Translations under genes and position numbers: made by a program
Part shown: positions 1 through 64,000 of the stretch, piece by piece
How the letters are laid out: the number at the start of each line of letters is the position of its first letter
Numbering within the stretch: the stretch's first letter is position 1
Assembly (NCBI GenBank): GCA_001789205.1
Contig: MFYT01000005.1
Coordinates: 12,481 to 76,480 of the forward strand
Length of the DNA stretch: 64,000 bases
Direction of reading: 5' to 3'
DNA from: Candidatus Raymondbacteria bacterium RIFOXYA2_FULL_49_16
GTDB lineage: Bacteria; Fibrobacterota; OXYB2-FULL-49-7; XYB2-FULL-49-35
The notes under the pieces: model-generated
Seen by the model: only the letters and a program-made list of their open reading frames with translations
What the model was told of the DNA's origin: nothing
The model's database searches: none

Positions 1-579
1 GAGGCCTGAAATCACTTCGCCAAAGACCGTGTATTGATTGTCGAGCTGGGGTGAATCGCCGTGCATGACGAAAAACTGCGATCCTGCGCCAGCAGTAACG
101 TCGCCGGTGCGCGCCATGGAGAGAATGCCCCTCACGTGCTTGATACTGTTGAATTCGTGCGGGATAGCCACAATGGGGCCGCCCATGCCATCGTTCGCGG
201 GGTCAGCGTCCTTTGAATTGGGATCACCGCCCTGAATCATGAATCCCGGAATAACGCGGTGAAACTGCGTGTTGTCGTAAAATCCGCATTCAGCGCGCGT
301 GATGAAATTGAAACAGTGGAGGGGCGCTTCATTGGTGAAAAACTTGACCTCAATATCGCCTTCGCTCGTTTTAATGCGCGCCTTGAGACCTTCCATTTTT
401 TTGCTGAGAAACTGGAGGCGTTCCTGCGATTTTTTGCAGACATCGACCTGCGCGGACAGGGAATACATTTTTTCCTGGAGCGTCTTGTTGTCGTTTCTGA
501 GCTGTTCCATTTCCTCGCTGTTGCCGCACCCCACGCTCCACAGGGCGCTGATGATACATGCGCATACGATACGTTTCAT
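1..579 (-). CDS. Cyclophilin-type peptidyl-prolyl isomerase lipoprotein (partial, C-terminus off window)
   Basis: Proline cis-trans isomerase of the cyclophilin family, probably anchored in the envelope. The start at 579 gives a short hydrophobic leader ending in SVGC, a weak lipobox, so export as a lipoprotein is likely but not certain. A short charged coiled-coil stretch (about residues 20-55) precedes the cyclophilin fold. The fold is recognised by FHRVIPGFMIQGGDPN, GSQFFVMHG and DNQYTVFGEVISG, which match the usual catalytic and substrate-binding segments. The last part of the domain runs off the left edge. It is the last visible gene of a minus-strand run and starts 13 nt downstream of the Mur ligase stop. 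Family call is firm; localisation is inferred. Confidence 0.9.
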   Translation of the reverse strand, partial: MKRIVCACIISALWSVGCGNSEEMEQLRNDNKTLQEKMYSLSAQVDVCKKSQERLQFLSKKMEGLKARIKTSEGDIEVKFFTNEAPLHCFNFITRAECGFYDNTQFHRVIPGFMIQGGDPNSKDADPANDGMGGPIVAIPHEFNSIKHVRGILSMARTGDVTAGAGSQFFVMHGDSPQLDNQYTVFGEVISGL

Positions 580-592
580 GGCATTCTCCTTC

Positions 593-1960
593 CTAAAGTG
601 AATCAGCTAATGTTCTGGCAAATTCCGGAAGCCCCGGGTCGCGCGCACCCATGATCAGGATGCAGTCGCCTGCGCGCGCCTCTTTTAGGACCTCGGCAAA
701 CACCTGCGCACGCGAAGGGAAAAAGAAGGCCTGCTTGCCTTTTTCCCGGATGCCGTTGATGATATCCTCGGAAGAAATATCGCGCGTTACGGTCCCGCCG
801 GCAAAATAGATCTCGGGCATGTAGAGGCAATCGCCCGGCCGCAGCGCGCCGGCAAAGGCCTGGATGAATTCGTTCTTTAAAAAGCGGGCCGGGCCAAACC
901 CATGCAGCTGGAACACGGCAAGGACTCGCTGGGCTTTTTTCTGCGCTGTGGCGAGCGCGGCCCGCACCTTGGTCGGGTTGTGTGCAAAATCATCAATGAC
1001 CTGTATCCCATTTTTTTGCGCGATCAACTGAAACCTGCGTTCGACCCCGCGGCACATGCGCAGCGGCTCGCGAAGAAACTCGACAGGTATGCTGAGCATG
1101 CAGCAGGCCGCGATTGCCGCGAGCGCGTTTTCCACATTGTGCATGCCCGGCATAGGCAGCTCGAACCGTACGCCCGAAACAACGAACGTGGAACTATCGG
1201 GTCCGCATGCGACATCTGTCGCGGATACCGTGGCGCCCGAGCCCATGCCGAACGAGAAGAGCGGTTTGCCTTGCGGCGCAAGGTCGCGGCAGTGTTGACC
1301 CACAAGACACGAAAGGCTATTGCCAAGAAAGGTGCGGAAAAATCCCTTAAGTTCGTCAATCTCCTTGTGGTCCTTCTCGATATTGAGGACGCAGCCAATA
1401 AAGGGGGAATATTTCACCAGACTCCCATCGCTTTCATCAGCCTCAACCACCAGAATATCAGAACCGCCTGAAAAAGCATTGCCGGCATATCCCTCTTCCC
1501 TAAGGCGCACAAGATTTCCGCCGGTAATAATCGACGGGGCGAATCCCGCGCCCTGAAGCATTTCGAAAAGCATGGCCACAACAGTGGACTTGCCGCTGGT
1601 GCCGGACACCGCGATCGTTTTTTTCCGGGACACCCATTCGGCCAGCACTTCGCTGCGGTGAACAACCGGAATATCGAGCGATTGCGCTTTCAGGATATCG
1701 GGGTTGCCGTCCTCGATAGCGGTGGAAACAACGACCGCGTCGGTAAAATCATTGACACCCGACCCGTCCTGCGAAAAAAGGGAAATGTCCAGTTTCTTCA
1801 GGTCTGCCGCGAGTCCGGAAACTGACCCAGCATCAAGGCCCCGGTCCGAGCCCGACACAACGCCGCCAGCCATTGCCTGGAACTGCGCGAGCGCGCTCAT
1901 GCCGCTGCCGGCAATGCCCACATAATGATAGCGTGATTCTATAAGATCAGGTAATGGCAA
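593..1960 (-). CDS. Mur ligase family protein (MurC-like)
   Basis: ATP-dependent ligase of the MurC/Mpl branch, which joins UDP-N-acetylmuramate to L-alanine (MurC) or to a recycled tripeptide (Mpl). Seen: N-terminal nucleotide-binding motif VGIAGSGMSALAQ with SGSD (residues 14-38), ATP P-loop SGTSGKST (about 119-126), EADESDGSL, NIEKDHKE and HNPTKVRAAL. The P-loop has Ser-Gly-Lys-Ser where canonical MurC has His-Gly-Lys-Thr, so this may be a paralogue rather than the essential MurC. At 455 aa it is of normal family length. It overlaps the 3' end of an L,D-transpeptidase gene by 14 nt, which suggests a cell-wall pair. Which of MurC or Mpl it is cannot be settled by eye. Confidence 0.85.
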   Translation of the reverse strand: MPLPDLIESRYHYVGIAGSGMSALAQFQAMAGGVVSGSDRGLDAGSVSGLAADLKKLDISLFSQDGSGVNDFTDAVVVSTAIEDGNPDILKAQSLDIPVVHRSEVLAEWVSRKKTIAVSGTSGKSTVVAMLFEMLQGAGFAPSIITGGNLVRLREEGYAGNAFSGGSDILVVEADESDGSLVKYSPFIGCVLNIEKDHKEIDELKGFFRTFLGNSLSCLVGQHCRDLAPQGKPLFSFGMGSGATVSATDVACGPDSSTFVVSGVRFELPMPGMHNVENALAAIAACCMLSIPVEFLREPLRMCRGVERRFQLIAQKNGIQVIDDFAHNPTKVRAALATAQKKAQRVLAVFQLHGFGPARFLKNEFIQAFAGALRPGDCLYMPEIYFAGGTVTRDISSEDIINGIREKGKQAFFFPSRAQVFAEVLKEARAGDCILIMGARDPGLPEFARTLADSL

Positions 1961-2477
1961 CCAGGTCCCCTTTCTTCACTCGTTTGAAAAGGTCCATAAT
2001 GTCTTTGTTCCGCATGGTAATGCATCCCTGTGACGTGGGTTTTCCAATAGTACTTTCATGGTTTGTCCCATGAATATAAATATATCGTGAAAATGTGTCC
2101 ACTGTCCCGCCTTTATTGACCCCTTTTTCCATGCCTTCAAGGCGGATGATGCGGCTGAGTATCAAATCGCCGAACTGGCTGGAACCGTCCCAAACCTCCC
2201 CTGTATTGATTCGGTCCTTGAACACGGCCCCGGGAAAAGCGCGGGCGCCTATTTTTTCTTTAATTCGATGCAGTCCAGGCGGAGTTTTACCCGAGTTCTT
2301 TCGCGCGCCCACACCGGCCCTGGCAGTGGACACTAGATATTTTTTCGCTATTTTACCCAAATGCACAATGGCCAATACCTGATCAGCCACGGAAACAAGG
2401 ACAAAAAACCGGCCGTCCCGACGCAGTACTCGTCTGATTACAGCCTGTGCGCCCTTTGCGGCCACGGAGAGTCTCAT
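1947..2477 (-). CDS. L,D-transpeptidase (YkuD family)
   Basis: YkuD-domain enzyme of the type that cross-links or modifies peptidoglycan through an active-site cysteine. The C-terminal half carries the family signature: YIHGTNHE, then SQGCITMRN with the catalytic Cys, preceded by GKTPPG. At 176 aa it is a single-domain protein. No clear signal peptide is visible (the start MRLSVAAKGAQAV is not strongly hydrophobic), which is odd for an enzyme that should act in the periplasm; either the start is further upstream or the protein is exported otherwise. It shares 14 nt with the Mur ligase gene that follows, so the two are probably co-translated. Confidence 0.88.
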   Translation of the reverse strand: MRLSVAAKGAQAVIRRVLRRDGRFFVLVSVADQVLAIVHLGKIAKKYLVSTARAGVGARKNSGKTPPGLHRIKEKIGARAFPGAVFKDRINTGEVWDGSSQFGDLILSRIIRLEGMEKGVNKGGTVDTFSRYIYIHGTNHESTIGKPTSQGCITMRNKDIMDLFKRVKKGDLVAIT

Positions 2478-2531
2478 AGATACGTTTAAAATAATTAAAT
2501 GCGTGAAAAGCGGGGAAGCATAGCGACCCGG

Positions 2532-3149
2532 TCAGGACATTCGCTGGCTATCAAATATGGCGGCGACCGCCTGTGCCAGTGCATTGATACTCCGGGTGCC
2601 GTCGAGTACTTTGATGCGCCGGGGTTCTTTCTTTGCCAGCCGCAGATACGCCCTGCGCGCCTTTTCGAGAAAAGCGACCCCTTCTTTTTCCATGCGGTCG
2701 GGCCGCCGGCCCGAGGCCCGCATTCTTCTAAATGCCTCTGTTGCGGGAATATCGAAGAGCATTGTAAGGTCTGGCTTTACACCATCGCACGCCGCATTGT
2801 TCAGAGTTTCAATTTTTGTTTTTAGCAGACCCCTGCCGCCGCCCTGATACGCCAGCGTGGAGTCTGAAAAGCGGTCTGAAAGCACAATTCGTCCCTTGTG
2901 CAAAGCGGGCCTGATGATCTGGGCAACGTGCTGCGCGCGCGCTGCGCAGTAGAGCATGAGTTCGGCCATGGGGCTCAGGTGTGCATTCTTCGCATCGAGT
3001 ATTATGTTCCTGATCTTCTCCGCAACACGCGTTCCGCCTGGCTCGCGCGTGACAGTTATTGCACACCCCTTTTTTCTCAGATAATGCGCAAAAAGGGCCA
3101 GTTGCGTGCTCTTGCCGCAACCGTCGATGCCTTCGAAGGTGATGAACAT
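2532..3149 (-). CDS. tmk: Thymidylate kinase
   Basis: dTMP kinase, converting dTMP to dTDP in the cytoplasm. The start is placed at 3149 because FITFEGIDGCGKSTQ (P-loop) is the usual N-terminus; an in-frame start at 3206 would add 19 residues overlapping the upstream STAS gene. Other signatures are TREPGGT, LSDRFSDSTLAYQGGGRGL (DRx motif) and the LID region following RRPDRM. At 205 aa the length is normal. It begins 13 nt after the stop of the STAS gene, so it is likely transcribed with it. The function call is firm. Confidence 0.93.
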   Translation of the reverse strand: MFITFEGIDGCGKSTQLALFAHYLRKKGCAITVTREPGGTRVAEKIRNIILDAKNAHLSPMAELMLYCAARAQHVAQIIRPALHKGRIVLSDRFSDSTLAYQGGGRGLLKTKIETLNNAACDGVKPDLTMLFDIPATEAFRRMRASGRRPDRMEKEGVAFLEKARRAYLRLAKKEPRRIKVLDGTRSINALAQAVAAIFDSQRMS

Positions 3150-3162
3150 GAAATGCGGCTGG

Positions 3163-3516
3163 TTACAGGATGAAGTTATCCGAGAATTCCTTCTCGTTCT
3201 TGACAATGGAGATTATTTCCGACAGACCGGTCTTGTCCAGGCTTTCCTTGATGGGCGGCGGCACGTTAAAAAGCACGAAATGGCCTTTTTCAGCGTTAAC
3301 CTTCTTGTTCATATTGGAAATAAGTCCCACGCCAGCAGAATCGATGAAGGTGACCCCTTTGAGGTCGCAGGCAGCATAAATACGGCCGTATTTGAGATCG
3401 TTGAGAAAAAGGTTCTTCAATTCAAGAATAGTCGACACGACCAGTTCTCCAGAAAGCACATAGACCGTGAATTCACCCACGTTCTTGGCTGCGATTTTCA
3501 GCTCTCCATTTTCCAT
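3163..3516 (-). CDS. STAS-domain anti-sigma factor antagonist
   Basis: Single-domain STAS protein of 117 aa, SpoIIAA/RsbV-like. The conserved loop LKGVTFIDSAGVGLISN contains the serine normally phosphorylated by an anti-sigma kinase and dephosphorylated by a PP2C-type phosphatase. RBS-like AGGAGGACAC precedes the ATG. It lies between the Big_5 lipoprotein and tmk genes, so its genomic neighbours do not identify its partner kinase. A SpoIIE-type phosphatase is encoded at 47056 in this window and could belong to the same partner-switching circuit, but that is inference only. Confidence 0.88.
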   Translation of the reverse strand: MENGELKIAAKNVGEFTVYVLSGELVVSTILELKNLFLNDLKYGRIYAACDLKGVTFIDSAGVGLISNMNKKVNAEKGHFVLFNVPPPIKESLDKTGLSEIISIVKNEKEFSDNFIL

Positions 3517-3530
3517 ATAGTGTCCTCCTT

Positions 3531-5276
3531 CTAGGGAACCGTGATCTCTATTCCCTCAACGGCCCATTGTTTGCGCACATACACTGAATCGGCGCCCACG
3601 ACCAGCTGTTCGGCACACGACAGGCAGCGTAGCGACCCGACGTCGTATTTCCGGTTTCCGTTTTTGTCCTGGTAGGCGAAAATCCGGTACGATCCTTCAG
3701 GAACGCGTGTTTGTAAAAAATATCCGTTTTTTTCTGGACTAAATTCAACTTCTTTTTTCCCCTGCATTGAAAAAACCGCGACGCGGCATCGGGAAGGGTC
3801 CGCAGCCTTCACTGTGCCGGACAGAGACCCATTGTCATCATCGCCAAAAACAGTGAACACCCCTCTCAGTATGGAATCAGACGAGGCATTATTGTGCCGG
3901 TCCAACAGACTCTGGGGGTCAATTGTCCACTGATACTTGCTACCAGGCGCCAGGGAATCGGGCAGAAAGGTGAAAATAAAAGGCCCTGCCTGCAACACAC
4001 TACCGCTGACAGGAGTGTATGTTGTGTCCCGCGTCACAGCACTATCCACGGTATCGGCCGTCACCATCATCCGGTTCAAAGTAAACCCTGTGCGCAACCC
4101 TGGTTCCTGCACAGGTTCGTCGAATACAATCCGTACGGTATCGCCGGGAAAAAACCGTGCAATGCGCTGGTCTGGAAAAACCGAGGCCAGGTGCGGGCCA
4201 GTGGTATCGGCCCTGCCATTGCCGATAAAATCAGCAGCAGCCCTGGCTGAATCGAGCAGCGTACCGTCACTGGCAATAAGAGCACGAGCAGCAATCCGGT
4301 ATTTGATCCCGCTTTTGGGCTGAGACGTCAGGATGCAGACAGCGGCTGAATCAAGGGGATACGTAAGCACTGACTCTATCTTCAGCGGTTCTTTCTGTTG
4401 GGTAGAATCCTTCACTTGAATAATATAATTGTTAGGATTAAAGGCAAGCGAATCTCTGACTGGCTTTGAAAAAGTGACTAAAAGCATGTTGCCTGGCCTG
4501 GATGATGCGCGTGTGAGTGCCAAACCCGCGGTATCCATAGTGGTTGGCACGAGCACCAATCCTTCGTATTTGGGATTAGCGGTTGAGAGCGTAATGGCCG
4601 GGTCGCCAATGGCAAGTTTTTCCCTGCCTGGCTCAAATTTCCTGTTCTGGTTAAAATCGGAAAAAGCAAAAACACGGTAGGTCCCGGGCTTCATGTTCTG
4701 CAGTTCAAACAATCCATCGCTGCCTACCTGGCTGATATACGTTGGAATAGTTGTGACCGGATTTGCTTCAGCCGTATCATTGCCGAGAAACGCGCCTATG
4801 GTGAATCCCTGGGTTATCCGTTTTCCATCCTGGCCATAAAGCGCTCCTCTGATAGAGCAGCTGTCGATAAAAGGCCCTGTTGAAAAGGAGAGCGTGTAAG
4901 CCGAGGCGAGTTTGTTGCCGCGATAGTCGGGAATATCGGTTCCCAATGTAATGACATAGGTGGTGCTGTCGAGAAGCTTACCACGCGAAATAATGGTGAT
5001 TTTTGGGCCATTGGCCTCAATGTTCATGGAAGGAAGGGCTGGTGAAATAAACACAGACCGTTTGAGATTCTGCGGATTAATCCATTCGCTGAGAGTTATT
5101 TCAGCCCGGGCATCGGTTGGTACCAGCAGCGCTCCCATGGCGGGTGTTGCGGAAATAACAACAGGGCTGGTCTTGTCCTCGGGCCCGCCGCCTGGAGCGC
5201 CTTTGTGTGCGCAGGAACAAATAAGGAAGATAACCACAAATAAAAGGGATGTGGCCGTTTTCACAGGTATCTTCAT
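3531..5276 (-). CDS. Ig-like (Big_5) domain lipoprotein
   Basis: Exported lipoprotein of 581 aa. The N-terminus TATSLLFVVIFLICSCAHKG is a lipoprotein signal with the lipidated Cys near residue 22, followed by GAPGGGPEDKTSPVV, a style common in FCB-group Big_5 proteins. Residues about 35-135 form a first Ig-like Big_5 domain (VISATPAMGA, LSFSTG). A middle region has a SdrD/DUF-like segment (GTYRVFAFSDFNQNRKFEPG), which is repeated near the C-terminus (EGSYRIFAYQDKNGNRKYDVG). These NGNRKYD-like loops resemble calcium-binding loops of B-type repeats. Function is unknown; a cell-envelope structural or carbohydrate-associated role is a guess. It precedes the STAS gene by 14 nt. Confidence 0.8.
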   Translation of the reverse strand: MKIPVKTATSLLFVVIFLICSCAHKGAPGGGPEDKTSPVVISATPAMGALLVPTDARAEITLSEWINPQNLKRSVFISPALPSMNIEANGPKITIISRGKLLDSTTYVITLGTDIPDYRGNKLASAYTLSFSTGPFIDSCSIRGALYGQDGKRITQGFTIGAFLGNDTAEANPVTTIPTYISQVGSDGLFELQNMKPGTYRVFAFSDFNQNRKFEPGREKLAIGDPAITLSTANPKYEGLVLVPTTMDTAGLALTRASSRPGNMLLVTFSKPVRDSLAFNPNNYIIQVKDSTQQKEPLKIESVLTYPLDSAAVCILTSQPKSGIKYRIAARALIASDGTLLDSARAAADFIGNGRADTTGPHLASVFPDQRIARFFPGDTVRIVFDEPVQEPGLRTGFTLNRMMVTADTVDSAVTRDTTYTPVSGSVLQAGPFIFTFLPDSLAPGSKYQWTIDPQSLLDRHNNASSDSILRGVFTVFGDDDNGSLSGTVKAADPSRCRVAVFSMQGKKEVEFSPEKNGYFLQTRVPEGSYRIFAYQDKNGNRKYDVGSLRCLSCAEQLVVGADSVYVRKQWAVEGIEITVP

Positions 5277-5393
5277 AACAATCTTGGACGTCCCACTGCA
5301 GGTTACAGGTTTCCCTTGTATTCTTGCATCTAATATACAATTTTTACGTAAAAATAGCCGTTTTTTATAAAATATACCATTTTCATTGAATCA

Positions 5394-5585
5394 CTAGACA
5401 AAAGAGAACATTCTCACCAAACGATCGTCAAGCGCTAATGGATATGGCGCAGGATGGTTTCTCGTTGATTCACCTGTAATGTTCCAGATTTGGCTGAACC
5501 ACAGGTCAAATTTGTCCTTTGGAATCATGCTTAATTTTCTCTGCATTTCCGTAGGTTGCCGGTATCCGCCGGGCTTTCTTTGCAT
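5394..5585 (-). pseudogene. Internal fragment of a DNA methyltransferase
   Basis: This 63-codon reading frame looks like a piece cut from the middle of a beta-class N4/N6 DNA methyltransferase. The residues GYRQPTEMQRKLSMIPKD, then KFDLWFSQIWNITGESTRNH, then HPAPYPLALDDRLVRMFSFV are the stretch that normally leads straight into GDTVLDPF, the SAM-binding motif I. Here a stop codon comes immediately after FSFV, so motif I and everything after it are missing, and the catalytic N-terminal half is missing too. It starts 18 nt after the stop of the PaeR7I-type endonuclease gene, so it is most likely the relic of the matching methylase. Family resemblance is from memory of conserved motifs; no alignment was run. 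Confidence 0.7.
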
Positions 5586-5603
5586 AAGAATGAATTCAAT
5601 ATG

Positions 5604-6332
5604 TTATGCTTCTCCGAACGCGGTCAACTGGCCAATCATTGACCGGACAAACATTTCAAAACTTAAATCAGAAGCTGGCTCTGCAAATTCACCGTTTATT
5701 CCGTTGGTTTTTGATGAAAGAATAAACGATGACACTGAATAGTGTCTCTCACGGACGAGTTTTCTGCAAAAAAGTTCGTACCGTTTCGCGTATGATGCGC
5801 CACCGAATTCCGGAAACACCTTGAAATGTGGCTCCTGAACTTTAACCAAGCTGTTGGAGCGTTCACAGTCTTCGAGCATGAAAAAATATCCGAGCCAGGG
5901 TTTTATGGTTGCATTGAACGCGCCTTCCCGATATGCGGTCCAAAGATCAAGAGCGCTGCCCATGGCTTCTTCGGTTCGGTTGTTAAAATTGTTGCCAAAA
6001 GATGGTCCTACCTGGGATTTTGCTTCAAGAGCAAGCAGGCGTTGACCATTTTTCACCACAAGCAGATCCCACTCTTTAGTAGGACGAAAAAAACCTGGCA
6101 GCTGAAGGGAATGGTTGGAATATATATTGGCTTTTGGAATACCTGCTTCCAGAATAATGTCAGATAAAAGATGAATTATACCATCCATCTGAGCGCCACC
6201 GGTCACAGCGCTACGAGCTCCCTGATCGCTGGCCCCTTGTTCTTTCTGTTTTTTCCCTTGAGCTGCCCGAGTTTGCCAGTAGAAAGCTATAGCTTTTTTT
6301 AGTTTGTCCTGTAAGTCATTGATGTTAAACAT
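5604..6332 (-). CDS. PaeR7I/XhoI-family type II restriction endonuclease
   Basis: Type II restriction enzyme family whose known members (XhoI, PaeR7I) cut CTCGAG. Seen: KEWDLLVVKNGQRLLALEAK, a PD-(D/E)xK nuclease core with Asp and Glu-x-Lys, then SQVGPSFGNNFNNRTEEAMG, the family hallmark, and DLWTAYREG. At 242 aa it is full length, and the ATG has a good AGGAGA ribosome-binding site. It is the leftmost complete gene of the cassette array, and only a methyltransferase fragment follows it. CTCGAG sites do occur in this window (for example near 24462, 48439 and 55049), so an active enzyme would need protection from another methylase, or the enzyme must be inactive. Specificity is inferred from family. 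Confidence 0.88.
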   Translation of the reverse strand: MFNINDLQDKLKKAIAFYWQTRAAQGKKQKEQGASDQGARSAVTGGAQMDGIIHLLSDIILEAGIPKANIYSNHSLQLPGFFRPTKEWDLLVVKNGQRLLALEAKSQVGPSFGNNFNNRTEEAMGSALDLWTAYREGAFNATIKPWLGYFFMLEDCERSNSLVKVQEPHFKVFPEFGGASYAKRYELFCRKLVRERHYSVSSFILSSKTNGINGEFAEPASDLSFEMFVRSMIGQLTAFGEA

Positions 6333-6562
6333 GCAACTACATCTCCTGTTTGAAAAATACCTTTAACCACAGCAAATATTCCACATTCATGGAGGCAAAA
6401 TAAAAACGGTGTCCATACCTTTGTTTGCCTATTGATTTTGTTTTGATTCTTGAGGATCTAAGTTAAATATAACAGAAAAATATGACAAACCCTGTCACAT
6501 GTAGAAAAAAACGAATTTCACTTTTGCAGGTATTTTATGGGGTTGTTAGGAAAAAGCTGTTC

Positions 6563-6730
6563 TGCTTACGGGTTGCGCCATGCTGAAGTTGCCGCCTATA
6601 ACATTGCAGAAGTATTGGGCTATCAAGCGGAGTCTACGGAGCTTGATAGAACGATACTTCTGCCTACCCCTAGTCCAAGCGGCAATTTGGGGCGGGGCTT
6701 TGACCGCCCAGCATGGGGCTGTTGTTTGTC
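6563..6730 (-). repeat. attC-like hairpin site between the ankyrin and PaeR7I cassettes
   Basis: Nested inverted repeats read from the sequence: 6578-6585 with 6709-6716 (CCATGCTG/CAGCATGG), 6589-6595 with 6679-6685 (TTGCCGC/GCGGCAA), 6606-6615 with 6654-6663 (10 bp, perfect) and 6621-6628 with 6641-6648 (8 bp, perfect). The outer box 6724-6730 reads GACAAAC on the minus strand (R''-like), and the other end 6563-6569 reads GTAAGCA (a decayed R'-like box). The architecture, a core box, a spacer and a structured imperfect hairpin, is that of integron attC sites, although the core boxes do not fit the GTTRRRY consensus exactly. The rest of the 6333-6901 gap shows no gene. Confidence 0.65.
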
Positions 6731-6901
6731 TGTTGCCGGGTAGCTGTCTTCGCTTTCTTCTCGCGCGCATCCGTATTTTATTGTATTTTGGTAAAACGGT
6801 ATCGAAAAAAATCATATTCTTCTGGAAACCGTGCTTCGCATGGATATGAAACCTATGCGCTCATCAAATAAAATGATTCGCGCATAGGCTAAGACGAACA
6901 A

Positions 6902-8284
6902 CTATTTACCCTTGCTTTCAAGATATTTCTGAATTTCTTTAAATCCGAGTTCCTTTGCATATTTCGAAGGGGAAAACTTGCCGCCAGCCATAAGACATGC
7001 CCCTTTTTCTGCCGAACCTTTACCCATTTTCCCAGTTCGAGCTTTCATTTCCATTTGATGATTCATCCAGAAATTATTTGCATCGGCAAGCATTTTGACC
7101 ATTTCCATATTATTATTCTCGATTGCAAAATATATGGAAGATTTCTTTGAAAGGTCATATGCACAGCCATTGGGAGCAACGAAATAGCCGCTGATACCTT
7201 CAGTCTCCTTGCAGCCAGCGGCTAATAATGCCTTTGCGACCTCAAGATGATTGTATATTACAGCGTATGAAAGTGCGGTAAAGCCCTTTGCATACTGTCC
7301 AGTTGTATTATCCAGATCCCAGGTTTCATGGGTCACATCGGCACCACGCTCAATAAGAAGATTAACTAATGCTAAGTCCCCTCTTTTTGCAGCCAGCGAA
7401 AGTGCCGACTTTTTGTCCTTGGTCAGGTGGTTGACATCAGCTCCGGCTGCGACAATCGCTTTTGCCGCATCCAGCTTGCCGGAAACAAGAGCAACTAAAA
7501 GCGGTGTATAGTCAGATGCATTCTTCTGGTTGATATCTACATTGGCGTTTTTCAATAATTCAAACATTTGCGCCGGTGTACCGTTAGCAGTAGCAGGTAA
7601 GTCAGCATACCAATCTGGTACTTTCAATCCAAAGGATTCCATTGCCGGTTTACCATTTTTATATTGTGCTTTCCTTTCCTCCGCAGTCATTGAAAAAGCG
7701 GCAAAATTGTGCGCAAGATTCGAATTGTCGGCGGATGAGCTTTGGATTTTGGCTCCTTTTTCAAGAATTTTTTGCAGACAGGGCACACAATTGGTCTGCT
7801 GCACAGTTACCTGAATAGCTGTTACTTCGCTCGGTTTAGAATTTGCAAGCGCGCCTTCCCATGCTTTTATTGCTGCTTCGTTGGCTTTTTTACCTTTCGC
7901 TTTTTCAGCAGCTATGAGTGTCCTGAAGGTAGTCCCCGGATCAACCTTGCCAGGCTTATTGGGATCAGCGCCTTTCTGTAGCAGCATTTCAACAACATTT
8001 ACGGAATATGAATTGCATGCTGATATCAGAGCTGGATAATTCCCTCCGTTAGGATCGGCTCCTTTATCGAGAAGTAACTGGACGATTTCAGGCCAGAAAA
8101 AAGCAGATGCTATAGGAGAATTACCATCTGCGCCAATCTTATTTACATCAGCACCAGCATCAATTGTTTTTTTAACGGCTTCCAAATTACCCTGTTTGCA
8201 GGCTGATACCAAATCGGTGTTGGGGTCTGCAAATGAAATGCAGAAGAAGGTCGATACGAATAGAGCTATAATCGCTTGTTTCAC
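6902..8284 (-). CDS. Secreted ankyrin-repeat protein
   Basis: Protein of 460 aa with a signal peptide (IIALFVSTFFCISFADP, cleavage probably after SFA) and two blocks of ankyrin repeats: about residues 22-120 (GNLEAVKKTIDAGADVNKIG, VQLLLDKGADPNGG, VEMLLQKGADPNKPG) and about 245-370 (AAKAIVAAGADVNHLT, ALVNLLIERGADVTHE, EVAKALLAAGCKETEG). Between the blocks is a segment with a CVPC pair. Translation starts at a GTG with AAGGAA upstream. It is a single-gene cassette: its start and end are flanked by matching inverted sequences around 8405-8464 and 6724-6790. The role is unknown; periplasmic protein-protein binding is the most that can be said. Confidence 0.8.
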   Translation of the reverse strand: MKQAIIALFVSTFFCISFADPNTDLVSACKQGNLEAVKKTIDAGADVNKIGADGNSPIASAFFWPEIVQLLLDKGADPNGGNYPALISACNSYSVNVVEMLLQKGADPNKPGKVDPGTTFRTLIAAEKAKGKKANEAAIKAWEGALANSKPSEVTAIQVTVQQTNCVPCLQKILEKGAKIQSSSADNSNLAHNFAAFSMTAEERKAQYKNGKPAMESFGLKVPDWYADLPATANGTPAQMFELLKNANVDINQKNASDYTPLLVALVSGKLDAAKAIVAAGADVNHLTKDKKSALSLAAKRGDLALVNLLIERGADVTHETWDLDNTTGQYAKGFTALSYAVIYNHLEVAKALLAAGCKETEGISGYFVAPNGCAYDLSKKSSIYFAIENNNMEMVKMLADANNFWMNHQMEMKARTGKMGKGSAEKGACLMAGGKFSPSKYAKELGFKEIQKYLESKGK

Positions 8285-8457
8285 AGTAGTTCCTTTCAGT
8301 TTCAGGATTAAAATTATTGGTCTACGGGTCTATTTTCTGTAAGAAAATATAACAATTGAGGGCTTCCTCCTTTCCTGTGGCCTTAAAGTTGGTGGTTTAG
8401 CTTTTCCATATTTTATTCTGCGCGCGAGTCTGGTATTTCTTTCAGCTACCCGGTAAT

Positions 8458-8579
8458 TGCAAACGTGTGCCGTGTTACGACGTGGCCAGCGTTAGAAAAC
8501 GTGACGGAAATTTGCGACACGTTTTATTCAGACGCTGGCCATGTGCGCGTTTCGCGCGAACGTAACGCGGCTGTTGGGT
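8458..8579 (-). repeat. attC-like hairpin site between the DinD and ankyrin cassettes
   Basis: Inverted repeats: 8469-8479 with 8561-8571 (10 of 11 bp), 8483-8492 with 8532-8541 (TGGCCAGCGT/ACGCTGGCCA, perfect) and 8496-8503 with 8518-8525 (AAAACGTG/CACGTTTT, perfect). The minus-strand left box at 8573-8579 is ACCCAAC, which fits the R'' consensus RYYYAAC exactly; the far box at 8458-8464 is GTTTGCA, which keeps the GTT but not the purines. Total length of about 122 bp is within the range of attC sites. The remaining part of the 8285-8645 gap carries no recognisable gene. Confidence 0.7.
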
Positions 8580-8645
8580 GCATTTAGCTGGAATGCCACC
8601 ATGTTTCAAATTCTTGTTTGCGCCGTTTTTTCTTGCACCGAATTT

Positions 8646-9500
8646 TTATTCATCCAGCATTAATTTATTCGGAGTTTTTTTAAGCTTTTTTAACTGTTCT
8701 CGTTCAACTTCACTGATATTTTTACTTGGAACAGGTAAATCTTCCGGCATTGTACCACCCACTCGCTCAATCGTTCCTCGTACTTCTTTCCCAACGATAA
8801 AGTGGATTTCATTAGCGGCATCAGCGGTTGCCGCCTTATCTTTTTTTAATTTATCATCAGTCTGGGATATTCTAAACAAATTGGCAATTAATTCCGTACT
8901 ACTCATATAATCAAGAATCCTGTCCTGTTTCTTCAGCCCCTTCTTTTTATGAATATCTTCGACCTTCAATCCGCCATACAGTCCCATATAACCGGCATTC
9001 TGAAAAGTCGCATACTCTTCATTGCTGATGACACCTGCATTATGGGCGGATTCGGCAAGCATCTGGTTCCATTGCTTGATATCACCCCTAATGACCAGTC
9101 GTTTGTTGTCTTCATCAAGCTGATTAAAGTAGTCGGCGACTTCCTGTCGTCTTGTTTGAATTGCAAAATATGTTTGACCTAAGGCAATGACCTCTTTCCG
9201 TGGGTCTCCATTCTGAACGATTAAATAACAAGCATAACGGGTGAGTTTAAAATCAGCAATGGGTTTTGAAGTAGCACCCGCTTCTACGATTTTGCTGACC
9301 TCAGCAAAATGGTCTTGAAGCGCATATCCACTATTCTTACAGGCAAGCATAGCCCTGTCTAAAACTTTTGCAAAATTCCGCCATTGTACATATTCAAGTA
9401 CAGGCGCAAGCTCCCTGGCATACCAGAATTCAGCGCCATCATCCGAAACATGTTTGATTGCTTCAAATGAAACGTATTCTTTTGCTTTTAAATTACTCAT
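8646..9500 (-). CDS. DinD-like protein (DNA damage-inducible protein D family, BRO-N domain)
   Basis: 284-aa protein with an N-terminal BRO-N/antirepressor-type domain (AEFWYARELAPVLEYVQWRNFAKVL, with TRYACYLIVQNGDPRKEVIA) typical of DinD. The C-terminal part is helical and charged (NEIHFIVGKEVRGTIERVGG). E. coli DinD is an SOS-induced inhibitor of RecA-mediated strand exchange; that role is carried over by family only. It has an AAGGTGG ribosome-binding site and follows a 245-aa unknown protein by 43 nt in the same cassette. It is more AT-rich than the housekeeping genes nearby. The family call is strong; its role in this array is not known. Confidence 0.85.
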   Translation of the reverse strand: MSNLKAKEYVSFEAIKHVSDDGAEFWYARELAPVLEYVQWRNFAKVLDRAMLACKNSGYALQDHFAEVSKIVEAGATSKPIADFKLTRYACYLIVQNGDPRKEVIALGQTYFAIQTRRQEVADYFNQLDEDNKRLVIRGDIKQWNQMLAESAHNAGVISNEEYATFQNAGYMGLYGGLKVEDIHKKKGLKKQDRILDYMSSTELIANLFRISQTDDKLKKDKAATADAANEIHFIVGKEVRGTIERVGGTMPEDLPVPSKNISEVEREQLKKLKKTPNKLMLDE

Positions 9501-9543
9501 GCTGCCACCTTTTTAAAACAGGCATTCGTTTTAATGACCGTTA

Positions 9544-10281
9544 CTATTTAGTCAATATTTTAATAAAATCCCATAATGCACTGGCTATCAGATTTAATGC
9601 TATTGCAATTATTCCGGTTGTTAAAATTGAAAATAATGGATACTTTTTAATAAAAAGTTCAATTTGCAATATTTTTGGTTTACATATTTTTTTCAATTCA
9701 CTTTCAAATACGGATATAACATCCTCTTCAATTTGTCTGGTTTTAAATTCTGCTTTACAAGAGTTGCATAAAATCGGTTTTTCCGTGTTATAAATTATAT
9801 CTTGCTTATCACCATTTAAATCAAAAAGGCACCCTCTTGTATCCCTGTGTACAAGCGAATAAACATCGTCGGTAGAAATAATTTTAAATAAACGCTTAAT
9901 TGCGGATGCTTCATAAATTTGCTTTAAAATAAAGTTATCCGCAGAAATAAATTCTCTGGACAATAAGTCGGTAATTCCATGTAAGGAAACTACAACGCAA
10001 TTTGATCCAATTCGGTGCATGTAGAAATTGTCTATGAACCTATATGCCATTATTCCCATTGCTAAATCAGACTCAGAAGGGCATGTTATGAGATTTGAAA
10101 GTTGATCCTTTTCAAATTTCTGATCCAAATAATCATCATCAACTTTACATTCCGGTAAATGTTCAATCGTTTGAATATTAGTTATTTCGAATATTTTTAA
10201 TTTCCACTTTTTGATTTTATTTACATTAAATAAATTGTTCGCATGCCCTAAAAGTATTAAGGATATCTTCATTTTTTTCAT
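9544..10281 (-). CDS. Unknown protein with C-terminal membrane segment
   Basis: 245 aa, strongly AT-rich and not recognised. The start has a clear TAAGGA ribosome-binding site. The first 140 residues look like a soluble alpha/beta domain (ISLILLGHANNLFNVNK; ITCPSESDLAMGIMAYRFID). A Cys pair in ILCNSCKAEFK near residue 170 could bind metal, though only one CxxC is visible. The C-terminus has a hydrophobic helix (LFSILTTGIIAIALNLIASA) that probably anchors it in the membrane. It is the first gene after the leader copy at 10400, co-transcribed with the DinD-like gene. The design of a sensor-like domain plus membrane tail next to a DNA-damage gene suggests defence, but that is speculation. Confidence 0.7.
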   Translation of the reverse strand: MKKMKISLILLGHANNLFNVNKIKKWKLKIFEITNIQTIEHLPECKVDDDYLDQKFEKDQLSNLITCPSESDLAMGIMAYRFIDNFYMHRIGSNCVVVSLHGITDLLSREFISADNFILKQIYEASAIKRLFKIISTDDVYSLVHRDTRGCLFDLNGDKQDIIYNTEKPILCNSCKAEFKTRQIEEDVISVFESELKKICKPKILQIELFIKKYPLFSILTTGIIAIALNLIASALWDFIKILTK

Positions 10282-10382
10282 ATTTGTCCTTAAATTACCG
10301 CCATGTTGGCGGCTGATATTCTCTTGCGTGCAATGTTTTTAATAATTTTTATTGTCTTCGGCGCAAACCTATGAATTCCATT

Positions 10383-10406
10383 CATTCCGGCTTATTGCAT
10401 CCCAAC
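10383..10406 (-). repeat. Cassette start box (R'-like) of the 245-aa/DinD cassette
   Basis: On the minus strand this begins GTTGGGATGC and opens the cassette. Its first 24 nt are an imperfect inverted match to the cassette's other end at 8573-8595 (shared GTTGGG, then TGCA-T-AGC-GGAATG). In a circularised cassette these two ends would pair as the outer stem of one attC, as expected for integron cassettes. This is direct sequence comparison by eye. Confidence 0.6.
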
Positions 10407-10802
10407 TATTGTATCGATGAACATTTTGTATACCTTCCGGGGCATAAATACGAACATCCCCCTATCTTCTACGGCATGCAAAGCGAATACAATAAATGTA
10501 CCTATTCCATGCCTGCTCTGTCAATATTCCCGTTACTATTGTATCACTATTGCCACACAATTGTCGCCTTTGTTATGTTTTACCCGGTCATACAATGCCA
10601 AACCTCAAATACTGCCGCATAATCGCTGTCTGTGTCCTTTTTACCGGCTTTTTGCTTGCAGGGTGGGGCGCAAGCATGTCCGCTTTTTCAGGCTTTGCTA
10701 AAAACAGGTACGAACATTCAACAGGAAAGTTTCTTCGTAAATTCTCGAACACGGACCAGACATACTACCATTCACTTGCCATTGTCTTGACAGTGGGAAA
10801 TT
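10400..10802. repeat. Leader copy A (attI-like duplicated block)
   Basis: This stretch is a diverged copy of 13876-14275. Shared words include CCTATTCCAT, GTCAA-ATTCCCGTT, GCCTTTGTTATGTTTTACCC and the first two-thirds of the membrane-protein gene. It lies immediately upstream, in minus-strand direction, of the 245-aa/DinD cassette, just as copy B lies upstream of the Mrr cassette. The similarity stops at about 10802 inside the membrane-protein frame. It explains most of the gap 10282-10764. By position it plays the part of an attI/leader region, but no integrase gene is attached. Confidence 0.75.
10495..10524 (-). promoter_or_regulatory. Putative cassette promoter (Pc-like), copy A
   Basis: On the minus strand: -35 TTGACA (10519-10524), 18-nt spacer, -10 TACATT (10495-10500). 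It points into the 245-aa/DinD cassette, whose boundary is about 90 nt further on. The same hexamers with the same spacing occur in copy B while the flanking bases have diverged, which supports function. Confidence 0.5.
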
Positions 10803-10846
10803 GTTTTACGGCCTTGTCAAAATCGCTTTCGAGCAAACGGTCTTGA
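10595..10846 (+). pseudogene. Truncated copy of the 104-aa membrane protein gene
   Basis: The frame starts MPNLKYCRIIAVCVLF and matches the intact gene at 14067 for about 68 residues (GWGASMSAFSGFAKNRYEHS, then STGKFLRKFSNTDQTYYHSL), after which the sequence becomes unrelated and ends at 10846. The second membrane helix is lost. The 3' side overlaps, antisense, the last codons of the RhuM gene, so the break marks the junction between the two sub-arrays. Expression as a functional protein is unlikely. Confidence 0.75.
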
Positions 10847-11820
10847 ATAACCCGGTATTTTTCGTACTCGCCTTCGGCGAATGACTTGGCTATTTCGACG
10901 CTCACTTTGCCCGGATTATCCAAAATTTCTTTTTCGTTGAATTTTAGGAACGCATCGAGTTTTTCAACCCAATCTTTCATAAACATTACCTTGCGGTCAT
11001 TGGCCTGCATTTCGGCGTAATCCAGATACATGGTAATAATACGGTTTAGGCCTTCCAGTTCTTTTTCGTTCAGGTAGTTCTTGGCAATACTCACATCGGC
11101 TTTTCGTATCTGACCTTTCGGAGCGTTTTTCCATGTGGAAAGGCCCATATTCTGTTTTTCACTGCTTGCCCTGCTGTAAATAATTTCCGCGGCAGTTTGG
11201 CGCGAAATTGCCCAGTGCATTTTATTCTGCACCGTGGCAAAAAAGCGGTCTGTAGTTTCGCTATCAGGATCGTAATCAGCGCTGCACTGTGCGTATATGT
11301 CGGTGATTTTCTGGTAAAAACGGCGCTCGCTTGAGCGTATATCCCGTATACGGGCAAGTTGTTCTTCGAAGTAGTCTTTGCCAAAAATGTTGTTCGGGTT
11401 TTTAAGCCGTTCATCATCCATGGTAAAACCCTTGATGATGTATTCTTTAAGGCGCTCCGTTGCCCAGATACGAAAATGTGTTGCCCTTGTGGAATTGACC
11501 CGGTAACCGACAGAAATTATTGCGTCAAGATTATAAAACTCTATGTTTCGTGTAATCTGCCTGCCACCTTCGGTTTGAACTTGTGCAATTTTTGCACAAG
11601 TTGCCGATCTCCGTAACTCCTTGCTATCGTATATGTTACGCAGGTGCTTTGTAATGACACTTCTTTCTACATCGAACAACTCAGCTATCTTTGCCTGGCT
11701 AAGCCATACGGTTTCGTTATGCAAAAATATTTCAACCTTAACCTTGCCGTTAGGCGTAGTGTAGAGCAGAAATTCGGTGTAGGAATTGTTGGGAACTATC
11801 GCATTTTTCTTTTTAGGCAT
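10765..11820 (-). CDS. RhuM family protein
   Basis: 351-aa protein of the RhuM/virulence-protein family, found widely in pathogenicity and defence islands; biochemical role unknown. Seen: the N-terminal winged-helix-like part (VWLSQAKIAELFDVERSVITKHL), the invariant FYNLDAIISVGYRVNS, FRIWATERLKEYIIKGF, and C-terminal KADVSIAKNYLNEKELEGLN. The start codon overlaps the stop of a 67-aa gene (TAATG), so the two are coupled. The last ~12-15 codons lie inside the leader-copy-A homology and read antisense to the truncated membrane-protein gene, so the native C-terminus has probably been replaced. Confidence 0.88.
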   Translation of the reverse strand: MPKKKNAIVPNNSYTEFLLYTTPNGKVKVEIFLHNETVWLSQAKIAELFDVERSVITKHLRNIYDSKELRRSATCAKIAQVQTEGGRQITRNIEFYNLDAIISVGYRVNSTRATHFRIWATERLKEYIIKGFTMDDERLKNPNNIFGKDYFEEQLARIRDIRSSERRFYQKITDIYAQCSADYDPDSETTDRFFATVQNKMHWAISRQTAAEIIYSRASSEKQNMGLSTWKNAPKGQIRKADVSIAKNYLNEKELEGLNRIITMYLDYAEMQANDRKVMFMKDWVEKLDAFLKFNEKEILDNPGKVSVEIAKSFAEGEYEKYRVIQDRLLESDFDKAVKQFPTVKTMASEW

Positions 11821-12023
11821 TAGGGAACCACCAAGTTTTTTGCTTCATCTTTTTCAGCTTCAAAACGAGATTGCAGACTATCGAATGTCTTTTCATTTCT
11901 GATTTTTATCGGTTCATACCAATATTTATTATCTCTTTTGCCTTTGTAGAAGCACAAATAAGTCTCGTTAATAAAGTTATCTTCAGCGGCAATAAGCATA
12001 AAATAGCCTTTTCTGAATACCAT
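11820..12023 (-). CDS. Small unknown protein upstream of RhuM
   Basis: 67 aa, not recognised: an acidic/aromatic sequence containing AAEDNFINETYLCFYKGKRD and a charged C-terminus. Its stop overlaps the RhuM start by one base (TAATG), which supports translation. An internal ATG at 11999 has a better AAAAGG ribosome-binding site and would give a 59-aa product starting MLIAAEDN. It opens the second cassette, about 110 nt from the attC-like site at 12131. Confidence 0.5.
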   Translation of the reverse strand: MVFRKGYFMLIAAEDNFINETYLCFYKGKRDNKYWYEPIKIRNEKTFDSLQSRFEAEKDEAKNLVVP

Positions 12024-12130
12024 TTAGAATGGTTTTCGTATTCAGGCACCCCCCAATTTATTTTCATTTCTCTTTTTAGAAATCGGTTTTACGCCACTGC
12101 TCAATTGCATTTGAAAACGTGCAGCATTTA

Positions 12131-12238
12131 CACCAACGGCCCGGGCATACAAGACGTTTTGCTGTAGGCTTTGCGGAAGCAAAATGTGCCGCAGGCCAAG
12201 GGAGGCTTTGCGACCGTCGCTTGTATGCCCTGTTAGCG
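12131..12238 (-). repeat. attC-like hairpin site between the Mrr and RhuM cassettes
   Basis: Perfect 11-bp inverted repeat 12143-12153 with 12220-12230 (GGGCATACAAG/CTTGTATGCCC), inner pair 12157-12162 with 12179-12184 (TTTTGC/GCAAAA), and outer 12126-12132 with 12241-12247 (ATTTACA/TGTAAAT). Minus-strand boxes are CGCTAAC (12232-12238, R''-like) and GTTGGTG (12131-12137, R'-like). The spacing of box, 5-nt spacer and stem is that of an integron attC. The gap 12024-12388 holds this site and no gene. Confidence 0.75.
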
Positions 12239-12253
12239 GCTGTAAATATGAAC
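12232..12253 (+). repeat. Cassette end box of the Mrr cassette (22-bp inverted match with 13861-13882)
   Basis: The 22 nt beginning GTTAGCGGC and ending TAAATATGAAC are the reverse complement of 13861-13882 with only two mismatches. The pair brackets exactly the Mrr and 139-aa genes. In a circularised cassette they would form the outer stem of a single attC. Confidence 0.75.
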
Positions 12254-12388
12254 GCTACCATAGTGTAATTGTTTTCCGCCGCCTCTTCGTCTTTTTGTTT
12301 TCTGTCTTCATGGTGCACATTTCTTCAGCGCATGGATGCGCTATTTACATCTATTCTTCAGTCTCGCATAGTCGTTGTAATTTACAGA

Positions 12389-12808
12389 TCACTTTTTATT
12401 GTTAATGAATTTATAAAAATTACGACAGGTCGAATCATAAGCGGTAATATATCTCTGTTGGGTAAATTCATTCGGGTCCCAACAATGAGGTATTGGCCCT
12501 CCTGATTCATCAAGGTAGTCTAATAGTATTTTTTTCGCTGGCCACGTTCTTTGATTTTCATTTTCATGAATTCTTCTTATAATTTCCGAACCAAAAACGC
12601 CTAAATTTGACATGTATTTTTTTATTGTGCTTCTTGCCAATTTATTGCCTACCAAAAATTCGATAAATGGGATAAATTCAAGAAGAATTCTATTTCCTAA
12701 ATCAATATCTTCTTTAAACCCCATCCAATGCTGAGGCCATTCATAAAAGTCCTCAAAATAAAGCAATGGTATTTTATTTATTGATGAACCACTTTTATCT
12801 ATCGACAT
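12389..12808 (-). CDS. Unknown 139-aa protein downstream of mrr
   Basis: Not recognised. A helical protein with aromatic motifs (YFEDFYEWPQHWMGF) and a helix-rich middle (ARSTIKKYMSNLGVFGSEII) faintly like the N-terminal SAM-like domain of tyrosine recombinases, but with no catalytic domain and too little to claim homology. It follows mrr by 31 nt in the same cassette. There is no clear ribosome-binding site before the ATG at 12808. It may be a partner or immunity protein for the nuclease, or simply a passenger. Confidence 0.6.
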   Translation of the reverse strand: MSIDKSGSSINKIPLLYFEDFYEWPQHWMGFKEDIDLGNRILLEFIPFIEFLVGNKLARSTIKKYMSNLGVFGSEIIRRIHENENQRTWPAKKILLDYLDESGGPIPHCWDPNEFTQQRYITAYDSTCRNFYKFINNKK

Positions 12809-12839
12809 ATTTTTAATTCTTATTTCAGTTCTGTGTCGC

Positions 12840-13745
12840 TTATTCTTCAGTAAAATAATCAGAATCTATTTTGTTAATATCATAAGTTGTAACTGTTGAT
12901 ACCCCAACCTTATTGTCAATCATTAAGTTTGCCAGTAATTCACCATCAATTAAAATGATTTTACTCTCAATTCTTGAAACGTAATCTATAGCATCCTTGG
13001 AATAATTCGAGGTTGTAATAAATATTCCTTTTTTTGCATGATGAAGTTGTAATGCGCCGGCAAATTTCTGAATTTCAGGTCGTCCGACACAACCTTCCCA
13101 CCTTTTTGCTTGAATGTAAAGAATATCAAGGCCTAATTTGTCTTCTTTGATAATTCCATCAATTCCTCCATCTCCACTTTTACCTATAGCTTCACCAGCG
13201 TCTTTTCTTGAACCACCATAACCCATTTTTACCAAGAGTTCAATAACAAGTCTTTCAAAGAAAGTCGGGGAACAACTTTTAATGTTCTGAATAATTTCGT
13301 TTGCTAAATTTGATTTCAATCTCAAATAAGCAGATTCAATAGACTCCTCTGGAGTTTCAGAAGTTGTCTCAACTGCAACAGGTTCTTCTTTATCCTCTTT
13401 TCGAACATTTTGAAATTCAAGGAATTCCGGAAATTGTCGTAGAAATGACGCATCAATTTTTTCCGGCTTTTTTGATAAAATATTCATTCCTCTTTCAGTA
13501 ATCTGAAAAAAACCTCGCCTGACAGGTTCAAGTAATAGAGCTTTTTTTAGGTAGGTTCTTGCCCATCCGACTCTATTCTCAAATATCGGCTGGCTACCGC
13601 TGGGAAGTAATTGTTTCTTATCATCATCATTGAGTTCAAATTTCAATTCCAAATGCTCGATAGTTTCCCGAAGCGAATGTTCTTTTTTATCCGCCAAAAA
13701 TTGAAGAAGTGGGAGCATTATTGATTGATAATCCGGTATTGCCAT
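12840..13745 (-). CDS. mrr: Mrr-type restriction endonuclease
   Basis: Type IV restriction enzyme family that cuts modified DNA. The N-terminal winged-helix (Mrr_N) spans about residues 5-95 (LPLLQFLADKKEHSLRETIE; GWARTYLKKALLLEPVRRG). The C-terminal PD-(D/E)xK-like nuclease spans about 160-285 with FFERLVIELLVKMGYGG, GKSGDGGIDGIIKED and the catalytic QAKRW, followed by GRPEIQKFAGAL and GIFITTSNYSKDA. At 301 aa it is full length. GAGGAAATTT precedes the ATG. It is the first gene behind leader copy B, the best-expressed position if the array behaves like an integron. Confidence 0.92.
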   Translation of the reverse strand: MAIPDYQSIMLPLLQFLADKKEHSLRETIEHLELKFELNDDDKKQLLPSGSQPIFENRVGWARTYLKKALLLEPVRRGFFQITERGMNILSKKPEKIDASFLRQFPEFLEFQNVRKEDKEEPVAVETTSETPEESIESAYLRLKSNLANEIIQNIKSCSPTFFERLVIELLVKMGYGGSRKDAGEAIGKSGDGGIDGIIKEDKLGLDILYIQAKRWEGCVGRPEIQKFAGALQLHHAKKGIFITTSNYSKDAIDYVSRIESKIILIDGELLANLMIDNKVGVSTVTTYDINKIDSDYFTEE

Positions 13746-13860
13746 AAATTTCCTCTCATCATTTCTTCGCCACCTGGACGGTGGCTTGTTTTCTCTTGTG
13801 CGCCATTCTTATTTGTTTTAACTCTATTTTTGTCTTTGGCGGCGGCTATCAGTCTTATTC

Positions 13861-13882
13861 GTTCATATTTATTGCCGCTAAC
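13861..13882 (-). repeat. Cassette start box (R'-like) of the Mrr cassette
   Basis: On the minus strand this begins GTTAGCGGC and is the first sequence after leader copy B. It is the 22-bp inverted partner of 12232-12253. The junction with the leader, around 13882, corresponds to the recombination point in an attI/cassette junction. Confidence 0.65.
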
Positions 13883-14275
13883 TAGTGTATTTATGAACAT
13901 TTCGCATCTTCCTATGCATAAACCCGCCCCCCCTCTCCTGCCTGACATGCAAGCTGAACACACTAAAAGTACCTATTCCATACCTACCCTGTCAACATTC
14001 CCGTTCCTGTTTTTATCACTATTGCTGCATAGCTGCCGCCTTTGTTATGTTTTACCCGGTCATACAATGCCAAACCTCAAATACTGCCGCCCAATAGCTG
14101 TCTGCGTTCTTATTGCCGGGCTTTTACTTGCCGGCTGGGGCGCAAGCATGTCCGCCTTTTCAGATTTTGCCAAAAACAGATACGAACATTCTACAGGAAA
14201 ATTCCTCCGCTCTGTCTCGCGCAAAGACCAGACATATTACCGTTCACTCGCCATTGTTTCAGCTGCGGGAAAAGC
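13876..14275. repeat. Leader copy B (attI-like duplicated block)
   Basis: The intact version of the leader: from the Mrr cassette boundary, through the promoter at 13966-13995, into the 104-aa membrane protein gene. Copy A at 10400-10802 resembles it over its whole length with many scattered differences, so the duplication is not recent. Both copies head a run of minus-strand cassettes. The gap 13746-14066 is fully explained by this block and the cassette start. Confidence 0.75.
13966..13995 (-). promoter_or_regulatory. Putative cassette promoter (Pc-like), copy B
   Basis: On the minus strand: -35 TTGACA (13990-13995), 18-nt spacer, -10 TACTTT (13966-13971), pointing to the mrr cassette. The same -35 and spacing occur in copy A with TACATT. 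The -10 is weak, so strength is uncertain. Confidence 0.5.
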
Positions 14276-14381
14276 CATGTCAAGCATTGGCCTGCTCGTC
14301 ATTCTTACGGGAATATGCTGCATGGTACGACCCGCGCTCATTACTAGGTTCATTAACCCCAACAAGGACATCCACGTATGA
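14067..14381 (+). CDS. Small two-helix membrane protein divergent from the cassette array
   Basis: 104 aa, not recognised. Two hydrophobic helices (AVCVLIAGLLLAGWGASMSA near residues 10-29; SIGLLVILTGICCMVRPALI near 72-91) flank a polar segment with KNRYEHSTGKFL. The frame stays open for a further 114 codons upstream, but that part lies in the leader and cassette sequence and is not conserved in copy A, so the ATG at 14067 is preferred. Its stop overlaps the start of the DUF486 gene (ATGA), so the two form an operon. It lies where an integrase gene would be in an integron. A truncated copy is present at 10595. Confidence 0.7.
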   Translation: MPNLKYCRPIAVCVLIAGLLLAGWGASMSAFSDFAKNRYEHSTGKFLRSVSRKDQTYYRSLAIVSAAGKAMSSIGLLVILTGICCMVRPALITRFINPNKDIHV

Positions 14382-14707
14382 GAACCGTGATCCTGCTCTG
14401 TATCTCCAACCTGTTCATGACCGCTGCCTGGTATGGCCACCTGAGATTCAAACACCTCCCCCTTTTCCTGGTCATTGCCGTAAGCTGGCTCATCGCGCTT
14501 CCTGAATACTGCTTCCAGGTACCAGCTAACCGGTGGGGCCATGGCCAGTTTACCGCGGCCCAGCTGAAAACCATCCAGGAGGTCATTACCCTGATTGTTT
14601 TCTGCGCTTTCTCGGTCCTCTATCTGAAGGAACCATTGAAATGGAATTACTTGGTGGGCTTTTGTATGCTTGCCGGGGCGGTTTTTTTTGTCTTTAAAAA
14701 ATGGTGA
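14378..14707 (+). CDS. DUF486/DMT-family membrane protein
   Basis: 109-aa integral membrane protein of the DUF486 (DMT family) group. Four hydrophobic segments are visible (LLCISNLFMTAAWYGHLRF, PLFLVIAVSWLIALPEY, VITLIVFCAFSVLYLKEPL, YLVGFCMLAGAVFFVFKKW). The motifs FMTAAWYGHL, PEYCFQVPANRWG, and FSVLYLKEPLKWNY are typical of the family, whose substrate is unknown. It is translationally coupled to the 104-aa protein through an ATGA overlap. Length is complete. Confidence 0.88.
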   Translation: MRTVILLCISNLFMTAAWYGHLRFKHLPLFLVIAVSWLIALPEYCFQVPANRWGHGQFTAAQLKTIQEVITLIVFCAFSVLYLKEPLKWNYLVGFCMLAGAVFFVFKKW

Positions 14708-14766
14708 GAAACAGCATTACAACCGCTCTCCCGGATTTTTCAAAATACGCGTTCTAACAACAAATA

Positions 14767-15960
14767 TTATGCAAGAGTTGGCGGTTTCTGAAACCTGAAA
14801 TTCGGCCTCTGGAACGTATAATCATTCTTTTTAAGTTCCGCAAACCGTTCCCGTGCGTACACCAGGACCTCCTCGGCCCAGGCTTTGTTCTCATCCACGC
14901 AAAAGATGCGCCAGAGCAGATCGTCTTTAAATTGCGCTAGGTCTGTTCCCTTGTATTCGTCCCAATATATCGCAAGGCAATTCAGGGCGGTTTCGCGCCA
15001 CCGCGCGGCAACAGTGGCGGGGTCTGCGCACAGCGCGTCAAGATGGGCGAAATACGCCGCAAGCTCGTCACGCGCAGCCCCTTCCAGCAAATAGGGCCGG
15101 TGTTCCGGATGAAGGGCAATGCGCGCGGGAATCCGCTCGACCGCCCGCACACCATCTTTTGCAATAGTGCACTGGAGAATGAAGGAGTCGAAACAATGCA
15201 CGCTGTTGGACTTGAGATACGGATTCGAGTCTACATCAAAGAGAAAATTTCCCAGACTGTAAGCGATCCATCCGCGTCCATACTTTTCAATACCCTGCGG
15301 CACATGCGGGTGATGGCAGAGGACCAGGTCAGCGCCCGCATCGACCAGCGCGCGGCAATAGGCTTGGCGCGGGACCGAAGGAGTCTCCCTGAATTCAATG
15401 TCCGCATGCACACTGACCACCAGCACGTCCACGCTTTGCCTGCACGCGGCAATGCGCTCCTTCGCTTTTGCGAGGGAAAAATACGCCGGTCCCGGAGCGT
15501 CAACGCCAAAGGTGTAGTTGCAGTCCTCAAGAAAACCGAGAAACCCCACTGAACAGCCCTTTTTCTCAACCACCGCCAGTCTGTGCGCGCTATCAGGGTC
15601 TTCGCCAGCGCCGCACACGGCAAATCCCCCGGCAGCAAGGGCCTTTAGGGTATGGACAAGACCGGTTGCGCCCAAATCGAGGGCATGGTTGTTGGCAAAA
15701 TTGACAACAGTGAATCCCGCGTCCTTTAGCGCCGCGAGCGCTGAGGGCGGCGCCCACAGGCCCGCGGGATCCAGTTTCTCGGAAGGAAACCCGGGAGGAA
15801 GAACAGGAGATTCGAGGTTACAAAAAGCAATGTCAGCAGCGCCAAGAACATGCCGCACCTTCTCAAATGCATACCCAGGACCGTGGCAATCCAGGGCCTT
15901 TGCCGCGTCCCCGGCAAAACAGACATCGCCAACCACACTCAGTGTCAGAAGAGGCGTCAT
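14767..15960 (-). CDS. CapA-family protein (PGA_cap metallophosphatase-like)
   Basis: 397-aa protein of the CapA/PgsA family, a calcineurin-like metallophosphatase fold tied in some bacteria to poly-gamma-glutamate capsules. Motifs seen: VVGDVCFAGD, FCNLESPV, NFANNHALDLG, VSVHADIEF and DLVLCHHPHVPQG with YSLGNFLFD. No signal peptide is visible. Its start overlaps the stop of the 3001-aa surface protein gene by 4 nt (ATGA), so it is the last gene of that operon. Whether it acts on an extracellular polymer connected with that surface protein is unknown. Confidence 0.88.
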   Translation of the reverse strand: MTPLLTLSVVGDVCFAGDAAKALDCHGPGYAFEKVRHVLGAADIAFCNLESPVLPPGFPSEKLDPAGLWAPPSALAALKDAGFTVVNFANNHALDLGATGLVHTLKALAAGGFAVCGAGEDPDSAHRLAVVEKKGCSVGFLGFLEDCNYTFGVDAPGPAYFSLAKAKERIAACRQSVDVLVVSVHADIEFRETPSVPRQAYCRALVDAGADLVLCHHPHVPQGIEKYGRGWIAYSLGNFLFDVDSNPYLKSNSVHCFDSFILQCTIAKDGVRAVERIPARIALHPEHRPYLLEGAARDELAAYFAHLDALCADPATVAARWRETALNCLAIYWDEYKGTDLAQFKDDLLWRIFCVDENKAWAEEVLVYARERFAELKKNDYTFQRPNFRFQKPPTLA

Positions 15961-18900
15961 TTCATCATCACCATTTTAAGGGTTTTCACATACCGGCCCG
16001 CCTGTATACGGTACACGTACACGCCCGAGGCCACATCGCGGCTCCGCGCATCCCTGCCGTTCCAGGCTATCTTGTAATACCCGTAGGTATGGAACTTATT
16101 TTCCACCAGACGCGTGACAAGCCGCCCCTTGAGGTCGTAGATATCAAGCGTCACACGTCCGGGTTCCTTTAACTGGTAGTTGATGGCAGTGGCCGGATTA
16201 AAGGGATTGGGGTAGTTTTGCGCAATGGCCGTGGCCGCGGGCAATTCACGCGCAGTACCGCTGTGCTGACGGACATAGTCCATTGATCCGGCAATGACCG
16301 CAAGCGAAACGTCAGGTTTGGCCCCTGTGGCAAAAATCGGGATTTCGGCCTGTTTGCGCATATCGACAAGAACATTGCCGTCCGGAACAAGCAAGAACAG
16401 GTTCTCGTTTTCCGGGACACCTGCGATCCCGTCTGTTGTCAGCATGTAGCGCACAGTCTTTGCGGACGACGGCTGCGCGGAAAGGCAAAGCGGCCAGGTA
16501 TTACCGTCCGTCTCGCTGTTCCGGTAATCAGACATATAGTACCGTGACGCCCACTGCCGCCATTCCGGGTGCGGAATCGATACCCTGAATTCCTTGAGCA
16601 GCGCTGGCGGTCCAATATGGTCAAACGCATTGTCGCGTCCGTCAGTCGCCAACCCGGTCTCGCCAAGCTCAATGGCGTCGGTCCATGATCCCTGGCTAAA
16701 TGAAAACCGGAGATTCCACGACCCAGGACCAGAGCACTGTTTTGCAAGGCTGTTGGTCCCTGGTTGCAGTGAGGGGAAGAGAATAGTGTCTGGCGTGCTG
16801 GCAAAAACCCAGTATCCATGATAGGGCCGTATGGAATCAGTTGGCGCATATGATTCGTCAGCGCTGTTGTACGCATAAAAGGCGCGCTGGACCGTGTTTG
16901 TATCAAGGACAACATCAGCCGCGTTTACAGTAAAGGCAAATGGATTACCCACCTGGTTCCATCCCTGTCTGAGCGCAACCGGAAAAGCCTGGGTAAGACT
17001 GTCCGCGGTAACCAGGGGCGTGGAACGGGCTGACCCGAGCGCAAGCGCCTGCGCCTGTCCCTGTTTGGAATAGACCCAGACAGCTGTGCCGGGCGCCATG
17101 GCGAGAAGCGAGGCAGAACCACCTGGTTCGTGGTCAATATAGACACCGTTATCAGCGCCCGAAGCCTGCCATCTGCCAATACGCCAGTCGAGGGTATCGC
17201 TGGTAATAAGGCTGGCAAAAACCGAATCGGGCGATGGCGTATCAACACTGAAGGGCAGAGAAACCATGGTAAACCGCGCCGCGGGAACCGTTCCCTGGGG
17301 AACAGATGCTGTGGCAAGGGTTTTGCCCACAGTCCGGTGCTTGCAAGCCGCGCTTTGCAGGCCATCGGACACTGTCAGCCAATATTCAAACCCATAGTCC
17401 GCGTTTGTCACAAAGGCCGAAGGAATGGTCGCGCTGAAAGAGGCTGCGCCTGATACTGTTGCCTTGGTGATGGAAAGCGCAATTGCGGTTGCGCCTGGTT
17501 CACGGTACAGAAGCGTGATTGCGGGATTGGGGATATTCTCAGTGACTGTCCCGTACACGCGATACGAGCTTGTCACTGAATCAATGGCAACCGCAGGCGC
17601 TGTGGAATCGAGGCCAAGCGCATACTGGGAGAACGAATGCAGCCAAGCGCACACATATCCCAGCCTGTCCAGAGAATCTAAGGGGAAAACCGCTTGCCAG
17701 GACGCGCCCTTTGCACTTCGTCTGAAAATCATGAGATGAGAAGCTGATCCGGAAAATAAGGAGGGAACGGGAAGCGAGAGCAGCGCGGAAAAACCCGAAT
17801 CCGGACCTGTGAACGAATAAATAGCGCCCACCATTTCAATAGTGTTGGGCAGGGTATCATCAGCGGCTGGGACCAGTTTCTGGATCGCTACACGTTCATT
17901 GTCAAACCCCGACTGTGGTGGAAAAAACAACCGCACCGTGTCCCCATTGTCGGCCAGAAGAATGCGCGTGGTATCCGCGGCAACGATAAATCCGCTCGAA
18001 GCCGTGACATTGACGGTAAGAACGAAGCTCAGATACGTTGTATCAGCGCCATCAAAAGCGAAAAGCCGGATGGTACCGTTGAACGCGCTGTCCGCGAAAA
18101 AGACAAGCGCATACCGCGAGCCTCCCAAGGCAATGACCCGCATGGAGGAGACCGGAGCGCCAAGGACGCCGACAGCGTCAAAAGTGGCGTCATCGTCATC
18201 AGTGACGGTGAATTCTATGCGCACACTGTCGACGATTGTGATAGTGGTGTCGGCTGCGCCGGCGAGGACCGGCGGGTCGTTCACCGGTATCGCGGTCGCG
18301 GAAAAGGTGATGGTGTCAGCATATCCATAGCCGTCGTCGACCATGATCCGGACAAGCACGTCGTTTGCGGGATACTGCGGGTCCCACGTAAACAAACCAT
18401 TGCTGTCAATGGCCATGAAAAGACTGTCGGGATTGGCGGGACGGAGAATTGTGTAATAGAGCTGCTGTCCGTCAGCGTCGGAGGCCACGATTTGCAGGCT
18501 GTATGCCGAATCTTCCACAGCCAGGATATCATTAGCGCTATTGGCAATGACCGGAGCTGCTGTGTTGTAAATTACACGCAGCGTGTCGCTGGGTGTGCTG
18601 GCATTGCCCACTTCGTCGCGGGCAACCAGCCAGAAGAGGTTTTCACCGGTATGGAGCGGCACATCCACGATATCGACCGTGTCGCTGATAAGGGAAGCCA
18701 TCTCCTTGATCAGCGCTGAATCGCGGTACAGGTCCAGGGACGCGCCCTGCGTGGCAGACGCACGGAGTGTGATTACATCGCCGGACACCAGCGTGTCCTG
18801 CGCGGTCAAAAGCGCGGGTACTGCCGGCGGCGTCACGTCGACATAAAACCGCCATTCGAGCGTATCAGCGTTGTTCGCTTCGTCGGAGGCGACTATCTGG

Positions 18901-21900
18901 ACATAGTTCCACCCCTCGTCGAGGTCCGCAGAAGGCCGGAAGGTGACGGTGCCCGCGGTCCGGTTAAAGACCACGCCAGCAGCTGGGGATAAATTGACAA
19001 GCAGTCTGAGAGAAGCTGAATCGATGTCCGACGACGCATCGGACACGGTGACGCTGATTTCGGGCCGCGGATCGCTGGTCTTGGAGTTGTGCGCGGGCAT
19101 CATACCCGAAAATGATGGCGGTACATTATCGACATACGAGGAATCGGCGAAGAACTGGACTGAGGTGGTGGTCAGGACATTGCCAGCGCGGTCCGCCGCG
19201 ATCACGGCAATGGTATGGGTGCCGTTGGACAATACGGCTGTGCTGCCGGGAATTGCCCTTCCCGCAGCGTATACGGTGGCGATTGAATCGCCATCGAGCA
19301 GCAGGACCACGGTGGCTGAATCAATGCCGCTGCCGGAATCGCTCACTTGTGCCGCAATCGACGGCTGGAACGAGGTGGTCTCGGCCGCAGCAGGACTCAG
19401 AGAGACCAGATAGGGCGCTTTGGAATCACGTACAACGGTAATAGGTGTTGTGGCAACGCTCTTGTTGCCCGCACCATCGACCGCCCTTAGACTGATAGCA
19501 TTAGAACCTTCGGCAAGGTCCACCCCCGTGACATTGAAAGAACCGGATGCATTTGCCGAGCCAGTATCAGTGACCACCGCGAGCATGAGAACTTCTATTT
19601 TGGCCCGCGCCTCGGCAGTACCGCTGATGGAAATCGAAGCGTTCTTGGTCAGCGATGGAATGCCAGTGACCACCGGCGCCGCAGGAGCTGTCGCGTCAAT
19701 GACAAACGACCAGCCCTGGGTGCGGCTGTTGTACAGCGCGTCATATGCCTTCAACTCGACCGAGTACGTGAGACTTTCGGTCAGTGCGACTGTCGGCTGA
19801 TAGGAAATACGGCCCGCAGCCGAGTCAATGGTGTATGACACTGGTGTGTTGTCTAGCATAAGTACTGTTGAATCGTACGCAATGCCGCTCTGGTCAGTGA
19901 CAATGGCGGAAATGGCGGGCAGACGCGATATGATGGTGCCCGTGGGTTGATAGGCGGTTATCTGCGGCGGCGTCTGGTCCGTCCCCGCTAGGTTCGTGGT
20001 GAATTCCGAGGATTGGGTTTTTGTATTACCTGCTAAATCCGCGGCCACAACCACAATACGGTACAACGTGGAATCAACGAGATTTGTCTGAGGCTGCCAG
20101 CTGATAATGCGCGTGGCCGGCGTATAGGTCACCTGCGCGGGCACGGACACTGTGTCGTCGAGGTCAACGTTGATGACATGGAGCGCGCACATCGCGGCCC
20201 TGATGCCCGATGCGCTATCAAAGAGTGTGGCGGAAACAAGCGGCGTGGCAAACGTCACCGCCTCGCCGTTAGCAGGAGAGATATTTGAAATTTCAGGCTG
20301 CCGCGTGTCGAGCACCACGGTCATGGCCGCGCTTTTCGTGCTGACATTGCCCGCGGTGTCACGCGCCTCTGCTGTTATCCGGTTTTCTCCCTCGGTGAGG
20401 GTGAGTGATACAGTGAAAGTGTCGTTGGTTCCTGTGGCAGCGCTGCCAGCAGCTACGGAATTCCGGAATATAGTCACCTGCGACCGCTTCTCCGCAGTGC
20501 CCATGATCGTGATGTTCGACGAATTCGTAGGCGTTGCAACCTGGAAGACCACAGGTGCAAGCGGGGCGTGCATGTCAATGCTGAAGCTCCAGGTGACCGA
20601 GTCAATGTTCGCGTTGGATGAGAGGTCAGCGGCAACGGCCTTAACCGTATGTCTCCCATCGCTCAGTGTTGAACTGGTAAAACTCACCTGGCTCGAAGCG
20701 AACGTATGGGAGACCGCGGCGCCGTCCAGCTCCATTCTGATGCTTGCCGGATTGACCCCGCTAATATCCGACACTTGTACGGAAATGGTAACAGAACCGG
20801 CGTTGATCGTGGTGTCTGGCCGCGGTGTTCGTTGCGAAAAGACAGGCGGGGCCGTCTCGGCAGTCAACGTATCGACAAACAGGTGTATGAGCGCGGTGTC
20901 CGAGACATTCCCGACCAAATCCTGCAGGACCAATGTAAAAGCGTGGAGAACGCCATGGGCGAGCGGATGGGTAACGTCCTGGTAGGTAAAAACGTTTCCC
21001 GTATAGCTGATGGACGAGGCCGGAATGCGCGTACCGTCCATAAATCCTTTGACAGAATCGGGGTTAACGCCCGCGCCGTTGCTGTCGGAAACCGTTAGGG
21101 CGATAATGGGCGTTGTCACCCCGATGGTGTCGCCTGAATCGGGCGAAGTTGAAATCAGATGAGGCGCGATATTATCCATAAAAACGGTGACAGGAGTGCT
21201 TGCCGTGCTGGTATTGCCCAGTGAATCGATCGCCTTTGCGGTCAGGGAATTACTACCATAGGTCAGGACCACGCTGTCAATGGAGAATGACCCGCCAGTG
21301 CCCGACATGGTCGAGGCGATGGGCGTTGCGCCGCCATTACGGTACAGGTCAACGGTCGCCAGTGGAGAAGTGGTCCCGATAACCGTGATAAATACCGCTT
21401 TGGTGGGTGAGGCAATAGAGCCGAGTACAGGAATAGACGGCGGATCTGAATCGATAAGAAACGACCACGCCGTGTCCGCGCTGTTGTGGTTTAACGAAGC
21501 GTCGGTCACATAGAGGCTGCACCGGTGCACGCCTTGGGCGGGATTGGTCGAAGGAGACCAGGTAATCAGGCCTGTTGCCGGGGTGAACGAATGGATCCGT
21601 ACCGTTCCATCGACAAACAGTTTGATGCTTGCCGCGTCAATACCGTTCTCCAGGTCATTGGCGATTGCCGAAATCTGCGGACGCGGCGCAATAACGGAAT
21701 GCAGCGGCTGTACGCCGGAAATGACCGGAGGGATGTTGTCATTTGCAGACTTGTCAACATAAAACGCGGTTGAATCCCATAGCGATGAGTTTCCTGCCTG
21801 GTCAACGGCACGGACTTTCAGATAATGCCATGCTTTGTCCGTAAGGCTCAGAACCATAGTATAGATCAGCCGGGTACCGTCCCAGGTGGCCGTCTTCTTA

Positions 21901-24900
21901 ACACCGTCCACATACAAAAACAGGGAATCTGCATTGAGCCCGGCGTCGCCGATATCGTGAAGAGCAACCCGCACAGTCGGGGTCTGGCTGATGATGGTGT
22001 CGAAGTGAGCGGGATATGTGCTGTCGATGACCGGTTTGCTCGTGTCGCGTACTACTGTGATGGCGGTCGAATATGACCCGATATTGCCCACGGAATCAAT
22101 CTGTTGCGCCGCGATCTGGTTGTTCCCGGAAGAAAGCGAACAGGCTGCGGAAAAGGCGCCCGCGGCATCGGTACTGTCCGCACCCTTCAGGCTGCCGTTG
22201 TTGTACACCCGTACCAGGGCCTTTTTCTCCCCAGTGCCCTGGACCTGGACCAAGCTTAGTGTTGTATATGTTGGCAAAAGGGCCGTATTGATGACCGGAG
22301 CATCGGGACTTACCTTGTCCTGGTTCACATAGATGGTATCATACGCGCTGTTGTTTCCCGCGGAATCCCTCTGGTAGCCGTAAATCATGTTTTGTCCGGC
22401 CACAAGCGGCACATTGAACGAAAAGGACGTGCTTGCGCCAGTATTGCCGTAGATGTACCAAGCGCCGCAGTAGAGATACACAAGCGCCTTCTTTTCCGCG
22501 GTGCCGGTGATCACAAGCGTATCAAGGTTGGTGGCATGAGGAAGCGACGGCGAAAAAACTATTTTTCCCGGCAGCGTGGCGTCGACGGTAAAAGACCAGA
22601 TAAGGGTATCAAGGTTGTGGTTTGTCGAGGAATCGGCAATGCGCGCAAATACCGTATGCTGTCCATCGGCAAGGTCGAATGCCGGCGTATATGAAATATA
22701 TCCGTCGGCAAAGACCGCAGGATATACGTTGTTGTCGATTTTAAAAATTAGGTACGACGGGTCAATCTTGGACGCGTCAGAGGCGACGCACCTGATGAGC
22801 GGTTGCCGCATATTGACCAGTCCATTATTTGCGGGTTCCGGATATTTGAGGTTGGGCGGCGTAAGGTCGTTCATGGTTGAGTTCACGAAAAAGTCGACCA
22901 CAAAAGTGTCGTTGACGCCGCCGTTGCCCACTGAATCAGGGACAAACCAAGTCACGCGGTGCCACACCTGGTCTGACAAATCAGCCGTTGGCGCAAAGGA
23001 AATGGTCTCACGGAAACGGGTATGCGACACTGTGGCGCCGTCTAATTTCATGACAATTGCCCCTTCATGGGGTGGGACCACGCCAAGATCATGGAAAATG
23101 GCAGATAAAGTGGGACGCCGGTCTGATGTGGTATCGCCATCAGAAATACTGGGGTTACTCCAATATGGCGCGAGGGTATCTATCCTGAAGCTGCCAGTAG
23201 TCGAATACGAAGAATAGTTACCTCCAATGTCCCTGCACCGTACGCGCCAATAGTAGGTATCATTGCCCGCGTATCCAGCAGGCAGGGTAATTGCAGACGC
23301 TGTCAGGCTGTCGTTGTACACGAGGGGGATAAACGAAGATGATGTTGAAAACTGGAAGAAATACATGATTGCGCCGCTTGCTGTGGTCCAATCAAGGTAT
23401 GGCGTGTTATCGTTTTGATCTGGTTCCGTATACAGGGACGGCGTGGAAGGCGGTATCCGGTCGATAAACGTGCCGGCCATGTTCTCTTTTTGCATGACAA
23501 GATCGTAGGAATTCGACGCGTTGCCATAATTGACCCATACGAACTTGAGATCGTCGCTGTTCGCGTCATCGCGCATGAGCTGAAATCCAGTATAGCCTTG
23601 TTGGGCAGGGCCTTCAGCAATGGATATGCCGTTTGTGGTTGTCCATCCTGAGACCGCGTTCCCATAATAATCGAAACGGGCCGCATACACATCGTCCTCG
23701 CTGCTACCATTGCGTTCATCGGACCAGGCAAGAACAACGCCGGGGTTTGTACTTACGCTATCGAGAACAATGTGAGGCACTGACTGCATGCCCGGGGCAT
23801 TGCAGATAAGCTTGCCGGTTGTGCTGCTCCAATAGGAAGAGGCATAAATCGACGAAGTGCCGGAACAATAGGCACGGCATGCATAGATGTTCGATACACT
23901 GGCCGTATCACGATAGTCTTGCCAGGCGATATAGGCTTGTTTGCCGTATTCCGAGGCTGAAAAAGCGGCAATAACAGGGTTTTTCTGGTCGCCAGCCGCG
24001 TTGCACACGACCACACCGCCAGCGGTGCTGCGGCGGGAACCGTTGAGATTTACCCTTTGGACATAAATATCTTCGCCTGTGGTCCCAAGATTTGCCTGGA
24101 AGGTGACAAACACACCAGCGCTGTCGTCAGAACAAAGATTATAAATATACTGGTCGCCCGCCATTGGAGTGCTGACCCCCACGCCATTCGTACCCCAGTT
24201 CAGGTTAAAACTCGCGCTATCAGCGCCTGAAACGCGTTGTGCGTAGATATCGTATCCCGTGGATCCATGGCTGTCGTACCAGACGACAATTGCGCCGCCA
24301 ACATTGTCGGGTATAATGCTGGGTTTGGACATGGAAAAACCCGTGGCCATGCAGACTTCGCGGCCATTTGCGCCCCATTTGGGATTGCCGAGGTAATCAA
24401 CCTTTTGAACAAAAATACGATAATAGCTGCCGCGATATTCGCGCCAGCAGATAATGGCGCCGCTCGAGCCATCGGGAATCATGGATACATACGACTTGCT
24501 GCCTGTGGTGTTGATGATGGGTTTGCCGGTTGTATACCCTGACCACGAACCACCGGTATAGGGGGTGCAACTATAATAACGGCGGGCCATATAAATAGTT
24601 GTCCCTCGTTGCCAGCAGACGATGCTATAGACCCCGCTGGGAACCACATTGACATTTGACAAAGATGCGGTGTTGTCGCTATTGATCTCAATTGGCCCGA
24701 TGATTGTCCCGGTATCGGAAACACGGACCATGCGCAACGCGCCATTGGAATATCCATTATCGTCCCGATACGCGATGAACTGGCCAGCATTGTAGGTTGA
24801 ATAGAGCAATGCGGGACACATATCGTTATAATACTGATCTTCGGCTGCGACGCTGACAATGGTATTCTGGAAGCGGTCAGGAGTAAAACCTGTGACTGCG

Positions 24901-24962
24901 GCAGATAATGAAGCGGCTGCGCAAAGTAGTGCGAACATGGCACTATAGTTAATCGACTTCAT
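15957..24962 (-). CDS. Giant secreted Ig-repeat surface protein with type IX-type sorting tail (3001 aa)
   Basis: Exported protein: signal peptide at residues 1-22 (MFALLCAAASLSAA). Residues about 30-510 hold beta-propeller-like repeats (for example IIPDNVGGAIVVWYDSHGST, VVLAWSDERNGSSEDDVYAA). A fibronectin-like segment follows (TPYLDWTTASGAIMYFFQFS), then roughly a dozen Ig-like repeats of the pattern VSDxSGIDxxSxxLxxDG ... DGxHTVxAxAxDxxGN ... WSFxID, alternating with APVV...GTAEKxAxVxxxxN modules. A cadherin-like domain near 2160-2260 (SDADGQQLYYTI; NDPPVLAG) precedes the C-terminal region. The end (YPNPFNPATAINYQL ... ASGVYVYRIQAGRYVKTLKM) is a Por/type IX secretion sorting domain. Likely an adhesin or stalk-like surface protein. 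It follows a CsgG-like gene with a TAATG overlap. Confidence 0.85.
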   Translation of the reverse strand: MKSINYSAMFALLCAAASLSAAVTGFTPDRFQNTIVSVAAEDQYYNDMCPALLYSTYNAGQFIAYRDDNGYSNGALRMVRVSDTGTIIGPIEINSDNTASLSNVNVVPSGVYSIVCWQRGTTIYMARRYYSCTPYTGGSWSGYTTGKPIINTTGSKSYVSMIPDGSSGAIICWREYRGSYYRIFVQKVDYLGNPKWGANGREVCMATGFSMSKPSIIPDNVGGAIVVWYDSHGSTGYDIYAQRVSGADSASFNLNWGTNGVGVSTPMAGDQYIYNLCSDDSAGVFVTFQANLGTTGEDIYVQRVNLNGSRRSTAGGVVVCNAAGDQKNPVIAAFSASEYGKQAYIAWQDYRDTASVSNIYACRAYCSGTSSIYASSYWSSTTGKLICNAPGMQSVPHIVLDSVSTNPGVVLAWSDERNGSSEDDVYAARFDYYGNAVSGWTTTNGISIAEGPAQQGYTGFQLMRDDANSDDLKFVWVNYGNASNSYDLVMQKENMAGTFIDRIPPSTPSLYTEPDQNDNTPYLDWTTASGAIMYFFQFSTSSSFIPLVYNDSLTASAITLPAGYAGNDTYYWRVRCRDIGGNYSSYSTTGSFRIDTLAPYWSNPSISDGDTTSDRRPTLSAIFHDLGVVPPHEGAIVMKLDGATVSHTRFRETISFAPTADLSDQVWHRVTWFVPDSVGNGGVNDTFVVDFFVNSTMNDLTPPNLKYPEPANNGLVNMRQPLIRCVASDASKIDPSYLIFKIDNNVYPAVFADGYISYTPAFDLADGQHTVFARIADSSTNHNLDTLIWSFTVDATLPGKIVFSPSLPHATNLDTLVITGTAEKKALVYLYCGAWYIYGNTGASTSFSFNVPLVAGQNMIYGYQRDSAGNNSAYDTIYVNQDKVSPDAPVINTALLPTYTTLSLVQVQGTGEKKALVRVYNNGSLKGADSTDAAGAFSAACSLSSGNNQIAAQQIDSVGNIGSYSTAITVVRDTSKPVIDSTYPAHFDTIISQTPTVRVALHDIGDAGLNADSLFLYVDGVKKTATWDGTRLIYTMVLSLTDKAWHYLKVRAVDQAGNSSLWDSTAFYVDKSANDNIPPVISGVQPLHSVIAPRPQISAIANDLENGIDAASIKLFVDGTVRIHSFTPATGLITWSPSTNPAQGVHRCSLYVTDASLNHNSADTAWSFLIDSDPPSIPVLGSIASPTKAVFITVIGTTSPLATVDLYRNGGATPIASTMSGTGGSFSIDSVVLTYGSNSLTAKAIDSLGNTSTASTPVTVFMDNIAPHLISTSPDSGDTIGVTTPIIALTVSDSNGAGVNPDSVKGFMDGTRIPASSISYTGNVFTYQDVTHPLAHGVLHAFTLVLQDLVGNVSDTALIHLFVDTLTAETAPPVFSQRTPRPDTTINAGSVTISVQVSDISGVNPASIRMELDGAAVSHTFASSQVSFTSSTLSDGRHTVKAVAADLSSNANIDSVTWSFSIDMHAPLAPVVFQVATPTNSSNITIMGTAEKRSQVTIFRNSVAAGSAATGTNDTFTVSLTLTEGENRITAEARDTAGNVSTKSAAMTVVLDTRQPEISNISPANGEAVTFATPLVSATLFDSASGIRAAMCALHVINVDLDDTVSVPAQVTYTPATRIISWQPQTNLVDSTLYRIVVVAADLAGNTKTQSSEFTTNLAGTDQTPPQITAYQPTGTIISRLPAISAIVTDQSGIAYDSTVLMLDNTPVSYTIDSAAGRISYQPTVALTESLTYSVELKAYDALYNSRTQGWSFVIDATAPAAPVVTGIPSLTKNASISISGTAEARAKIEVLMLAVVTDTGSANASGSFNVTGVDLAEGSNAISLRAVDGAGNKSVATTPITVVRDSKAPYLVSLSPAAAETTSFQPSIAAQVSDSGSGIDSATVVLLLDGDSIATVYAAGRAIPGSTAVLSNGTHTIAVIAADRAGNVLTTTSVQFFADSSYVDNVPPSFSGMMPAHNSKTSDPRPEISVTVSDASSDIDSASLRLLVNLSPAAGVVFNRTAGTVTFRPSADLDEGWNYVQIVASDEANNADTLEWRFYVDVTPPAVPALLTAQDTLVSGDVITLRASATQGASLDLYRDSALIKEMASLISDTVDIVDVPLHTGENLFWLVARDEVGNASTPSDTLRVIYNTAAPVIANSANDILAVEDSAYSLQIVASDADGQQLYYTILRPANPDSLFMAIDSNGLFTWDPQYPANDVLVRIMVDDGYGYADTITFSATAIPVNDPPVLAGAADTTITIVDSVRIEFTVTDDDDATFDAVGVLGAPVSSMRVIALGGSRYALVFFADSAFNGTIRLFAFDGADTTYLSFVLTVNVTASSGFIVAADTTRILLADNGDTVRLFFPPQSGFDNERVAIQKLVPAADDTLPNTIEMVGAIYSFTGPDSGFSALLSLPVPSLFSGSASHLMIFRRSAKGASWQAVFPLDSLDRLGYVCAWLHSFSQYALGLDSTAPAVAIDSVTSSYRVYGTVTENIPNPAITLLYREPGATAIALSITKATVSGAASFSATIPSAFVTNADYGFEYWLTVSDGLQSAACKHRTVGKTLATASVPQGTVPAARFTMVSLPFSVDTPSPDSVFASLITSDTLDWRIGRWQASGADNGVYIDHEPGGSASLLAMAPGTAVWVYSKQGQAQALALGSARSTPLVTADSLTQAFPVALRQGWNQVGNPFAFTVNAADVVLDTNTVQRAFYAYNSADESYAPTDSIRPYHGYWVFASTPDTILFPSLQPGTNSLAKQCSGPGSWNLRFSFSQGSWTDAIELGETGLATDGRDNAFDHIGPPALLKEFRVSIPHPEWRQWASRYYMSDYRNSETDGNTWPLCLSAQPSSAKTVRYMLTTDGIAGVPENENLFLLVPDGNVLVDMRKQAEIPIFATGAKPDVSLAVIAGSMDYVRQHSGTARELPAATAIAQNYPNPFNPATAINYQLKEPGRVTLDIYDLKGRLVTRLVENKFHTYGYYKIAWNGRDARSRDVASGVYVYRIQAGRYVKTLKMVMMK

Positions 24963-25708
24963 TACTCACCCCTTCCTGTTATAAATTGCAGGGAAGCGGG
25001 CGGTGACGGGAATGCGGGCCGTTTTGCCGGCTCTTCCGTTGTTGGTTCGTCAGAGTCTTTCATGAAAAAATACGCACCCACCCCGCCGCCTATTACAAGC
25101 GCGGCAATGCCAACATAGAGCACTGTATTGCTCTGCTTGACCTCGGCCTTTTTGCCGGAACCTTTTTTTTCACTCTCTGGAGACTTTGCCTGGGATGAAG
25201 GCGCTGTGGCCGCGGTACAGATTTGTTCCGCAATGCCGTCTATGACCTCGGTAAGCAATCCATCAATTTCACCTTTGTAATACCGTGACGCGGACTGGAC
25301 TATTTTTCCGCTTTGGACCGCGAACATTCGTACGGCCACGGAATAGGTTTGCCCTACTTTGCCAATGGAACCAACAACCATGGCATCCACGCCCAGCAAC
25401 TGGCCCATTTCAACCACGCACGCGTCCTCGTCACAGGCGCCCGAACGCTGGAAACCCTGTTCCTGGAGAATAATATCGACCTTGCCCCGTTCCATGACAG
25501 TATATACATTCCTGTCGAGTATTTTTGCGCGCAGCGCGTCTGAAAGGGTCTTTGTTTCACCAGGCTCAACACCGCTGCCTTCAAGGTCTAAAACAGCAAT
25601 GGACCGTACTTTTAACGGCTGCTGTTGCGCTGGTTGCGCCTCCTGACCTTGCACAATAGACCAGGCGAGGATGAATACAATAGAAAAAAACGCAATGTGA
25701 TTGTTCAT
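24962..25708 (-). CDS. CsgG-like exported protein with C-terminal membrane helix
   Basis: 248 aa from the ATG at 25708; an earlier in-frame start at 25747 would add 13 residues before the signal peptide. The signal peptide is HIAFFSIVFILAWSIVQGQ. The main domain (about 25-165) resembles CsgG/LpoB-type periplasmic domains: IAVLDLEGSGVEPGET, LSDALRAKILDRNVYTVMER, LGVDAMVVGSIGKVGQTYSV. A charged linker leads to a hydrophobic helix (TVLYVGIAALVIGGGVGAYF) and a Pro-rich tail. CsgG proteins form outer-membrane export pores, but this one with an extra transmembrane helix is more like an accessory protein. Its stop overlaps the start of the giant protein gene, so a role in export or assembly of that protein is plausible. 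Confidence 0.75.
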   Translation of the reverse strand: MNNHIAFFSIVFILAWSIVQGQEAQPAQQQPLKVRSIAVLDLEGSGVEPGETKTLSDALRAKILDRNVYTVMERGKVDIILQEQGFQRSGACDEDACVVEMGQLLGVDAMVVGSIGKVGQTYSVAVRMFAVQSGKIVQSASRYYKGEIDGLLTEVIDGIAEQICTAATAPSSQAKSPESEKKGSGKKAEVKQSNTVLYVGIAALVIGGGVGAYFFMKDSDEPTTEEPAKRPAFPSPPASLQFITGRGE

Positions 25709-25843
25709 ATTAAGAAGACCCTTTCCTTGTTTCAGGTATAATAACAAATATTTATATTCGCTTAAATATAATATTAAAACAGAGTTGTGACAAATCCAAC
25801 AAAAAAATTTTGTTTAAAAAGACGCCTAGATATAGAATTGGAA

Positions 25844-27178
25844 TTATTTTACCAACATTGCCCTGGCAATATGCGTCTTGCCGTTGATCCTGGCCCTGAT
25901 TACATATACACCCGCAGGCTGGGTTGATGCGTCCCAGGTAACTATGCCATTGATCACATGATTTGACAAATCCGTGATCATCCGTCCATGGATATCGTAT
26001 ATCACAATGTATATCGTATGCAGGGATTGGTCGCGACCCGTTCCTGCAAATATTTTCTCAATAGAAATAACAACAGCCGGATTAAACGGATTCGGCGCAA
26101 CCAATATCCCTTCTTTACCAGCCGCCGCGTTCTGTTCAATGCCTGTGCATGTTGGACAGCCAGACGTATCCTGGCTGGATTCCCAGTCGTAATCAAAATT
26201 GTCGAGCCAGGTTTTGGCCTCGCACGACAGGCTGCAGAGCTTGTTACCGGCAAAATCGCAAAGATATACGGGTGCAAGCGCGTTAATTTCGTCGGGCAGG
26301 GTAGTGATCAGATTGTCGCTCATGTTCATCCTGGAGAGCGCTGTGCTGCCGATAGAGGCCGGGACTGCCGCGATCTGATTATTACTGCAGTCGATATAAT
26401 CGAGAAGGGTAAGGCCGCCCAGATTAGGTAGCGCGGTAATCGCGTTGTTAGCACAGGAAAGCGTGGTGAGAGCGGTCAGCGATGAGACTGGGTCAATGGC
26501 GGAAAGGGCGTTCTCGTTCACATTGAGCTCTTCGAGAACAGTGCACGAGCTCAATTCATCGGGAAGCGCGAAAAGCGAAGAATTGGAAACCAAAAATTTT
26601 TTCAACTGCGTAAAATTGCCCAATGAGGCGCTGAGCGTTCCCAAATCATTATCAGAAAGGTCGAGATACTGAAGGCTGGTAAGGGACCAGAGTTCTTCGG
26701 GGAGCGAGGAAAGCATGTTGCCGTTGAGACGCAGCCCGACAAGATCAGTACAGCCGCCAATGGACGACGAGAGAGTAGAAAGCTGATTTGTTGAAAGATC
26801 GAGGTATTTTAGGCTGCTGAGACTGCCAAGGGCGCTGGATACAGACCCCAGAATATTGTTCGCGAAAAGCAGGGTGTCGAGCCAGGTGAGGACTTCAATG
26901 CCCGTGGGAAAACTACCCATGAAGTTATTGTCGAGATTGACCCACTCAAGCGCCGTGAGATCCGCGGTGGCTGCGGGAAAAGTGAGTGACGAGAGGTTCA
27001 AATCGCTGAGATTGAGGCGGACAATGCGGCTGCCGGAAGTTGCGGTGACATTATCGACAGTAAGGAAACTGAGCCCATTTGCCGCAAGAATGGCCCGTAC
27101 AGCCAGGGAATCGTTGGTGTAGGTTTGAGCGGAAACAAACGTAACTGCAGCAGCAACAACAAGTAATACCTTTTTCAT
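25844..27178 (-). CDS. Secreted leucine-rich-repeat protein with sorting tail
   Basis: 444 aa from the ATG at 27178, chosen for the AAGGAGGCGCAT ribosome-binding site and the signal peptide VLLVVAAAVTFVSAQTY. About ten leucine-rich repeats of 22-23 residues follow (LTALEWVNLDNNFMGSFPTG, LSSLKYLDLSTNQLSTLSSS, LTSLQYLDLSDNDLGTLSAS). The C-terminus has a short Cys-containing cap, then VAPNPFNPAVVISIEK and WDASTQPAGVYVIRARINGK, a type IX-type sorting domain. It is a surface or secreted binding protein; the ligand is unknown. It lies between tgt and the CsgG-like gene. Confidence 0.88.
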   Translation of the reverse strand: MKKVLLVVAAAVTFVSAQTYTNDSLAVRAILAANGLSFLTVDNVTATSGSRIVRLNLSDLNLSSLTFPAATADLTALEWVNLDNNFMGSFPTGIEVLTWLDTLLFANNILGSVSSALGSLSSLKYLDLSTNQLSTLSSSIGGCTDLVGLRLNGNMLSSLPEELWSLTSLQYLDLSDNDLGTLSASLGNFTQLKKFLVSNSSLFALPDELSSCTVLEELNVNENALSAIDPVSSLTALTTLSCANNAITALPNLGGLTLLDYIDCSNNQIAAVPASIGSTALSRMNMSDNLITTLPDEINALAPVYLCDFAGNKLCSLSCEAKTWLDNFDYDWESSQDTSGCPTCTGIEQNAAAGKEGILVAPNPFNPAVVISIEKIFAGTGRDQSLHTIYIVIYDIHGRMITDLSNHVINGIVTWDASTQPAGVYVIRARINGKTHIARAMLVK

Positions 27179-27238
27179 ATGCGCCTCCTTCTGGCTGTAT
27201 GCCATACCCTATTAAAGATATCTTTTTTTTTATACTTG

Positions 27239-28375
27239 TCAATGATTTTCTTCTGTGACCCCGGCTAAAAAAGTCTTTCTCCAGGCTGCAAAATTTCCCG
27301 CAACAATCGCCGCACGTATTTCCTGCATCATATTCAGATAAAAATACAGGTTATGATATGTTGCCAACCTCAGGGCCGTGATCTCGTTGGCATTAAACAG
27401 GTGCCGAAGATAGGCGCGCGAATAATTTTTGCAGACAAAGCAGCCGCAATCAGGGTCAAGAGCAATGTCCGCGGAGTTCTTGTATTCGCCTGCTTTGTAA
27501 TGGACCCTTCCCCGCGAAGTGAATACCTGGCCATTGCGCGCATTACGCGTGGGTATGACGCAGTCGAACATGTCCACCCCGCGCGATACCGCCTCAACAA
27601 TGTTTTCCGGTGTGCCCACACCCATCAGATATCGGGGTTTGTCCTGCGGAAGGTGCGGGCAGATGCAATCGAGCATGGCATACATGGTTTCCGCAGGTTC
27701 GCCCACAGAAAGGCCGCCTATGGCACTGCCCGCGACATCCGCGGCTGCAATGAATTTCGCGCTTTCTTCACGCAGGTCAGGATGAACGCTGCCCTGAACA
27801 ATGCCGAAAAGCGCCTGACTGCCATTATTCTTTTCATGCGCAGCCATTGATCGCGCAAGCCATTCATGGGTCCGTACCATTGCTTTTGCCGCATCGTCCT
27901 TTGGACAGGGATGCATGACGCACTCGTCAAAAGGCATTATGATATCTGATCCAATTGTCTTTTGCGCGGCAATGACAGATTCCGGAGTGAACATGAGCTT
28001 GTCGCCGTTCACATGCGACCTGAATTCCACGCCTTCATCCGTGACTTTACGGGTTTCTTTCAGTGAAAAAACCTGGTAGCCGCCGCTGTCCGTAAGAATG
28101 GGCCGGTTCCAGTTCATGAATTTGTGCAGGCCACCGGCTTTTTCAATGACATCGAGCCCGGGCCGGACAACGAGATGGTATGTATTTGAAAGGATTATTT
28201 TTGCATCAAGGGCCAGAAGGTCTTCGCTGCACAGCGTCTTGACCGCGCCCGCTGTTCCCACAGGCATGAAGACCGGGGTCTCGATTTCACCGCGGGACGT
28301 GGTTATTTTCCCCGCGCGCGCACTTGTCGCGGGGTCTTGGCCTTCGAGTTTAAACTTGAATGTTTCAGCATCCAT
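27239..28375 (-). CDS. tgt: Queuine tRNA-ribosyltransferase (tRNA-guanine transglycosylase)
   Basis: Exchanges guanine-34 for the queuosine precursor preQ1 in GUN-anticodon tRNAs. Seen: GEIETPVFMPVGTAGAVKTL, LSNTYHLVVRPG, ILTDSGGYQVFSL with the catalytic Asp region, GGLSVGEP, PRYLMGVGTPENIVEAV and the nucleophile region MFDCVIPTRNARNG. The zinc site CGCFVCKNYSRAYLRHL is intact. Length of 378 aa is standard. Its start follows directly on the stop of the 63-aa gene of the PIN-domain pair. Confidence 0.95.
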   Translation of the reverse strand: MDAETFKFKLEGQDPATSARAGKITTSRGEIETPVFMPVGTAGAVKTLCSEDLLALDAKIILSNTYHLVVRPGLDVIEKAGGLHKFMNWNRPILTDSGGYQVFSLKETRKVTDEGVEFRSHVNGDKLMFTPESVIAAQKTIGSDIIMPFDECVMHPCPKDDAAKAMVRTHEWLARSMAAHEKNNGSQALFGIVQGSVHPDLREESAKFIAAADVAGSAIGGLSVGEPAETMYAMLDCICPHLPQDKPRYLMGVGTPENIVEAVSRGVDMFDCVIPTRNARNGQVFTSRGRVHYKAGEYKNSADIALDPDCGCFVCKNYSRAYLRHLFNANEITALRLATYHNLYFYLNMMQEIRAAIVAGNFAAWRKTFLAGVTEENH

Positions 28376-28567
28376 TCATTGTTTATACTTTTTGGCCGCA
28401 TGGAATATATCATCAACCGTTTTATCTTCCCACAAATGAGCCTGCCATTCCGTATAATCAAAAGGCTCTTTTTTAATCAGCAAGATGAACTTTTCAGCCT
28501 CTACCAAGCCGAGTGTGTTATGCAAGGTTTTCATACCTTCGCTTTTGATAAGAGTGTCAGATCTCAT
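28376..28567 (-). CDS. Small conserved partner of the PIN-domain protein
   Basis: 63 aa: LVEAEKFILLIKKEPFDYTE, then WQAHLWEDKTVDDIF, acidic and helical. I recall proteins of this kind beside PIN-domain genes of the same type in other bacteria, so it is a probable antitoxin or regulator, but this is memory and not a search. The start overlaps the PIN stop by one base (TAATG). Having the presumed antitoxin second is unusual for VapBC modules. Confidence 0.6.
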   Translation of the reverse strand: MRSDTLIKSEGMKTLHNTLGLVEAEKFILLIKKEPFDYTEWQAHLWEDKTVDDIFHAAKKYKQ

Positions 28568-29025
28568 TAAAGGGCCTCCTCAGAAAGAATGAAAACAAAT
28601 TCAACCGGATTGACAATTAAAATCCCGTTAATTTTCGATTTAAGCATCCTTGTATCGGTTGTGAGCAGAAAATCAGCTTTTGCATGGATCGCGCATGCAA
28701 TATGCAAGGCGTCCTTTGATTTTAAATTGGTTTCCAGCTGGATTTTATTTGCAGAAATTCGAACTTCATCAAGGGCCTGGACAGTTGTTTTTGCTGTATA
28801 TTTCCATTCGAGAATAGACTCTTTTTGTTCGGCCAGCGGATTGGCGCTATTTTCAAAGTCGAGCATAAATGACCATATCAGGTCCAATGAATTCTGCTTG
28901 ATTAAATCCTGCACATACAGTTTCGCTTCGGTCTCAAGATGGACCTTTTCCTGCAGCTGACTGTCGTACGGTCTGTTAAAACAACAGTTGTCAAGGTACA
29001 CCGTTTTCTTCTTTGGCTTATCCAT
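28567..29025 (-). CDS. PIN-domain protein (VapC-like ribonuclease)
   Basis: 152-aa PIN domain. The fold is indicated by TVYLDNCCFNRPYD near the N-terminus (first acidic residue), a central acidic residue in NSLDLIWSFMLDFENSANPL, and SKDALHIACAIHAKADFLLT with TTDTRML (third and fourth acidic residues). PIN proteins of toxin modules cut RNA. It is coupled by TAATG to a 63-aa gene, and both lie just upstream of tgt. Whether it is a toxin here rests on the gene pairing only. Confidence 0.78.
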   Translation of the reverse strand: MDKPKKKTVYLDNCCFNRPYDSQLQEKVHLETEAKLYVQDLIKQNSLDLIWSFMLDFENSANPLAEQKESILEWKYTAKTTVQALDEVRISANKIQLETNLKSKDALHIACAIHAKADFLLTTDTRMLKSKINGILIVNPVEFVFILSEEAL

Positions 29026-29109
29026 GATTATTCCTCTTGGCCTGCTGGTTAAGAGATCCTATTATTATAAATTACAATATAATGCATTACAACTCCAGTA
29101 ATTCCAGGG

Positions 29110-29829
29110 TTAAAATATAAACATATTGAGTTTCTGTTTGCGCTGTTGCCAATCCGGCATGGCCCTTGTTAGAATTTTAAAGAACTCAGAATCATGCTCA
29201 CGGTTTGAAAGATGGCATAGTTCATGGAGAATGACATATTCAATACACGACAAGGGCGTCTTCACAAGGTTGATATTTAAAGTAATCAATCCAGCCTTTG
29301 TGCAACTCCCCCATCGTTTATTCATGTTCTTTATCTGAAACTTTATATTCATGGTTTGTACAGGTTTCATGACTTTCGTTAAAATACCAAGGCGTTCTTT
29401 GAGCAATTTTTTAGCATGCAAAACATACCAGGCGTCCAATGCATTCTTTACAGTCTTGGTATCTTGTGGATCTGGCACATTAATATAGAGAAAAGGTCCC
29501 AATAATTTCACCCCGGTATTTGCCGCTTGTCTTACCCGAAGGCGGTATTGCCGGCCCAGATACAGATGTGTTTCCCCGGAAATATAACGCCGTTCCTCGG
29601 GTAACGGGTGAAAACGCTGGAAAAACGACCGCTGCTTGGCAATCCATTTCCTGCGTCTTCGTATCCTTTCATGGACCAGCTCCAGCGGTTGTCCTGCTGG
29701 GGCAATTGCCTGAACAGATCGATTTGGAAAAACAGTGATGCTCAGCCGTTTCTGGTTTCGAAAACAAACGGCAACTGGAATAGTTTCTGACCCAAACTGC
29801 AGGGCGTATGTGGTGGAACCGGGAATCAT
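29110..29829 (-). CDS. YgjP-like M48-type metallopeptidase (DUF45)
   Basis: 239 aa with the zinc-protease signature YVILHELCHLSNREHDSEF near residue 205 and the family motif MNKRWGSCTKAGLITLN; the N-terminal half includes HERIRRRRKWIAKQR. Members of this family commonly sit beside type I hsdR genes, as here: the start overlaps the hsdR stop by 4 nt (ATGA). Its role in restriction systems is not established; the HExxH suggests a peptidase. It is the last gene of the type I operon. Confidence 0.88.
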   Translation of the reverse strand: MIPGSTTYALQFGSETIPVAVCFRNQKRLSITVFPNRSVQAIAPAGQPLELVHERIRRRRKWIAKQRSFFQRFHPLPEERRYISGETHLYLGRQYRLRVRQAANTGVKLLGPFLYINVPDPQDTKTVKNALDAWYVLHAKKLLKERLGILTKVMKPVQTMNIKFQIKNMNKRWGSCTKAGLITLNINLVKTPLSCIEYVILHELCHLSNREHDSEFFKILTRAMPDWQQRKQKLNMFIF

Positions 29830-32800
29830 TCAGGATACCTGACGCGGGCAATATCCAGGACAGTATCGAGAAGCGTGTCGATCTCTTCAAAAGAGAGGGA
29901 TATACTGTTCTTCTCTTTTAGGTCAAAAAGATAGTCTTCAATGGCCAATTTCATTTGGTTCTGGATGTCCTGATTGCTGGTCCAGTTAACAATCATTTTT
30001 TCTTTAATCAGTTTATCTATTTGAATACCCGCATCAGCCCCGATCTTTCTGGCATCGCTTTTTTCCGCAACATGGGAAGCAAAGACCTCGAGCAGCACAC
30101 CATAAAAGGCTTTCGCAACCTCCAGGTTCTCAAGTTCCTTTGGAATTTCGTCACCCGACCTAGTTCTGATTTTTTCTGATATTTCCGTAACTTTTGCAAG
30201 ATATTCCGCGTCTGTTAGTCTTTGTTGCCGGAAAGCGCGAATGGCTGCTTCCAATAATTCTGAAAATTTCTTATAAAAAGCCGGGTCCTCGGCCATTTTC
30301 TCACTGATGGTCTTCTTTGTCCGGTATGCGATAGTATCAGCTTTTGAAGCAGTACTTCCCTGTTTCTCTACTTCTTTGGCAAATGTATCCGCATCAAAGA
30401 TGTTCACCAGATTAGTGAGTTTTTCTACTTCTCCTGTGCCGACGTGCGTATCCAGCAGTTTCTGAATACGGGTTTCATACTCTTTAAAATCCACAACCTC
30501 GGCGTACCGGCGCCTGACTGATGTGCGCAACTGCATGAAGAACCGGAGATCTGCCTTATATTTTTCAACAATCTTTTCCGGGGTCTTGTCGATAAATTTC
30601 TGGGAAGCAATCGCAATACCAAGCGTCCGCGCATACACGGACAGGCGCTCGTAGAACTTTTCCCTGATCGCTTCGTCGGCAAGCAGCCGTTCATACGCTT
30701 CTTCATCGCGTTTGTTGTCTATGGTCTTGAAGATGTCCCAAAGGTCTGAATAACGCTGCGAAAGCTTTGCCACCTCGACTTCAATATCAGCAAGGGCATT
30801 GCATAAATCGTCAAGGCCTTCATCTTCAAACGCAGAAAGCTTGCCGTAAATATCGAGGGCCTTGTCCAGGTTTTCCAGGACCCCCCGGTAATCGATAATA
30901 TATCCAAAATCTTTTCCATCGTGCAGGCGGTTGACGCGGGCAATGGCTTGGAGCAAAGTATGGTCTTTGAGCATGCGGGTTAAATAAAGGACCGTGTTTC
31001 GCGGCGCATCGAACCCGGTAAGGAGTTTGTCCACAACAATGATGATTTCAGGCTGCTCACTGTTTTTAAACGCATTTATGAGCTGCCGGTTGTATTCACG
31101 GTCTGTGCCGTATTTACTCATCATTCTTTTCCAGAAGAGTTTGACCTCTTCTTTTGTGTCGCCATGCGGATCATCCTCGCCTTCCCGGTCATCGGGTCCG
31201 GAGATCAGCACTTCGGATGACACCATGCCGAATTCATCGAGGTATTTTTTATACAGTAGCGCAGCGGCCTTGTCCTGGGCAACCAGCTGTGCCTTGTATG
31301 GGGTCCCCTGCCATGCGTCCCGGTAATGGACGCTAATGTCGTATGCAACGCGCTTGACCTTCTGTTCAGCCTTGTTCAACTGGTCTGTAGTGGAAAATTT
31401 CTTTTTTAAATCAGCCCTTTGCGCGGGTGTAAGGTTTTCTGTAATCCGGGCAAACCACGAATCAATGGCTTCCTTGTCCACGTTCTGCTCAACGTGCCGG
31501 CCTTCGTACAATAATGGAACAACAGCCTTGTCCTTTACCGCGTCTGTAATAGTGTACGTGTCTATTAACCCGCCGAAACGGAAAATAGTATTCCGGTCGT
31601 CTTTCATGACCGGCGTGCCTGTAAATCCCATAAAACAGCCATTGGGAATGGCTTTTTTCATTTTTGCATGCAGTTCGCCAAATTGTCCCCGATGGCTTTC
31701 ATCGACCAGGACGAAAATATTGGGGTTTTCGTTTCGGGCGGACTTGGCAACAGCAGCCTCAAATTTATCTATGACCGTTGTTATGATTGTGGACTTATTT
31801 TCCATCAGAAGTTCGGCAAGATGCTTGCCTGTCTTTGCCTGCACAGGTGCGCTCCCGCAATGCAGAAAGACTTTGTATATCTGATCGTCAAGATCTACCC
31901 TGTCGGTCACAAGCACTATTTTGTAATTATTCAAACCCGTTTCAAGCGCAAGAGCTTCAGCAAGCATGACCATGGTAAGGCTTTTTCCTGACCCTTGCGT
32001 ATGCCAAATGACCCCTCCCTGCCGGGACCCATCGGGCTGCACCTTTCTGATGCGATTCATTGTTTTTCTGACGCAGAAATACTGCTGGTGCCGGGCAATT
32101 TTCTTTTCTCCGGAATCGAACAGCATGAAACGATAAACAAATTCCAGGAGCCGTTCGCGGCGGCACAGGTTGAACAGCGCGTGGTCCTGTTCTGTTATTT
32201 GCCTGCCTTTGGCTTCTATTGCATCGAAATATGCGCGGATATAATGGAAACGATCCTCAAATAGACGGTCTTTTTGTTCCGGGGAAGGAATCTGGCTGAT
32301 TGCGCGATAAATGTCTTCTTCTACATATTCCTGTTCTTTCCAGACTGACCAGAATTTCGGGATGGTGCCAACTGTGCCGTATTTAGCCTCGTTTTTTGAA
32401 ACAGCGATTAATAATTGGGCATAATGGAAAAGTTTTGGTATTTCATAGTCTTTTTGGTTTCTGATATGCTGGCTTATTGCTTCGCCAATGGGGTCTTTCA
32501 TGTCCGGCCGTTTGCATTCAATGACCGCGAGGGGGATGCCGTTCACGAAAAGGACAATATCGGGCCTGCGGGTTTCGTTGCTGCCTGTGCGTTCGACTGA
32601 GTACTCTTCTGTGACGTGAAAGACGTTGTTTTCCCAGTTGTTCCAGTCGATGTAATACAGTTGGAAACTCTTGATGTCGCCTGCGATTACCTGCGGCAGG
32701 CCTTTTCCAAGGCAGAGAAGGTCGTAAATCTGTTCATTGGTTTTTAGAAGGCCGTTGTCCATGACACTGGTAAGTGTGTGCAGGGCGTCGATGATGTTGC

Positions 32801-33056
32801 CGTCGGTGAATGGGAATGCGCCGCCTTTGTATTTGATGACGTTTATTTTACGTAGCTGTTCAACCAGGATATTTTCGAGGACCACATTGCCCTTGCGATT
32901 ATTCCGGGCCGCATCTGCCTCAATGGGGGTCAGATACGTATACCCGATGTTCTGCAGCAGTTGCAGAGCGGGGATTTGGGATATGTGGTCCTCCTTCATG
33001 GAGGGGATGGGATTTTTAGGAAAATCTGGCATGTTTTTTCTCACTTTTGCAACCAT
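29826..33056 (-). CDS. hsdR: Type I restriction enzyme, endonuclease/translocase subunit HsdR
   Basis: Motor and nuclease subunit of the type I system. The N-terminal nuclease domain has RRPDIVLFVNGIPLAVIECK (Asp and Glu-x-Lys of the PD-(D/E)xK fold). The SF2 helicase part has Walker A HTQGSGKSLTM, the DExH box VDESHRGQFG, MGFTGTPV (motif III) and LLTGFDAPRNTVLYLTR (motifs V-VI). The remaining ~300 residues are the helical coupling domain that docks on HsdM. At 1076 aa it is full length. The ATG at 33056 lies inside a 28-bp perfect palindrome; a second ATG at 33032 (MPDFPKN) is a possible start. Confidence 0.95.
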   Translation of the reverse strand: MVAKVRKNMPDFPKNPIPSMKEDHISQIPALQLLQNIGYTYLTPIEADAARNNRKGNVVLENILVEQLRKINVIKYKGGAFPFTDGNIIDALHTLTSVMDNGLLKTNEQIYDLLCLGKGLPQVIAGDIKSFQLYYIDWNNWENNVFHVTEEYSVERTGSNETRRPDIVLFVNGIPLAVIECKRPDMKDPIGEAISQHIRNQKDYEIPKLFHYAQLLIAVSKNEAKYGTVGTIPKFWSVWKEQEYVEEDIYRAISQIPSPEQKDRLFEDRFHYIRAYFDAIEAKGRQITEQDHALFNLCRRERLLEFVYRFMLFDSGEKKIARHQQYFCVRKTMNRIRKVQPDGSRQGGVIWHTQGSGKSLTMVMLAEALALETGLNNYKIVLVTDRVDLDDQIYKVFLHCGSAPVQAKTGKHLAELLMENKSTIITTVIDKFEAAVAKSARNENPNIFVLVDESHRGQFGELHAKMKKAIPNGCFMGFTGTPVMKDDRNTIFRFGGLIDTYTITDAVKDKAVVPLLYEGRHVEQNVDKEAIDSWFARITENLTPAQRADLKKKFSTTDQLNKAEQKVKRVAYDISVHYRDAWQGTPYKAQLVAQDKAAALLYKKYLDEFGMVSSEVLISGPDDREGEDDPHGDTKEEVKLFWKRMMSKYGTDREYNRQLINAFKNSEQPEIIIVVDKLLTGFDAPRNTVLYLTRMLKDHTLLQAIARVNRLHDGKDFGYIIDYRGVLENLDKALDIYGKLSAFEDEGLDDLCNALADIEVEVAKLSQRYSDLWDIFKTIDNKRDEEAYERLLADEAIREKFYERLSVYARTLGIAIASQKFIDKTPEKIVEKYKADLRFFMQLRTSVRRRYAEVVDFKEYETRIQKLLDTHVGTGEVEKLTNLVNIFDADTFAKEVEKQGSTASKADTIAYRTKKTISEKMAEDPAFYKKFSELLEAAIRAFRQQRLTDAEYLAKVTEISEKIRTRSGDEIPKELENLEVAKAFYGVLLEVFASHVAEKSDARKIGADAGIQIDKLIKEKMIVNWTSNQDIQNQMKLAIEDYLFDLKEKNSISLSFEEIDTLLDTVLDIARVRYPE

Positions 33057-33079
33057 TTTCCTGATATCAGGAAAATGGT
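33052..33079. promoter_or_regulatory. 28-bp perfect palindrome at the hsdR start
   Basis: ACCATTTTCCTGAT followed by its exact reverse complement ATCAGGAAAATGGT. The first possible hsdR start codon and its AGGAAA ribosome-binding-like sequence are inside it. It may be an operator for a dimeric repressor, or an RNA hairpin that hides the start. No repressor can be named from the sequence. Confidence 0.6.
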
Positions 33080-33171
33080 CTAACTTGTTTTAAATCAGAG
33101 ACCTACACAAGCGCTCCCGTTTTATGCGAAATTTTCATTTTATCCGGCATGGAGGATACGTTTCTTTCCGT

Positions 33172-34389
33172 TTACGTCTTCACCCGTATCTTCCCCGTGA
33201 GAAGCTTTTGCATCAGACCTTTCTTTTGTATCTGTAAAACCTGCAAATATTCATTAAGCTTTTGAATTTCATTGTCGACAGATTCAAAAAAGCTGGCAAT
33301 TTTCTTCTGTTCAAAAACATCGGGAACATTTACTTGAATTTCAGCAAAGTTGCAAAATTTCAGATTCAGAGTATCGCTAACCAATCCTTGAGAATGCCGA
33401 TAAAATTGGTGTACGACTTCAGGATATTTGAATAATTGTGCTATAAACGGACCATAGGCGTCGGGACCTGGAATACAAATAGTATATGCGGGACTTACGA
33501 GACCTTCAAGTGGAGATAACGCGGAAACGCCTTGCCACATGCGCATTGTGTTATATCCGATATCTCCAACGGCAATTCTTTTATATAAGCTCTTATCTTC
33601 GTTTGAAGAATCTTTTCTTCCCATTTCTGAATGGGGAATAATCCCTTTCTCGCTGGTTATTGAGAGCAGCGGCAAATCAGGCCTATTTATTTCATCTCTT
33701 TCTAAAAACAATTTTCCCAGGCGAATTTTCTTCCACTCCCCCTTGCACCCCGGGAACCGCCTCTTCCCGGTCAGGAGCTGCTGCATGAGCCCCTGCTTAG
33801 TTTTAATCTTACACCCTATTAATTTACGCAAATTTAAAGCCAGCTCATCCCAAACTCGAAGGACATCAACAATTGCTTTTTGCTCGCTTTTAGATGGTAG
33901 TGGAATAAGAAGTCGTTGTAATATTTCTTGACTAAGATTTGATATGTTCGTCCCACCCCCTTCAGTGAAAATTTGGTTACGAATTAGGGATGTACGCATC
34001 TGCAAATTCACATATTCAGGAATAACACTGTCATTTTTAATACGTGCGCGAATGGTGAAACCTGAATGACTGATTGGTTCCGATATTTTAGGAACCAATA
34101 AGCATCTGCCAATAAGGTTTTTATTGCCATTTGAGCGTACGAAAAGTAGGTCTCCTTCTCGTACCATATCTTCGTTATTGCTGGGTTTCGAGATGCTAAC
34201 CGTCTCAAGGTTTGACAAATCACAAACATATCGATCTTGAAAGTCGGATACGCCAACAATTTTAACAGTGTGACCAAAGTCTTTTCTTAAAAAATTTATT
34301 CCATTACGAAAATCTGCAATTTGACCAAAAGGTATCTTCTGCCAATCTGATTTATTTCTAATATCGTTTTTATTCATTCGTTTGCTCAT
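33172..34389 (-). CDS. hsdS: Type I restriction enzyme, specificity subunit HsdS
   Basis: Two-target-domain specificity subunit of 405 aa from the start at 34389. This start (MSKRMNKN) is preferred because it overlaps the stop of the preceding gene as ATGA with GGAAGGAAT upstream; the frame is open to 34557 but that part overlaps the Abi-like gene. The first target domain opens with WQKIPFGQIADFRNG and the second with WKKIRLGKLFLERDEINRP; each is followed by a conserved helix (EQKAIVDVLRVWDELALNLRK and EQKKIASFFESVDNEIQKLN) that sets their spacing. It lies between the inserted module and hsdR. The sequence recognised cannot be read off. Confidence 0.92.
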   Translation of the reverse strand: MSKRMNKNDIRNKSDWQKIPFGQIADFRNGINFLRKDFGHTVKIVGVSDFQDRYVCDLSNLETVSISKPSNNEDMVREGDLLFVRSNGNKNLIGRCLLVPKISEPISHSGFTIRARIKNDSVIPEYVNLQMRTSLIRNQIFTEGGGTNISNLSQEILQRLLIPLPSKSEQKAIVDVLRVWDELALNLRKLIGCKIKTKQGLMQQLLTGKRRFPGCKGEWKKIRLGKLFLERDEINRPDLPLLSITSEKGIIPHSEMGRKDSSNEDKSLYKRIAVGDIGYNTMRMWQGVSALSPLEGLVSPAYTICIPGPDAYGPFIAQLFKYPEVVHQFYRHSQGLVSDTLNLKFCNFAEIQVNVPDVFEQKKIASFFESVDNEIQKLNEYLQVLQIQKKGLMQKLLTGKIRVKT

Positions 34390-34658
34390 ATTGGACATTC
34401 CTTCCAATTCTCTGGAAACCCCATAATCCGCAGCGGTACATCCGGATAATCTTCCAACAGCTTCAACAACCTGGTGGACCATTGGCTCTGTGGTGCAATC
34501 TTGGCGAAAAGATAGAAGATCGGGCCATAAAAAGAAACACCCGCCGGAATTAAGCATTCTGGTTTTGCATCCAGTAGAGGCTCGGCGGGTTTGCCAGTAA
34601 TAATATAGCCAAATTCATCTACTATGTCAACGGCAATCATGCTTGTGATCCAAGACAT
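34386..34658 (-). CDS. Short Abi_2-like protein or fragment
   Basis: 90 aa. The second half (FYGPIFYLFAKIAPQSQW, RLLKLLEDYPDVPLRIMGFP, then ENW) matches my memory of the C-terminal end of Abi_2-family abortive-infection proteins, which normally have ~300 aa, so this is either a minimal version or a remnant fused to an unrelated N-terminus. It overlaps hsdS by an ATGA. It lies directly behind the winged-helix gene of the inserted module. Confidence 0.5.
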   Translation of the reverse strand: MSWITSMIAVDIVDEFGYIITGKPAEPLLDAKPECLIPAGVSFYGPIFYLFAKIAPQSQWSTRLLKLLEDYPDVPLRIMGFPENWKECPI

Positions 34659-34676
34659 CTCAAAGTCCTCGCCGTA

Positions 34677-35708
34677 TTAAACCTTTAAAAACGATTCCAT
34701 CATCTCCTCAACCTGCTCCAGCACAGTTTCAACAAGCTCTTTCCCGCTAAGCTGATCAATGCTTCTTAATTCACCACCAAGGCCGCTATCACTCAAGGCG
34801 GACAAATGCTTCTGCCAGAGTTCACGCATGGCAATAGACTGCAACGAATCATTTTTCTGGTAAAATCCCGGAGTGCCTAACAATATCCACAGTGATTCAA
34901 GAAAAACAAAAACACTTGCCCAATTCAGCCAGGAAGGCTTTTCCTTTATTCCCAGAAGCAGACTCTGGCATAATTCCTTTGCAATCGCGTATCGCACTTC
35001 ACGGCCAGCCTGCCTGCGCGATACAAGGCCGGATAAAGACATATTAACCAGGGTATTGTGGACGGATTTCTGCGCATAACCGGTTTCCCTGGCAATTGCC
35101 GAAGGTGTTTCGCCGGACGGGCCCGGATGAGTAAGAAGGAAAAGGACTATTTCACTTCGCGTTGTTGTCCCAAAGAGCGCCCGGAGCCGCAGAAGCAGAC
35201 AGGAAGGATGCGAAGGACTGAATGGTTGTGACATTCCCCTCAATTTAACCAAGCCCCGTTCAAAACCCAATGAACGAAAAACCTCATCCCCGGCTCCAAA
35301 CCCTTTCATGGGGCGGCCATCTTTTAAGATGAAGAGCGGCTCTGCATTCCGGTTGGGTGCATCCTTTTGTTTCCGCCATTTTGCACCGGCTTTTTGAGTT
35401 GCAAGAAAACCTTCAACAGCCGCCCATACCGCATTGCCGCTGAACAATCCGGACTTTGATAGCAGAAGCAGGCGCTGCTTGCTCACATATTCCTGATAGC
35501 AAACCAGCCAATCAAGCATTTCATCAAAAAGACGTGGTTCGCGCCTGCCTACGGAACACGTCATCAGAATCAGAGCTTCGGGATCAATGCACTGGTTGCC
35601 GGGTTTTGCGGAATATCCTTGTACACCCAAGACACACCATTGGCGCCAAATTAATTCCAAGAAAGCCTCTTGGAACCGCGCACTAAATTTGTTGAGCGAT
35701 TCTTTCAT
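34677..35708 (-). CDS. Winged-helix protein of the module inserted in the type I operon
   Basis: 343-aa protein whose recognisable part is a winged-helix DNA-binding domain at about 185-250: TTRSEIVLFLLTHPGPSGET, PSAIARETGYAQKSVHNTLV and MSLSGLVSRRQAGREVRYAI (helix, recognition helix, wing). The N-terminal 170 residues are not recognised. The gene overlaps the upstream nucleotidyltransferase gene by 26 nt. Pairing of a nucleotidyltransferase with a winged-helix protein recalls AbiE-type toxin-antitoxin systems, in which the winged-helix protein is antitoxin and repressor, but gene order here is reversed from classical AbiEi-AbiEii and the protein families seem to differ. Confidence 0.65.
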   Translation of the reverse strand: MKESLNKFSARFQEAFLELIWRQWCVLGVQGYSAKPGNQCIDPEALILMTCSVGRREPRLFDEMLDWLVCYQEYVSKQRLLLLSKSGLFSGNAVWAAVEGFLATQKAGAKWRKQKDAPNRNAEPLFILKDGRPMKGFGAGDEVFRSLGFERGLVKLRGMSQPFSPSHPSCLLLRLRALFGTTTRSEIVLFLLTHPGPSGETPSAIARETGYAQKSVHNTLVNMSLSGLVSRRQAGREVRYAIAKELCQSLLLGIKEKPSWLNWASVFVFLESLWILLGTPGFYQKNDSLQSIAMRELWQKHLSALSDSGLGGELRSIDQLSGKELVETVLEQVEEMMESFLKV

Positions 35709-36318
35709 AGCCAGTCACCATTAACATTTCTTTTAAGGTTTCGCGGAACCCCTCTGATGGGTCTTGGATCATTGCCCAGCGGGCCGCGGATACGAGTTCA
35801 GTTTCAGATGGTTGCAGAGCAATCACATCATTCAGGTGGCGGTTCAGTTTTCCCTGGTCAACAGAGGCGAATATTTTAAAATAAATCTGATCCAACCTGC
35901 TGATGTAATAGACCGTAAGCCGGGGCCCATAAGCCCTTTCATGCAGCCGTTCTAAAAAACCTTCAGGTAGGCCATGATTCGGCATGCGGGGATTGACGAT
36001 GCTCCTTGGTCCATTATTCAGCCAATTCTTCAGAAGTTTCAATTCGACGGCAACTACTTCCGCCGCTTTTATCAATTGAGGCGGCAGCGGCTGGGCCTCA
36101 AGCAACTCTTTTTTACTGTTGAAAAGGGCGATAATATCAACATCTTTTGTTGTTCTCTGAACAAGACCTGTCGCGATCAGGCTGGAACCACCGCAAACAA
36201 TCAGATTTATTGGATCTAATGTCTCTCCCTCCAGTATTTCTCCGAGCATTGTCATTGCTTGTTCCAATAATTTATCATCAAGCGGCGTAAACATGCTATT
36301 ACTTCTTTTCGCACTCAT
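35683..36318 (-). CDS. Nucleotidyltransferase-like protein (DUF6036 type), probable toxin of a TA-like module
   Basis: 211 aa. The stretch INLIVCGGSSLIATGLVQRT followed by TKDVDIIALF has the GG/GS and DxD pattern of polymerase-beta-type nucleotidyltransferases used as toxins (AbiEii, MenT) and of DUF6036 proteins. The remaining helical part includes FKIFASVDQGKLNRHLNDV, also typical of this group. An alternative start at 36294 (MFTPLDD) has an AAAAGAAG sequence upstream and may be the real one, because the ATG at 36318 abuts the inverted repeat. It overlaps the winged-helix gene and sits between hsdM and hsdS. Confidence 0.7.
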   Translation of the reverse strand: MSAKRSNSMFTPLDDKLLEQAMTMLGEILEGETLDPINLIVCGGSSLIATGLVQRTTKDVDIIALFNSKKELLEAQPLPPQLIKAAEVVAVELKLLKNWLNNGPRSIVNPRMPNHGLPEGFLERLHERAYGPRLTVYYISRLDQIYFKIFASVDQGKLNRHLNDVIALQPSETELVSAARWAMIQDPSEGFRETLKEMLMVTGYERIAQQI

Positions 36319-36361
36319 ATTAGTATATAATATACTTGTTATAAGGCTATAATATACTAAT
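36319..36361 (-). promoter_or_regulatory. AT-rich inverted-repeat operator/promoter of the nucleotidyltransferase module
   Basis: ATTAGTATATAATA at 36319-36332 is inverted as TATAATATACTAAT at 36348-36361 (13 of 14 match), and the first arm is nearly palindromic itself. It overlaps the hsdM stop codon (36357-36359) and ends at the first possible start of the nucleotidyltransferase gene. Such repeats with embedded -10-like TATAAT are usual for self-repressed toxin-antitoxin operons. Confidence 0.6.
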
Positions 36362-37853
36362 TATAGCCTAGTTCTTTCAAGTATCCAGCCATTTTCTTCC
36401 GTGTTGCAACAAGCTCTTCTTCAAGTCCCTCAATCTCTTTCTGGACAGCTTTGATATCTATCTCCGGTTCCTTCACAAACGTATCCACATAGCGAGGGAT
36501 ATTCAGATTAAAATCGTTTTCAATGATTTCATCCTGTTTGGCCCTGTAAGAATACTTGTCGATAGTTTTAAACGCCTCAAATGTTTCGATAATCTTGGCA
36601 ATGTCTTCTTCGCGCAGGCGGTTCTGCGTCTTGTCGTCCTTGTATTCGCGGCTCGCGTCAATGAACAACACATCTTTTGTCTTCTTTGCCCTGTCAAAAA
36701 CAAGGATGGCCGTGGGAATTCCCGTGCCAAAGAAAAGGTTCTCGGGCAGGCCAATGACTGCTTTGAGAAGATTATCCTCAATGAGCTTCTGCCTGATTTT
36801 TCCTTCACTACCACCCCTGAAAAGCACGCCATGGGGCACCACAACGCCAACGCGGCCTTCGTCTTCAAGCGTGGTCTCAATCATATGACTGATAAAAGCG
36901 TAGTCCGCCTTGCTCTTTGGCGGCAGGCCGCGCCAGAACCGGTTGTACCGGTCATGAGCAGCGTCCTCATGGCCCCACTTATCGAGACTGAAGGGCGGAT
37001 TAGCGACCACAACATTGAACCTCATAAGCTTGTTTTCTTCCACAAGCCGGGGACTTGTCAGAGTATCGCACCGTTCTATGCGGGCATTGTCCATGGCATG
37101 CAGGAACATGTTCATGCGGCAGAGCGCCCAGGTTGAACCATTGGACTCCTGGCCGAAAAGGGCATAGTTGCCGCTTTTGACCTCGCGTCCAGTGCGGATG
37201 AGGAGCGAGCCGGAACCGCAGGCAGGATCACAAATTTTATCTCCATCTTTGGGTTTGAGAAGTCGCGCAAGAAGCGTTGCGACTTCAGCCGGTGTATAGA
37301 ATTCTCCGCCTTTTTTACCAGCATTAGCCGCAAAATGGCCTATGAGATATTCATAGGCATTGCCTATTACGTCCTGGTTTCCAATGCGGCTGGGTCTCAG
37401 GTCCAACTTCGGATTATTAAAGTCATTCAGGAGGTTAATAAGGCGACGGTTTCTATCTTTGGTTTCACCAAGGTTGGGTTCACTATTAAAGTCAATGTTC
37501 CTGAACACGTTTTCAAGCTTGGTCTTGTTTGCGTCTTCAATACGCTCAAGACCAATATTGATGAGTTCGCCTATATTCGATTTCTCCCTTTTTGAATAGA
37601 GAAAGTCGAAATCTGATTCCTTGGGCATAACAAAACGTTCGCGGGCAAGCGCGCGTTCAATGCGTTGTTTGTCGCCTTTATAACGTTCACTGTATTCAGC
37701 CTGTTTATCCTTGGCAAGATCGCTCATATACTTCACGAAAAGCATGACAAGGATGTAATCCTTATATTGGGCAGGATCCAGCGTACCCCTGAAGGTGTCG
37801 CAGGCGCGCCAGAGGATTTCATTGATCTCTTGTTGAGAAACTTTTTCAGCCAT
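36357..37853 (-). CDS. hsdM: Type I restriction enzyme, methyltransferase subunit HsdM
   Basis: N6-adenine methyltransferase subunit of the type I system, 498 aa. The N-terminal helical domain has SQQEINEILWRACDTFRGTL. SAM motif I is DPACGSGSLLIRTG and the catalytic motif IV is NPPFSLDKWG; GGEFYTPAEVATLLARLLKP precedes motif I as usual. The C-terminal coiled coil (EIDIKAVQKEIEGLEEELVA) contacts HsdS. It follows a half-size HsdS gene by 18 nt, and its 3' end contains the operator of the inserted module. Confidence 0.96.
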   Translation of the reverse strand: MAEKVSQQEINEILWRACDTFRGTLDPAQYKDYILVMLFVKYMSDLAKDKQAEYSERYKGDKQRIERALARERFVMPKESDFDFLYSKREKSNIGELINIGLERIEDANKTKLENVFRNIDFNSEPNLGETKDRNRRLINLLNDFNNPKLDLRPSRIGNQDVIGNAYEYLIGHFAANAGKKGGEFYTPAEVATLLARLLKPKDGDKICDPACGSGSLLIRTGREVKSGNYALFGQESNGSTWALCRMNMFLHAMDNARIERCDTLTSPRLVEENKLMRFNVVVANPPFSLDKWGHEDAAHDRYNRFWRGLPPKSKADYAFISHMIETTLEDEGRVGVVVPHGVLFRGGSEGKIRQKLIEDNLLKAVIGLPENLFFGTGIPTAILVFDRAKKTKDVLFIDASREYKDDKTQNRLREEDIAKIIETFEAFKTIDKYSYRAKQDEIIENDFNLNIPRYVDTFVKEPEIDIKAVQKEIEGLEEELVATRKKMAGYLKELGYN

Positions 37854-37871
37854 GATATCTTCTCCCTGAGT

Positions 37872-38498
37872 TTATGTACCTTGTTGAATAGATTCCTTAT
37901 ACACTGCCGTGAACTGCCTATGCCTGGCATCAACTAATTTCCGTAAAATAAGCTCTTCCTGTTGCCTGAGTTTTTCCAATGCGACCGTGGCTTTTTGGAT
38001 ATCGAGAGAAGGAATAGAAATTGGCAAATCCTCAACAGCCGATTTAGTAATGAAAGGCATGCCTGTGCCGCCCAGGTTATTTCTGATATAGGATTGGGCC
38101 AAAGGTAAATTCAGGCTTAGCGCCAAATATTCAGGTAAAATTTGCGACGTTTCAGGACGAAGGATGTAAAAATAGTACGTGGCTACTGTATTTTCCAATG
38201 GTTCCGTAATTGGAATGGCAAACGCCTTTTGCCCGCGAGAAAGAAATAAAACATCACCCTTATGAACACAATAACGGGAAACATCTGTCTCTGGTAATAT
38301 ATATGAAATGGTCTTGGGCCAGATATATGGCGCCATGCCACCATTCTGCAGGACTTCTTGTTTGAAAATCCCTGCCTGGTCTATATCTTTTATTTGAATA
38401 ATACCAACAGCACCAGGTATCTCTGCCTCAACAAGGGACAGCCCCACCCTTATTTGATAACCTATACGAATCGAAACTATATTTTTCATTTTTGTCAT
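37872..38498 (-). CDS. Half-size HsdS-like specificity protein (single target domain)
   Basis: 208 aa: one target-recognition domain (GYQIRVGLSLVEAE, VGIIQIKDIDQAG, YCVHKGDVLFLSRGQKAFAI, SRYC, LPEYLALSLNLPLAQSYIRN) and one C-terminal helix (ATVALEKLRQQEELILRKLV). This is half of a normal HsdS. It opens the operon, 18 nt before hsdM. Single-domain S proteins can dimerise to give palindromic specificity or swap with the full HsdS; which applies is unknown. It could also be a relic of an older hsdS. Confidence 0.8.
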   Translation of the reverse strand: MTKMKNIVSIRIGYQIRVGLSLVEAEIPGAVGIIQIKDIDQAGIFKQEVLQNGGMAPYIWPKTISYILPETDVSRYCVHKGDVLFLSRGQKAFAIPITEPLENTVATYYFYILRPETSQILPEYLALSLNLPLAQSYIRNNLGGTGMPFITKSAVEDLPISIPSLDIQKATVALEKLRQQEELILRKLVDARHRQFTAVYKESIQQGT

Positions 38499-38667
38499 AT
38501 TTTTTTATTTCTAACATTAATATTTTTTAATTATTTCGTCTACAACTGTAATTATACTATTTTTTTTATGAAAAGTCAATAGGAAAACTAATAAAAGTGT
38601 TGTATTGTTTCTACTTCGATTATAAGTAAAATGATCTTTTTCAGTAACTACTTGCCGGAAAAGATAG

Positions 38668-40020
38668 TCACTCCTTGGCTTTTACATTCCAAAGTGTGCA
38701 TGCCAGAAGAAGGGATAGTATCGAGGCGCCTATCCAAAAATAAAAGGCGTTATCAAAATCATACACTGCCTTGCCATTAATCATCTGTTTTGACGCTCCT
38801 ATAAGGTGGCCGCTCAGTACGTCCTGCAGGGTCGCACCCAGATAGCTGAAGACGCCCACCATGCCCAGGGCCGCGCCCGAGGCCTTTTTCGAGCTGATAT
38901 CAACGGCCGTGAGTCCGCCCAGGTAAACCAGGAGCCCGCCAATGCCAAAGCCGCACAACCCGATGCTTATTATGTCAAACAACCGGTGCCCTGGCGGGTT
39001 GCGGTAAAAAAGCAAAAGTCCGCCGATGAGGATAAGGCCGTAGATCAGCGTGGGAACATTGCGTCGCGCGGCAAAGAACCTGTCAGACACAAGCCCCGAC
39101 AGAATGGACCCGAAAAACCCGATGATGGCGAAGAATGAGAGAACAAAACCCGCCTCCTGCAAAGAATATCCCTTTATCTCCTGCAGATAGAGAATGCCCC
39201 AGTTGTTTATAGCATACCGGTCCATATACATGAGCGCACTGCTTATGCCCAGCACCCAGACCCAGGGATTTTTGAACACCGCTATCTGCATGACCTTGAT
39301 CTCGGCCGCGGTTGCACTGGCAGCCGAACCTGCGTGGTCGTTCTTGTATTCGGCCACAGGCGGCAGACCGTATGTCTCGGGCCTGTCGGACAGAGTGCGT
39401 AAAAGCACCAGAGCTACAATGGCGCATACAAGACCCGGCGCCCAAAATCCCCAATGCCATCCGAACCTGCTGACCACAAAAGTGGTCCCGATAAAGATAA
39501 GGCCTTCGCCGATGTTGTGCGCAATGCTGAACATGCCGTAACGGGTGCCCCGCTCCCTGTTGCTGAACCAGTGTGATATTGACACTACGCTGGGGCCGAT
39601 ACCCATGGACTGGAACCAGCCATTGACTCCCCACAGTATCGCAAACACGATGAACAGTTCATTGAACCCGCACAGCAGGTTGACGACCGACGAAGCGAGC
39701 AGGCCAAAAGACATAAACCGGCGGGCATTGCTGTGGTCCGCAAGAAAACTGTGGAAAAACTTGCCAAAGGCATAGGCAAAAGTCATGGCCGCGCCAATGA
39801 CGCCCAGTTGCTGCGCATCAAGAAGGCCTGCGTCCAAAACAGGTTTCTTGATGACCGAAAGACTCTGCCTGCACATATAATAGAAGCCATAGCCGATTGT
39901 GATGGAGAAAAAGATGCTCCACCTGCGGAATTCATACTCCTTCCGGATGACTGACGCATCAGCGCTTTTCAGAGGTTTGTCCGGGCCTGATTTAAAATAG
40001 TGGATAATGTTCGTGATCAT
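38668..40020 (-). CDS. MFS organophosphate:phosphate antiporter family transporter (GlpT/UhpC-like)
   Basis: 12-helix inner-membrane transporter of 450 aa from the ATG at 40020, chosen for the AGAGAGGCGCA leader; a start at 40053 would add 11 residues. Family signature: FSITIGYGFYYMCRQSLSVIKK near the N-terminus, then GKFFHSFLADHSNARRFM and NGWFQSMGIGPSVVSISHWF, typical of the GlpT/UhpT/UhpC group, which exchanges sugar or glycerol phosphates for phosphate. The cytoplasmic loop between helices 6 and 7 is SDRPETYGLPPVAE. It is divergent from the PfkB kinase gene with 117 bp between, so the two could share control. Confidence 0.9.
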   Translation of the reverse strand: MITNIIHYFKSGPDKPLKSADASVIRKEYEFRRWSIFFSITIGYGFYYMCRQSLSVIKKPVLDAGLLDAQQLGVIGAAMTFAYAFGKFFHSFLADHSNARRFMSFGLLASSVVNLLCGFNELFIVFAILWGVNGWFQSMGIGPSVVSISHWFSNRERGTRYGMFSIAHNIGEGLIFIGTTFVVSRFGWHWGFWAPGLVCAIVALVLLRTLSDRPETYGLPPVAEYKNDHAGSAASATAAEIKVMQIAVFKNPWVWVLGISSALMYMDRYAINNWGILYLQEIKGYSLQEAGFVLSFFAIIGFFGSILSGLVSDRFFAARRNVPTLIYGLILIGGLLLFYRNPPGHRLFDIISIGLCGFGIGGLLVYLGGLTAVDISSKKASGAALGMVGVFSYLGATLQDVLSGHLIGASKQMINGKAVYDFDNAFYFWIGASILSLLLACTLWNVKAKE

Positions 40021-40137
40021 TGCGCCTCTCTGAAAAAAGAGTGGAATGTTCAATATAATTAAAGGGATTGTTTCATATAAAGTTGAAAAAGTTATATTTT
40101 TGCGCTAGTCATATAACTATAGCGAAAGGGCGCACTC

Positions 40138-41031
40138 ATGATTAACGCTGATATTACTTTTATCGGGCAAATGGCGTGGGATATTGTGCATTTGCATAAT
40201 CAACAACCCAGGACCGCACCCGGCAGCGCCGTACTATGCGGGGCCATGGCCGCGGCCAAAACCGGCGCGCGTATTGCCGTTGTCACCCGTATGTCACCCG
40301 GGGATGACCAGATACTTGGGCCCATGCGGTCAGCGGGAATTGAATGTACGCTTGTCCCTGCGGAAAAAACAACCAGGATGGTAGTTATTCACCGGAGTGA
40401 AAACGTAGACGAACGTGAAGTGATTCAGGAGGCAAGCGCCGGTTTTTTTACGCTCGATGATATACCGGAACTCGCCAGCGCTTATGTCCATCTGGCGGGA
40501 ATGAGTGACCAGGAGTTTTCTTTTGATTTTATCAAAGGACTCACAGAGCGCGGCTATTCGCTGTCCGCGGACATGCAGAGTTTTGTCCGCCAGGTTGATC
40601 CAAAAAACGGCCAGGTTGCTTTTAATGATGTTCCGCGTAAACAAGACATAGTCGCATGTCTTGCCAGAGTCAAATTAGACATTGTTGAGGCAAAGGCCCT
40701 GACCGGTACTGACGATTTGTCCACGGCAGCCCGGCGGATTGCAACGTGGGGATGCCCTGAGGTGATTGTCACGCATGCCCATGGGGTCCTGGGGTATGTC
40801 GAAGGAAAGGAATACTACGAGAAATTCTCCAATGCAAGCACTATTGGCCGTACAGGACGCGGTGATACCACCTTTGGCGCCTATCTTGCCCGCCGGCTTA
40901 CCCATGATCCGCGGGAATCGCTAAAATTTGCCGCGGCATTAGTGTCGATAAAAATGGAAACGCCCGGGCCTTTTTCAGGAACGCTTGGCGATGTGCTCAA
41001 ACGGATGAAAGAACGGCATTCGGCACAGTAA
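40138..41031 (+). CDS. PfkB-family carbohydrate kinase
   Basis: 297-aa sugar or nucleoside kinase of the ribokinase/PfkB family. The C-terminal signature TIGRTGRGDTTFGAYLA carries the catalytic Asp and anion hole (GRGD for the usual GAGD). The N-terminal GG-type motif is replaced by APGSAVLCGAMAAAKTGARI. Substrate cannot be inferred. It is divergent from the GlpT-like transporter. Its last 160 bp are duplicated almost exactly at 42026-42185 on the far side of the alpha/beta hydrolase gene. Confidence 0.88.
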   Translation: MINADITFIGQMAWDIVHLHNQQPRTAPGSAVLCGAMAAAKTGARIAVVTRMSPGDDQILGPMRSAGIECTLVPAEKTTRMVVIHRSENVDEREVIQEASAGFFTLDDIPELASAYVHLAGMSDQEFSFDFIKGLTERGYSLSADMQSFVRQVDPKNGQVAFNDVPRKQDIVACLARVKLDIVEAKALTGTDDLSTAARRIATWGCPEVIVTHAHGVLGYVEGKEYYEKFSNASTIGRTGRGDTTFGAYLARRLTHDPRESLKFAAALVSIKMETPGPFSGTLGDVLKRMKERHSAQ

Positions 41032-41032
41032 C
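40873..41032 (+). repeat. 160-bp direct repeat, copy 1 (3' end of the PfkB gene)
   Basis: Identical to 42026-42185 except for about 5 substitutions (for example CCGGCTTA versus CTGGCTTA). Both copies end at the same base just after the TAA stop, and both start at the same base. The repeats bracket the hydrolase gene. Confidence 0.9.
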
Positions 41033-41082
41033 ATTTGAAAAACGCTGTATCAATTTATACTAAAAGAATAAACGTCATCTAA

Positions 41083-41964
41083 ATGAAATACACTCCATTT
41101 AAATCAGAACAGTGCAAAATAGTCTACGAAAAAGGCTATGATGATTTAGCCAGACGTTGGCCTGTACCGTCAGAATGCCGAACCATTGAAACGTCTTTTG
41201 GAACAAGCTATGTCCGCATATCAGGATTGGAAAACAGTAAAACAATAGTTTTGCTCCAGGGTGCAGCTTCCACTTCATTAATGTGGAGCCATATTGTTTC
41301 CGATCTGATTAACATTGGCTACAAAGTAGTTGCCATAGATAACATTCACGAATTTGGCAGAAGTTACTATTCAGCAAAAATATCAACAACATCAGATCTT
41401 GTTGATTGGTTAGATCAAACCCTGAACCAGTTGGGAATTACCGATAACATTGAACTCATGGGTCTTTCATTTGGGGCATGGTTGTGCGCGCAATATGCCT
41501 TGTCTCATTTTACACGAATTCACCGCATTACTTTGCTCGCCCCGTTCATGGCTTTTTACTGGCCCAGGTTTGGTGTGTTCCCACGACTGATCATGTGCGC
41601 AATACCATCGCTTTTCTTTAGAAAACAATTTTGTTTTTGGATCTTAAACAATGCGTATCATGGAAATGCGGCTGCACGGGCCATGGCCGAGAATTGGTTG
41701 GAAGAATTCAATCTTGCGTTTAAATGTTTTCGAATAAAGGTCCCGGCAAAAATGGACTTGTTGGGGCCAGAGCAATTTAAGAAGATCCAGACCAAGACAG
41801 GAATAATTCTCGGACTACATGATAGGGCCATCAAATCTCAGAAAACCCTAGAAGCCTTGAAGAACATTGGTTTTACCGGTGATGTTGAAATGCTTGCTGA
41901 TGCAGGGCATGACTTGGCATGGACGCATACAAGTAATATTATTGATTTCTTAGTTCGGCGGTAA
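41083..41964 (+). CDS. Alpha/beta-fold hydrolase
   Basis: 293-aa alpha/beta hydrolase. The nucleophile elbow is GLSFGAW (Ser about residue 129), the acid is probably in LGLHDRAI and the catalytic His is in DAGHDLAWTH near the C-terminus; the oxyanion segment is VLLQGAASTSLMW. Substrate unknown. The gene is more AT-rich than its neighbours and is bracketed by a direct duplication of the end of pfkB, which suggests recent gain. It may be read from the pfkB promoter, 51 nt downstream of that stop. Confidence 0.88.
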   Translation: MKYTPFKSEQCKIVYEKGYDDLARRWPVPSECRTIETSFGTSYVRISGLENSKTIVLLQGAASTSLMWSHIVSDLINIGYKVVAIDNIHEFGRSYYSAKISTTSDLVDWLDQTLNQLGITDNIELMGLSFGAWLCAQYALSHFTRIHRITLLAPFMAFYWPRFGVFPRLIMCAIPSLFFRKQFCFWILNNAYHGNAAARAMAENWLEEFNLAFKCFRIKVPAKMDLLGPEQFKKIQTKTGIILGLHDRAIKSQKTLEALKNIGFTGDVEMLADAGHDLAWTHTSNIIDFLVRR

Positions 41965-42025
41965 TCATTTTGATTTTAATAACAAGGACCATGCTGAATT
42001 AGAAATATTGAACCAAGACACTTAC

Positions 42026-42184
42026 TTTGGCGCCTATCTTGCCCGCTGGCTTACCCATGCTCTGCGGGAATCGCTAAAATTTGCCGCGGCGTTAGTGTCG
42101 ATAAAAATGGAAACGCCCGGGCCTTTTTCAGGAACACTTGGCGATGTGCTCAAACGGATGAAAGAACGGCATTCGGCACAGTAA
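42026..42184 (+). pseudogene. Detached 3' end of a PfkB kinase gene
   Basis: 53 codons, FGAYLARWLTHALRESLKFA through to the same HSAQ-stop, nearly identical to the end of the kinase at 40138. It has no start codon or catalytic GRGD motif. It is the second copy of the 160-bp direct repeat, and probably marks the original end of the gene or a duplication scar. Confidence 0.9.
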
Positions 42185-42202
42185 CCTCTTAAAAAAAGAC
42201 CC

Positions 42203-43219
42203 TTACCCTCCAATGTCCTCATTGGGGTTCGGTAATCCACTCTGGTCATTCATGGGGGGTTCCGCCTGCGGCAGGGGAACAGTACGATCAGCCTGGATCT
42301 GTTCCTTCTGCAATTCGGTCACCGTGACCATACGGGTTTCGTTGTTGATTTCAACCGCGAAATTCTGGTTGCCATTTGCCCCCGAGACCGTTGCCTGTCC
42401 GTTCTGTATTGATATGGAAACATTACTTGCCGATACATTGACATTCCACCCGCTTTGGTTGCGCGAGAGAGGATTGTTGTCGCCCACGGTCACCGAGATA
42501 TTATTACCCGCGGCATTCACGTTCAGATTATCGACATTGTTGCCCACGTTGACCTGGTTATTATTGCCATTGACATTGAGAGTCGCATTTTCCTGGTTTG
42601 CGCCGGCAAACGCTATTGCGTTGCGGTCGCCAGTGACATTAACCCGCGCGTTGTCGATGTTTGGCCCGCCTGTTGCGTTAAACGTGGCCTGGCTGACGCC
42701 CTGCGCAGGCGTCCCAGCCATTGAAACGGTATTGTTCGCGCCATTGACCGCGACCGTATTGTTCTGGCTCGCAAAGCCCTGGGGTCCGGATATGACATTA
42801 CCCGTATTGCGCGCCAGATTGGTAATCCGTACTTCCATGCGGCCAGCATCGACCTGGTTGTCCTGGGACGCCTGCGTACCCATTATCTGGCTCTGCTGGG
42901 CCAGTTGCGTGGCGGCTTGGGTCATATTCTCCCGGGTAACACCGGTACTTCCGGCAGTGGGCACTTCCAGCGCCTGGACATTCCCAGCGCCGAACATTGC
43001 TTTCATGATGCCCCCGCGAAGCGCACTGGCCTGATTGGCCCTGATAGAGGAATAGGTTGCCATAAGTTCCTGTTTGTTCGCGGGATTCCGGCTGTTTATT
43101 TCAACACGGTCTTCTCCGGTATTTTGAGAATCCTGCTTTTCAGCCGGTTGTTGGGCCTTTGCTGTTTGAGTGTTTTGGGTGGGTGACTGAAGATTCTGAC
43201 CAACAGATGAGATGTCCAT
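42203..43219 (-). CDS. Asn-rich repeat protein of unknown function
   Basis: 338 aa, no signal peptide. The N-terminal 60 residues are Gln/Thr-rich and resemble the low-complexity heads of some flagellar or motility proteins (MDISSVGQNLQSPTQNTQTA). From about residue 140 to 300 there is a series of strands with the pattern VxVNGxNNxVxVxxxx (NNTVAVNGANNTVSM, ATLNVNGNNNQVNVG, VDNLNVNAAGNNISVTVG, NVNVSASNVSISIQNGQATV), which suggests a beta-solenoid or curlin-like fold. A Pro-rich acidic tail follows. Not recognised; export without a classical signal would be needed for a surface role. Confidence 0.7.
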   Translation of the reverse strand: MDISSVGQNLQSPTQNTQTAKAQQPAEKQDSQNTGEDRVEINSRNPANKQELMATYSSIRANQASALRGGIMKAMFGAGNVQALEVPTAGSTGVTRENMTQAATQLAQQSQIMGTQASQDNQVDAGRMEVRITNLARNTGNVISGPQGFASQNNTVAVNGANNTVSMAGTPAQGVSQATFNATGGPNIDNARVNVTGDRNAIAFAGANQENATLNVNGNNNQVNVGNNVDNLNVNAAGNNISVTVGDNNPLSRNQSGWNVNVSASNVSISIQNGQATVSGANGNQNFAVEINNETRMVTVTELQKEQIQADRTVPLPQAEPPMNDQSGLPNPNEDIGG

Positions 43220-43364
43220 GGCCTACTCCTGGTAAAATGAGGTATTGCCATGCCATCCGTGGCACAAATAGGGAAGCAACTTCCCCTTTATAATATCGGC
43301 ACCCATTGGCAAAACTTTAGTAAAAAATTGGTGGTTTCTTAATTTGTTTGTTGACAACATCTTG

Positions 43365-43388
43365 CATGGCGCCAAAAATGGCGCCATG
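43365..43388. promoter_or_regulatory. Perfect 9-bp inverted repeat upstream of transketolase
   Basis: CATGGCGCC, six-base loop AAAAAT, GGCGCCATG. It lies 95 nt before the tkt start in the 263-bp gap between divergent genes, close to a TTGACA at 43351. It may be an operator or leader hairpin; there is no T-tract, so a terminator is less likely. Confidence 0.4.
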
Positions 43389-43482
43389 TATCTTTGATAC
43401 TCCTTGAATTCCTTTTTGAAAAAGGGTTATCTTTATGTGTTTTCAGGGTGATTTTCTCTTATAAATTTCACAGGAGTGCCAC

Positions 43483-45531
43483 ATGGACCAAGAATTGAGC
43501 CTCAAAGCAGCCAATACAATAAGAATCCTTTCCGCCGCAATGGTCGAAAAAGCCCAATCAGGCCATCCAGGCGGTGCCATGGGAGGCGCTGATTTCATCC
43601 ATATCCTTTTCAGCGAGTTCCTGCAATTTGACACTACTGACTCAGCATGGTTTTTCCGCGATCGTTTTTTCCTCGATCCAGGCCATATGTCTCCCATGCT
43701 CTACTCGGTCCTCACGCTCACGGGACACTACTCAATTGACGAGATAAAGAACTTCAGGCAATGGGCAAGCCCAACTCCCGGCCATCCTGAACTCCACGTT
43801 GAACGCGGGGTTGAGAACACCTCAGGGCCCCTTGGCCAGGGGCATACTATTGCCGTGGGAGCGGCCATTGCCGAGCGCTTTCTCGCGGCCCGCTTTGGCG
43901 AATGGACCGCGCACAAGACATATACCTACATATCGGACGGCGGCATTGAAGAAGAAGTCTCGCAGGCAGCGGGACGTATTGCCGGCCACTTGGGCCTCTC
44001 CAACCTTATCATGTTCTACGATGCAAACGATGTCCAGCTTTCCACAAAAACCAACGTGGTGACCAGCGAGGACACTGCAATGAAATACAAGGCCTGGGGA
44101 TGGAACGTACTCACCATCGATGGAAATAACCATGCGCAGATACGGAAGGCGCTTAAAAAAGCCCTGAAGCAAACCGAAAAGCCCACGCTGATTATTGGCA
44201 AAACAATCATGGGAAAAGGCGCGGTAAAAGAGGACAATACACGTTTTGAGGGCGAAGTTGAAACCCACGGCATGCCTCTCTCCAAAGCAGGCGCCTCCTT
44301 TGCAAAGACTATGAAGAATCTGGGCGCAGACCCTGACAATCCCTTTGTGATTCCTGCTGAGGTGGCAGCGTTGTATAAAAAAGCTTTGAAGAAAAAAACG
44401 CGCCTAGCTCGCGCCCGAAATGCGGAACAGCGTACCTGGGAAGAGAACAACGCAGACAAAGCCGCGGCCCTCCGCGACTATATGGCAGGAAACATTGCTG
44501 CGATCGATTTTGCAGCCATTGCGCACAAGCCCGGCATTGCCACGCGCGCTGCATCTAAAAATGTGTTGGCAATCCTCGCAAAAACCGTGGGAAACATGGT
44601 TGTTTCGTCAGCTGACCTTTCCAATAGTGACAACACTGACGGCTTTCTCGCAAACACCACCCCATTCAAAAAGGGTGATTTTTCCGGCGCTTTTCTCCAG
44701 GCCGGCGTGGCTGAACTCACCATGGCAGCGATCATGAACGGCATGGCGCTCCACGGCGGCATCATTCCCGCGTGCGGCACCTTCTTCACCTTCTCCGATT
44801 ATATGAAACCCGCGGTGAGGCTCGCGGCCCTCATGGAGCTGCCGGTAAAATATATCTGGACCCACGACAGCTTCCGAGTTGGCGAGGACGGACCCACGCA
44901 CCAGCCAGTTGAACACGAGGCGCAACTCCGTTTACTCGAACACATGAACAACCTATCGGGCAAACGCAGTATGCTGGTCCTGCGGCCCGCTGATGCGGCC
45001 GAGACATCGGTAGCGTGGAAGATGGCCCTTGAAAACAAGACAACACCCACGGCCCTGCTCCTGTCGCGCCAGGCCATCACTGATCTTCCGGCCCGGCCCG
45101 GATCCACACGCTATACAGATGCCTGCGAAGCGGTCCGGGGTGCGTATATTGTCCAGAATACAGAGGGAACACCCGGCCTTGTTCTTGTGGCAAATGGTTC
45201 CGAAGTGGCAACGCTTGTTGAAGCCGCGAAAATCGTGGCTTCAAAAAAGAGCGTGACCATCCAGATCGTTTCCGCGCCGTCAGAAGGCCTCTTCAGGGAG
45301 CAGGACCCCGCATACCAGGAAAAAATCCTGCCGCCCGCTGTTCCCACCTTTGGCCTTACCGCAGGGCTGCCGGTCACTCTTCAGGGCCTGGTTGGAGTGC
45401 GCGGAAAAGTGGTAGGTATGACACGTTTCGGCGCTTCAGCGCCTTTCAAGGTGCTCGATGAAAAATTCGGCTTCTCCCCAGCGTCCGTTGCCGATAAAAT
45501 AATAGCGTTTGTCAATACATCGGCGCACTAG
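43483..45531 (+). CDS. tkt: Transketolase
   Basis: Thiamine-diphosphate enzyme of the pentose phosphate pathway, 682 aa, full length. Seen: ANTIRILSAAMVEKAQSGHP with GGAMGGADF, DPGHMSPMLYSVLTLTGH, ENTSGPLGQGHTIAVG, the ThDP/Mg-binding region SDGGIEEEVSQAAG ... NLIMFYDANDVQLS, and in the pyrimidine domain TWTHDSFRVGEDGPTHQPVE. A RBS-like sequence AGGAG precedes the ATG. The HAD phosphatase gene starts 22 nt after the stop, so they probably form an operon. Confidence 0.95.
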   Translation: MDQELSLKAANTIRILSAAMVEKAQSGHPGGAMGGADFIHILFSEFLQFDTTDSAWFFRDRFFLDPGHMSPMLYSVLTLTGHYSIDEIKNFRQWASPTPGHPELHVERGVENTSGPLGQGHTIAVGAAIAERFLAARFGEWTAHKTYTYISDGGIEEEVSQAAGRIAGHLGLSNLIMFYDANDVQLSTKTNVVTSEDTAMKYKAWGWNVLTIDGNNHAQIRKALKKALKQTEKPTLIIGKTIMGKGAVKEDNTRFEGEVETHGMPLSKAGASFAKTMKNLGADPDNPFVIPAEVAALYKKALKKKTRLARARNAEQRTWEENNADKAAALRDYMAGNIAAIDFAAIAHKPGIATRAASKNVLAILAKTVGNMVVSSADLSNSDNTDGFLANTTPFKKGDFSGAFLQAGVAELTMAAIMNGMALHGGIIPACGTFFTFSDYMKPAVRLAALMELPVKYIWTHDSFRVGEDGPTHQPVEHEAQLRLLEHMNNLSGKRSMLVLRPADAAETSVAWKMALENKTTPTALLLSRQAITDLPARPGSTRYTDACEAVRGAYIVQNTEGTPGLVLVANGSEVATLVEAAKIVASKKSVTIQIVSAPSEGLFREQDPAYQEKILPPAVPTFGLTAGLPVTLQGLVGVRGKVVGMTRFGASAPFKVLDEKFGFSPASVADKIIAFVNTSAH

Positions 45532-45553
45532 ATGCGAAAAAACGGGGGACGCT

Positions 45554-46222
45554 ATGGACCCGGAGCGCCTGCTCCTCTGCGATATTGACGGAACGCTCTT
45601 GCATACCGGCGGGGCGGGCATGCGCGCCTTCTCAGGCGCTGTGCAAGAAGCGCTTGGAACATCTCTTCACCTTACGCCGCGCCATTTTGCCGGCAAACTC
45701 GACTGCATCATCTTCACCAGTATACTGGAATCGGCCGGTTTTCCCTTTGCGCAGAGACGTACGGCATGGGAGACGTTCACGCGGAAGTATTGTGAGTTGC
45801 TGCGCAATGAGGCGCGCCTCACAGGACAATCGTGGACCGTGTATCCGGGAGTGCGCGACTTCCTGGAGCGCCACAAAAACACCTGGCGTCTCGCCCTGCT
45901 TACTGGCAACATTCCCGAGGGAGCGCGCATCAAGCTGACCACGGTGGGCCTCTGGGACTTCTTTGTCTGCGGCGCCTTTGGCGATTCGGGCGATAGCCGC
46001 GGCGACTTGGCTGTCCGCGCCCTTAAGGAATGCGAACGCCGCTTCGGCGTCAAGGGATTCAACGATATATGGGTCATCGGCGACACGGTAGCGGACATTG
46101 AGTGCGGCAAACGCATCGCCGCAAAAACGCTGGGAGTTCGCACAGGGTTTGCAAAAAAGGGGGCGCTCGAAAAAGCGGGCGCTGACCGTGTGACCGGCAC
46201 ACTGGAAGGCGTGACCCTCTGA
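45554..46222 (+). CDS. HAD-family phosphatase (phosphoglycolate phosphatase-like)
   Basis: 222 aa from the ATG at 45554, chosen for the GGGGGA ribosome-binding site; the frame opens at 45509 inside tkt. HAD motif I is LLCDIDGTLLHTGG (nucleophile Asp), motif II is LALLTGNIPEGARIK, and motif IV is VIGDTVADIECGKRI. Members resemble Gph and act on small phosphorylated metabolites, which fits the tkt neighbour, but the substrate is not known. Confidence 0.88.
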   Translation: MDPERLLLCDIDGTLLHTGGAGMRAFSGAVQEALGTSLHLTPRHFAGKLDCIIFTSILESAGFPFAQRRTAWETFTRKYCELLRNEARLTGQSWTVYPGVRDFLERHKNTWRLALLTGNIPEGARIKLTTVGLWDFFVCGAFGDSGDSRGDLAVRALKECERRFGVKGFNDIWVIGDTVADIECGKRIAAKTLGVRTGFAKKGALEKAGADRVTGTLEGVTL

Positions 46223-46234
46223 TCGGGCAGCGTT

Positions 46235-46954
46235 TCACCGGGTCTTCTTCACGGGCACAAAAAGCTGGCCGCGATCTATGCCCGTCTTTTCCATCATCTG
46301 AAGCGGAAAATCAAGATTAAAGGCCTGGTCGGCCGTATGCGCGTCTGACCCAAGCGACACAAACGCCCCCTGGCGAGCGCACTCGCGTAAAAAGCGTTCC
46401 GAGGGGACTTTCCAGCGCGAACTGATCTCAAAGGCGACTTTGTTGCGCACCCCCGCGGCCACCATATCGTGTATCTGGCTGTCCGAGAAGGGGTCAATGA
46501 TGCCCTTGCTCTGCATAAACATGGGAAGCAGCGTGGGATGGCCCATGATGTTGATAGGCGCGGTATCGAGAAAATGGACCACGGTTTTGGCGTAGTGGTC
46601 GACCAAATACTGCAGGTTGGGAAAGCGGACCCGATCGTCCCAAAAATAGAGCGACAGGTTTTCGTCAAAGAAAAGCGCGTGGATGGACCCGATGATATAA
46701 TCGAGCGAAGAGAGGCTTTCTTGTGAAATGTCAATTACGGGACCCAGGCATATCTCGGCGCCCGCCAGCAGATCGTGCTTTAAAAGTTCTTTGCGGTATG
46801 CGGCGAACGATTGTTCGTCCCGTATCTTCTGGTATGGTGAGATATGGTCCGCGACCCCTGCGCCCGTATACTGTTCCTTTGAGAGCCGTGCGATGTCGGC
46901 CGGTTTCATGGCGCCGTCGGACAGGGTTGTATGAAGGTGAAGGTCGAAAAGCAT
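46235..46954 (-). CDS. PHP-domain metal-dependent phosphoesterase
   Basis: 239-aa PHP domain. Metal-binding motifs: FDLHLHTTLSDG near the N-terminus, GVADHISPY, LAGAEICL, YIIGSIHALFFDE, LDTAPINIMGHPTLLP and LGSDAHTADQAFN. This is the histidinol-phosphatase/YcdX-like branch; the substrate is unknown. It converges on the HAD gene with 12 nt between, and is divergent from the SpoIIE-type phosphatase gene. Confidence 0.88.
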   Translation of the reverse strand: MLFDLHLHTTLSDGAMKPADIARLSKEQYTGAGVADHISPYQKIRDEQSFAAYRKELLKHDLLAGAEICLGPVIDISQESLSSLDYIIGSIHALFFDENLSLYFWDDRVRFPNLQYLVDHYAKTVVHFLDTAPINIMGHPTLLPMFMQSKGIIDPFSDSQIHDMVAAGVRNKVAFEISSRWKVPSERFLRECARQGAFVSLGSDAHTADQAFNLDFPLQMMEKTGIDRGQLFVPVKKTR

Positions 46955-47055
46955 AACAGCAAAATATACATTGTTTCATGGATGATCGTGAAGCATGACG
47001 CTCCCGGACCCATATATTGACCTCATTCAGGACATATGGTTATCTTTTTCATATA

Positions 47056-48576
47056 ATGACCCAAAAACCAGCGACCGAGATCGACCTCCTCAGGCAGCAG
47101 AACGAACAGCTCAAGAGCCAGCTCATGGCCACCTCGGTCATTACCGAGATTACTAAAGTCATGATGTCCACCCCGGATCTTGCGTCGGTCTTCCGCACCA
47201 TGATGCTGGGCATCCACGATACCATGGAGTTCGAGCGCATCATCCTCTTCAAGGTCGATCCCGAGGGGTTTGTGTTGCGGCCCGTCACCTGGACCGGCAT
47301 TCCCGACGCCCTGGTAAAAGATCTCGCGGTACCGCTGAGTTTCATTGAGGGCGGCGACATAGCCGACACCATCTTTCTCAACCGTCCCATCTTCGTCGAT
47401 CCGGTATCGGCGAAAGACGACCCAATGGGCTCCCTCTCGCCCCGGTCATACCTCACCATTCCGATTGTCACAAAATCGTACACGCGCTGCCACGAGTTTC
47501 ACAACTGCACCATCAAGGAATGTCCGGCGTACAACAATCCCAACCCCTACTGCTGGACAATCCAGGGAAGCAACCAGCGCCATTCCCATGTGAGCGAGGA
47601 CGAACGCCGCAGGCTCTGCGTCCTGTGCCCGCTCTTCAAGTGCAACCACGTGCTCTGGATGGACCGTCCATCGTCCGAGACCCTTGCCACAAGCGAGGAC
47701 ATCACGGTCCTTTCAACCCTGGCAAGCCAGGCAGGCCTCATCCTCGACAACTTCCAGACCTACGAAGACCTGAAAAAGGCGAACAAGGAGTTGCAGCGCA
47801 TCAATGTCGAAATCAATAAAATCAACCACGACCTCAAAGTGGCCCATGACAAAATAAACAAGGATCTCGAACAGGCCCAGGAAATACAGCTCTCCCTGCT
47901 CCCGCAGAACCTGCCCAAAACCGAGCGTTTTTCCTGCGCCGCCACCTATGTACCCGCCACAAAAGTGGGCGGAGATTACTACGACCTTTTCCAGATAGGC
48001 GACGGCATCTATTGCATGCTTGTCGCCGACGTCTCGGGCCATGGCATGGCGGCGGCACTCATTATGTCAATGGTTAAAATCCTCATCAAGTCGCACACCA
48101 ATATCCACTCCACCCGCGAGACCCTCTCGGAGATCAACCGGGTGCTCAACCAGGACATCAAGACCGACAACTTTGTCACCATGTTTTACGCTATTCTCAA
48201 TCTTCGGGAGAACATGCTCACGTATTCGTCCGCAGGGCACAATCCCATCCTCATTATTGACAAGGCAACGCGCGACTCGCGCCAGATAAAGGCCGAAGGC
48301 ATTTTCCTGGGCGTCTTCGACGACGCCATGGTGAAAGACAATGTTATGCCGCTCAAAGAGAACCACCGAATGATCCTCTACACCGATGGGCTCACCGAGG
48401 CCGAGAATATGTCCGAGGAAATGTATTCGCTCGAACGGCTCGAGTCCATAGCTAAAAAGACGGTGAATCTTTCGCCTGAAGACGCCCAGACCGAAATCAT
48501 ACGCGATTTCAGGGAGTTTACGGGAAAAGCTGCCATTGCCGACGATGTAACGCTCATGATTCTCGACATCAATTGA
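47056..48576 (+). CDS. GAF-domain SpoIIE-type serine phosphatase
   Basis: 506 aa from the ATG at 47056; a TTG start at 47017 would add 13 residues. Order: short helix (DLLRQQNEQLKSQLMA), GAF sensor domain about residues 30-235 with an inserted Cys-rich segment (CHEFHNCTIKECPAYN; CVLCPLFKCN) that could bind metal or a cluster, coiled coil about 245-280, then a PP2C SpoIIE domain from about 300 (VPATKVGGDYYDLFQ, ADVSGHGMAAALIMSM, TYSSAGHNP, YTDGLTEAENMS). Such phosphatases dephosphorylate STAS proteins. The Cys cluster is the unusual part. It heads a four-gene run with envelope proteins. Confidence 0.9.
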   Translation: MTQKPATEIDLLRQQNEQLKSQLMATSVITEITKVMMSTPDLASVFRTMMLGIHDTMEFERIILFKVDPEGFVLRPVTWTGIPDALVKDLAVPLSFIEGGDIADTIFLNRPIFVDPVSAKDDPMGSLSPRSYLTIPIVTKSYTRCHEFHNCTIKECPAYNNPNPYCWTIQGSNQRHSHVSEDERRRLCVLCPLFKCNHVLWMDRPSSETLATSEDITVLSTLASQAGLILDNFQTYEDLKKANKELQRINVEINKINHDLKVAHDKINKDLEQAQEIQLSLLPQNLPKTERFSCAATYVPATKVGGDYYDLFQIGDGIYCMLVADVSGHGMAAALIMSMVKILIKSHTNIHSTRETLSEINRVLNQDIKTDNFVTMFYAILNLRENMLTYSSAGHNPILIIDKATRDSRQIKAEGIFLGVFDDAMVKDNVMPLKENHRMILYTDGLTEAENMSEEMYSLERLESIAKKTVNLSPEDAQTEIIRDFREFTGKAAIADDVTLMILDIN

Positions 48577-48605
48577 GACCGTACAAAGACCGTTTCAAAA
48601 GCCCC

Positions 48606-49466
48606 ATGAAGTCCCTGATTGCCGTTCTGGCGCTGGCCACGGCCGCTTTCGCGGCCCATCCCCTTCCCTTTCTTTTTGCCTTTGGCCAGAATCTCTCCCT
48701 GCCGGCAGGGCTGGTTCTGTGCGCAGACAGCGGCATTGCGGTCACAGACCCTGGAAAAAACTGCGTGTTTAAATATTCCTTTTCAGGCGCCCTCATTGCC
48801 GAAACAGGCGGCGCCAGTTCAGGGGCGCTGGGCCTCAACACTCCCTCGGGTATAACCCGGCGCAGGGGGTTCGATCTTTTCGTAAGCGATGAACGAAACA
48901 GCAGGCTGGTCCAGTACGACAACAATCTGTGTCTCCTCTCTTCACTCCGTCTCTCATCGAAAAAAAGCCAGACGCCCTTCTATCCTGCCGCGATAGCCGC
49001 GGGAAACGACGGCACGCTTTTTGTCTGCGACCGCCTGAACAACGCCATCATGCGCGTGGAAAAGGACAACAGCGTCACCCCATTCCTGAAAACCTACCGC
49101 GACCTCAACGGCGCTCCCCTTGTTCCCTGCGCAATCGCGGTTGCGGGAAACGCCATCTGCGTGGCGGACGCCGCCGCGGGCGCCATCTTTGTCTTTGACC
49201 GGTTCGGCACGCTGGTCCGATCATTTACAACAGACCACTCCATACCCGCGGGCGGCCTGGCCGCGTGCGGCGATACGGCGATCGTTGCGGCTGATGCGCG
49301 GCAACGCTCCCTCACCACTTACTCCATACAGGGGGCCAAAGGCGCGGAATACAGCCTCGAGAACGCGTCTGGCAATTGTGTTCCCGGCGCAATCTGCTGC
49401 GGCTTTGGACGCTGGTATATTGTCGATACACAGGGAAAACGAATCTGCGTCTTTTCCATACCCTGA
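48606..49466 (+). CDS. Exported NHL/beta-propeller protein
   Basis: 286 aa from the ATG at 48606, which begins the signal peptide MKSLIAVLALATAAFAAHP; the frame opens with a TTG at 48573. NHL-type beta-propeller repeats follow (FGQNLSLPAGLVLCADSGIA, GLNTPSGITRRRGFDLFVSD, FYPAAIAAGNDGTLFVCDRL). Role unknown, probably a periplasmic scaffold. It lies 29 nt after the phosphatase stop and 8 nt before the next exported protein, in one operon. Confidence 0.8.
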   Translation: MKSLIAVLALATAAFAAHPLPFLFAFGQNLSLPAGLVLCADSGIAVTDPGKNCVFKYSFSGALIAETGGASSGALGLNTPSGITRRRGFDLFVSDERNSRLVQYDNNLCLLSSLRLSSKKSQTPFYPAAIAAGNDGTLFVCDRLNNAIMRVEKDNSVTPFLKTYRDLNGAPLVPCAIAVAGNAICVADAAAGAIFVFDRFGTLVRSFTTDHSIPAGGLAACGDTAIVAADARQRSLTTYSIQGAKGAEYSLENASGNCVPGAICCGFGRWYIVDTQGKRICVFSIP

Positions 49467-49474
49467 GCCTGCAT

Positions 49475-52400
49475 ATGCGCACTCTCTTTGCCACCTTCGT
49501 GTGTACCTGCTGCCTTGTTGCCGGCGCTGAAGGGCCTTTCTTCTCCCCGGTCTCGCGCACCGCAGTGGTGGCCGCTGACTGCGACACGTTAACGGTTTCT
49601 CAGAAAAAAGTGATGACCGGGTCAGTGCGCCTATTCCGCAGGGGCGTTGAACTCAAGGACGGGACAGACTACCGCGTTGATTACCTTGCCCGGCGCATAA
49701 CCCTGCTTTCCGGGGCAATGGAGGCCGAGACCCTGCTCGTTTGTTTCGAGGAATTTTCGCTCGATTTCAAACCCGTCTATTTTCACCGCAGCGAGGAGAA
49801 CGCACTACAGCCATATGACTCCACGGCCGAAGCCGGCGGAGAAGCCTCTGCGCCGGACATACCCGTGGATGAACCGTCAACCCTGGTCATTGGCGGCAGC
49901 AAAACCATCGGCATATCAATGGGCTCGGGAAACGCTTTCTCAATAGACCAGGCCCTTGACGTCACTATACAAGGAACGGTCGCGGACAATGTCTCGGTGC
50001 GCGCCATACTGACCGACCAGAACCTGCCCTTCCAGCCCGAGGGAAACACGGAATCAATTAGGGAGGTAGACCGGGTGCTGGTCGAGATCGAGTCGCCGCG
50101 GCTCAAGGGTTCACTGGGCGATTTGTATCTGGCCCAGACAGACGCCAGGTTCGGCGCCTTCAGCCGGAAAGTAAAAGGAGTCCAGGCGCAGTACCGCGGC
50201 GCGGCCGATGGCCGGATCTCAGCGGCGGCCGCGGTCTCGGAAGGCTCATATCATGTCATGGAATTCCACGGCCAGGAGCAGAACCAGGGCCCCTACCGCC
50301 TCACCTCGAAGGAAGGCGCATCAGGCATAATTGTCCTTGCAGGCACCGAGAGGGTCCTGGTGGACGGCACAATAAAACAGCGCGGCGAGAACAGGGACTA
50401 TATTATTGAATACGGCAACGGTCAGATCATATTCACTCCGCGGTGTCTCATCACTGCGGATAACACTATTACTGTTGAGTATGAATACAGCGAGCGGGAC
50501 TACCCCTCCACGCTTCTTGCCGGAAGCGGCAACGCCTCCCTTTTTGAAAAAAAGCTCACCCTCAGCGGATCGATCGTACGTGAACGTGACGATTGGGCTC
50601 ATCCGGTGCGTGGCGCACTCGATGATAACGACCGCCTGGCAATGAAAACTGCGGGAGATTCGGGCTTTGCCGAAGGCAGCGGCGTTTTCCTCATGGACCC
50701 GGACAGCGTCTATATCTACCGCGGCTTTTACGCGCGCAGCAGCGCGCCCGACTCGCATTTCATCCACTATCCGCCGGACAGTGTCTGGAGATTCATTAAC
50801 AAACCAATCTATGACGTCTCGTTCACCGACGCGGGCGCGCAGGGAAGCTATGCACCGGTAATTGACACAACTCCCATTGACCCCAATCTTTCAGGCACCT
50901 ACGCCAGAGGCACTGTATACTACGAATACCGGGGTACCGGCAACGGCTCCTTTGTTCCCGGAAAACGTCTCTCCCTGCCCCGCGACCACGCCGTGGGGTC
51001 GTTCCGTTACTCCTTTGCCCCTTCAGGCAATATTACCATACACGGCGAAACGGCTGCAAGCGCCATGGACAACAACGCACTCTCCGACCGCGACGACCGC
51101 GACAATACAGGCGGCGCCACGGTAAATGAATTCACTCTGCGTCTAGGCAACTATATCCCGGAAAAAGGGCCCGGCCTCTTCACCCTTATTGGTAAGCAGG
51201 AATATCTCCAGGCCCGCTTCACCCCTTTTTCGCCCGTTCAGAACTACTATGTGTTTGACAAAAAATGGGGACTCTCTTTTCCGGTTTCCCGCCAGCCCCT
51301 GCTTTCTACCGCAGAAGGCTCGCTCGCCTATGCGCCCCTGAAGCAGATCGAAGTGACCGGCGCCGCGGGCAAGGCCATACTTGACCAGGAAAGCGCATAC
51401 CGCGCATCGGCCGGTTGCGCCCTGCGCGCCAATGACCGCACCCTGAACGCGCTGCAGGAATTCATCGCCGCTTCCATTGCCGACACGGAAAAAAGTGTGG
51501 AACGCACCACGGTCAGCGCTGGCGCGCGCATTGGAAAATTCTCTCCCCGGGCGGGATTCATCGGCGAACAGGTGGAAAAAACGCGCGGGCCGCTGCTGGC
51601 AACCCGGAACAGCTACCAGGAATACACCGCAGGGGCCGCCTGCGGCCGCATCGGCATCTTTTCCGGAGAAAATTCCATCACCTTCCGTAACGACATGAAG
51701 GGGAACGGCGATGATCCGGCGCGGCTGGTCGATTCCGCCAAGGGCCTGACCATTGTCCATCGGATCGCGCTCAACGGTCCTGCCGCGGCAACGCTCGATC
51801 TGGAAATGACAAACCGCCGGTCAAACCGCCTCGAAGGCGGACGCTGGCAATCGTATGGCAGCGACCTGGTTGAGGCGAACGCGGCAATATCTCCTTTTGA
51901 CAATGCGTGCGACGTGCGCCTCCAGTACTCGCTCCTTGCCACGCGCTCACAGGTCATGGTCGACCTCTACGAGTTCGTCGGAGCGGGCCTTGGCGACTAT
52001 CGCAAGGACTCCGTCTCCGGTGACTACGTCTTCAGACCGGGCGGCGACTATGCGCTGCGTGGCGCGCGGGTCGATGCGAACGCGGCCGGCAAAGACATCA
52101 ACGCCGCTGACCTCACTCTGCGGATTTCAGCGTATCTCAACCGCCTCGACGCCCTGAAAAAATCAGCCGGCTTTCTTAAAGATCTCTGGTTCGACACCTA
52201 TATTTCAGCGGAACAGGACAAGTACCCTATGGCCTACGGCGGATCGGTGCAACGCACCCTGCTGCGGTACATCCCCGACCCTGTACCCGGCGCGGTTGAC
52301 GGAGGCGTCTGCGCACGCTATCTGCTGTCCGCAAAACAGGACGTGAACCTGCAGCCCGAAGGCAACAGCTTTTCGCTTAGGCTCAGGCTCTATCCGCGCT

Positions 52401-52972
52401 TCAGGTATTTTTACCGTCCCATAAGCGACAGCCTATATGCCGCGGATGAGTGGAACGACTATTACTATTCGCTCCGTGTGCGCCAGGCTTTCAAAAAAAG
52501 CCTCACCATCGAAAGCGAGCCGTCGCTTGAGTGGATTGACCGGACAAAGGAGCAGCCCGCTCTTGTCTATGCCATCAGGAACAGAAAAATCGCCACCGAA
52601 GTGTCGTGGCGCGCGCACCGTCTCCTCTCATTCCCCCTGTCGCTTGTTGCGGGACAGAGCGACCAGACCGGCCCCACCGACCTGGTGCGCGCAACCCACT
52701 ATTCCCTGAAGCCGGGCATCATGGTTTCGGTCGCGGAAAAGGGAAAGGCCGAGGCATCGTACGAATACGCCCATGTACGCACCCGTGCGTCCTGGCTCCT
52801 CTATGAAATGGCCGACGGCAACGCGCCTGGAACAACCCATCGATGGAGCATCTCAGCCAACTATGCCTTTAACCAGAACATGCACCTGAACCTTTTTTAT
52901 GCGGGCGAACGTGAAGACAATGCCCCGAAGGCGGTGCATCGGGCCACCGCGGAACTCAAGGCCTATTTTTAA
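49475..52972 (+). CDS. Large outer-membrane protein, probable beta-barrel (unknown function)
   Basis: 1165 aa from the ATG at 49475, which starts the signal peptide RTLFATFVCTCCLVAGAEG; the frame extends upstream to 49376 inside the propeller gene. The N-terminal part (about 30-330) has repeated strand-rich motifs: LFRRGVELKDGTDYRVDYLA, GSKTIGISMGSGNAFSIDQA, RVLVEIESPRLKGSLGDLYL. The rest is a long series of alternating strands with aromatic girdles such as YRPISDSLYAADEWNDYYYS and the aromatic C-terminus ELKAYF, as in outer-membrane barrels. I recall similar proteins in other FCB phyla, without known function. It is followed by an Omp85 gene 9 nt later. Confidence 0.75.
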   Translation: MRTLFATFVCTCCLVAGAEGPFFSPVSRTAVVAADCDTLTVSQKKVMTGSVRLFRRGVELKDGTDYRVDYLARRITLLSGAMEAETLLVCFEEFSLDFKPVYFHRSEENALQPYDSTAEAGGEASAPDIPVDEPSTLVIGGSKTIGISMGSGNAFSIDQALDVTIQGTVADNVSVRAILTDQNLPFQPEGNTESIREVDRVLVEIESPRLKGSLGDLYLAQTDARFGAFSRKVKGVQAQYRGAADGRISAAAAVSEGSYHVMEFHGQEQNQGPYRLTSKEGASGIIVLAGTERVLVDGTIKQRGENRDYIIEYGNGQIIFTPRCLITADNTITVEYEYSERDYPSTLLAGSGNASLFEKKLTLSGSIVRERDDWAHPVRGALDDNDRLAMKTAGDSGFAEGSGVFLMDPDSVYIYRGFYARSSAPDSHFIHYPPDSVWRFINKPIYDVSFTDAGAQGSYAPVIDTTPIDPNLSGTYARGTVYYEYRGTGNGSFVPGKRLSLPRDHAVGSFRYSFAPSGNITIHGETAASAMDNNALSDRDDRDNTGGATVNEFTLRLGNYIPEKGPGLFTLIGKQEYLQARFTPFSPVQNYYVFDKKWGLSFPVSRQPLLSTAEGSLAYAPLKQIEVTGAAGKAILDQESAYRASAGCALRANDRTLNALQEFIAASIADTEKSVERTTVSAGARIGKFSPRAGFIGEQVEKTRGPLLATRNSYQEYTAGAACGRIGIFSGENSITFRNDMKGNGDDPARLVDSAKGLTIVHRIALNGPAAATLDLEMTNRRSNRLEGGRWQSYGSDLVEANAAISPFDNACDVRLQYSLLATRSQVMVDLYEFVGAGLGDYRKDSVSGDYVFRPGGDYALRGARVDANAAGKDINAADLTLRISAYLNRLDALKKSAGFLKDLWFDTYISAEQDKYPMAYGGSVQRTLLRYIPDPVPGAVDGGVCARYLLSAKQDVNLQPEGNSFSLRLRLYPRFRYFYRPISDSLYAADEWNDYYYSLRVRQAFKKSLTIESEPSLEWIDRTKEQPALVYAIRNRKIATEVSWRAHRLLSFPLSLVAGQSDQTGPTDLVRATHYSLKPGIMVSVAEKGKAEASYEYAHVRTRASWLLYEMADGNAPGTTHRWSISANYAFNQNMHLNLFYAGEREDNAPKAVHRATAELKAYF

Positions 52973-52981
52973 GAGGAAACC

Positions 52982-55093
52982 ATGCGACGTCTGATACTGG
53001 TATTGACTGTTATTCTCTGTTCCATTGTACAGGGAAGCATGCTGGTCGATTCGGTGGTCATTTCAGGCGCAACGTCGGTCCCGGAAGCAGCCGCGCTCTT
53101 TGCTGTCAGAAAAGGGGATTCCACGACCGAAGCGATGATCGGGAACGCCTTTGCCCGGTTCAGGGAGGCGTATGAAAAAGAGGCCGCGCTCTCGTGCGGC
53201 TTCCTCCTTTCCACAACACAGGACAGTCTGCGCGGTTCATGCACCATCACCATTACTGTGAGCGAAGGCGCCTGGGTGCGCTCCCTTGCCTTGGCGCCTG
53301 AACCTGAGGAGAGCCCTGTGCCGCCGCTCCGCTTGCTCTATCACAAAGAGGGGGGACCCTTTGCCGATGATTCGCTCCAGGGCGACATGCGGCGCATGCG
53401 TTCGTGGTATGCCGATAGGTCATTGACAGCCAGTATTACCGTGGAAACCATGGGTGCGCGTGAAAAGAGGATCGTCTTCGCCATTACTCTTAGGCCTGCG
53501 CATGCGCGTCTTTTGTTTGCGGGAAACCGTTTCTTTGATCAGGCAACGCTTGCCGCGGCTGCCGCGGAAACAGACCCCATTCCGGCCCTGCGGCGGCTCT
53601 ATCACACGCAGGGTTTCTTCGCCGTCTCCTTTGATTCACAAAGCCGTGATTCGGTTACCACGATCACAATAACCGAGTGTGCGCGGTCGCCCTTTGCGTC
53701 CGTCCTTATGGTTGGCAACGATAAAATCCCGCCTGACACGCTTCTCAGCTATGCCTCATTCAAACGCGGCGAACCATTCAGCGAGGAGCGGGTAACGGGT
53801 ATCATACAGGCCATGCTGGCCTGGTACGAAAACCACGGGTTCCCCTTTTGTGAAATTTCGCCGCGGGAATTCACGTATGGCCCGGAAGGCGTTATCGTTT
53901 CACTTGCCATCAGCGAAAAGGGACGCTACCATTTCGGGAACCTCTATGTGTATGGCGCTGCCACCACAAAGCCCGGGGCCATTACCCGCCTTGCCGGGTT
54001 CAGAGAAGGATCGTTATTCAGCCAGACTGAGCTTTTGAAACTCACTGCCCGCCTGGCGCGGAGCAGTCTCTTTGAGACGGTTGAAGAGCCGCGCATCACA
54101 GTGCAGCAGGGCCGCAGAGTGGCTGATGTGCATATCAGAGTTGTAGAAGGTTCGCACAACAGCGCCGAGGGCATGGTTGGCTATGCGCCGGGCCAGGAAG
54201 GGGATGGTGAAAACCGTTTTTCCGGATATGCCCATCTTGCCCTGGGAAACATTGCCGGCACCTGCAGAAGCCTGAGCTTTGATTATCTGCGTGAAACACC
54301 GGTGCTTTCCGGGGATTTCAGATACCGCGAACCCTGGGTATTGGGAAGCAGAATCAGCGCCGAAGGCGCCTTTTCTTACCATACGGATGAAGCCGAAGCC
54401 TATACCATCTGGGAAACCGGAGTACGTATAGTGGTTCCTTTTTCCGACCAAGTCACCTTTTCCACAGGCATTGCCCAGTCAGCCAATACCTACCGCGACA
54501 CAGGTTCGTTCTTCTCCACTGATCGGACCTATGCCACGCTCGCAGGCATTACAATCGATGCACGCGATTTTCCCGACAATCCCAGGTCTGGATATTTCCT
54601 GGAACTCCCAGTGCGCTACGGAAGAAAAAGGGGTAGCACCGGGGTTTTCAACGAAGCCGCCTTTTCCGCGAACGCCGAATATATCCTGCCCATGGGGAGG
54701 ACCCAAGCGCTGTATTGCAAGGCCGCCTACCGAACGCTGGCATCAAACGATCCCACGTTGAACAGGGGCGAACTTTTTCCCCTGGGCGGCGCGTTGACCG
54801 TGCGGGGCTACCGGGAAAACCAGTTTTACGGGAAAACCATCGCCTTTGCAAGGACCGAATACCGGTTTCTCGCGGGACTGCGTTCGCGCTTTGCCCTCTT
54901 TTTCGACCTTGGCGCCACAGCGGATAGACCGGCGATTTTCAGGGAGGTTTCCGCGCGCAACCTCCTGTTCGGATACGGCGCAGGCTTTTCATTGAAAACA
55001 AAAGCTGGACTTTTAGGGATAGACTATGGCCTGGCCCGGAATTCCCCTGTGCTCGAGGGAAAAATCCACCTGAATATTAAAAATTCTTTTTGA
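52982..55093 (+). CDS. BamA/TamA-like Omp85 outer-membrane protein
   Basis: 703 aa with signal peptide (LILVLTVILCSIVQGSM), about four POTRA-like repeats (VDSVVISGATSVPEAAALFA; FASVLMVGNDKIPPDTLLSY; YHFGNLYVYGAATTKPG) and a C-terminal 16-strand barrel from about residue 380 (GDFRYREPWVLGSRISAEGA; LGGALTVRGYRENQFYGKTI with the VRGY motif of strand 6 loop). Omp85 proteins insert or export proteins at the outer membrane. It is smaller than a normal BamA (about 800 aa), and lies directly behind the large barrel gene, so it may serve that protein specifically. Confidence 0.9.
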   Translation: MRRLILVLTVILCSIVQGSMLVDSVVISGATSVPEAAALFAVRKGDSTTEAMIGNAFARFREAYEKEAALSCGFLLSTTQDSLRGSCTITITVSEGAWVRSLALAPEPEESPVPPLRLLYHKEGGPFADDSLQGDMRRMRSWYADRSLTASITVETMGAREKRIVFAITLRPAHARLLFAGNRFFDQATLAAAAAETDPIPALRRLYHTQGFFAVSFDSQSRDSVTTITITECARSPFASVLMVGNDKIPPDTLLSYASFKRGEPFSEERVTGIIQAMLAWYENHGFPFCEISPREFTYGPEGVIVSLAISEKGRYHFGNLYVYGAATTKPGAITRLAGFREGSLFSQTELLKLTARLARSSLFETVEEPRITVQQGRRVADVHIRVVEGSHNSAEGMVGYAPGQEGDGENRFSGYAHLALGNIAGTCRSLSFDYLRETPVLSGDFRYREPWVLGSRISAEGAFSYHTDEAEAYTIWETGVRIVVPFSDQVTFSTGIAQSANTYRDTGSFFSTDRTYATLAGITIDARDFPDNPRSGYFLELPVRYGRKRGSTGVFNEAAFSANAEYILPMGRTQALYCKAAYRTLASNDPTLNRGELFPLGGALTVRGYRENQFYGKTIAFARTEYRFLAGLRSRFALFFDLGATADRPAIFREVSARNLLFGYGAGFSLKTKAGLLGIDYGLARNSPVLEGKIHLNIKNSF

Positions 55094-55183
55094 AGCAAAT
55101 GAATTAGCGTTTGAATTGCTATCTTGCCATACGACAATGTGTTATGCTATTCTTAAATATGACTGTTTTTGATACACCCGTAT

Positions 55184-55606
55184 TTATTTCCGGGCGCTCC
55201 GCAACAACGCAAGGGCGCTGGCCTTGAGCGTGGAGAATTCTTCCTCAAGCGCCTTGTACAATTCCATGTCCGTATTGAAGCGGATCCCTATGCCATCGGC
55301 CAAATAAGTAATCGGCCACATTTTGGATTGGTCGATCTCGCCTTGTAAATTGTCAAGCGCTGCGGTTATTTGTTTTTCGCCTGCATCGTCCGGAGCCACA
55401 ATATCCAGGTAGCTTTTAACTCGATTGCCTCCGGGTTCCACCTCGCAATTGTCCTTGATGAGTTTTCCCGTATTGTCTTCGGCCACGGCCGTTATATCTG
55501 CGGGGCCTTTAAGCTTCGGCTGTTTATGCGGCCGGTGAAGGTGAAAGAATGAATTGATCCCTTCTTGCCCATCTTTTGAAACGACCCGTTGAGATGTGAG
55601 ATACAT
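55184..55606 (-). CDS. Unknown third gene of the HigBA-like operon
   Basis: 140 aa from the ATG at 55606, which overlaps the higA stop (TAATG) and has GGAGGCGG upstream. Not recognised: an N-terminal part (YLTSQRVVSKDGQEGINSFF) and a charged alpha/beta part (LDIVAPDDAGEKQITAALDN) ending in a helix. Being coupled to a toxin-antitoxin pair it could be an accessory component, but no function can be given. Confidence 0.6.
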   Translation of the reverse strand: MYLTSQRVVSKDGQEGINSFFHLHRPHKQPKLKGPADITAVAEDNTGKLIKDNCEVEPGGNRVKSYLDIVAPDDAGEKQITAALDNLQGEIDQSKMWPITYLADGIGIRFNTDMELYKALEEEFSTLKASALALLRSARK

Positions 55607-56058
55607 TATGCCGCCTCCCTTCTTCTGTCGAACCATTCCCGGCGCACGGTTCTTTTCCGGTCCGTGTCCATACTGATCCTGTATGCATTGACGCAATTAA
55701 TATGATCGTGCGGCCCGAACAGCGATTCGTACGGAATGCCGAGTTTGTTATGCAGGTTCTCTATCATTGTACGGGTCATTTTTTTCCCTGCTAGCACTTC
55801 TGTTGCTCTGTTTTTACCACCCACGATGCGGGCCAGGTCCACTCTCCGTAAGTCATCCTGGTCCATCCTGAATTTTATAGCCTCGACCGGATTGGGCGGC
55901 GCAATGGGATGGTGTTTTTCCTCATAGGCGTCCACGAGCATGATGAGCACTTCGAGCTTGTCGCCCTCCGGAGTGTTGGGTTCAACCTCCCACAGTTTCC
56001 GTATCTCCGCCAGCGCGCCCTTGTGATCCGCTTCGGTTTTGATTGGTTTAATATTCAT
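55606..56058 (-). CDS. higA: HigA-like antitoxin (XRE family)
   Basis: 150-aa HigA-type antitoxin: an N-terminal segment (MNIKPIKTEADHKGALAEIR) typical of the toxin-binding part and a C-terminal helix-turn-helix (DLRRVDLARIVGGKNRATEV, LAGKKMTRTMIENLHNKLGI, PYESLF). It overlaps the 3' end of the toxin gene by 11 nt; toxin before antitoxin is the HigBA order. It normally neutralises HigB and represses the operon. Confidence 0.88.
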   Translation of the reverse strand: MNIKPIKTEADHKGALAEIRKLWEVEPNTPEGDKLEVLIMLVDAYEEKHHPIAPPNPVEAIKFRMDQDDLRRVDLARIVGGKNRATEVLAGKKMTRTMIENLHNKLGIPYESLFGPHDHINCVNAYRISMDTDRKRTVRREWFDRRREAA

Positions 56059-56362
56059 TTGACCATACCTCCTCGGCGTTTATTTTATCGTACTGCTTGT
56101 GGGTTCCTATAAAACAGACGTACAGGCACCTGAACGCATACTTTGCCGCCACAATGAGCCGGTATTTGTTCCCTGCTATGTTAAAGACTAGCCTTTGGTT
56201 TCCAATGACGCTGACGCTGCCGAATTGCGCTTTCACTTCGTTCGGCGTGCTCCAATCCGCTTTCGAGGCCTCCTGGTACCATTCCTTGAGCGGCTGCTCG
56301 GAATCCTTGTATTCCGGTTTCTCCCAGAAGGCCTTCAGGGTTGACCGCGAGATTATGCGCAT
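56048..56362 (-). CDS. higB: HigB-family mRNA interferase toxin
   Basis: 104-aa toxin of the HigB_toxin family, a ribosome-dependent RNase. Seen: MRIISRSTLKAFWEKPEYKD, ADWSTPNEVKAQFGSVSVI, then RLVFNIAGNKYRLIVAAKYA and YVCFIGTHKQYDKINAEEV, all typical. The length is standard. It heads a three-gene operon. The promoter region is AT-rich (TAATATAATATTTAG next to the start at 56374-56388). Confidence 0.9.
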   Translation of the reverse strand: MRIISRSTLKAFWEKPEYKDSEQPLKEWYQEASKADWSTPNEVKAQFGSVSVIGNQRLVFNIAGNKYRLIVAAKYAFRCLYVCFIGTHKQYDKINAEEVWSNEY

Positions 56363-56415
56363 ACCTATAATATAATATTTAGTTCCAGAAAATGGAACTA
56401 ATTTCTTTCATTCCA

Positions 56416-56468
56416 TGAAAAAACCGCCGACACGCCTTATTTGCGGGCTGTCCCGGCGGGTCTCTTTT
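56416..56468. terminator. Possible bidirectional terminator-like hairpin
   Basis: Stem CCGCCG (56424-56429) with CGGCGG (56454-56459), extended by ACA/TGT, with an A-tract before and TCTCTTTT after. There is no gene on the left that needs it on the plus strand; it would separate the higB promoter from the region to the right. The gap 56363-56691 holds this and the direct repeat. Confidence 0.35.
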
Positions 56469-56515
56469 CCATTCGTTCCGCCATGAAGAGAGGAGCCAAG
56501 GCCTGTCTTTTGGGT

Positions 56516-56553
56516 ATTCTTAAACATTTAGAGCAAAAGTATCACAGGGTTTG
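56516..56553 (+). repeat. 38-bp imperfect direct repeat, left copy
   Basis: ATTCTTAAACATT-(T/A)AG-(A/G)GCAAAAGTATCA then AG-GTTTG, matching 63434-63471 at 34 of 38 positions. It lies between higB and the SWIB gene. The right copy is between the MTase pair and the recombinase-side genes. Confidence 0.7.
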
Positions 56554-56691
56554 CACGTTAAACCATCGGCCGCGGATGTCGTGGCCCAAGCCTGCGCGCA
56601 CTGAACATGACGCTGGTGCGCTATATAGAAAGACATTTATATTTCAAGGCGTATTCTCGTTTCTATCAACCCTAAACTACAGGAGTTCTCA

Positions 56692-56952
56692 ATGGCAGCA
56701 AAAAAGGCTAATGCGGCGTTCATGAAACCACTCACTCCAAGCGAAGAGCTGGCGGCGATAGTAGGCTCCAAGGCACTACCCAGGACACAGGTCGTTAAAA
56801 AACTTTGGGAGTACATCAAGAAAAACAAGCTCCAGGATGCTAAAAACAAACGCAACATCAATGCTGACGAAAATCTCAAGAAGGTCTTTGGCGGGAAAAA
56901 GACGGTCAGCATGTTCGAAATGACGAAGCTCGTTTCAAGGCACCTTTCATAA
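56692..56952 (+). CDS. SWIB/MDM2-domain protein
   Basis: 86 aa, a single SWIB (BAF60b) domain: FMKPLTPSEELAAIVGSKAL, QVVKKLWEYIKKNKLQDAKN, RNINADENLKKVFGGKKTVS, MFEMTKLVSRHL. The domain is best known from eukaryotic chromatin remodellers and from chlamydial topoisomerase fusions, and stand-alone versions are common in some bacterial phyla; the role is probably DNA-linked. It is on the plus strand between minus-strand defence genes and is followed by a strong GC-rich hairpin. Confidence 0.92.
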   Translation: MAAKKANAAFMKPLTPSEELAAIVGSKALPRTQVVKKLWEYIKKNKLQDAKNKRNINADENLKKVFGGKKTVSMFEMTKLVSRHLS

Positions 56953-56960
56953 TAATCCGG

Positions 56961-56989
56961 ATCCGGCGGTCCTTTCCGGGCCGCCGGAT
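56961..56989 (+). terminator. GC-rich hairpin after the SWIB gene
   Basis: Perfect 9-bp stem ATCCGGCGG (56961-56969) and CCGCCGGAT (56981-56989) with an 11-nt loop, 8 nt after the stop codon. No T-tract follows, so it may work as a factor-dependent terminator or stabilise the mRNA end. The rest of 56990-57255 is GC-rich and shows no supported gene. Confidence 0.5.
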
Positions 56990-57255
56990 TACCACTCCTA
57001 TATACCCGCCCTGCGGTCCGGATCGCCAAGCCTCATCCGGTCCTCGGGGCATCCCCAACGCCCGCACACACGGCCGCCGCCGGTCCTGCTGGCCCAGCGT
57101 CGTCCGCGAGTACGGGCGGCAGAACCAACCGCCGGAGCCCCACCACCCGCCTGCAATCGTGGCTTCCGCAAAGCCGTCCGCCACCATTGCAGGACACCCC
57201 TTTATTATATTGCCATGACGAATGCATAATATTAGTTTTGATACAAAGTTTTTAA

Positions 57256-57411
57256 GGATGTGGTTTCAATCGTATTAAAATTCTTGACTACCAGCAGGTG
57301 TTCTCTATTAAACGAAAAGATTATAAAAAATTAAACCTTTCTCTTGGATCCAAACATAATGTTATTCTCCATTTTCATTTATCCGGCATTCGCGCTGAAC
57401 CTGTGGATTAA
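57256..57411 (+). pseudogene. Possible coding remnant without start codon
   Basis: An open stretch of 51 codons after a TAA, reading GCGFNRIKILDYQQVFSIKR ... LNLSLGSKHNVILHFHLSGI and ending RAEPVD-stop, looks like real protein sequence but has no start or ribosome-binding site. It may be the end of a lost gene. Not recognised and weakly supported. Confidence 0.2.
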
Positions 57412-57473
57412 TAGAGCTTATTGATAGCAACTTGCTGTCCCAATATCATTTGATTCTGGGACACCCATTCCTT

Positions 57474-59993
57474 TTATTTTATCTCTGTTATATCTTTTTG
57501 TCTCAATACAGTGTCGTATAGGCCTATATCCTCGCCCTCATGCTTGTTTATGCCCGTATAGATCAAACTTGAATCCTCATAACGCTTGAACTTGTACACT
57601 GCGTCGTTCATCAGGTTGCTGTTGAAGACCCCCAGACTAACAAGCAACTCGAAGTCCTTCACTACCAGGCCTGTTACCTTTTTGAACAGCCCGGGTTCCA
57701 GTTGCGTAATCACATCTTTCAACGATCTCTCCCGGTAGTCGGTAAGGTACATGAAGATAGGAACCCTCGTGGCAAACTTTATTAGCTTCTCCTGAATCTG
57801 TTTCCGCAAGCTCTTGTACTCCTTTTCTTCCTCGGTTAGTTCCTTCTTCTTCTTGGTGGATAGCTCCTCGTCGTTGGCCTCCTTGCGGGCCTTCTTCACT
57901 GCTTCCGACTTGTTTATGATGGTTTCGATGTCCTGATTCAGATTGCGGAAACCTTCTATGCTCATGAGGGCATCCAACGCCTTCTTGTTGTCCATCAGGC
58001 GCCGCAAGGTGTTGTTGTCCACATTTACCAGGAGGGCGCTTTCCCAGCGCCTCGCAAGCAGAGTTGCAGTCGTGCCGCTCATGGCCATGTCAAGAATGCC
58101 AGCAGCGTCAATCTGCTTCATTGAACTGCCGTCGTAGGCCAGGACCGGCAGGAAACTTATGAACTCCTCCACTTTCTTCTCCGTGTTCGCCTCGTTAATA
58201 TTCAACCGGCAACTGTAATCGGCAATCTGCCGCAATGCCCGGTCCGGAGCAAAGTCGAAAACGTAGCACTCCTCTTTTATGACCTGCTCTTCGTTCGGGG
58301 TTGCACCATCGGAGTTTCGAACCGTCCAGGGAGACTGCACCCGGAATGCAGCCTGAAAATAGGTCTCCGGGCTGGAGGAGTTGCGCAGCATTAGAATGCC
58401 CGTCCACGGTTTCACCGTCACACCTGTGGTCAACTTGCCACAGGACAGGGTGATAGTCTTAGTCTTGAGGGGATCGTCCATTGCCTCCAGCACCGGCGGC
58501 AAAGCGGCTACGCCGATTCCGGCGGCGCTCCCTGCCGCAACTATAATTTTATAGTCGTGGTAGAACCTGTTCTGCTTCTTCGCCAGCATGTTCCGCATAG
58601 CGTGACAGGCCGCCACGCTTGGCATGAACCAGAACGAGTGCGAAAGCACACCTAGTAGCCTCGTGTCCGAGTACGGCATCGGCGGCTTCTGCGCTCCGAG
58701 CTTCAGGTTGTCAATGCTGGTCGGCATAAATGCGCCGCGAATCAGGTCCAGCCATTTCTGAACCTCGTCTTCATACTTGAACTTCGCTTTGTCGCCGACA
58801 CCCTCGGCTGAAAAGAATACGTTCAAGTCGAACTCGTTGAACTCGCCCTGCATTGCGATTTCACGGATCGCGTCCGGGAGTTGGTAGGTTAGGAGCACCA
58901 TCCGAGGCAACGCGGCATAGGGGTTGCCTGGGCCTTTCCAGTCCCGCTTAGCCCGCTGTTCGTCTGAATAGGTCCAGTTGTAGATTTGCTCTTCGATGAA
59001 CTCGCCTGACGCGATTGCTCTGAACGGCGTGCCGGACAGGTAGAGATAACCGTCTGTGGTGATCGGCATGATGTCTTCGATCTCTTCGTCCCGATCTTTC
59101 AGGAATTCCGCTCCTTGCCCCTCACCGAAGGCCATCTCCTTCTCATCCTCCGCCTCGAACAACTCCTTTGCGTTCTCCCGCCATGCGCCGTAGTGGTATT
59201 CGTCCAGAACCACGCAATCCCAAGTCGTAGAATGCACCCATTCATTCTTCGTCTTGATACCTCCTGTACTTGGGTTGCGGCCCAGGTAGTCTTGAAACGA
59301 CCCGAAGCACACGAAAGGCTTCTTCTTGTCGGCGTCCTCATACGAAAGACCGCCCGGCTTGATGAACTGCCAGCCCTTGAAGTCCACGTGACACTTCAAG
59401 TCCTCCTCCCAGGCGCTTTGCACCGCCGGTTTGAACGTCAGCACCAACACCTTGCGCCAGCCCATCTTCTTCGCCAACTGGTAGGAGGCAAAGGTCTTCC
59501 CGAAACGCATCTTGGCATTCCAGAGAAAGTGCGGCGGCTTGTTGCGGTTGCCCTTCTCTTTGCGCCAACTGGCGAAATAGACCGCCGTCTTCTCGACCGC
59601 TGCTTCCTGTTCCGGCCGCATCTTGAAATCCAGCGACCGGTTCTCTTCGTTCAGTTGCCCGGTCCGCACCGCGATGATAGCCGCCTTGATCTGATCCACC
59701 GAGCATCGGAACCATTCGCCTTCGGGGTTCTTGACGCCGTTGATCCGCACCATCCGGTGTACGTCATGGTCAGTGAACACCGTCCCGTCATTGCGCATGG
59801 CGGACTCTTCCAGAACTATCCGGTACGGCGGCTTGCCGGGACGCAACGTCGGATACTGCTGGGTGACGCGGCTCTGCACGTCCACAGTCGTGTAGCCGAC
59901 TTTGAGCAGGCCCGCATACTGCGGGTTGGTATCCTCGTAGGCGTAGATGGTAGGCCGCGATTGTGGACGCGGAGGGAAAAATTTGTTACTCAT
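57474..59993 (-). CDS. GIY-YIG-like (T5orf172) nuclease-SF2 helicase fusion
   Basis: 839 aa. The N-terminal ~110 residues (PTIYAYEDTNPQYAGLLKVG, YTTVDVQSRV, VFTDHDVHRMVRINGVKNPE, GEWFRC) resemble the T5orf172/GIY-YIG nuclease group. A SF2 helicase follows: Walker A WNAKMRFGKTFASYQLAK at about 158-175, DEYH box in WDCVVLDEYHYGAWREN near 270, motif III LYLSGTPFRA, and C-terminal RecA domain with LSCGKLTTGVTVKPWTGILM and FQAAFRVQSPW. The C-terminal 200 residues are helical. It is the last gene of the operon and overlaps the DUF1016 gene by 8 nt. Probably the ATP-driven restriction component. Confidence 0.85.
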   Translation of the reverse strand: MSNKFFPPRPQSRPTIYAYEDTNPQYAGLLKVGYTTVDVQSRVTQQYPTLRPGKPPYRIVLEESAMRNDGTVFTDHDVHRMVRINGVKNPEGEWFRCSVDQIKAAIIAVRTGQLNEENRSLDFKMRPEQEAAVEKTAVYFASWRKEKGNRNKPPHFLWNAKMRFGKTFASYQLAKKMGWRKVLVLTFKPAVQSAWEEDLKCHVDFKGWQFIKPGGLSYEDADKKKPFVCFGSFQDYLGRNPSTGGIKTKNEWVHSTTWDCVVLDEYHYGAWRENAKELFEAEDEKEMAFGEGQGAEFLKDRDEEIEDIMPITTDGYLYLSGTPFRAIASGEFIEEQIYNWTYSDEQRAKRDWKGPGNPYAALPRMVLLTYQLPDAIREIAMQGEFNEFDLNVFFSAEGVGDKAKFKYEDEVQKWLDLIRGAFMPTSIDNLKLGAQKPPMPYSDTRLLGVLSHSFWFMPSVAACHAMRNMLAKKQNRFYHDYKIIVAAGSAAGIGVAALPPVLEAMDDPLKTKTITLSCGKLTTGVTVKPWTGILMLRNSSSPETYFQAAFRVQSPWTVRNSDGATPNEEQVIKEECYVFDFAPDRALRQIADYSCRLNINEANTEKKVEEFISFLPVLAYDGSSMKQIDAAGILDMAMSGTTATLLARRWESALLVNVDNNTLRRLMDNKKALDALMSIEGFRNLNQDIETIINKSEAVKKARKEANDEELSTKKKKELTEEEKEYKSLRKQIQEKLIKFATRVPIFMYLTDYRERSLKDVITQLEPGLFKKVTGLVVKDFELLVSLGVFNSNLMNDAVYKFKRYEDSSLIYTGINKHEGEDIGLYDTVLRQKDITEIK

Positions 59994-61191
59994 GGTCGCT
60001 ATCTTCCCGAGCCGCTTCGATCAGCCGCCGCTCTTTCTCGACTTCCAGCCGGAGCTGTTCCTCCGAAGGCAGGCAGATCATGTATTTGGAGGCGAATATT
60101 TGTTTGCGGTCGTTCAACACCGAGTAGCGCGCCACGGTCTCGTTTTTCTCAGTACAGAGAATCAGGCCGATCGTCGGGTTATCATCCAGTGCGGTGAACA
60201 GGCCGTCGTACATCCGCACATAGCCGTCCATCTGCCCGACGTCCGCATGGGTCAACTCGTCGGCCTTGAGATCGATTAGGAGATAGAACTTGAGACGGCA
60301 GTGATAGAAGACCAGGTCAATAAAACGATCCTGCTCTTCGATGCGGATGTGCTTCTGCCGGGCGACAAAGGCAAAGCCGTTACCGAGCTCCAGCAGGAAG
60401 CGCTGCAAGTGATTTATAATGGCCCGCTCCAGGTCCGACTCGTGTAACGCCGCCACGTCCGGCAGTCCCAGGAACTCCAGCACATACGGGTTCTTCAATT
60501 CATCGGCTGCGGGCGAGGCGGCGACCGGCAGATTCCGGCCCTCCGCCAGCATCTTCCGCGGCCTGCGGCTCTTCAGGATGCGCTCGTAGTAGAGGGACCG
60601 AATTTGCCGCTCCAGCGTTCGCTTGTCCCATCCGCCGGCAACCGCCTCCCGTTCGTAGAAATCCCTCGCCTCGCGGTTATCCACCCGCATCAAGGCGCGG
60701 TAGTGCGACCAAGAGAGTTGCGGCGAAAATCCCTGCTGGAATTCGTCACCGGTTGGCCGACTTCTTTCCACAGACGCCAATTCTCTTCCCGTCGGGGAGA
60801 GTTTTACGCTCTTAACCAATTCCGTACCCGCTGGGTAGGGAATTTGCAGGGGCACCGATTCCGTACCCATTGGGTATGGAATTGTAATTCGTTCGCGATA
60901 AGCAAGATAGAATTTCCTGAACCACTGTAGATTAGCAACGGAAAACCCTTGTCCATACCGCTCGGTCAGTCGCGCCGAAAGATCCTCGATAACCTTTTCG
61001 CCGTACTTAGCTCGGTCCTTGCCGCCCTGAAGCGCCTGCACGATCTCCCGGCCTATCAGCCAGTAGGACAGCACCATGTTCGTGTTGACCGCCCGGACCA
61101 CGTTGCCGCGCGCCCGTTCGAGGATCGAAACGATGCGGTCGAAAAGCGCATCCGGTTTTTTCGCAGGGACTTTGCTCTTTGGCTTACTCAT
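59986..61191 (-). CDS. DUF1016/YhcG-type PDDEXK nuclease
   Basis: 401-aa protein of the YhcG/DUF1016 family. The N-terminal part has [20 protein letters not shown] and [19 protein letters not shown]; the C-terminal nuclease domain has [20 protein letters not shown] followed by [20 protein letters not shown], containing the Asp and D/E-x-K core (with Asp-Leu-Lys). Between them, at about residues 103-155, an unusual repeated segment ([40 protein letters not shown]) precedes [12 protein letters not shown]. It overlaps genes on both sides by 8 nt, so it is an integral member of the restriction-like operon. Confidence 0.88.
60739..60882. repeat. In-frame palindromic mini-repeats inside the DUF1016 gene
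   Basis: Four related units of about 40 bp, each partly palindromic. The clearest are 60858-60882 (ATTCCGTACCC, ATT, GGGTATGGAAT) and 60818-60844 (AATTCCGTACCC, GCT, GGGTAGGGAATT); weaker ones are at 60779-60805 and near 60739-60765. In protein they give the repeating xPxGTE(L/S) units. The number of bases keeps the frame open. Confidence 0.7.
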
Positions 61192-62761
61192 CGCTTTTCT
61201 CCCCGTCTGCCTTCTCCCTCTCGGCAGGCATCGGGCGAACTATCTTCTCGATGAAGGTGATCTCACTCGCGGAGAGCGAATACTTCGCGTAGAGGTCCGT
61301 GTCTGTCCACTGCCTGGTCCAGTTCTGGATTGGTACGAAGGTATAGACCTTTCGGGTTGTGTCCTGCGATGGTTTGTGCAGGAGAATCAGGAGGCGAGTC
61401 AGTCGACAGGAAAGGTAGGACAAAACGCTTTCGGCCCGAGTTTTCGAATCGAACGGGCCAATGCACAGATACGTTTCCGAAGAGATGCTCCCCGGCTCCC
61501 CGACGAATGGTGTGCTGATGATCCTGTGAGGGTAGGTATCTCTGTTGCCAGTCCCCGGAGCGGCCCGGCCCACATAGACCTTCCACTTGTCGATGAGTTC
61601 AACGCCATTCGTGATAGAGTTTCTCGGGGTGTATCCCGTACCGCCGTTTTGATACACCAGCAAGTCACCGGCACGTTTAGCTGCCTTGCCCTTAAATGTT
61701 GTCTCTAGCCCGAACGGCTTTCTGGAACTAACCAGCCGGTCGAATCGTCTATTGTCAGGCAGAGACAGCGATTGCGATTCCCCACTCTCCACAGCAACTA
61801 CCTTCTTGAGGATCGACAGCCCATCATTGAATCGGATGAATACATCCACGCCCTCTTCAAGAAGCGGACGACAGGCTGTTGAGACAGGCCAGTCCTTGAA
61901 ATGGGTGGTCACTCGGCAGAGCCCGGGATTGTCCCTATCCCAGAGGAAGTAACAAACGCCACCCTTGAGGCCTACTCCAGGGAAGGCGTCCGATGCACAA
62001 AGATGATCGTCGATTGAGCGCAAGCAATTGTCAGTGAGCATTGACTCTCTGAACTCATCAAGCCCTTTTCCCCCTGCGAACCATCGGGAGGGAATTATCA
62101 TCGTCAAGTAGCGCGGCTTGAGTTTCTTGGCCTGCTCGACGAACAGATGATATAGCGGACGGGCGCTTTCGCCGAAGCCACCATCGCTCAACTGATACGG
62201 TGGATTGCTCACGATTACATCGAATTTCATATTGAAGATTTCCTCCGGTTTGTCGGTGTGTATGAATGAATAGGCGTGACTTTCCAGTTCACCGCCCCGC
62301 TTGTATTCCTCCTGGCTGGCCCCGCAAGAGGCGCAGCGGCCATTCTCCCAGGTGTGTTCGACCCGCTTGAAGCGGATATTACCCTGCGGATTGTCGAAGA
62401 CGCTGCAGACGGAATACTTGCCGTTGGCCGTCTTAGAGCAGTACACTGACCGGCGAGCAAGCAGAGAGGTCAGTTCCGTGATGGCGAGGCCATAAAGCTG
62501 GTTCTTGAATATGTGATTCATCCGCTTCTGGCGGTTGGGGATTTGTTTCTCCAATCCTTTGTCGAGGCGCTTGGCGATCTCGCGGAGAAACACTCCTGAC
62601 TTGCACCCCGGATCAAGAAACGTGGCCTTCTTGTCGCTCCAGAGTTTCGCCGGAAGCAGATCAAGAATAAGGTTCGCCAATTTTGGTGGCGTGAAGACTT
62701 CGTCACTGCTCAGATTAGCGATACAGGACAGCACGTCGGGATTGTAGTTACTGCTGAGCAT
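61184..62761 (-). CDS. N6-adenine DNA methyltransferase (Eco57I-like), large component
   Basis: 525 aa from the ATG at 62761, which overlaps the end of the upstream gene by 14 nt; the frame is open to 62830. SAM motif I is [19 protein letters not shown] after [18 protein letters not shown]; the catalytic motif IV is [18 protein letters not shown]. The protein also has zinc-ribbon-like Cys ([16 protein letters not shown]) and a C-terminal target-recognition-like region ([40 protein letters not shown]). It is the modification component of the operon, in front of the DUF1016 nuclease. Confidence 0.88.
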
Positions 62762-63410
62762 CGGCGATCTCCATAAAATGTATTGGGGGGTATTCCTTCT
62801 TCGGCGTTGGAATGAACACATCCTCGCCAAGATCGGAGAAGAGCGGTAGCTCCTTCATGCCCTCATGAGCCAGCAATCCGTGAAACGTAAAATCTCTCCG
62901 CTTTAGCATATTGCCGTTGACCGGCGACCATTCTGGGAAAACAATCGGCACTCTTGGTTCATTCTTTGTTTTTAGGTCCAGTGCATCACCCCAGACTATG
63001 TTGCGCTCAAGGATGAATTTTACCGTTTTTCTGCATTTTTCCTTTGCCTGGCTTTTAAACAGAAGTGTGTAGACTCCGTCAAAGACTTCAAACACCCTTT
63101 CACGGCAATCTCGTACGTTATCCTCGAGTATGTCAATTCCGTATATCGAAGATACAGCCAAGACTGCATAACGCTCGAAATCCAGTTGCGACTTGCCGTA
63201 ACGCATCTCTACCACCGCCAGCTTCCGTTCCAGAATCACGGTCAGGAAGTTCCCATTGCCGCAAGCCGGTTCAAGGAAACGCGAGTCGATCCGCTCCGTC
63301 TCCTGTTTCACCAGATCGAGCATAGCGTTGACCTCGCGTTTCCCGGTCAACACTTCGCCGTGGTCTGCAACCCTTTTCTTCGATATTACTTGTTTTTCCT
63401 TACTTTGCAT
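62748..63410 (-). CDS. SAM-dependent methyltransferase-like partner protein
   Basis: 220 aa. [20 protein letters not shown] near residue 47 is a SAM-binding motif I, and [18 protein letters not shown] is motif II-like; [20 protein letters not shown] precedes it, as in N6-adenine methyltransferases. There is no NPPY motif, and the protein ends soon after, so it looks like a degenerate or regulatory methyltransferase half working with the large component that it overlaps by 14 nt. It is the first gene after the right direct repeat. Confidence 0.8.
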
Positions 63411-63433
63411 TTTTTTATTTAAGGTCGTTTGGA

Positions 63434-63471
63434 ATTCTTAAACATTAAGGGCAAAAGTATCATAGCGTTTG
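63434..63471 (+). repeat. 38-bp imperfect direct repeat, right copy
   Basis: Matches 56516-56553 at 34 of 38 positions in the same orientation. It fills most of the 85-nt gap between the 143-aa gene and the methyltransferase pair, upstream of the latter. Its position beside a serine recombinase gene makes it a candidate recombination site, or a promoter/operator. Confidence 0.7.
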
Positions 63472-63495
63472 ACATTTTAGGCACTCCATGAAGCC

Positions 63496-63924
63496 TTATT
63501 TCCCTCCAAATGGCGGTTTTATCTTGCCCAAGAGAACATTCAGGCCGAGTTCCTCGTCACTCATACCAATAATTCTATTGATGGTTCCTTTCCTGAGCTC
63601 TTCTAACAACTCCAATACTTTTTTCGATTCATCGCGGAACCTGTTGTTGTCGGCTTCAAACTTATCTACCTGAACTCTTTGCCATTCGTTTAGCCCTTGC
63701 TGCCTCCATCGAGCTATCTGCCTTTCATGCCACGTTGTTTCTTCCATTTGGTCTTGGTATACCCTTACCCCGCGATCGATGATGGAATCATCCAACATGT
63801 GCGGCTTTTCTTTGGCCTCCATAAAAAGGGCATATTGTTCTAATGTATTGTTGATGCTCTCTAAAACCATGGATTCAAACATCAGTAGCTTGTCTATCGG
63901 ATACCAGTTTTGTTTTTCAGTCAC
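63496..63924 (-). CDS. Small coiled-coil protein between the recombinase and methyltransferase genes
   Basis: 142 aa from a GTG at 63924 with AAGGAG 10 nt upstream; a GTG at 63954 directly after the recombinase stop would add 10 residues. Not recognised. It is charged and helical, with a likely coiled coil at about 45-115 (TTWHERQIARWRQQGLNEWQ, RVQVDKFEADNNRFRDESKK). The conserved-looking N-terminus has YPIDKLLMFESMVLESINNT. Its place inside the operon suggests a structural or regulatory partner of the restriction-like system. Confidence 0.65.
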   Translation of the reverse strand: MTEKQNWYPIDKLLMFESMVLESINNTLEQYALFMEAKEKPHMLDDSIIDRGVRVYQDQMEETTWHERQIARWRQQGLNEWQRVQVDKFEADNNRFRDESKKVLELLEELRKGTINRIIGMSDEELGLNVLLGKIKPPFGGK

Positions 63925-63954
63925 CTTGTTGGTTCTCCTTGGTTCTTTGGTCAC

Positions 63955-64000
63955 CTAATTCACGTGCCGGTACAAAGTTGCTCTCGAAAGCCCAAGCGTC
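63955..64000 (-). CDS. Serine recombinase, C-terminal end only (cut by window edge)
   Basis: The last 14 codons read TLGLSRATLYRHVN-stop on the minus strand. This is the standard end of the helix-turn-helix of resolvase/invertase-type serine recombinases (compare SRATLYR in Hin and Gin). The TAG is directly next to a possible GTG start of the following gene. The rest of the gene is outside the window, so the assignment depends on this short motif. Confidence 0.65.
   Translation of the reverse strand, partial: TLGLSRATLYRHVN

Follow-up and report, generated by a model that had tools for sequence, protein, structure and literature searches.

A defence-gene cassette array with extended attC-like sites in Candidatus Raymondbacteria: a probable divergent integron-like platform without a local integrase

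Introduction

Integrons are the main known bacterial means of capturing and stacking single genes, and the programs that find them search for canonical attC sites and IntI. A complete integron has an intI gene, encoding an IntI-specific insertion, and an attI site beside it. The R'' box that closes an integron cassette and the R' box that opens it are complementary, since the excised circle brings the two together; such a circle is integrated at attI by a tyrosine recombinase, which acts on the bottom strand in its folded form. A run of genes separated by hairpins, lying in a 64,000-nucleotide stretch of Candidatus Raymondbacteria bacterium RIFOXYA2_FULL_49_16 (hereafter the window; source genome a 5.43-Mb draft in 112 contigs), raises the question of whether such units are integron cassettes and, if not, what else they could be. 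A first-pass annotation of the sequence had left two readings: a cluster of attC sites lacking an integrase (CALIN, defined as at least two attC sites without integrase; PMC9024848), or a related cassette system with divergent sites. The boundary heptamers of an attC site are R' and R'', with cleavage in R' (PMC2727003).

Results

Gene identities were assigned using Pfam, PADLOC and NCBIfam, and a cassette array was delineated on the minus strand between about 14.05 and 6.48 kb, comprising three complete cassettes and one truncated RhuM cassette (Table 1). Read along the minus strand, the order is left border, cassette 1, hairpin C, the remnant of cassette 2, a second copy of the left border, cassette 3, hairpin B, cassette 4, hairpin A and right border. 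The stretch is AT-richer than its surroundings, as had been observed (GC 0.36-0.45 in the array stretch versus 0.50-0.58 in the flanks). Three of the units proposed earlier were recovered as complete cassettes, but the RhuM unit lacks its 3' end: its final codons are supplied by a 400-bp repeat, and no matching end was found for its start, GTTGGTG at site C. This repeat (10800-10407 against 14283-13883, 80% identical), missed in the first pass, bears the plus-strand gene P0001 in one copy and a truncated version of it in the other (10595-10846, encoding a protein without its C-terminus); the other genes of the stretch all lie on the minus strand, as had been stated. Known or candidate defence proteins according to PADLOC are Mrr, RhuM (PDC-S05), DinD (PDC-S13), the ankyrin protein (PDC-M72A) and the XhoI-family endonuclease. 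The last of these had been counted, as a PaeR7I-type enzyme, among the array units, from which it has to be removed because the array stops at the right border (6569-6478).

Table 1. Features of the cassette array and its surroundings (window coordinates)
Feature	Position	Strand	Remarks
P0001, 104-aa small membrane protein	14067..14381	+	divergent from array, occupies intI-like position
Left border (attI-like), copy 1	13883..14050	-	directly upstream of cassette 1; ~170 bp conserved
Cassette 1: Mrr-type endonuclease + 139-aa ORF	12138..13882	-	matched ends
Mrr gene	12840-13745	-	cassette 1
139-aa ORF	12389-12808	-	cassette 1
Site C hairpin (attC-like)	12138..12231	-	dG -23.3, z -3.7; R'' CGCTAAC before, R' GTTGGTG after (GTT at 12137)
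Cassette 2 remnant: 67-aa ORF + RhuM, 3' end lost	10801..12137	-	start GTTGGTG at site C
67-aa ORF	11820-12023	-	cassette 2 remnant
RhuM	10765-11820	-	E 4e-115
Left border copy 2 + truncated P0001 homologue	10407..10800	-	80% identical to 14283-13883
Cassette 3: 245-aa protein without known identity + DinD	8465..10406	-	matched ends
245-aa protein	9544-10281	-	cassette 3
DinD	8646-9500	-	NCBIfam E 1e-115; cassette 3
Site B hairpin (attC-like)	8465..8572	-	dG -34.8, z -6.0; R'' ACCCAAC, R' GTTTGCA
Cassette 4: ankyrin-repeat protein	6570..8464	-	sites B and A each fix one end independently
Ankyrin-repeat gene	6902-8284	-	cassette 4
Site A hairpin (attC-like)	6570..6723	-	dG -33.3, z -4.8 (6723-6577); R'' GACAAAC, degenerate R' GTAAGCA
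Right border; proposed right half of attI-like target	6478..6569	-	begins GTAAGCAGA; follows last hairpin
XhoI/PaeR7I-family endonuclease	5604-6332	-	outside array, beyond right border; Pfam PF04555 E 8.8e-91

The structured hairpins reported between the units are borne out by their folding z-scores, and their boxes fit RYYYAAC/GTTRRRY in part, as had been noted: ACCCAAC alone gives a full fit, and CGCTAAC, GACAAAC, GTTGGTG, GTTTGCA and GTAAGCA deviate. An Rfam search of the sequence matched no family. A surrogate attC covariance model, R1, home-built from 14 sites, gave no score for sites A, B and C, its best match in the genome itself having an E-value of 2.4 (E-values of home-made models are rough). 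The earlier annotation had held that silence of covariance models on all sites would speak against its reading; this silence was obtained, but with a model that recovered one of the five long attCs of locus L030 and misses many true long sites. The negative result with filters off is worthless because known attCs were missed in that mode too, and, since R1 is so limited, the statement that these are not canonical attCs rests on the boxes and on the extended pairing described below.

For the analysis of cassette ends, the sequence downstream of every minus-strand GTT (124 starts) was scanned for the reverse complement of that start. The top score among the 124 went to 13882, paired with 12254-12232 at a score of 36 (1361 controls, maximum 27), which joins the start GTTAGCGGCAATAAATATGAACG of cassette 1 to its end CGTTCATATTTACAGCCGCTAAC. 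The start GTTGGGATGCAATAAGCCGGAATG of cassette 3 pairs with the end CATTCCAGCTAAATGCACCCAAC (10406/8573, score 26) and the start GTTTGCAATTACCGGGTAGCTG of cassette 4 with the end CAGCTACCCGGCAACAGACAAAC (8464/6724, score 24), both matches stopping exactly at the AAC opposite GTT, with the hairpin directly after. Random 30x30 pairs from the same region reached scores of 36, 26 and 24 in 0, 0 and 1 cases per 20,000. In each complete cassette the start (GTT...) and the end (...AAC) are thus reverse complements over 20-24 nt; in true integron cassettes the end match covers 7-9 nt.

The same measure, with the 7-nt core left out, was applied to 19 new-type cassettes from several genomes (the 3 complete ones in the window and 16 elsewhere), in all of which R'' complements the R' with which the same cassette begins. 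All 19 outscored all 342 mismatched end pairs, although 14 of them had been discovered via the end match itself. Because those 14 were picked through the match, the fair test is provided by the five cassettes with both ends fixed by hairpins, which scored 19-33 (mean 25) versus a mean of 8 and a maximum of 12 for mismatched pairs. Thirteen canonical integron cassettes drawn from the same phylum, a Thiodictyon plasmid and two E. coli plasmids gave 4-11, equal to background.

The common cassette plan consists of GTTNNNN, a loop and a unique element X' at the start, and of X, a loop and NNNNAAC at the end, followed by a hairpin of 90-150 nt; X pairs only with the X' of its own cassette. A conserved CAGAC/GCAA loop between the outer stem and the R stem was recognised by eye in cassettes c1 and c3 of locus L052, in L087 and in window cassette 4. 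Circle forms, in which the ends and the hairpin are joined, fold as one long palindrome with 19-21 outer pairs (DNA parameters; z -7.6 for C, -6.1 for B and -7.0 for A); the array forms have z-scores of -1.8, -4.1 and -3.3, respectively. Since neighbouring cassettes differ, the outer stem would be unable to form inside the array. Over 11 sites the sequence of the 11-bp inner stem is free to vary, with 96.8% of cells paired; this adds little evidence because those sites were selected as hairpins.

The left-border sequence of about 170 bp precedes cassette 1 and cassette 3 and occurs again at L104 (local score 88), a second locus of the same genome (contig C70) where the same left and right borders surround a single cassette with a different gene. 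The right border comes after the last hairpin at both loci, and aligns with L104 7450-7350 with a score of 101 (best of 285 control comparisons, 38). Three copies of the left border and two of the right were seen in the genome, with no intI beside any of them. On sequence grounds, the two borders may be read as the left and right parts of one attI-like site that cassettes have driven apart. Matches of the platform query in other genomes, considered as attI, proved instead to represent a leader shared by cassettes. The upstream gene differs between the two loci (P0001 in the window versus an RNA-ligase-like gene, judged by eye, at C70), and there is therefore no conserved platform gene; P0001 was ruled out in that role for want of a second occurrence elsewhere, no relatives being found in 167 phylum genomes or in genome_contigs.

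Related hairpins are present in about 20-26 of the 167 phylum genomes and never adjoin the phylum's integron integrases. Homologues of hairpins A-C were found in 21 of these genomes (3 weak), often several per genome, and a hairpin-stem model, R2, identified sites in 11 genomes, 5 of them new. Hairpins 81-88% identical to site B stand at cassette ends in genomes G006, G018 and G054, and one 92% identical to site A over 165 nt was found in G044. The hairpin C pattern has one true match, locus L052 of a possibly misbinned MAG that bears the label Thermoplasmatota. The two hairpins are 94% identical across 102 nt, and their flanking R boxes differ; two of the three matches in genome_contigs were coincidences in coding sequence. 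L052 carries two cassettes with end matches of 25/28 and about 24/25, and its consecutive cassettes have coinciding boundaries, as do those of L127 (Schlafen-type protein and Fic), where the coincidence is exact. Occurrence at unrelated, non-cassette positions had been named as evidence against the proposal; wherever flanks in other genomes could be checked, homologues lay at cassette junctions. The strict consensus pattern CAGACNNNCAACA...GTTGNNNGCAA had one match in the phylum, and its 36 viral matches were dismissed as chance, being as many as estimated by chance with only one having even a weak stem. None of the phages, plasmids or viral contigs searched contained a new-type hairpin. The literature covered, from which most subscription journals were missing, contained no description of sites of this kind; this argues weakly for novelty.

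One 2.9-kb cassette is common to G006 (contig C32) and G018 (contig C30), 84-89% identical with a 335-bp indel. Its homology runs from GTTGGTG to CACCAACAGCC, ending at both cassette ends; the neighbours differ, and so does the following hairpin. Window cassette 1 and a cassette of G044 have their ends (leader and trailer) in common, with different genes and hairpins. From these two comparisons, in neither of which the hairpin had stayed with the cassette, it appears that units move as units and that the hairpin does not always go along. When G006 was examined for an empty counterpart of the G018 cassette locus, the orthologous flank could be located but the junction was not conserved; the G018 unit adjoins a palindrome that also occurs elsewhere. 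A Pfam scan found no transposase among the cassette genes of the window, L052 and L127, and aligned junctions had no target-site duplications flanking the units.

The absence of intI reported for the window extends to the whole 5.43-Mb draft, in which no match exceeded the TIGR02249 cut-off, although a draft could be missing a contig. The best fragments (121 and 104 bits) lack positions 182-233, the IntI-specific segment, and look Xer-like from their sequence. As a positive control, the same search recovered full-length IntI in 12 of 150 relatives, and canonical attC arrays lie beside several of these genes. In the 263 kb searched around these IntI genes and other integrons, R2 detected no new-type sites. 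IntI is present in just four of the site-positive genomes (G006, G018, G054 and G070), where it is located elsewhere in the genome and does not adjoin new-type sites.

Discussion

The discrete units, matching ends, attC-like hairpins and attI-like borders agree best with the second of the earlier readings, a related cassette system with divergent sites. The locus is probably a divergent integron-like cassette platform without a local integrase, in which cassettes of 1-3 kb with mostly defence-type genes lie between left and right attI-like borders and extended attC-like sites would be served by a tyrosine recombinase acting in trans. According to this proposal, X, hairpin and X' would meet in the excised circle to give one long palindrome, which could be the substrate of a recombinase that reads structure. 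New cassettes would be inserted at the left border (GTT) and form a stack, the right half-site (GTAAGCA) being pushed to the far end, and an empty platform would read ...ATACACTA|GTAAGCAGA.... The circle form would be the stronger site and the array form the weaker one, and we propose that capture would thereby be favoured over loss.

The sites share with integron attC (R''-L''-loop-L'-R') the R''-like ...AAC, a short spacer, a stem of about 11 bp, a variable loop, a spacer and an R'-like GTT..., but differ in an additional outer stem (about 12-20 bp), cassette-unique and formed only when a cassette's own two ends meet, and in the CAGAC/GCAA internal loop often found between outer stem and R stem. 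Moreover, an attC should travel with its cassette, whereas the hairpin here does not always do so. Sedentary chromosomal integrons of the same phylum likewise have GTT.../...AAC ends, stacked cassettes, an attI-like entry point and accessory or defence cargo; unlike them, the source genome yielded no IntI, and new-type sites are not next to the intI of relatives. Membership in integrons or CALIN is not established, and a divergent variant with extended, cassette-private sites, integron-like in its apparent working, is most likely. A cassette system of a separate class, rather than an integron variant, with private self-complementary ends, a palindrome present only in the circle and a non-IntI recombinase, is possible and would be the less expected outcome; if it were true, the difference in site strength between circle and array would amount to a built-in one-way capture of defence genes.

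An ordinary CALIN, that is, a decayed normal integron that lost IntI and whose sites are degenerate canonical attCs, would account for the tandem one- or two-gene units in one orientation, the junction hairpins and the lack of an integrase nearby; true integrons exist in the phylum, several boxes partly fit the consensus, and integrase-less arrays are common (PMC9024848). It is nevertheless unlikely: cassette ends match over 20-24 nt rather than 7-9, an extended cassette-specific pairing seen in 19/19 new-type and 0/13 canonical cassettes and not expected from decay. Canonical attC arrays of the same phylum also look different, and R2 is silent around IntI genes and known integrons. Further differences from a CALIN are that the left and right borders of the platform are both recognisable and that R1, itself a low-sensitivity model, scores none of the sites. 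Units resembling transposons, bounded by terminal inverted repeats (about 25 bp) and inserting beside pre-existing palindromes, so that the hairpins would be separate repeats or targets, are somewhat more doubtful still. As in TIR transposons and MITEs, inverted repeats mark the unit boundaries, the homology of cassette copies ends at both repeats, the same cassette is adjoined by different hairpins between species, and the G018 palindrome recurs elsewhere; however, most of the repeat, its inner 15 bp or so, is unique to each cassette where transposon repeats are family-wide, the units scanned contain no transposase, and they form head-to-tail arrays with a hairpin at every junction and no target duplication. 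Least credible, and very improbable, is a defence island assembled by homologous recombination and duplications, in which the hairpins would be transcription terminators. The cargo is that of a typical defence island, the 400-bp repeat is a duplication and the hairpins are located after genes, yet terminators leave unexplained the matching ends 1.7 kb apart, the borders conserved at two loci and the one hairpin type behind unrelated genes.

If the divergent platform is as proposed, a related system with a different site architecture, loaded with defence genes and phylum-wide in large part, would widen the concept of a cassette system and may have escaped integron finders, and its private outer stem would offer a testable answer to the open question of how capture is favoured over loss. 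No recombinase linked to new-type sites was found, which counts against this explanation, as do the silence of R1, the partial fit of the R boxes and the two comparisons in which the hairpin did not stay with the cassette. A tyrosine recombinase with a HARP-like N-terminus was considered as the mover and rejected, most site-positive genomes being without it and no site lying near. This recombinase is present in four genomes, all of them site-positive.

Conserved cassette ends and possible exchange of cargo

A recurrent cassette leader, GTTNNNGNCAATAAAT..GATAGCCGCCGCCGAAGA.., was observed upstream of unrelated genes in several genomes and is often followed by a GCCGCC..GGCGGC hairpin. Because the trailers contain GGCGGCGG, the pairing between cassette start and end may be longer still. 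When window 12230-13882 was compared with positions 373-2217 of the extracted locus L128, the cassette ends were found to be the same but the cargo wholly different, as if genes had been exchanged within a conserved shell. RhuM and DinD genes occur in one region of L094 (~480-5700; G006:C32), as in the window array, with DNA identities to the array genes of 69% and 81%, respectively; the hairpins of this region differ from those of the array.

Copies of the perfect palindrome GTTTTTTCTGCATCCTGAATGCAGAAAAAAC lie immediately 5' of cassette starts at L097 1334 and 5418 (G026:C58). A dispersed palindrome, AGGTATGTTGC...GCAACATACCT, was seen in G018 (L088 9449 and L191), one copy adjoining a cassette start and the other preceded by GCCCAACTAC.

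Coordinates of features (L, extracted locus; G, genome; C, contig of that genome)
Feature	Position	Remark
Recurrent leader	window 13882-13750; L128 2217-2060; L125 6559-6400; L127 5800 and 8714; L126 5160; L129 581	
XhoI/PaeR7I-type endonuclease gene	window 5604-6332	just beyond right border, outside array
139-aa ORF	window 12389-12808	behind mrr
Tyrosine recombinase	L043 5271-6413 (G000:C26)	near contig end
Tyrosine recombinase	L044 4804-5604 (G000:C109)	near contig end
Type I restriction-modification locus (hsdR, hsdS-like, hsdM)	window 28567-38498	complete-looking, by eye from translations
3001-aa secreted repeat protein	window 15957-24962	C-terminal sorting-type tail; adjoins array

Recombinases and neighbouring genes

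One of the two G000 tyrosine recombinases has, by eye, a HARP-like N-terminal stretch. G024, G052 and G056 were the only genomes with relatives at E<=1e-60, and each of these three carries array-type attC-like hairpins. The 139-aa ORF of cassette 1 had no match in Pfam, NCBIfam, PADLOC or PDB, and on visual inspection its sequence resembles the SAM-like DNA-binding domain of recombinases.

No methyltransferase gene adjoins the XhoI/PaeR7I-type endonuclease gene. The type I locus, judged by eye to be a second, ordinary defence island, also includes accessory genes, among them PIN-like and metallopeptidase-like ones (likewise by eye).

Follow-up and report, generated by a model that had tools for sequence, protein, structure and literature searches.

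The ends of an integron cassette pair with each other, and in most cassettes this self-pairing reaches 9-11 consecutive nucleotides (PMC2727003). The conserved sequence of the attC recombination site is limited to AAC and GTT, and the unpaired bases of described attC sites lie on the L'' arm (PMC2727003). Clusters of attC sites without an integrase are also known and are termed CALIN (IntegronFinder papers). Word searches of PubMed Central, a library without most subscription papers, returned no account of long or outer attC stems. The units described here resemble integron cassettes in that each is a gene plus an attC hairpin bounded by AAC and GTT, the R box at the 5' end is complementary to the R'' of the same unit, unrelated genes are arrayed mostly on one strand, and the attC sites have homologues in IntI-bearing genomes. 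They differ in that the pairing of their own ends covers about 22 nt, interrupted by a fixed 2-nt loop, and includes a third block, against the published 9-11 nt (PMC2727003).

In the window, the 64,000-nucleotide stretch analysed, all of the recognisable genes between 5.6 and 13.7 kb lie on the minus strand and encode an XhoI endonuclease, an ankyrin protein, DinD, an uncharacterised protein, RhuM, a further uncharacterised protein and Mrr. Several of these proteins matched PADLOC models for defence proteins, either known or candidate. Hairpins are found between Mrr and RhuM, between DinD and ankyrin, and before XhoI; an Rfam scan gave no match. For comparison we drew on G006, a genome from another family of the same phylum, and on G018, from the same genus as G006, and built a covariance model (R1) from seven attC sites of these two genomes without the window sequence. 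A finder that looked for hairpins only was too strict and missed most sites.

The Mrr cassette, including its attC body, spans 12138..13882 (-) and was recognised from Pfam Mrr_cat/Mrr_N, its end match and the fold of the attC body at 12138-12231. It carries the gene of an Mrr-type restriction endonuclease (12840-13745) and a 139-aa ORF without known function (12389-12808). The 5' end (13860..13882, -) is made up of box1 at 13874-13882 (R box GTTAGCG plus GC), a fixed mismatch at 13872-13873 (AA) and box2 at 13860-13871, and the 3' end (12232..12254, -) of box2 at 12243-12254, the mismatch at 12241-12242 and box1 at 12232-12240, which ends in AAC (R''). Further in, box3 (CCGCCGCC) has a 5' copy at 13838..13845 (-) and a 3' copy at 12276..12283 (-). 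The first-pass annotation had called these ends inverted copies at 20 of 22 positions, which understates the match: 12232-12254 and 13860-13882 are complementary at 21 of 23 positions, and the sole mismatches form one 2-nt block. When every GTT-started end was compared with every AAC-ended end lying 250-4000 nt away, this pair scored 19, while a score of 18 was reached in 0 of 100 dinucleotide-preserving shuffles of the whole 64 kb and in none of 1000 when the 9.5 kb array alone was shuffled. The attC body that separates the Mrr cassette from the RhuM unit (12138..12231, -) forms a hairpin with partial homology to the G006 attC at C2:66215. Its BLAST likeness to the attC sites of relatives is 82.5% over 40 nt only, and model R1 gave no match to it.

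The DinD cassette with its attC body occupies 8465..10406 (-), matches NCBIfam DinD at 385.9 bits (gene at 8646-9500) and has a homologous cassette in G006:C32. Boxes 1-2 lie at 10383..10406 (-) in the 5' end and at 8573..8595 (-) in the 3' end, and box3 (GTTTGCGCCG) at 10359..10368 (-) and 8616..8625 (-), respectively. The attC body (8465..8572, -) was matched by model R1 at 8460-8580 (23.2 bits, E 2.4e-4; region fold z -3.3) and is 81% identical to G006:C32:43295-43376. As had been noted at first pass, the DinD ends are inverted copies with few gaps; the pair 8573-8595 / 10383-10406 scores 15 with one gap. A match of this level is expected by chance 0.05 times per shuffled 9.5 kb array and 0.28 times per shuffled 64 kb, so that it is suggestive in the unanchored scan alone and strong with the ends fixed by the hairpins, where other cassette ends all score lower in this stretch. 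The cassette is common to the window and G006, with proteins 88% identical and cassette ends 82-88% identical. Relative to its G006 homologue, the window copy contains an extra 831-bp stretch between the conserved ends that holds a 245-aa ORF with no family match (9544-10281), situated between the conserved 5' end of the cassette and DinD. Because the homologous cassette lacks this ORF, cassettes can acquire (or lose) genes between their ends. The G006 site at L065 4795-4992 (G006:C32:43295-43490) is a hybrid attC in which the 5' part comes from one class and the 3' part from the DinD class, probably through a deletion between neighbouring sites.

The ankyrin cassette with its attC body (6570..8464, -), recognised from Pfam and from its end match, carries an ankyrin-repeat protein gene at 6902-8284. 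Boxes 1-2 are located at 8443..8464 (-) in the 5' end and at 6724..6746 (-) in the 3' end, with box3 (CTCGCGCGCA) at 8419..8428 (-) and 6760..6769 (-). Its attC body (6570..6723, -) was found by model R1 at 6565-6728 (46.6 bits, E 2.4e-11; region fold z -3.0) and has a degenerate R', with GTAAGC in place of GTTRRRY. An inverted match had been reported near 6724-6790 and 8405-8464, and with the ends anchored we recover it as the pair 6724-6746 / 8443-8464, with a score of 14 and one gap. About 0.14 matches of this level are expected per shuffled 9.5 kb array and the pair does not stand out in the unanchored scan; once anchored the match is strong, as 0 of 33 other cassette 5' ends score as high in the same stretch. 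The similarity claimed for the Mrr ends thus exceeds that of all the shuffles, and the similarity claimed for the DinD and ankyrin ends is modest against shuffles when unanchored and strong when anchored. Beside the array lies the XhoI-type restriction endonuclease gene (5604..6332, -; Pfam XhoI, 303 bits), whose cassette status is uncertain because the R' that precedes it is degenerate.

Although the array resembles a CALIN in having three attC sites and no intI in the genome, it differs in its long-armed ends and in being partly eroded, with RhuM truncated, one R' degenerate and host sequence partly duplicated inside it. The RhuM unit (10404..12137, -; 5' end GTTGGTG at 12137; RhuM gene at 10765-11820, Pfam RhuM) has lost its 3' end and attC and is fused to a partial copy of host sequence; a scan anchored on attC sites found no 3' partner for its 5' end. 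The host sequence adjoins the array at 13880..14272, and the second, partial copy, at 10404..10800, is about 80-82% identical to it. The 5' ends of the Mrr and DinD cassettes are joined to these two copies at the same base, which suggests a favoured, or perhaps attI-like, insertion site; it is equally possible that a cassette was duplicated along with the sequence beside it. A 3001-aa ORF (15957-24962, -) also lies beside the array.

All three window units share with their own opposite end a further block of 8-12 nt, about 37-50 nt in, and comparison with relatives brings out a common rule. Among the cassettes whose ends align without gaps (n = 15), positions 1-9 and 12-23 covary within the cassette. 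GTT occupies positions 1-3; the two ends agree at positions 4-7 in 13-15 of the 15 cassettes and at positions 8-9 in 10-11. At position 10 the 5' end mostly has A and the reversed 3' end mostly T. At position 11 an invariant A faces G, T or C and matches in none of the 15, whereas positions 13-22 are variable yet match in 12-15. The covariation score is 0.878, compared with 0.18 in shuffles and at most 0.17 with slid partners, and both sides had changed in 18 of 21 pairs. Several of these cassettes were recognised through their self-match, which inflates matching in general and leaves the fixed mismatch unaffected. The third block is cassette-specific (0 of 100000 permutations) and is not visible in every cassette. 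Segments that do not pair are also conserved, such as CTATGGTAGCGTT at the 3' ends, and the full pattern has exact copies in four genomes of four families. The R boxes of long-armed cassettes are mostly GTTGNNN, those of the window being GTTAGCG, GTTGGGA and GTTTGCA. From the alignments, the long-armed rule reads as 9 nt, a fixed mismatch of 2 nt, about 11 nt, a spacer and the third block. What is new here is the second covarying block, the fixed mismatch and the third block; self-pairing over 9-11 nt is already textbook.

The matches join the two ends of one cassette and not the ends that meet in the array. Cassette boundaries were placed mostly by attC homology; array-terminal 5' ends (Mrr and DinD in the window, and C2 73799 in G006) have no preceding attC, and for these the match itself set the position. 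In 13 of 15 long-armed cassettes from G006 and the window, the score between a cassette's two ends is 13-19, and ends meeting across one attC score 4-9; across the hairpins of the window, linear neighbours score 8 and 7 and do not match. The self-match is absent from two of the 15, G006 C2 63932-66206 and C32 48558-43484, which look chimeric or as though they hold a missed site. When partners were permuted over 12 cassettes, the observed total was reached in 0 of 100000 permutations, also without the first 9 nt. In the attC-anchored scan of several genomes, for which most sites were chosen without use of the self-match, 11 of 34 own 5' ends scored at least 14, as against 6 of 1122 cross pairs. 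New self-matching cases came to light in G018, G020, G026, G028 and G036, and for most attC-anchored ends in other genomes no partner was found within 4.6 kb. Modelled junctions fold with a mean of -62.3 kcal/mol as circles and -46.9 kcal/mol in the linear form, the circle junction being more stable than the real linear one in 12 of 12 by 6-26 kcal/mol (p 0.0005). The first-pass proposal that the ends belong to different hairpins in the linear array and would rebuild one attC stem in a circle agrees with these results, among them the comparison with unrelated ends and the folds of circular junctions. The first-pass argument for a mobile-cassette origin is likewise supported within a limit: 9-11 nt of self-match is known from integron cassettes, and the surplus consists of blocks 2 and 3. 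Together, these comparisons show that the circular (or end-paired) form was under constraint at some time, which is not proof that circles form in the organism today.

Judged from sequence, the window units are integron cassettes. This membership is independently supported by the attC covariance model, by homologous cassettes in another family and by IntI in two genomes with such cassettes. Model R1 finds two of the three window hairpins (ankyrin and DinD), on the expected strand, and has matches, some of them weak, in 13 of the 15 genomes searched. By BLAST, window attC sites are 75-87% identical to those of relatives, and a DNA search with the Mrr flank identified three places in G006, all of them stretches of cassettes with the same ends. 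In their folds the window attC sites place AAC...GTT cores around an imperfect palindrome with L''/L' arms, with the exception of the degenerate R' of the ankyrin attC, and R'' and R' of the same cassette are complementary in the circle, over the 9-11 nt described for integron cassettes (PMC2727003). Most long-armed R boxes depart from the strict GTTRRRY / RYYYAAC consensus, which is not disqualifying because AAC and GTT are the only conserved parts of attC sequence (PMC2727003). Alignments of the L arms show spacers of 1 nt and of 4-5 nt in many sites. The unpaired bases of long-armed attC sites are found more often on the L' arm (32 of 45 gaps, versus 13), unlike those of described sites, which lie on L'', and the long-armed sites may therefore not be standard IntI substrates. 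Assigning the attC body to the downstream cassette is disfavoured: the DNA similarity of related sites breaks off at GTT (query position 150 of 176), in favour of the usual polarity.

None of the 12 Phage_integrase matches in this genome (5.4 Mb, 112 contigs) is an IntI, the best TIGR02249 match scoring 121 bits against a cut-off of 265 and leaving model residues 182-233 unmatched, and the array is therefore an integrase-less cassette cluster. It lacks the adjacent intI and attI of a complete integron and has the composition of a CALIN, that is, at least two attC sites with no nearby IntI. Genuine IntI genes are present in G006 (two genes; 452 bits, cut-off 265; 46% identical to IntI1) and in G018 (one gene), and both genomes carry long-armed cassettes; in the stretches read, no IntI lies beside a long-armed array. 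We considered, and dropped, a non-IntI tyrosine recombinase close to an attC in G026:C58 as the enzyme of the cassettes; the adjoining ORF looks IS91-type by eye. On a Thiodictyon plasmid, L152 (about 8473-10915) has an IS91 transposase and tyrosine recombinase pair within an attC-bounded unit whose ends match each other (GTTGAACTAATCCGCTCC / GTTGGACTAATCCGCTCC), and a similar-looking pair lies beside an attC in G026:C58 (L135 2985-5152).

Taken together, the anatomy of the units, the covariation and fixed mismatch of their ends, their homology to the attC sites of relatives and the IntI genes of two relatives make it very probable that the region from 6.5 to 13.9 kb is an orphan (CALIN-type) array of phylum-wide 'long-armed' integron cassettes, which would have moved as end-paired circles through a tyrosine recombinase. 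A cassette comprises a gene and its attC body, and on closure of the circle the 5' end (GTTNNNNNCAAT, box2, box3) would meet the 3' end (box3, box2, ACAGNNNNNNAAC) on either side of that body. The predicted outer stem, about 22 nt long, takes in the R box and is interrupted at positions 10-11 by a conserved 2x2 internal loop, such that the R''/R' stem of the circle would be extended by the 2-nt loop, a second helix of about 11 bp and then a GC-rich third block. The circle would then be a well-folded recombination substrate able to re-insert. Neighbours in the array do not match, and therefore only the inner hairpin would remain there. We infer that the enzyme is a tyrosine recombinase acting on a folded single strand, most likely IntI from related integrons, now or in the past, the tie of long-armed cassettes to IntI being its co-occurrence with them in G006 and G018. 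Read on the top strand the loop is A.A and A.C, and on the bottom strand T.T and G.T; it could serve as a strand marker, given that the extra bases of long-armed attC sites lie mostly on the L' rather than the L'' arm. The long arms may raise the insertion of circles or lower their excision.

The same pairing could act in RNA, if the 5' and 3' untranslated parts of a cassette transcript paired to stabilise or regulate the mRNA and the proximity of attC were incidental. Covariation cannot tell DNA from RNA pairing, the genes of most cassettes are read in the direction from 5' end to 3' end, and counts of G-T-type mismatches outside the fixed loop (5 C/T against 5 G/A plus T/C) do not clearly favour either strand. 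We nonetheless regard an RNA role as quite unlikely, as the pairing begins right at the GTT/AAC recombination boundary and takes in the R boxes that recombination requires, and the G006 cassette C2e has the same ends although its long ORFs lie on the opposite strand. The units also share with terminal-inverted-repeat transposons paired inverted ends around single genes, and have a conserved subterminal motif (CTATGGTAGCGTT) at their 3' ends, which would fit small elements moved by a transposase with the hairpins as remnants. We rejected this very improbable reading on the unit-specific ends: each unit has end sequences of its own, which covary with each other, while one transposase would need shared repeats. 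No transposase domain was found in the window units, and the hairpins that separate them are homologous attC sites.

The end similarity might instead be a relic of cassette birth without a role in movement, either an inverted copy of one end or the result of a gene being put into a pre-existing 'empty' cassette. The 831-bp addition between the conserved ends of the window DinD cassette is in keeping with such a relic, as is L080 2762-2986 (G006:C39, near IntI), a 224-nt apparently empty cassette with no listed ORF that is made up essentially of its two end modules, whose self-match covers about 16 nt. A plain inverted copy is disfavoured because it would not give conserved non-matching segments, and the matched blocks alternate with just such segments (position 11 matching in 0 of 15); we consider a relic quite unlikely overall. 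A point against the long-armed array reading itself is that self-matches are mostly short (7-10 nt) in the canonical cassettes beside IntI in G006 and G018. Those in G006:C39 score 9-10, apart from one that reaches a score of 15 with a gap, and those of G018:C30 have 7-9 nt of self-match by eye. Among control cassettes on other plasmids, usable sites came from the Thiodictyon array only, where self-match scores are 7-11, with one unit at 16. The long arm of the window cassettes and their relatives exceeds the described range; the principle is already known.

How cassettes arise, and whether the free circle is a selected form, are open questions in integron biology. Covariation within the cassette that is absent across the linear site is sequence evidence of past constraint on the end-paired form. 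The simple end rule offers a further means of finding cassettes, and of assigning their ends to each other, when attC sequence does not suffice. More tentatively, and with considerable doubt, the long-armed units could represent a phylum-wide cassette class in which only the circle has a complete recombination site, formed by an outer stem of ~22 nt, the A.A/A.C loop and the third block; the loop could replace extrahelical bases as the strand marker and the arm could bias towards insertion over excision, possibly with a dedicated IntI variant. Long-armed ends provide a testable idea about how the balance between cassette insertion and excision may be biased.
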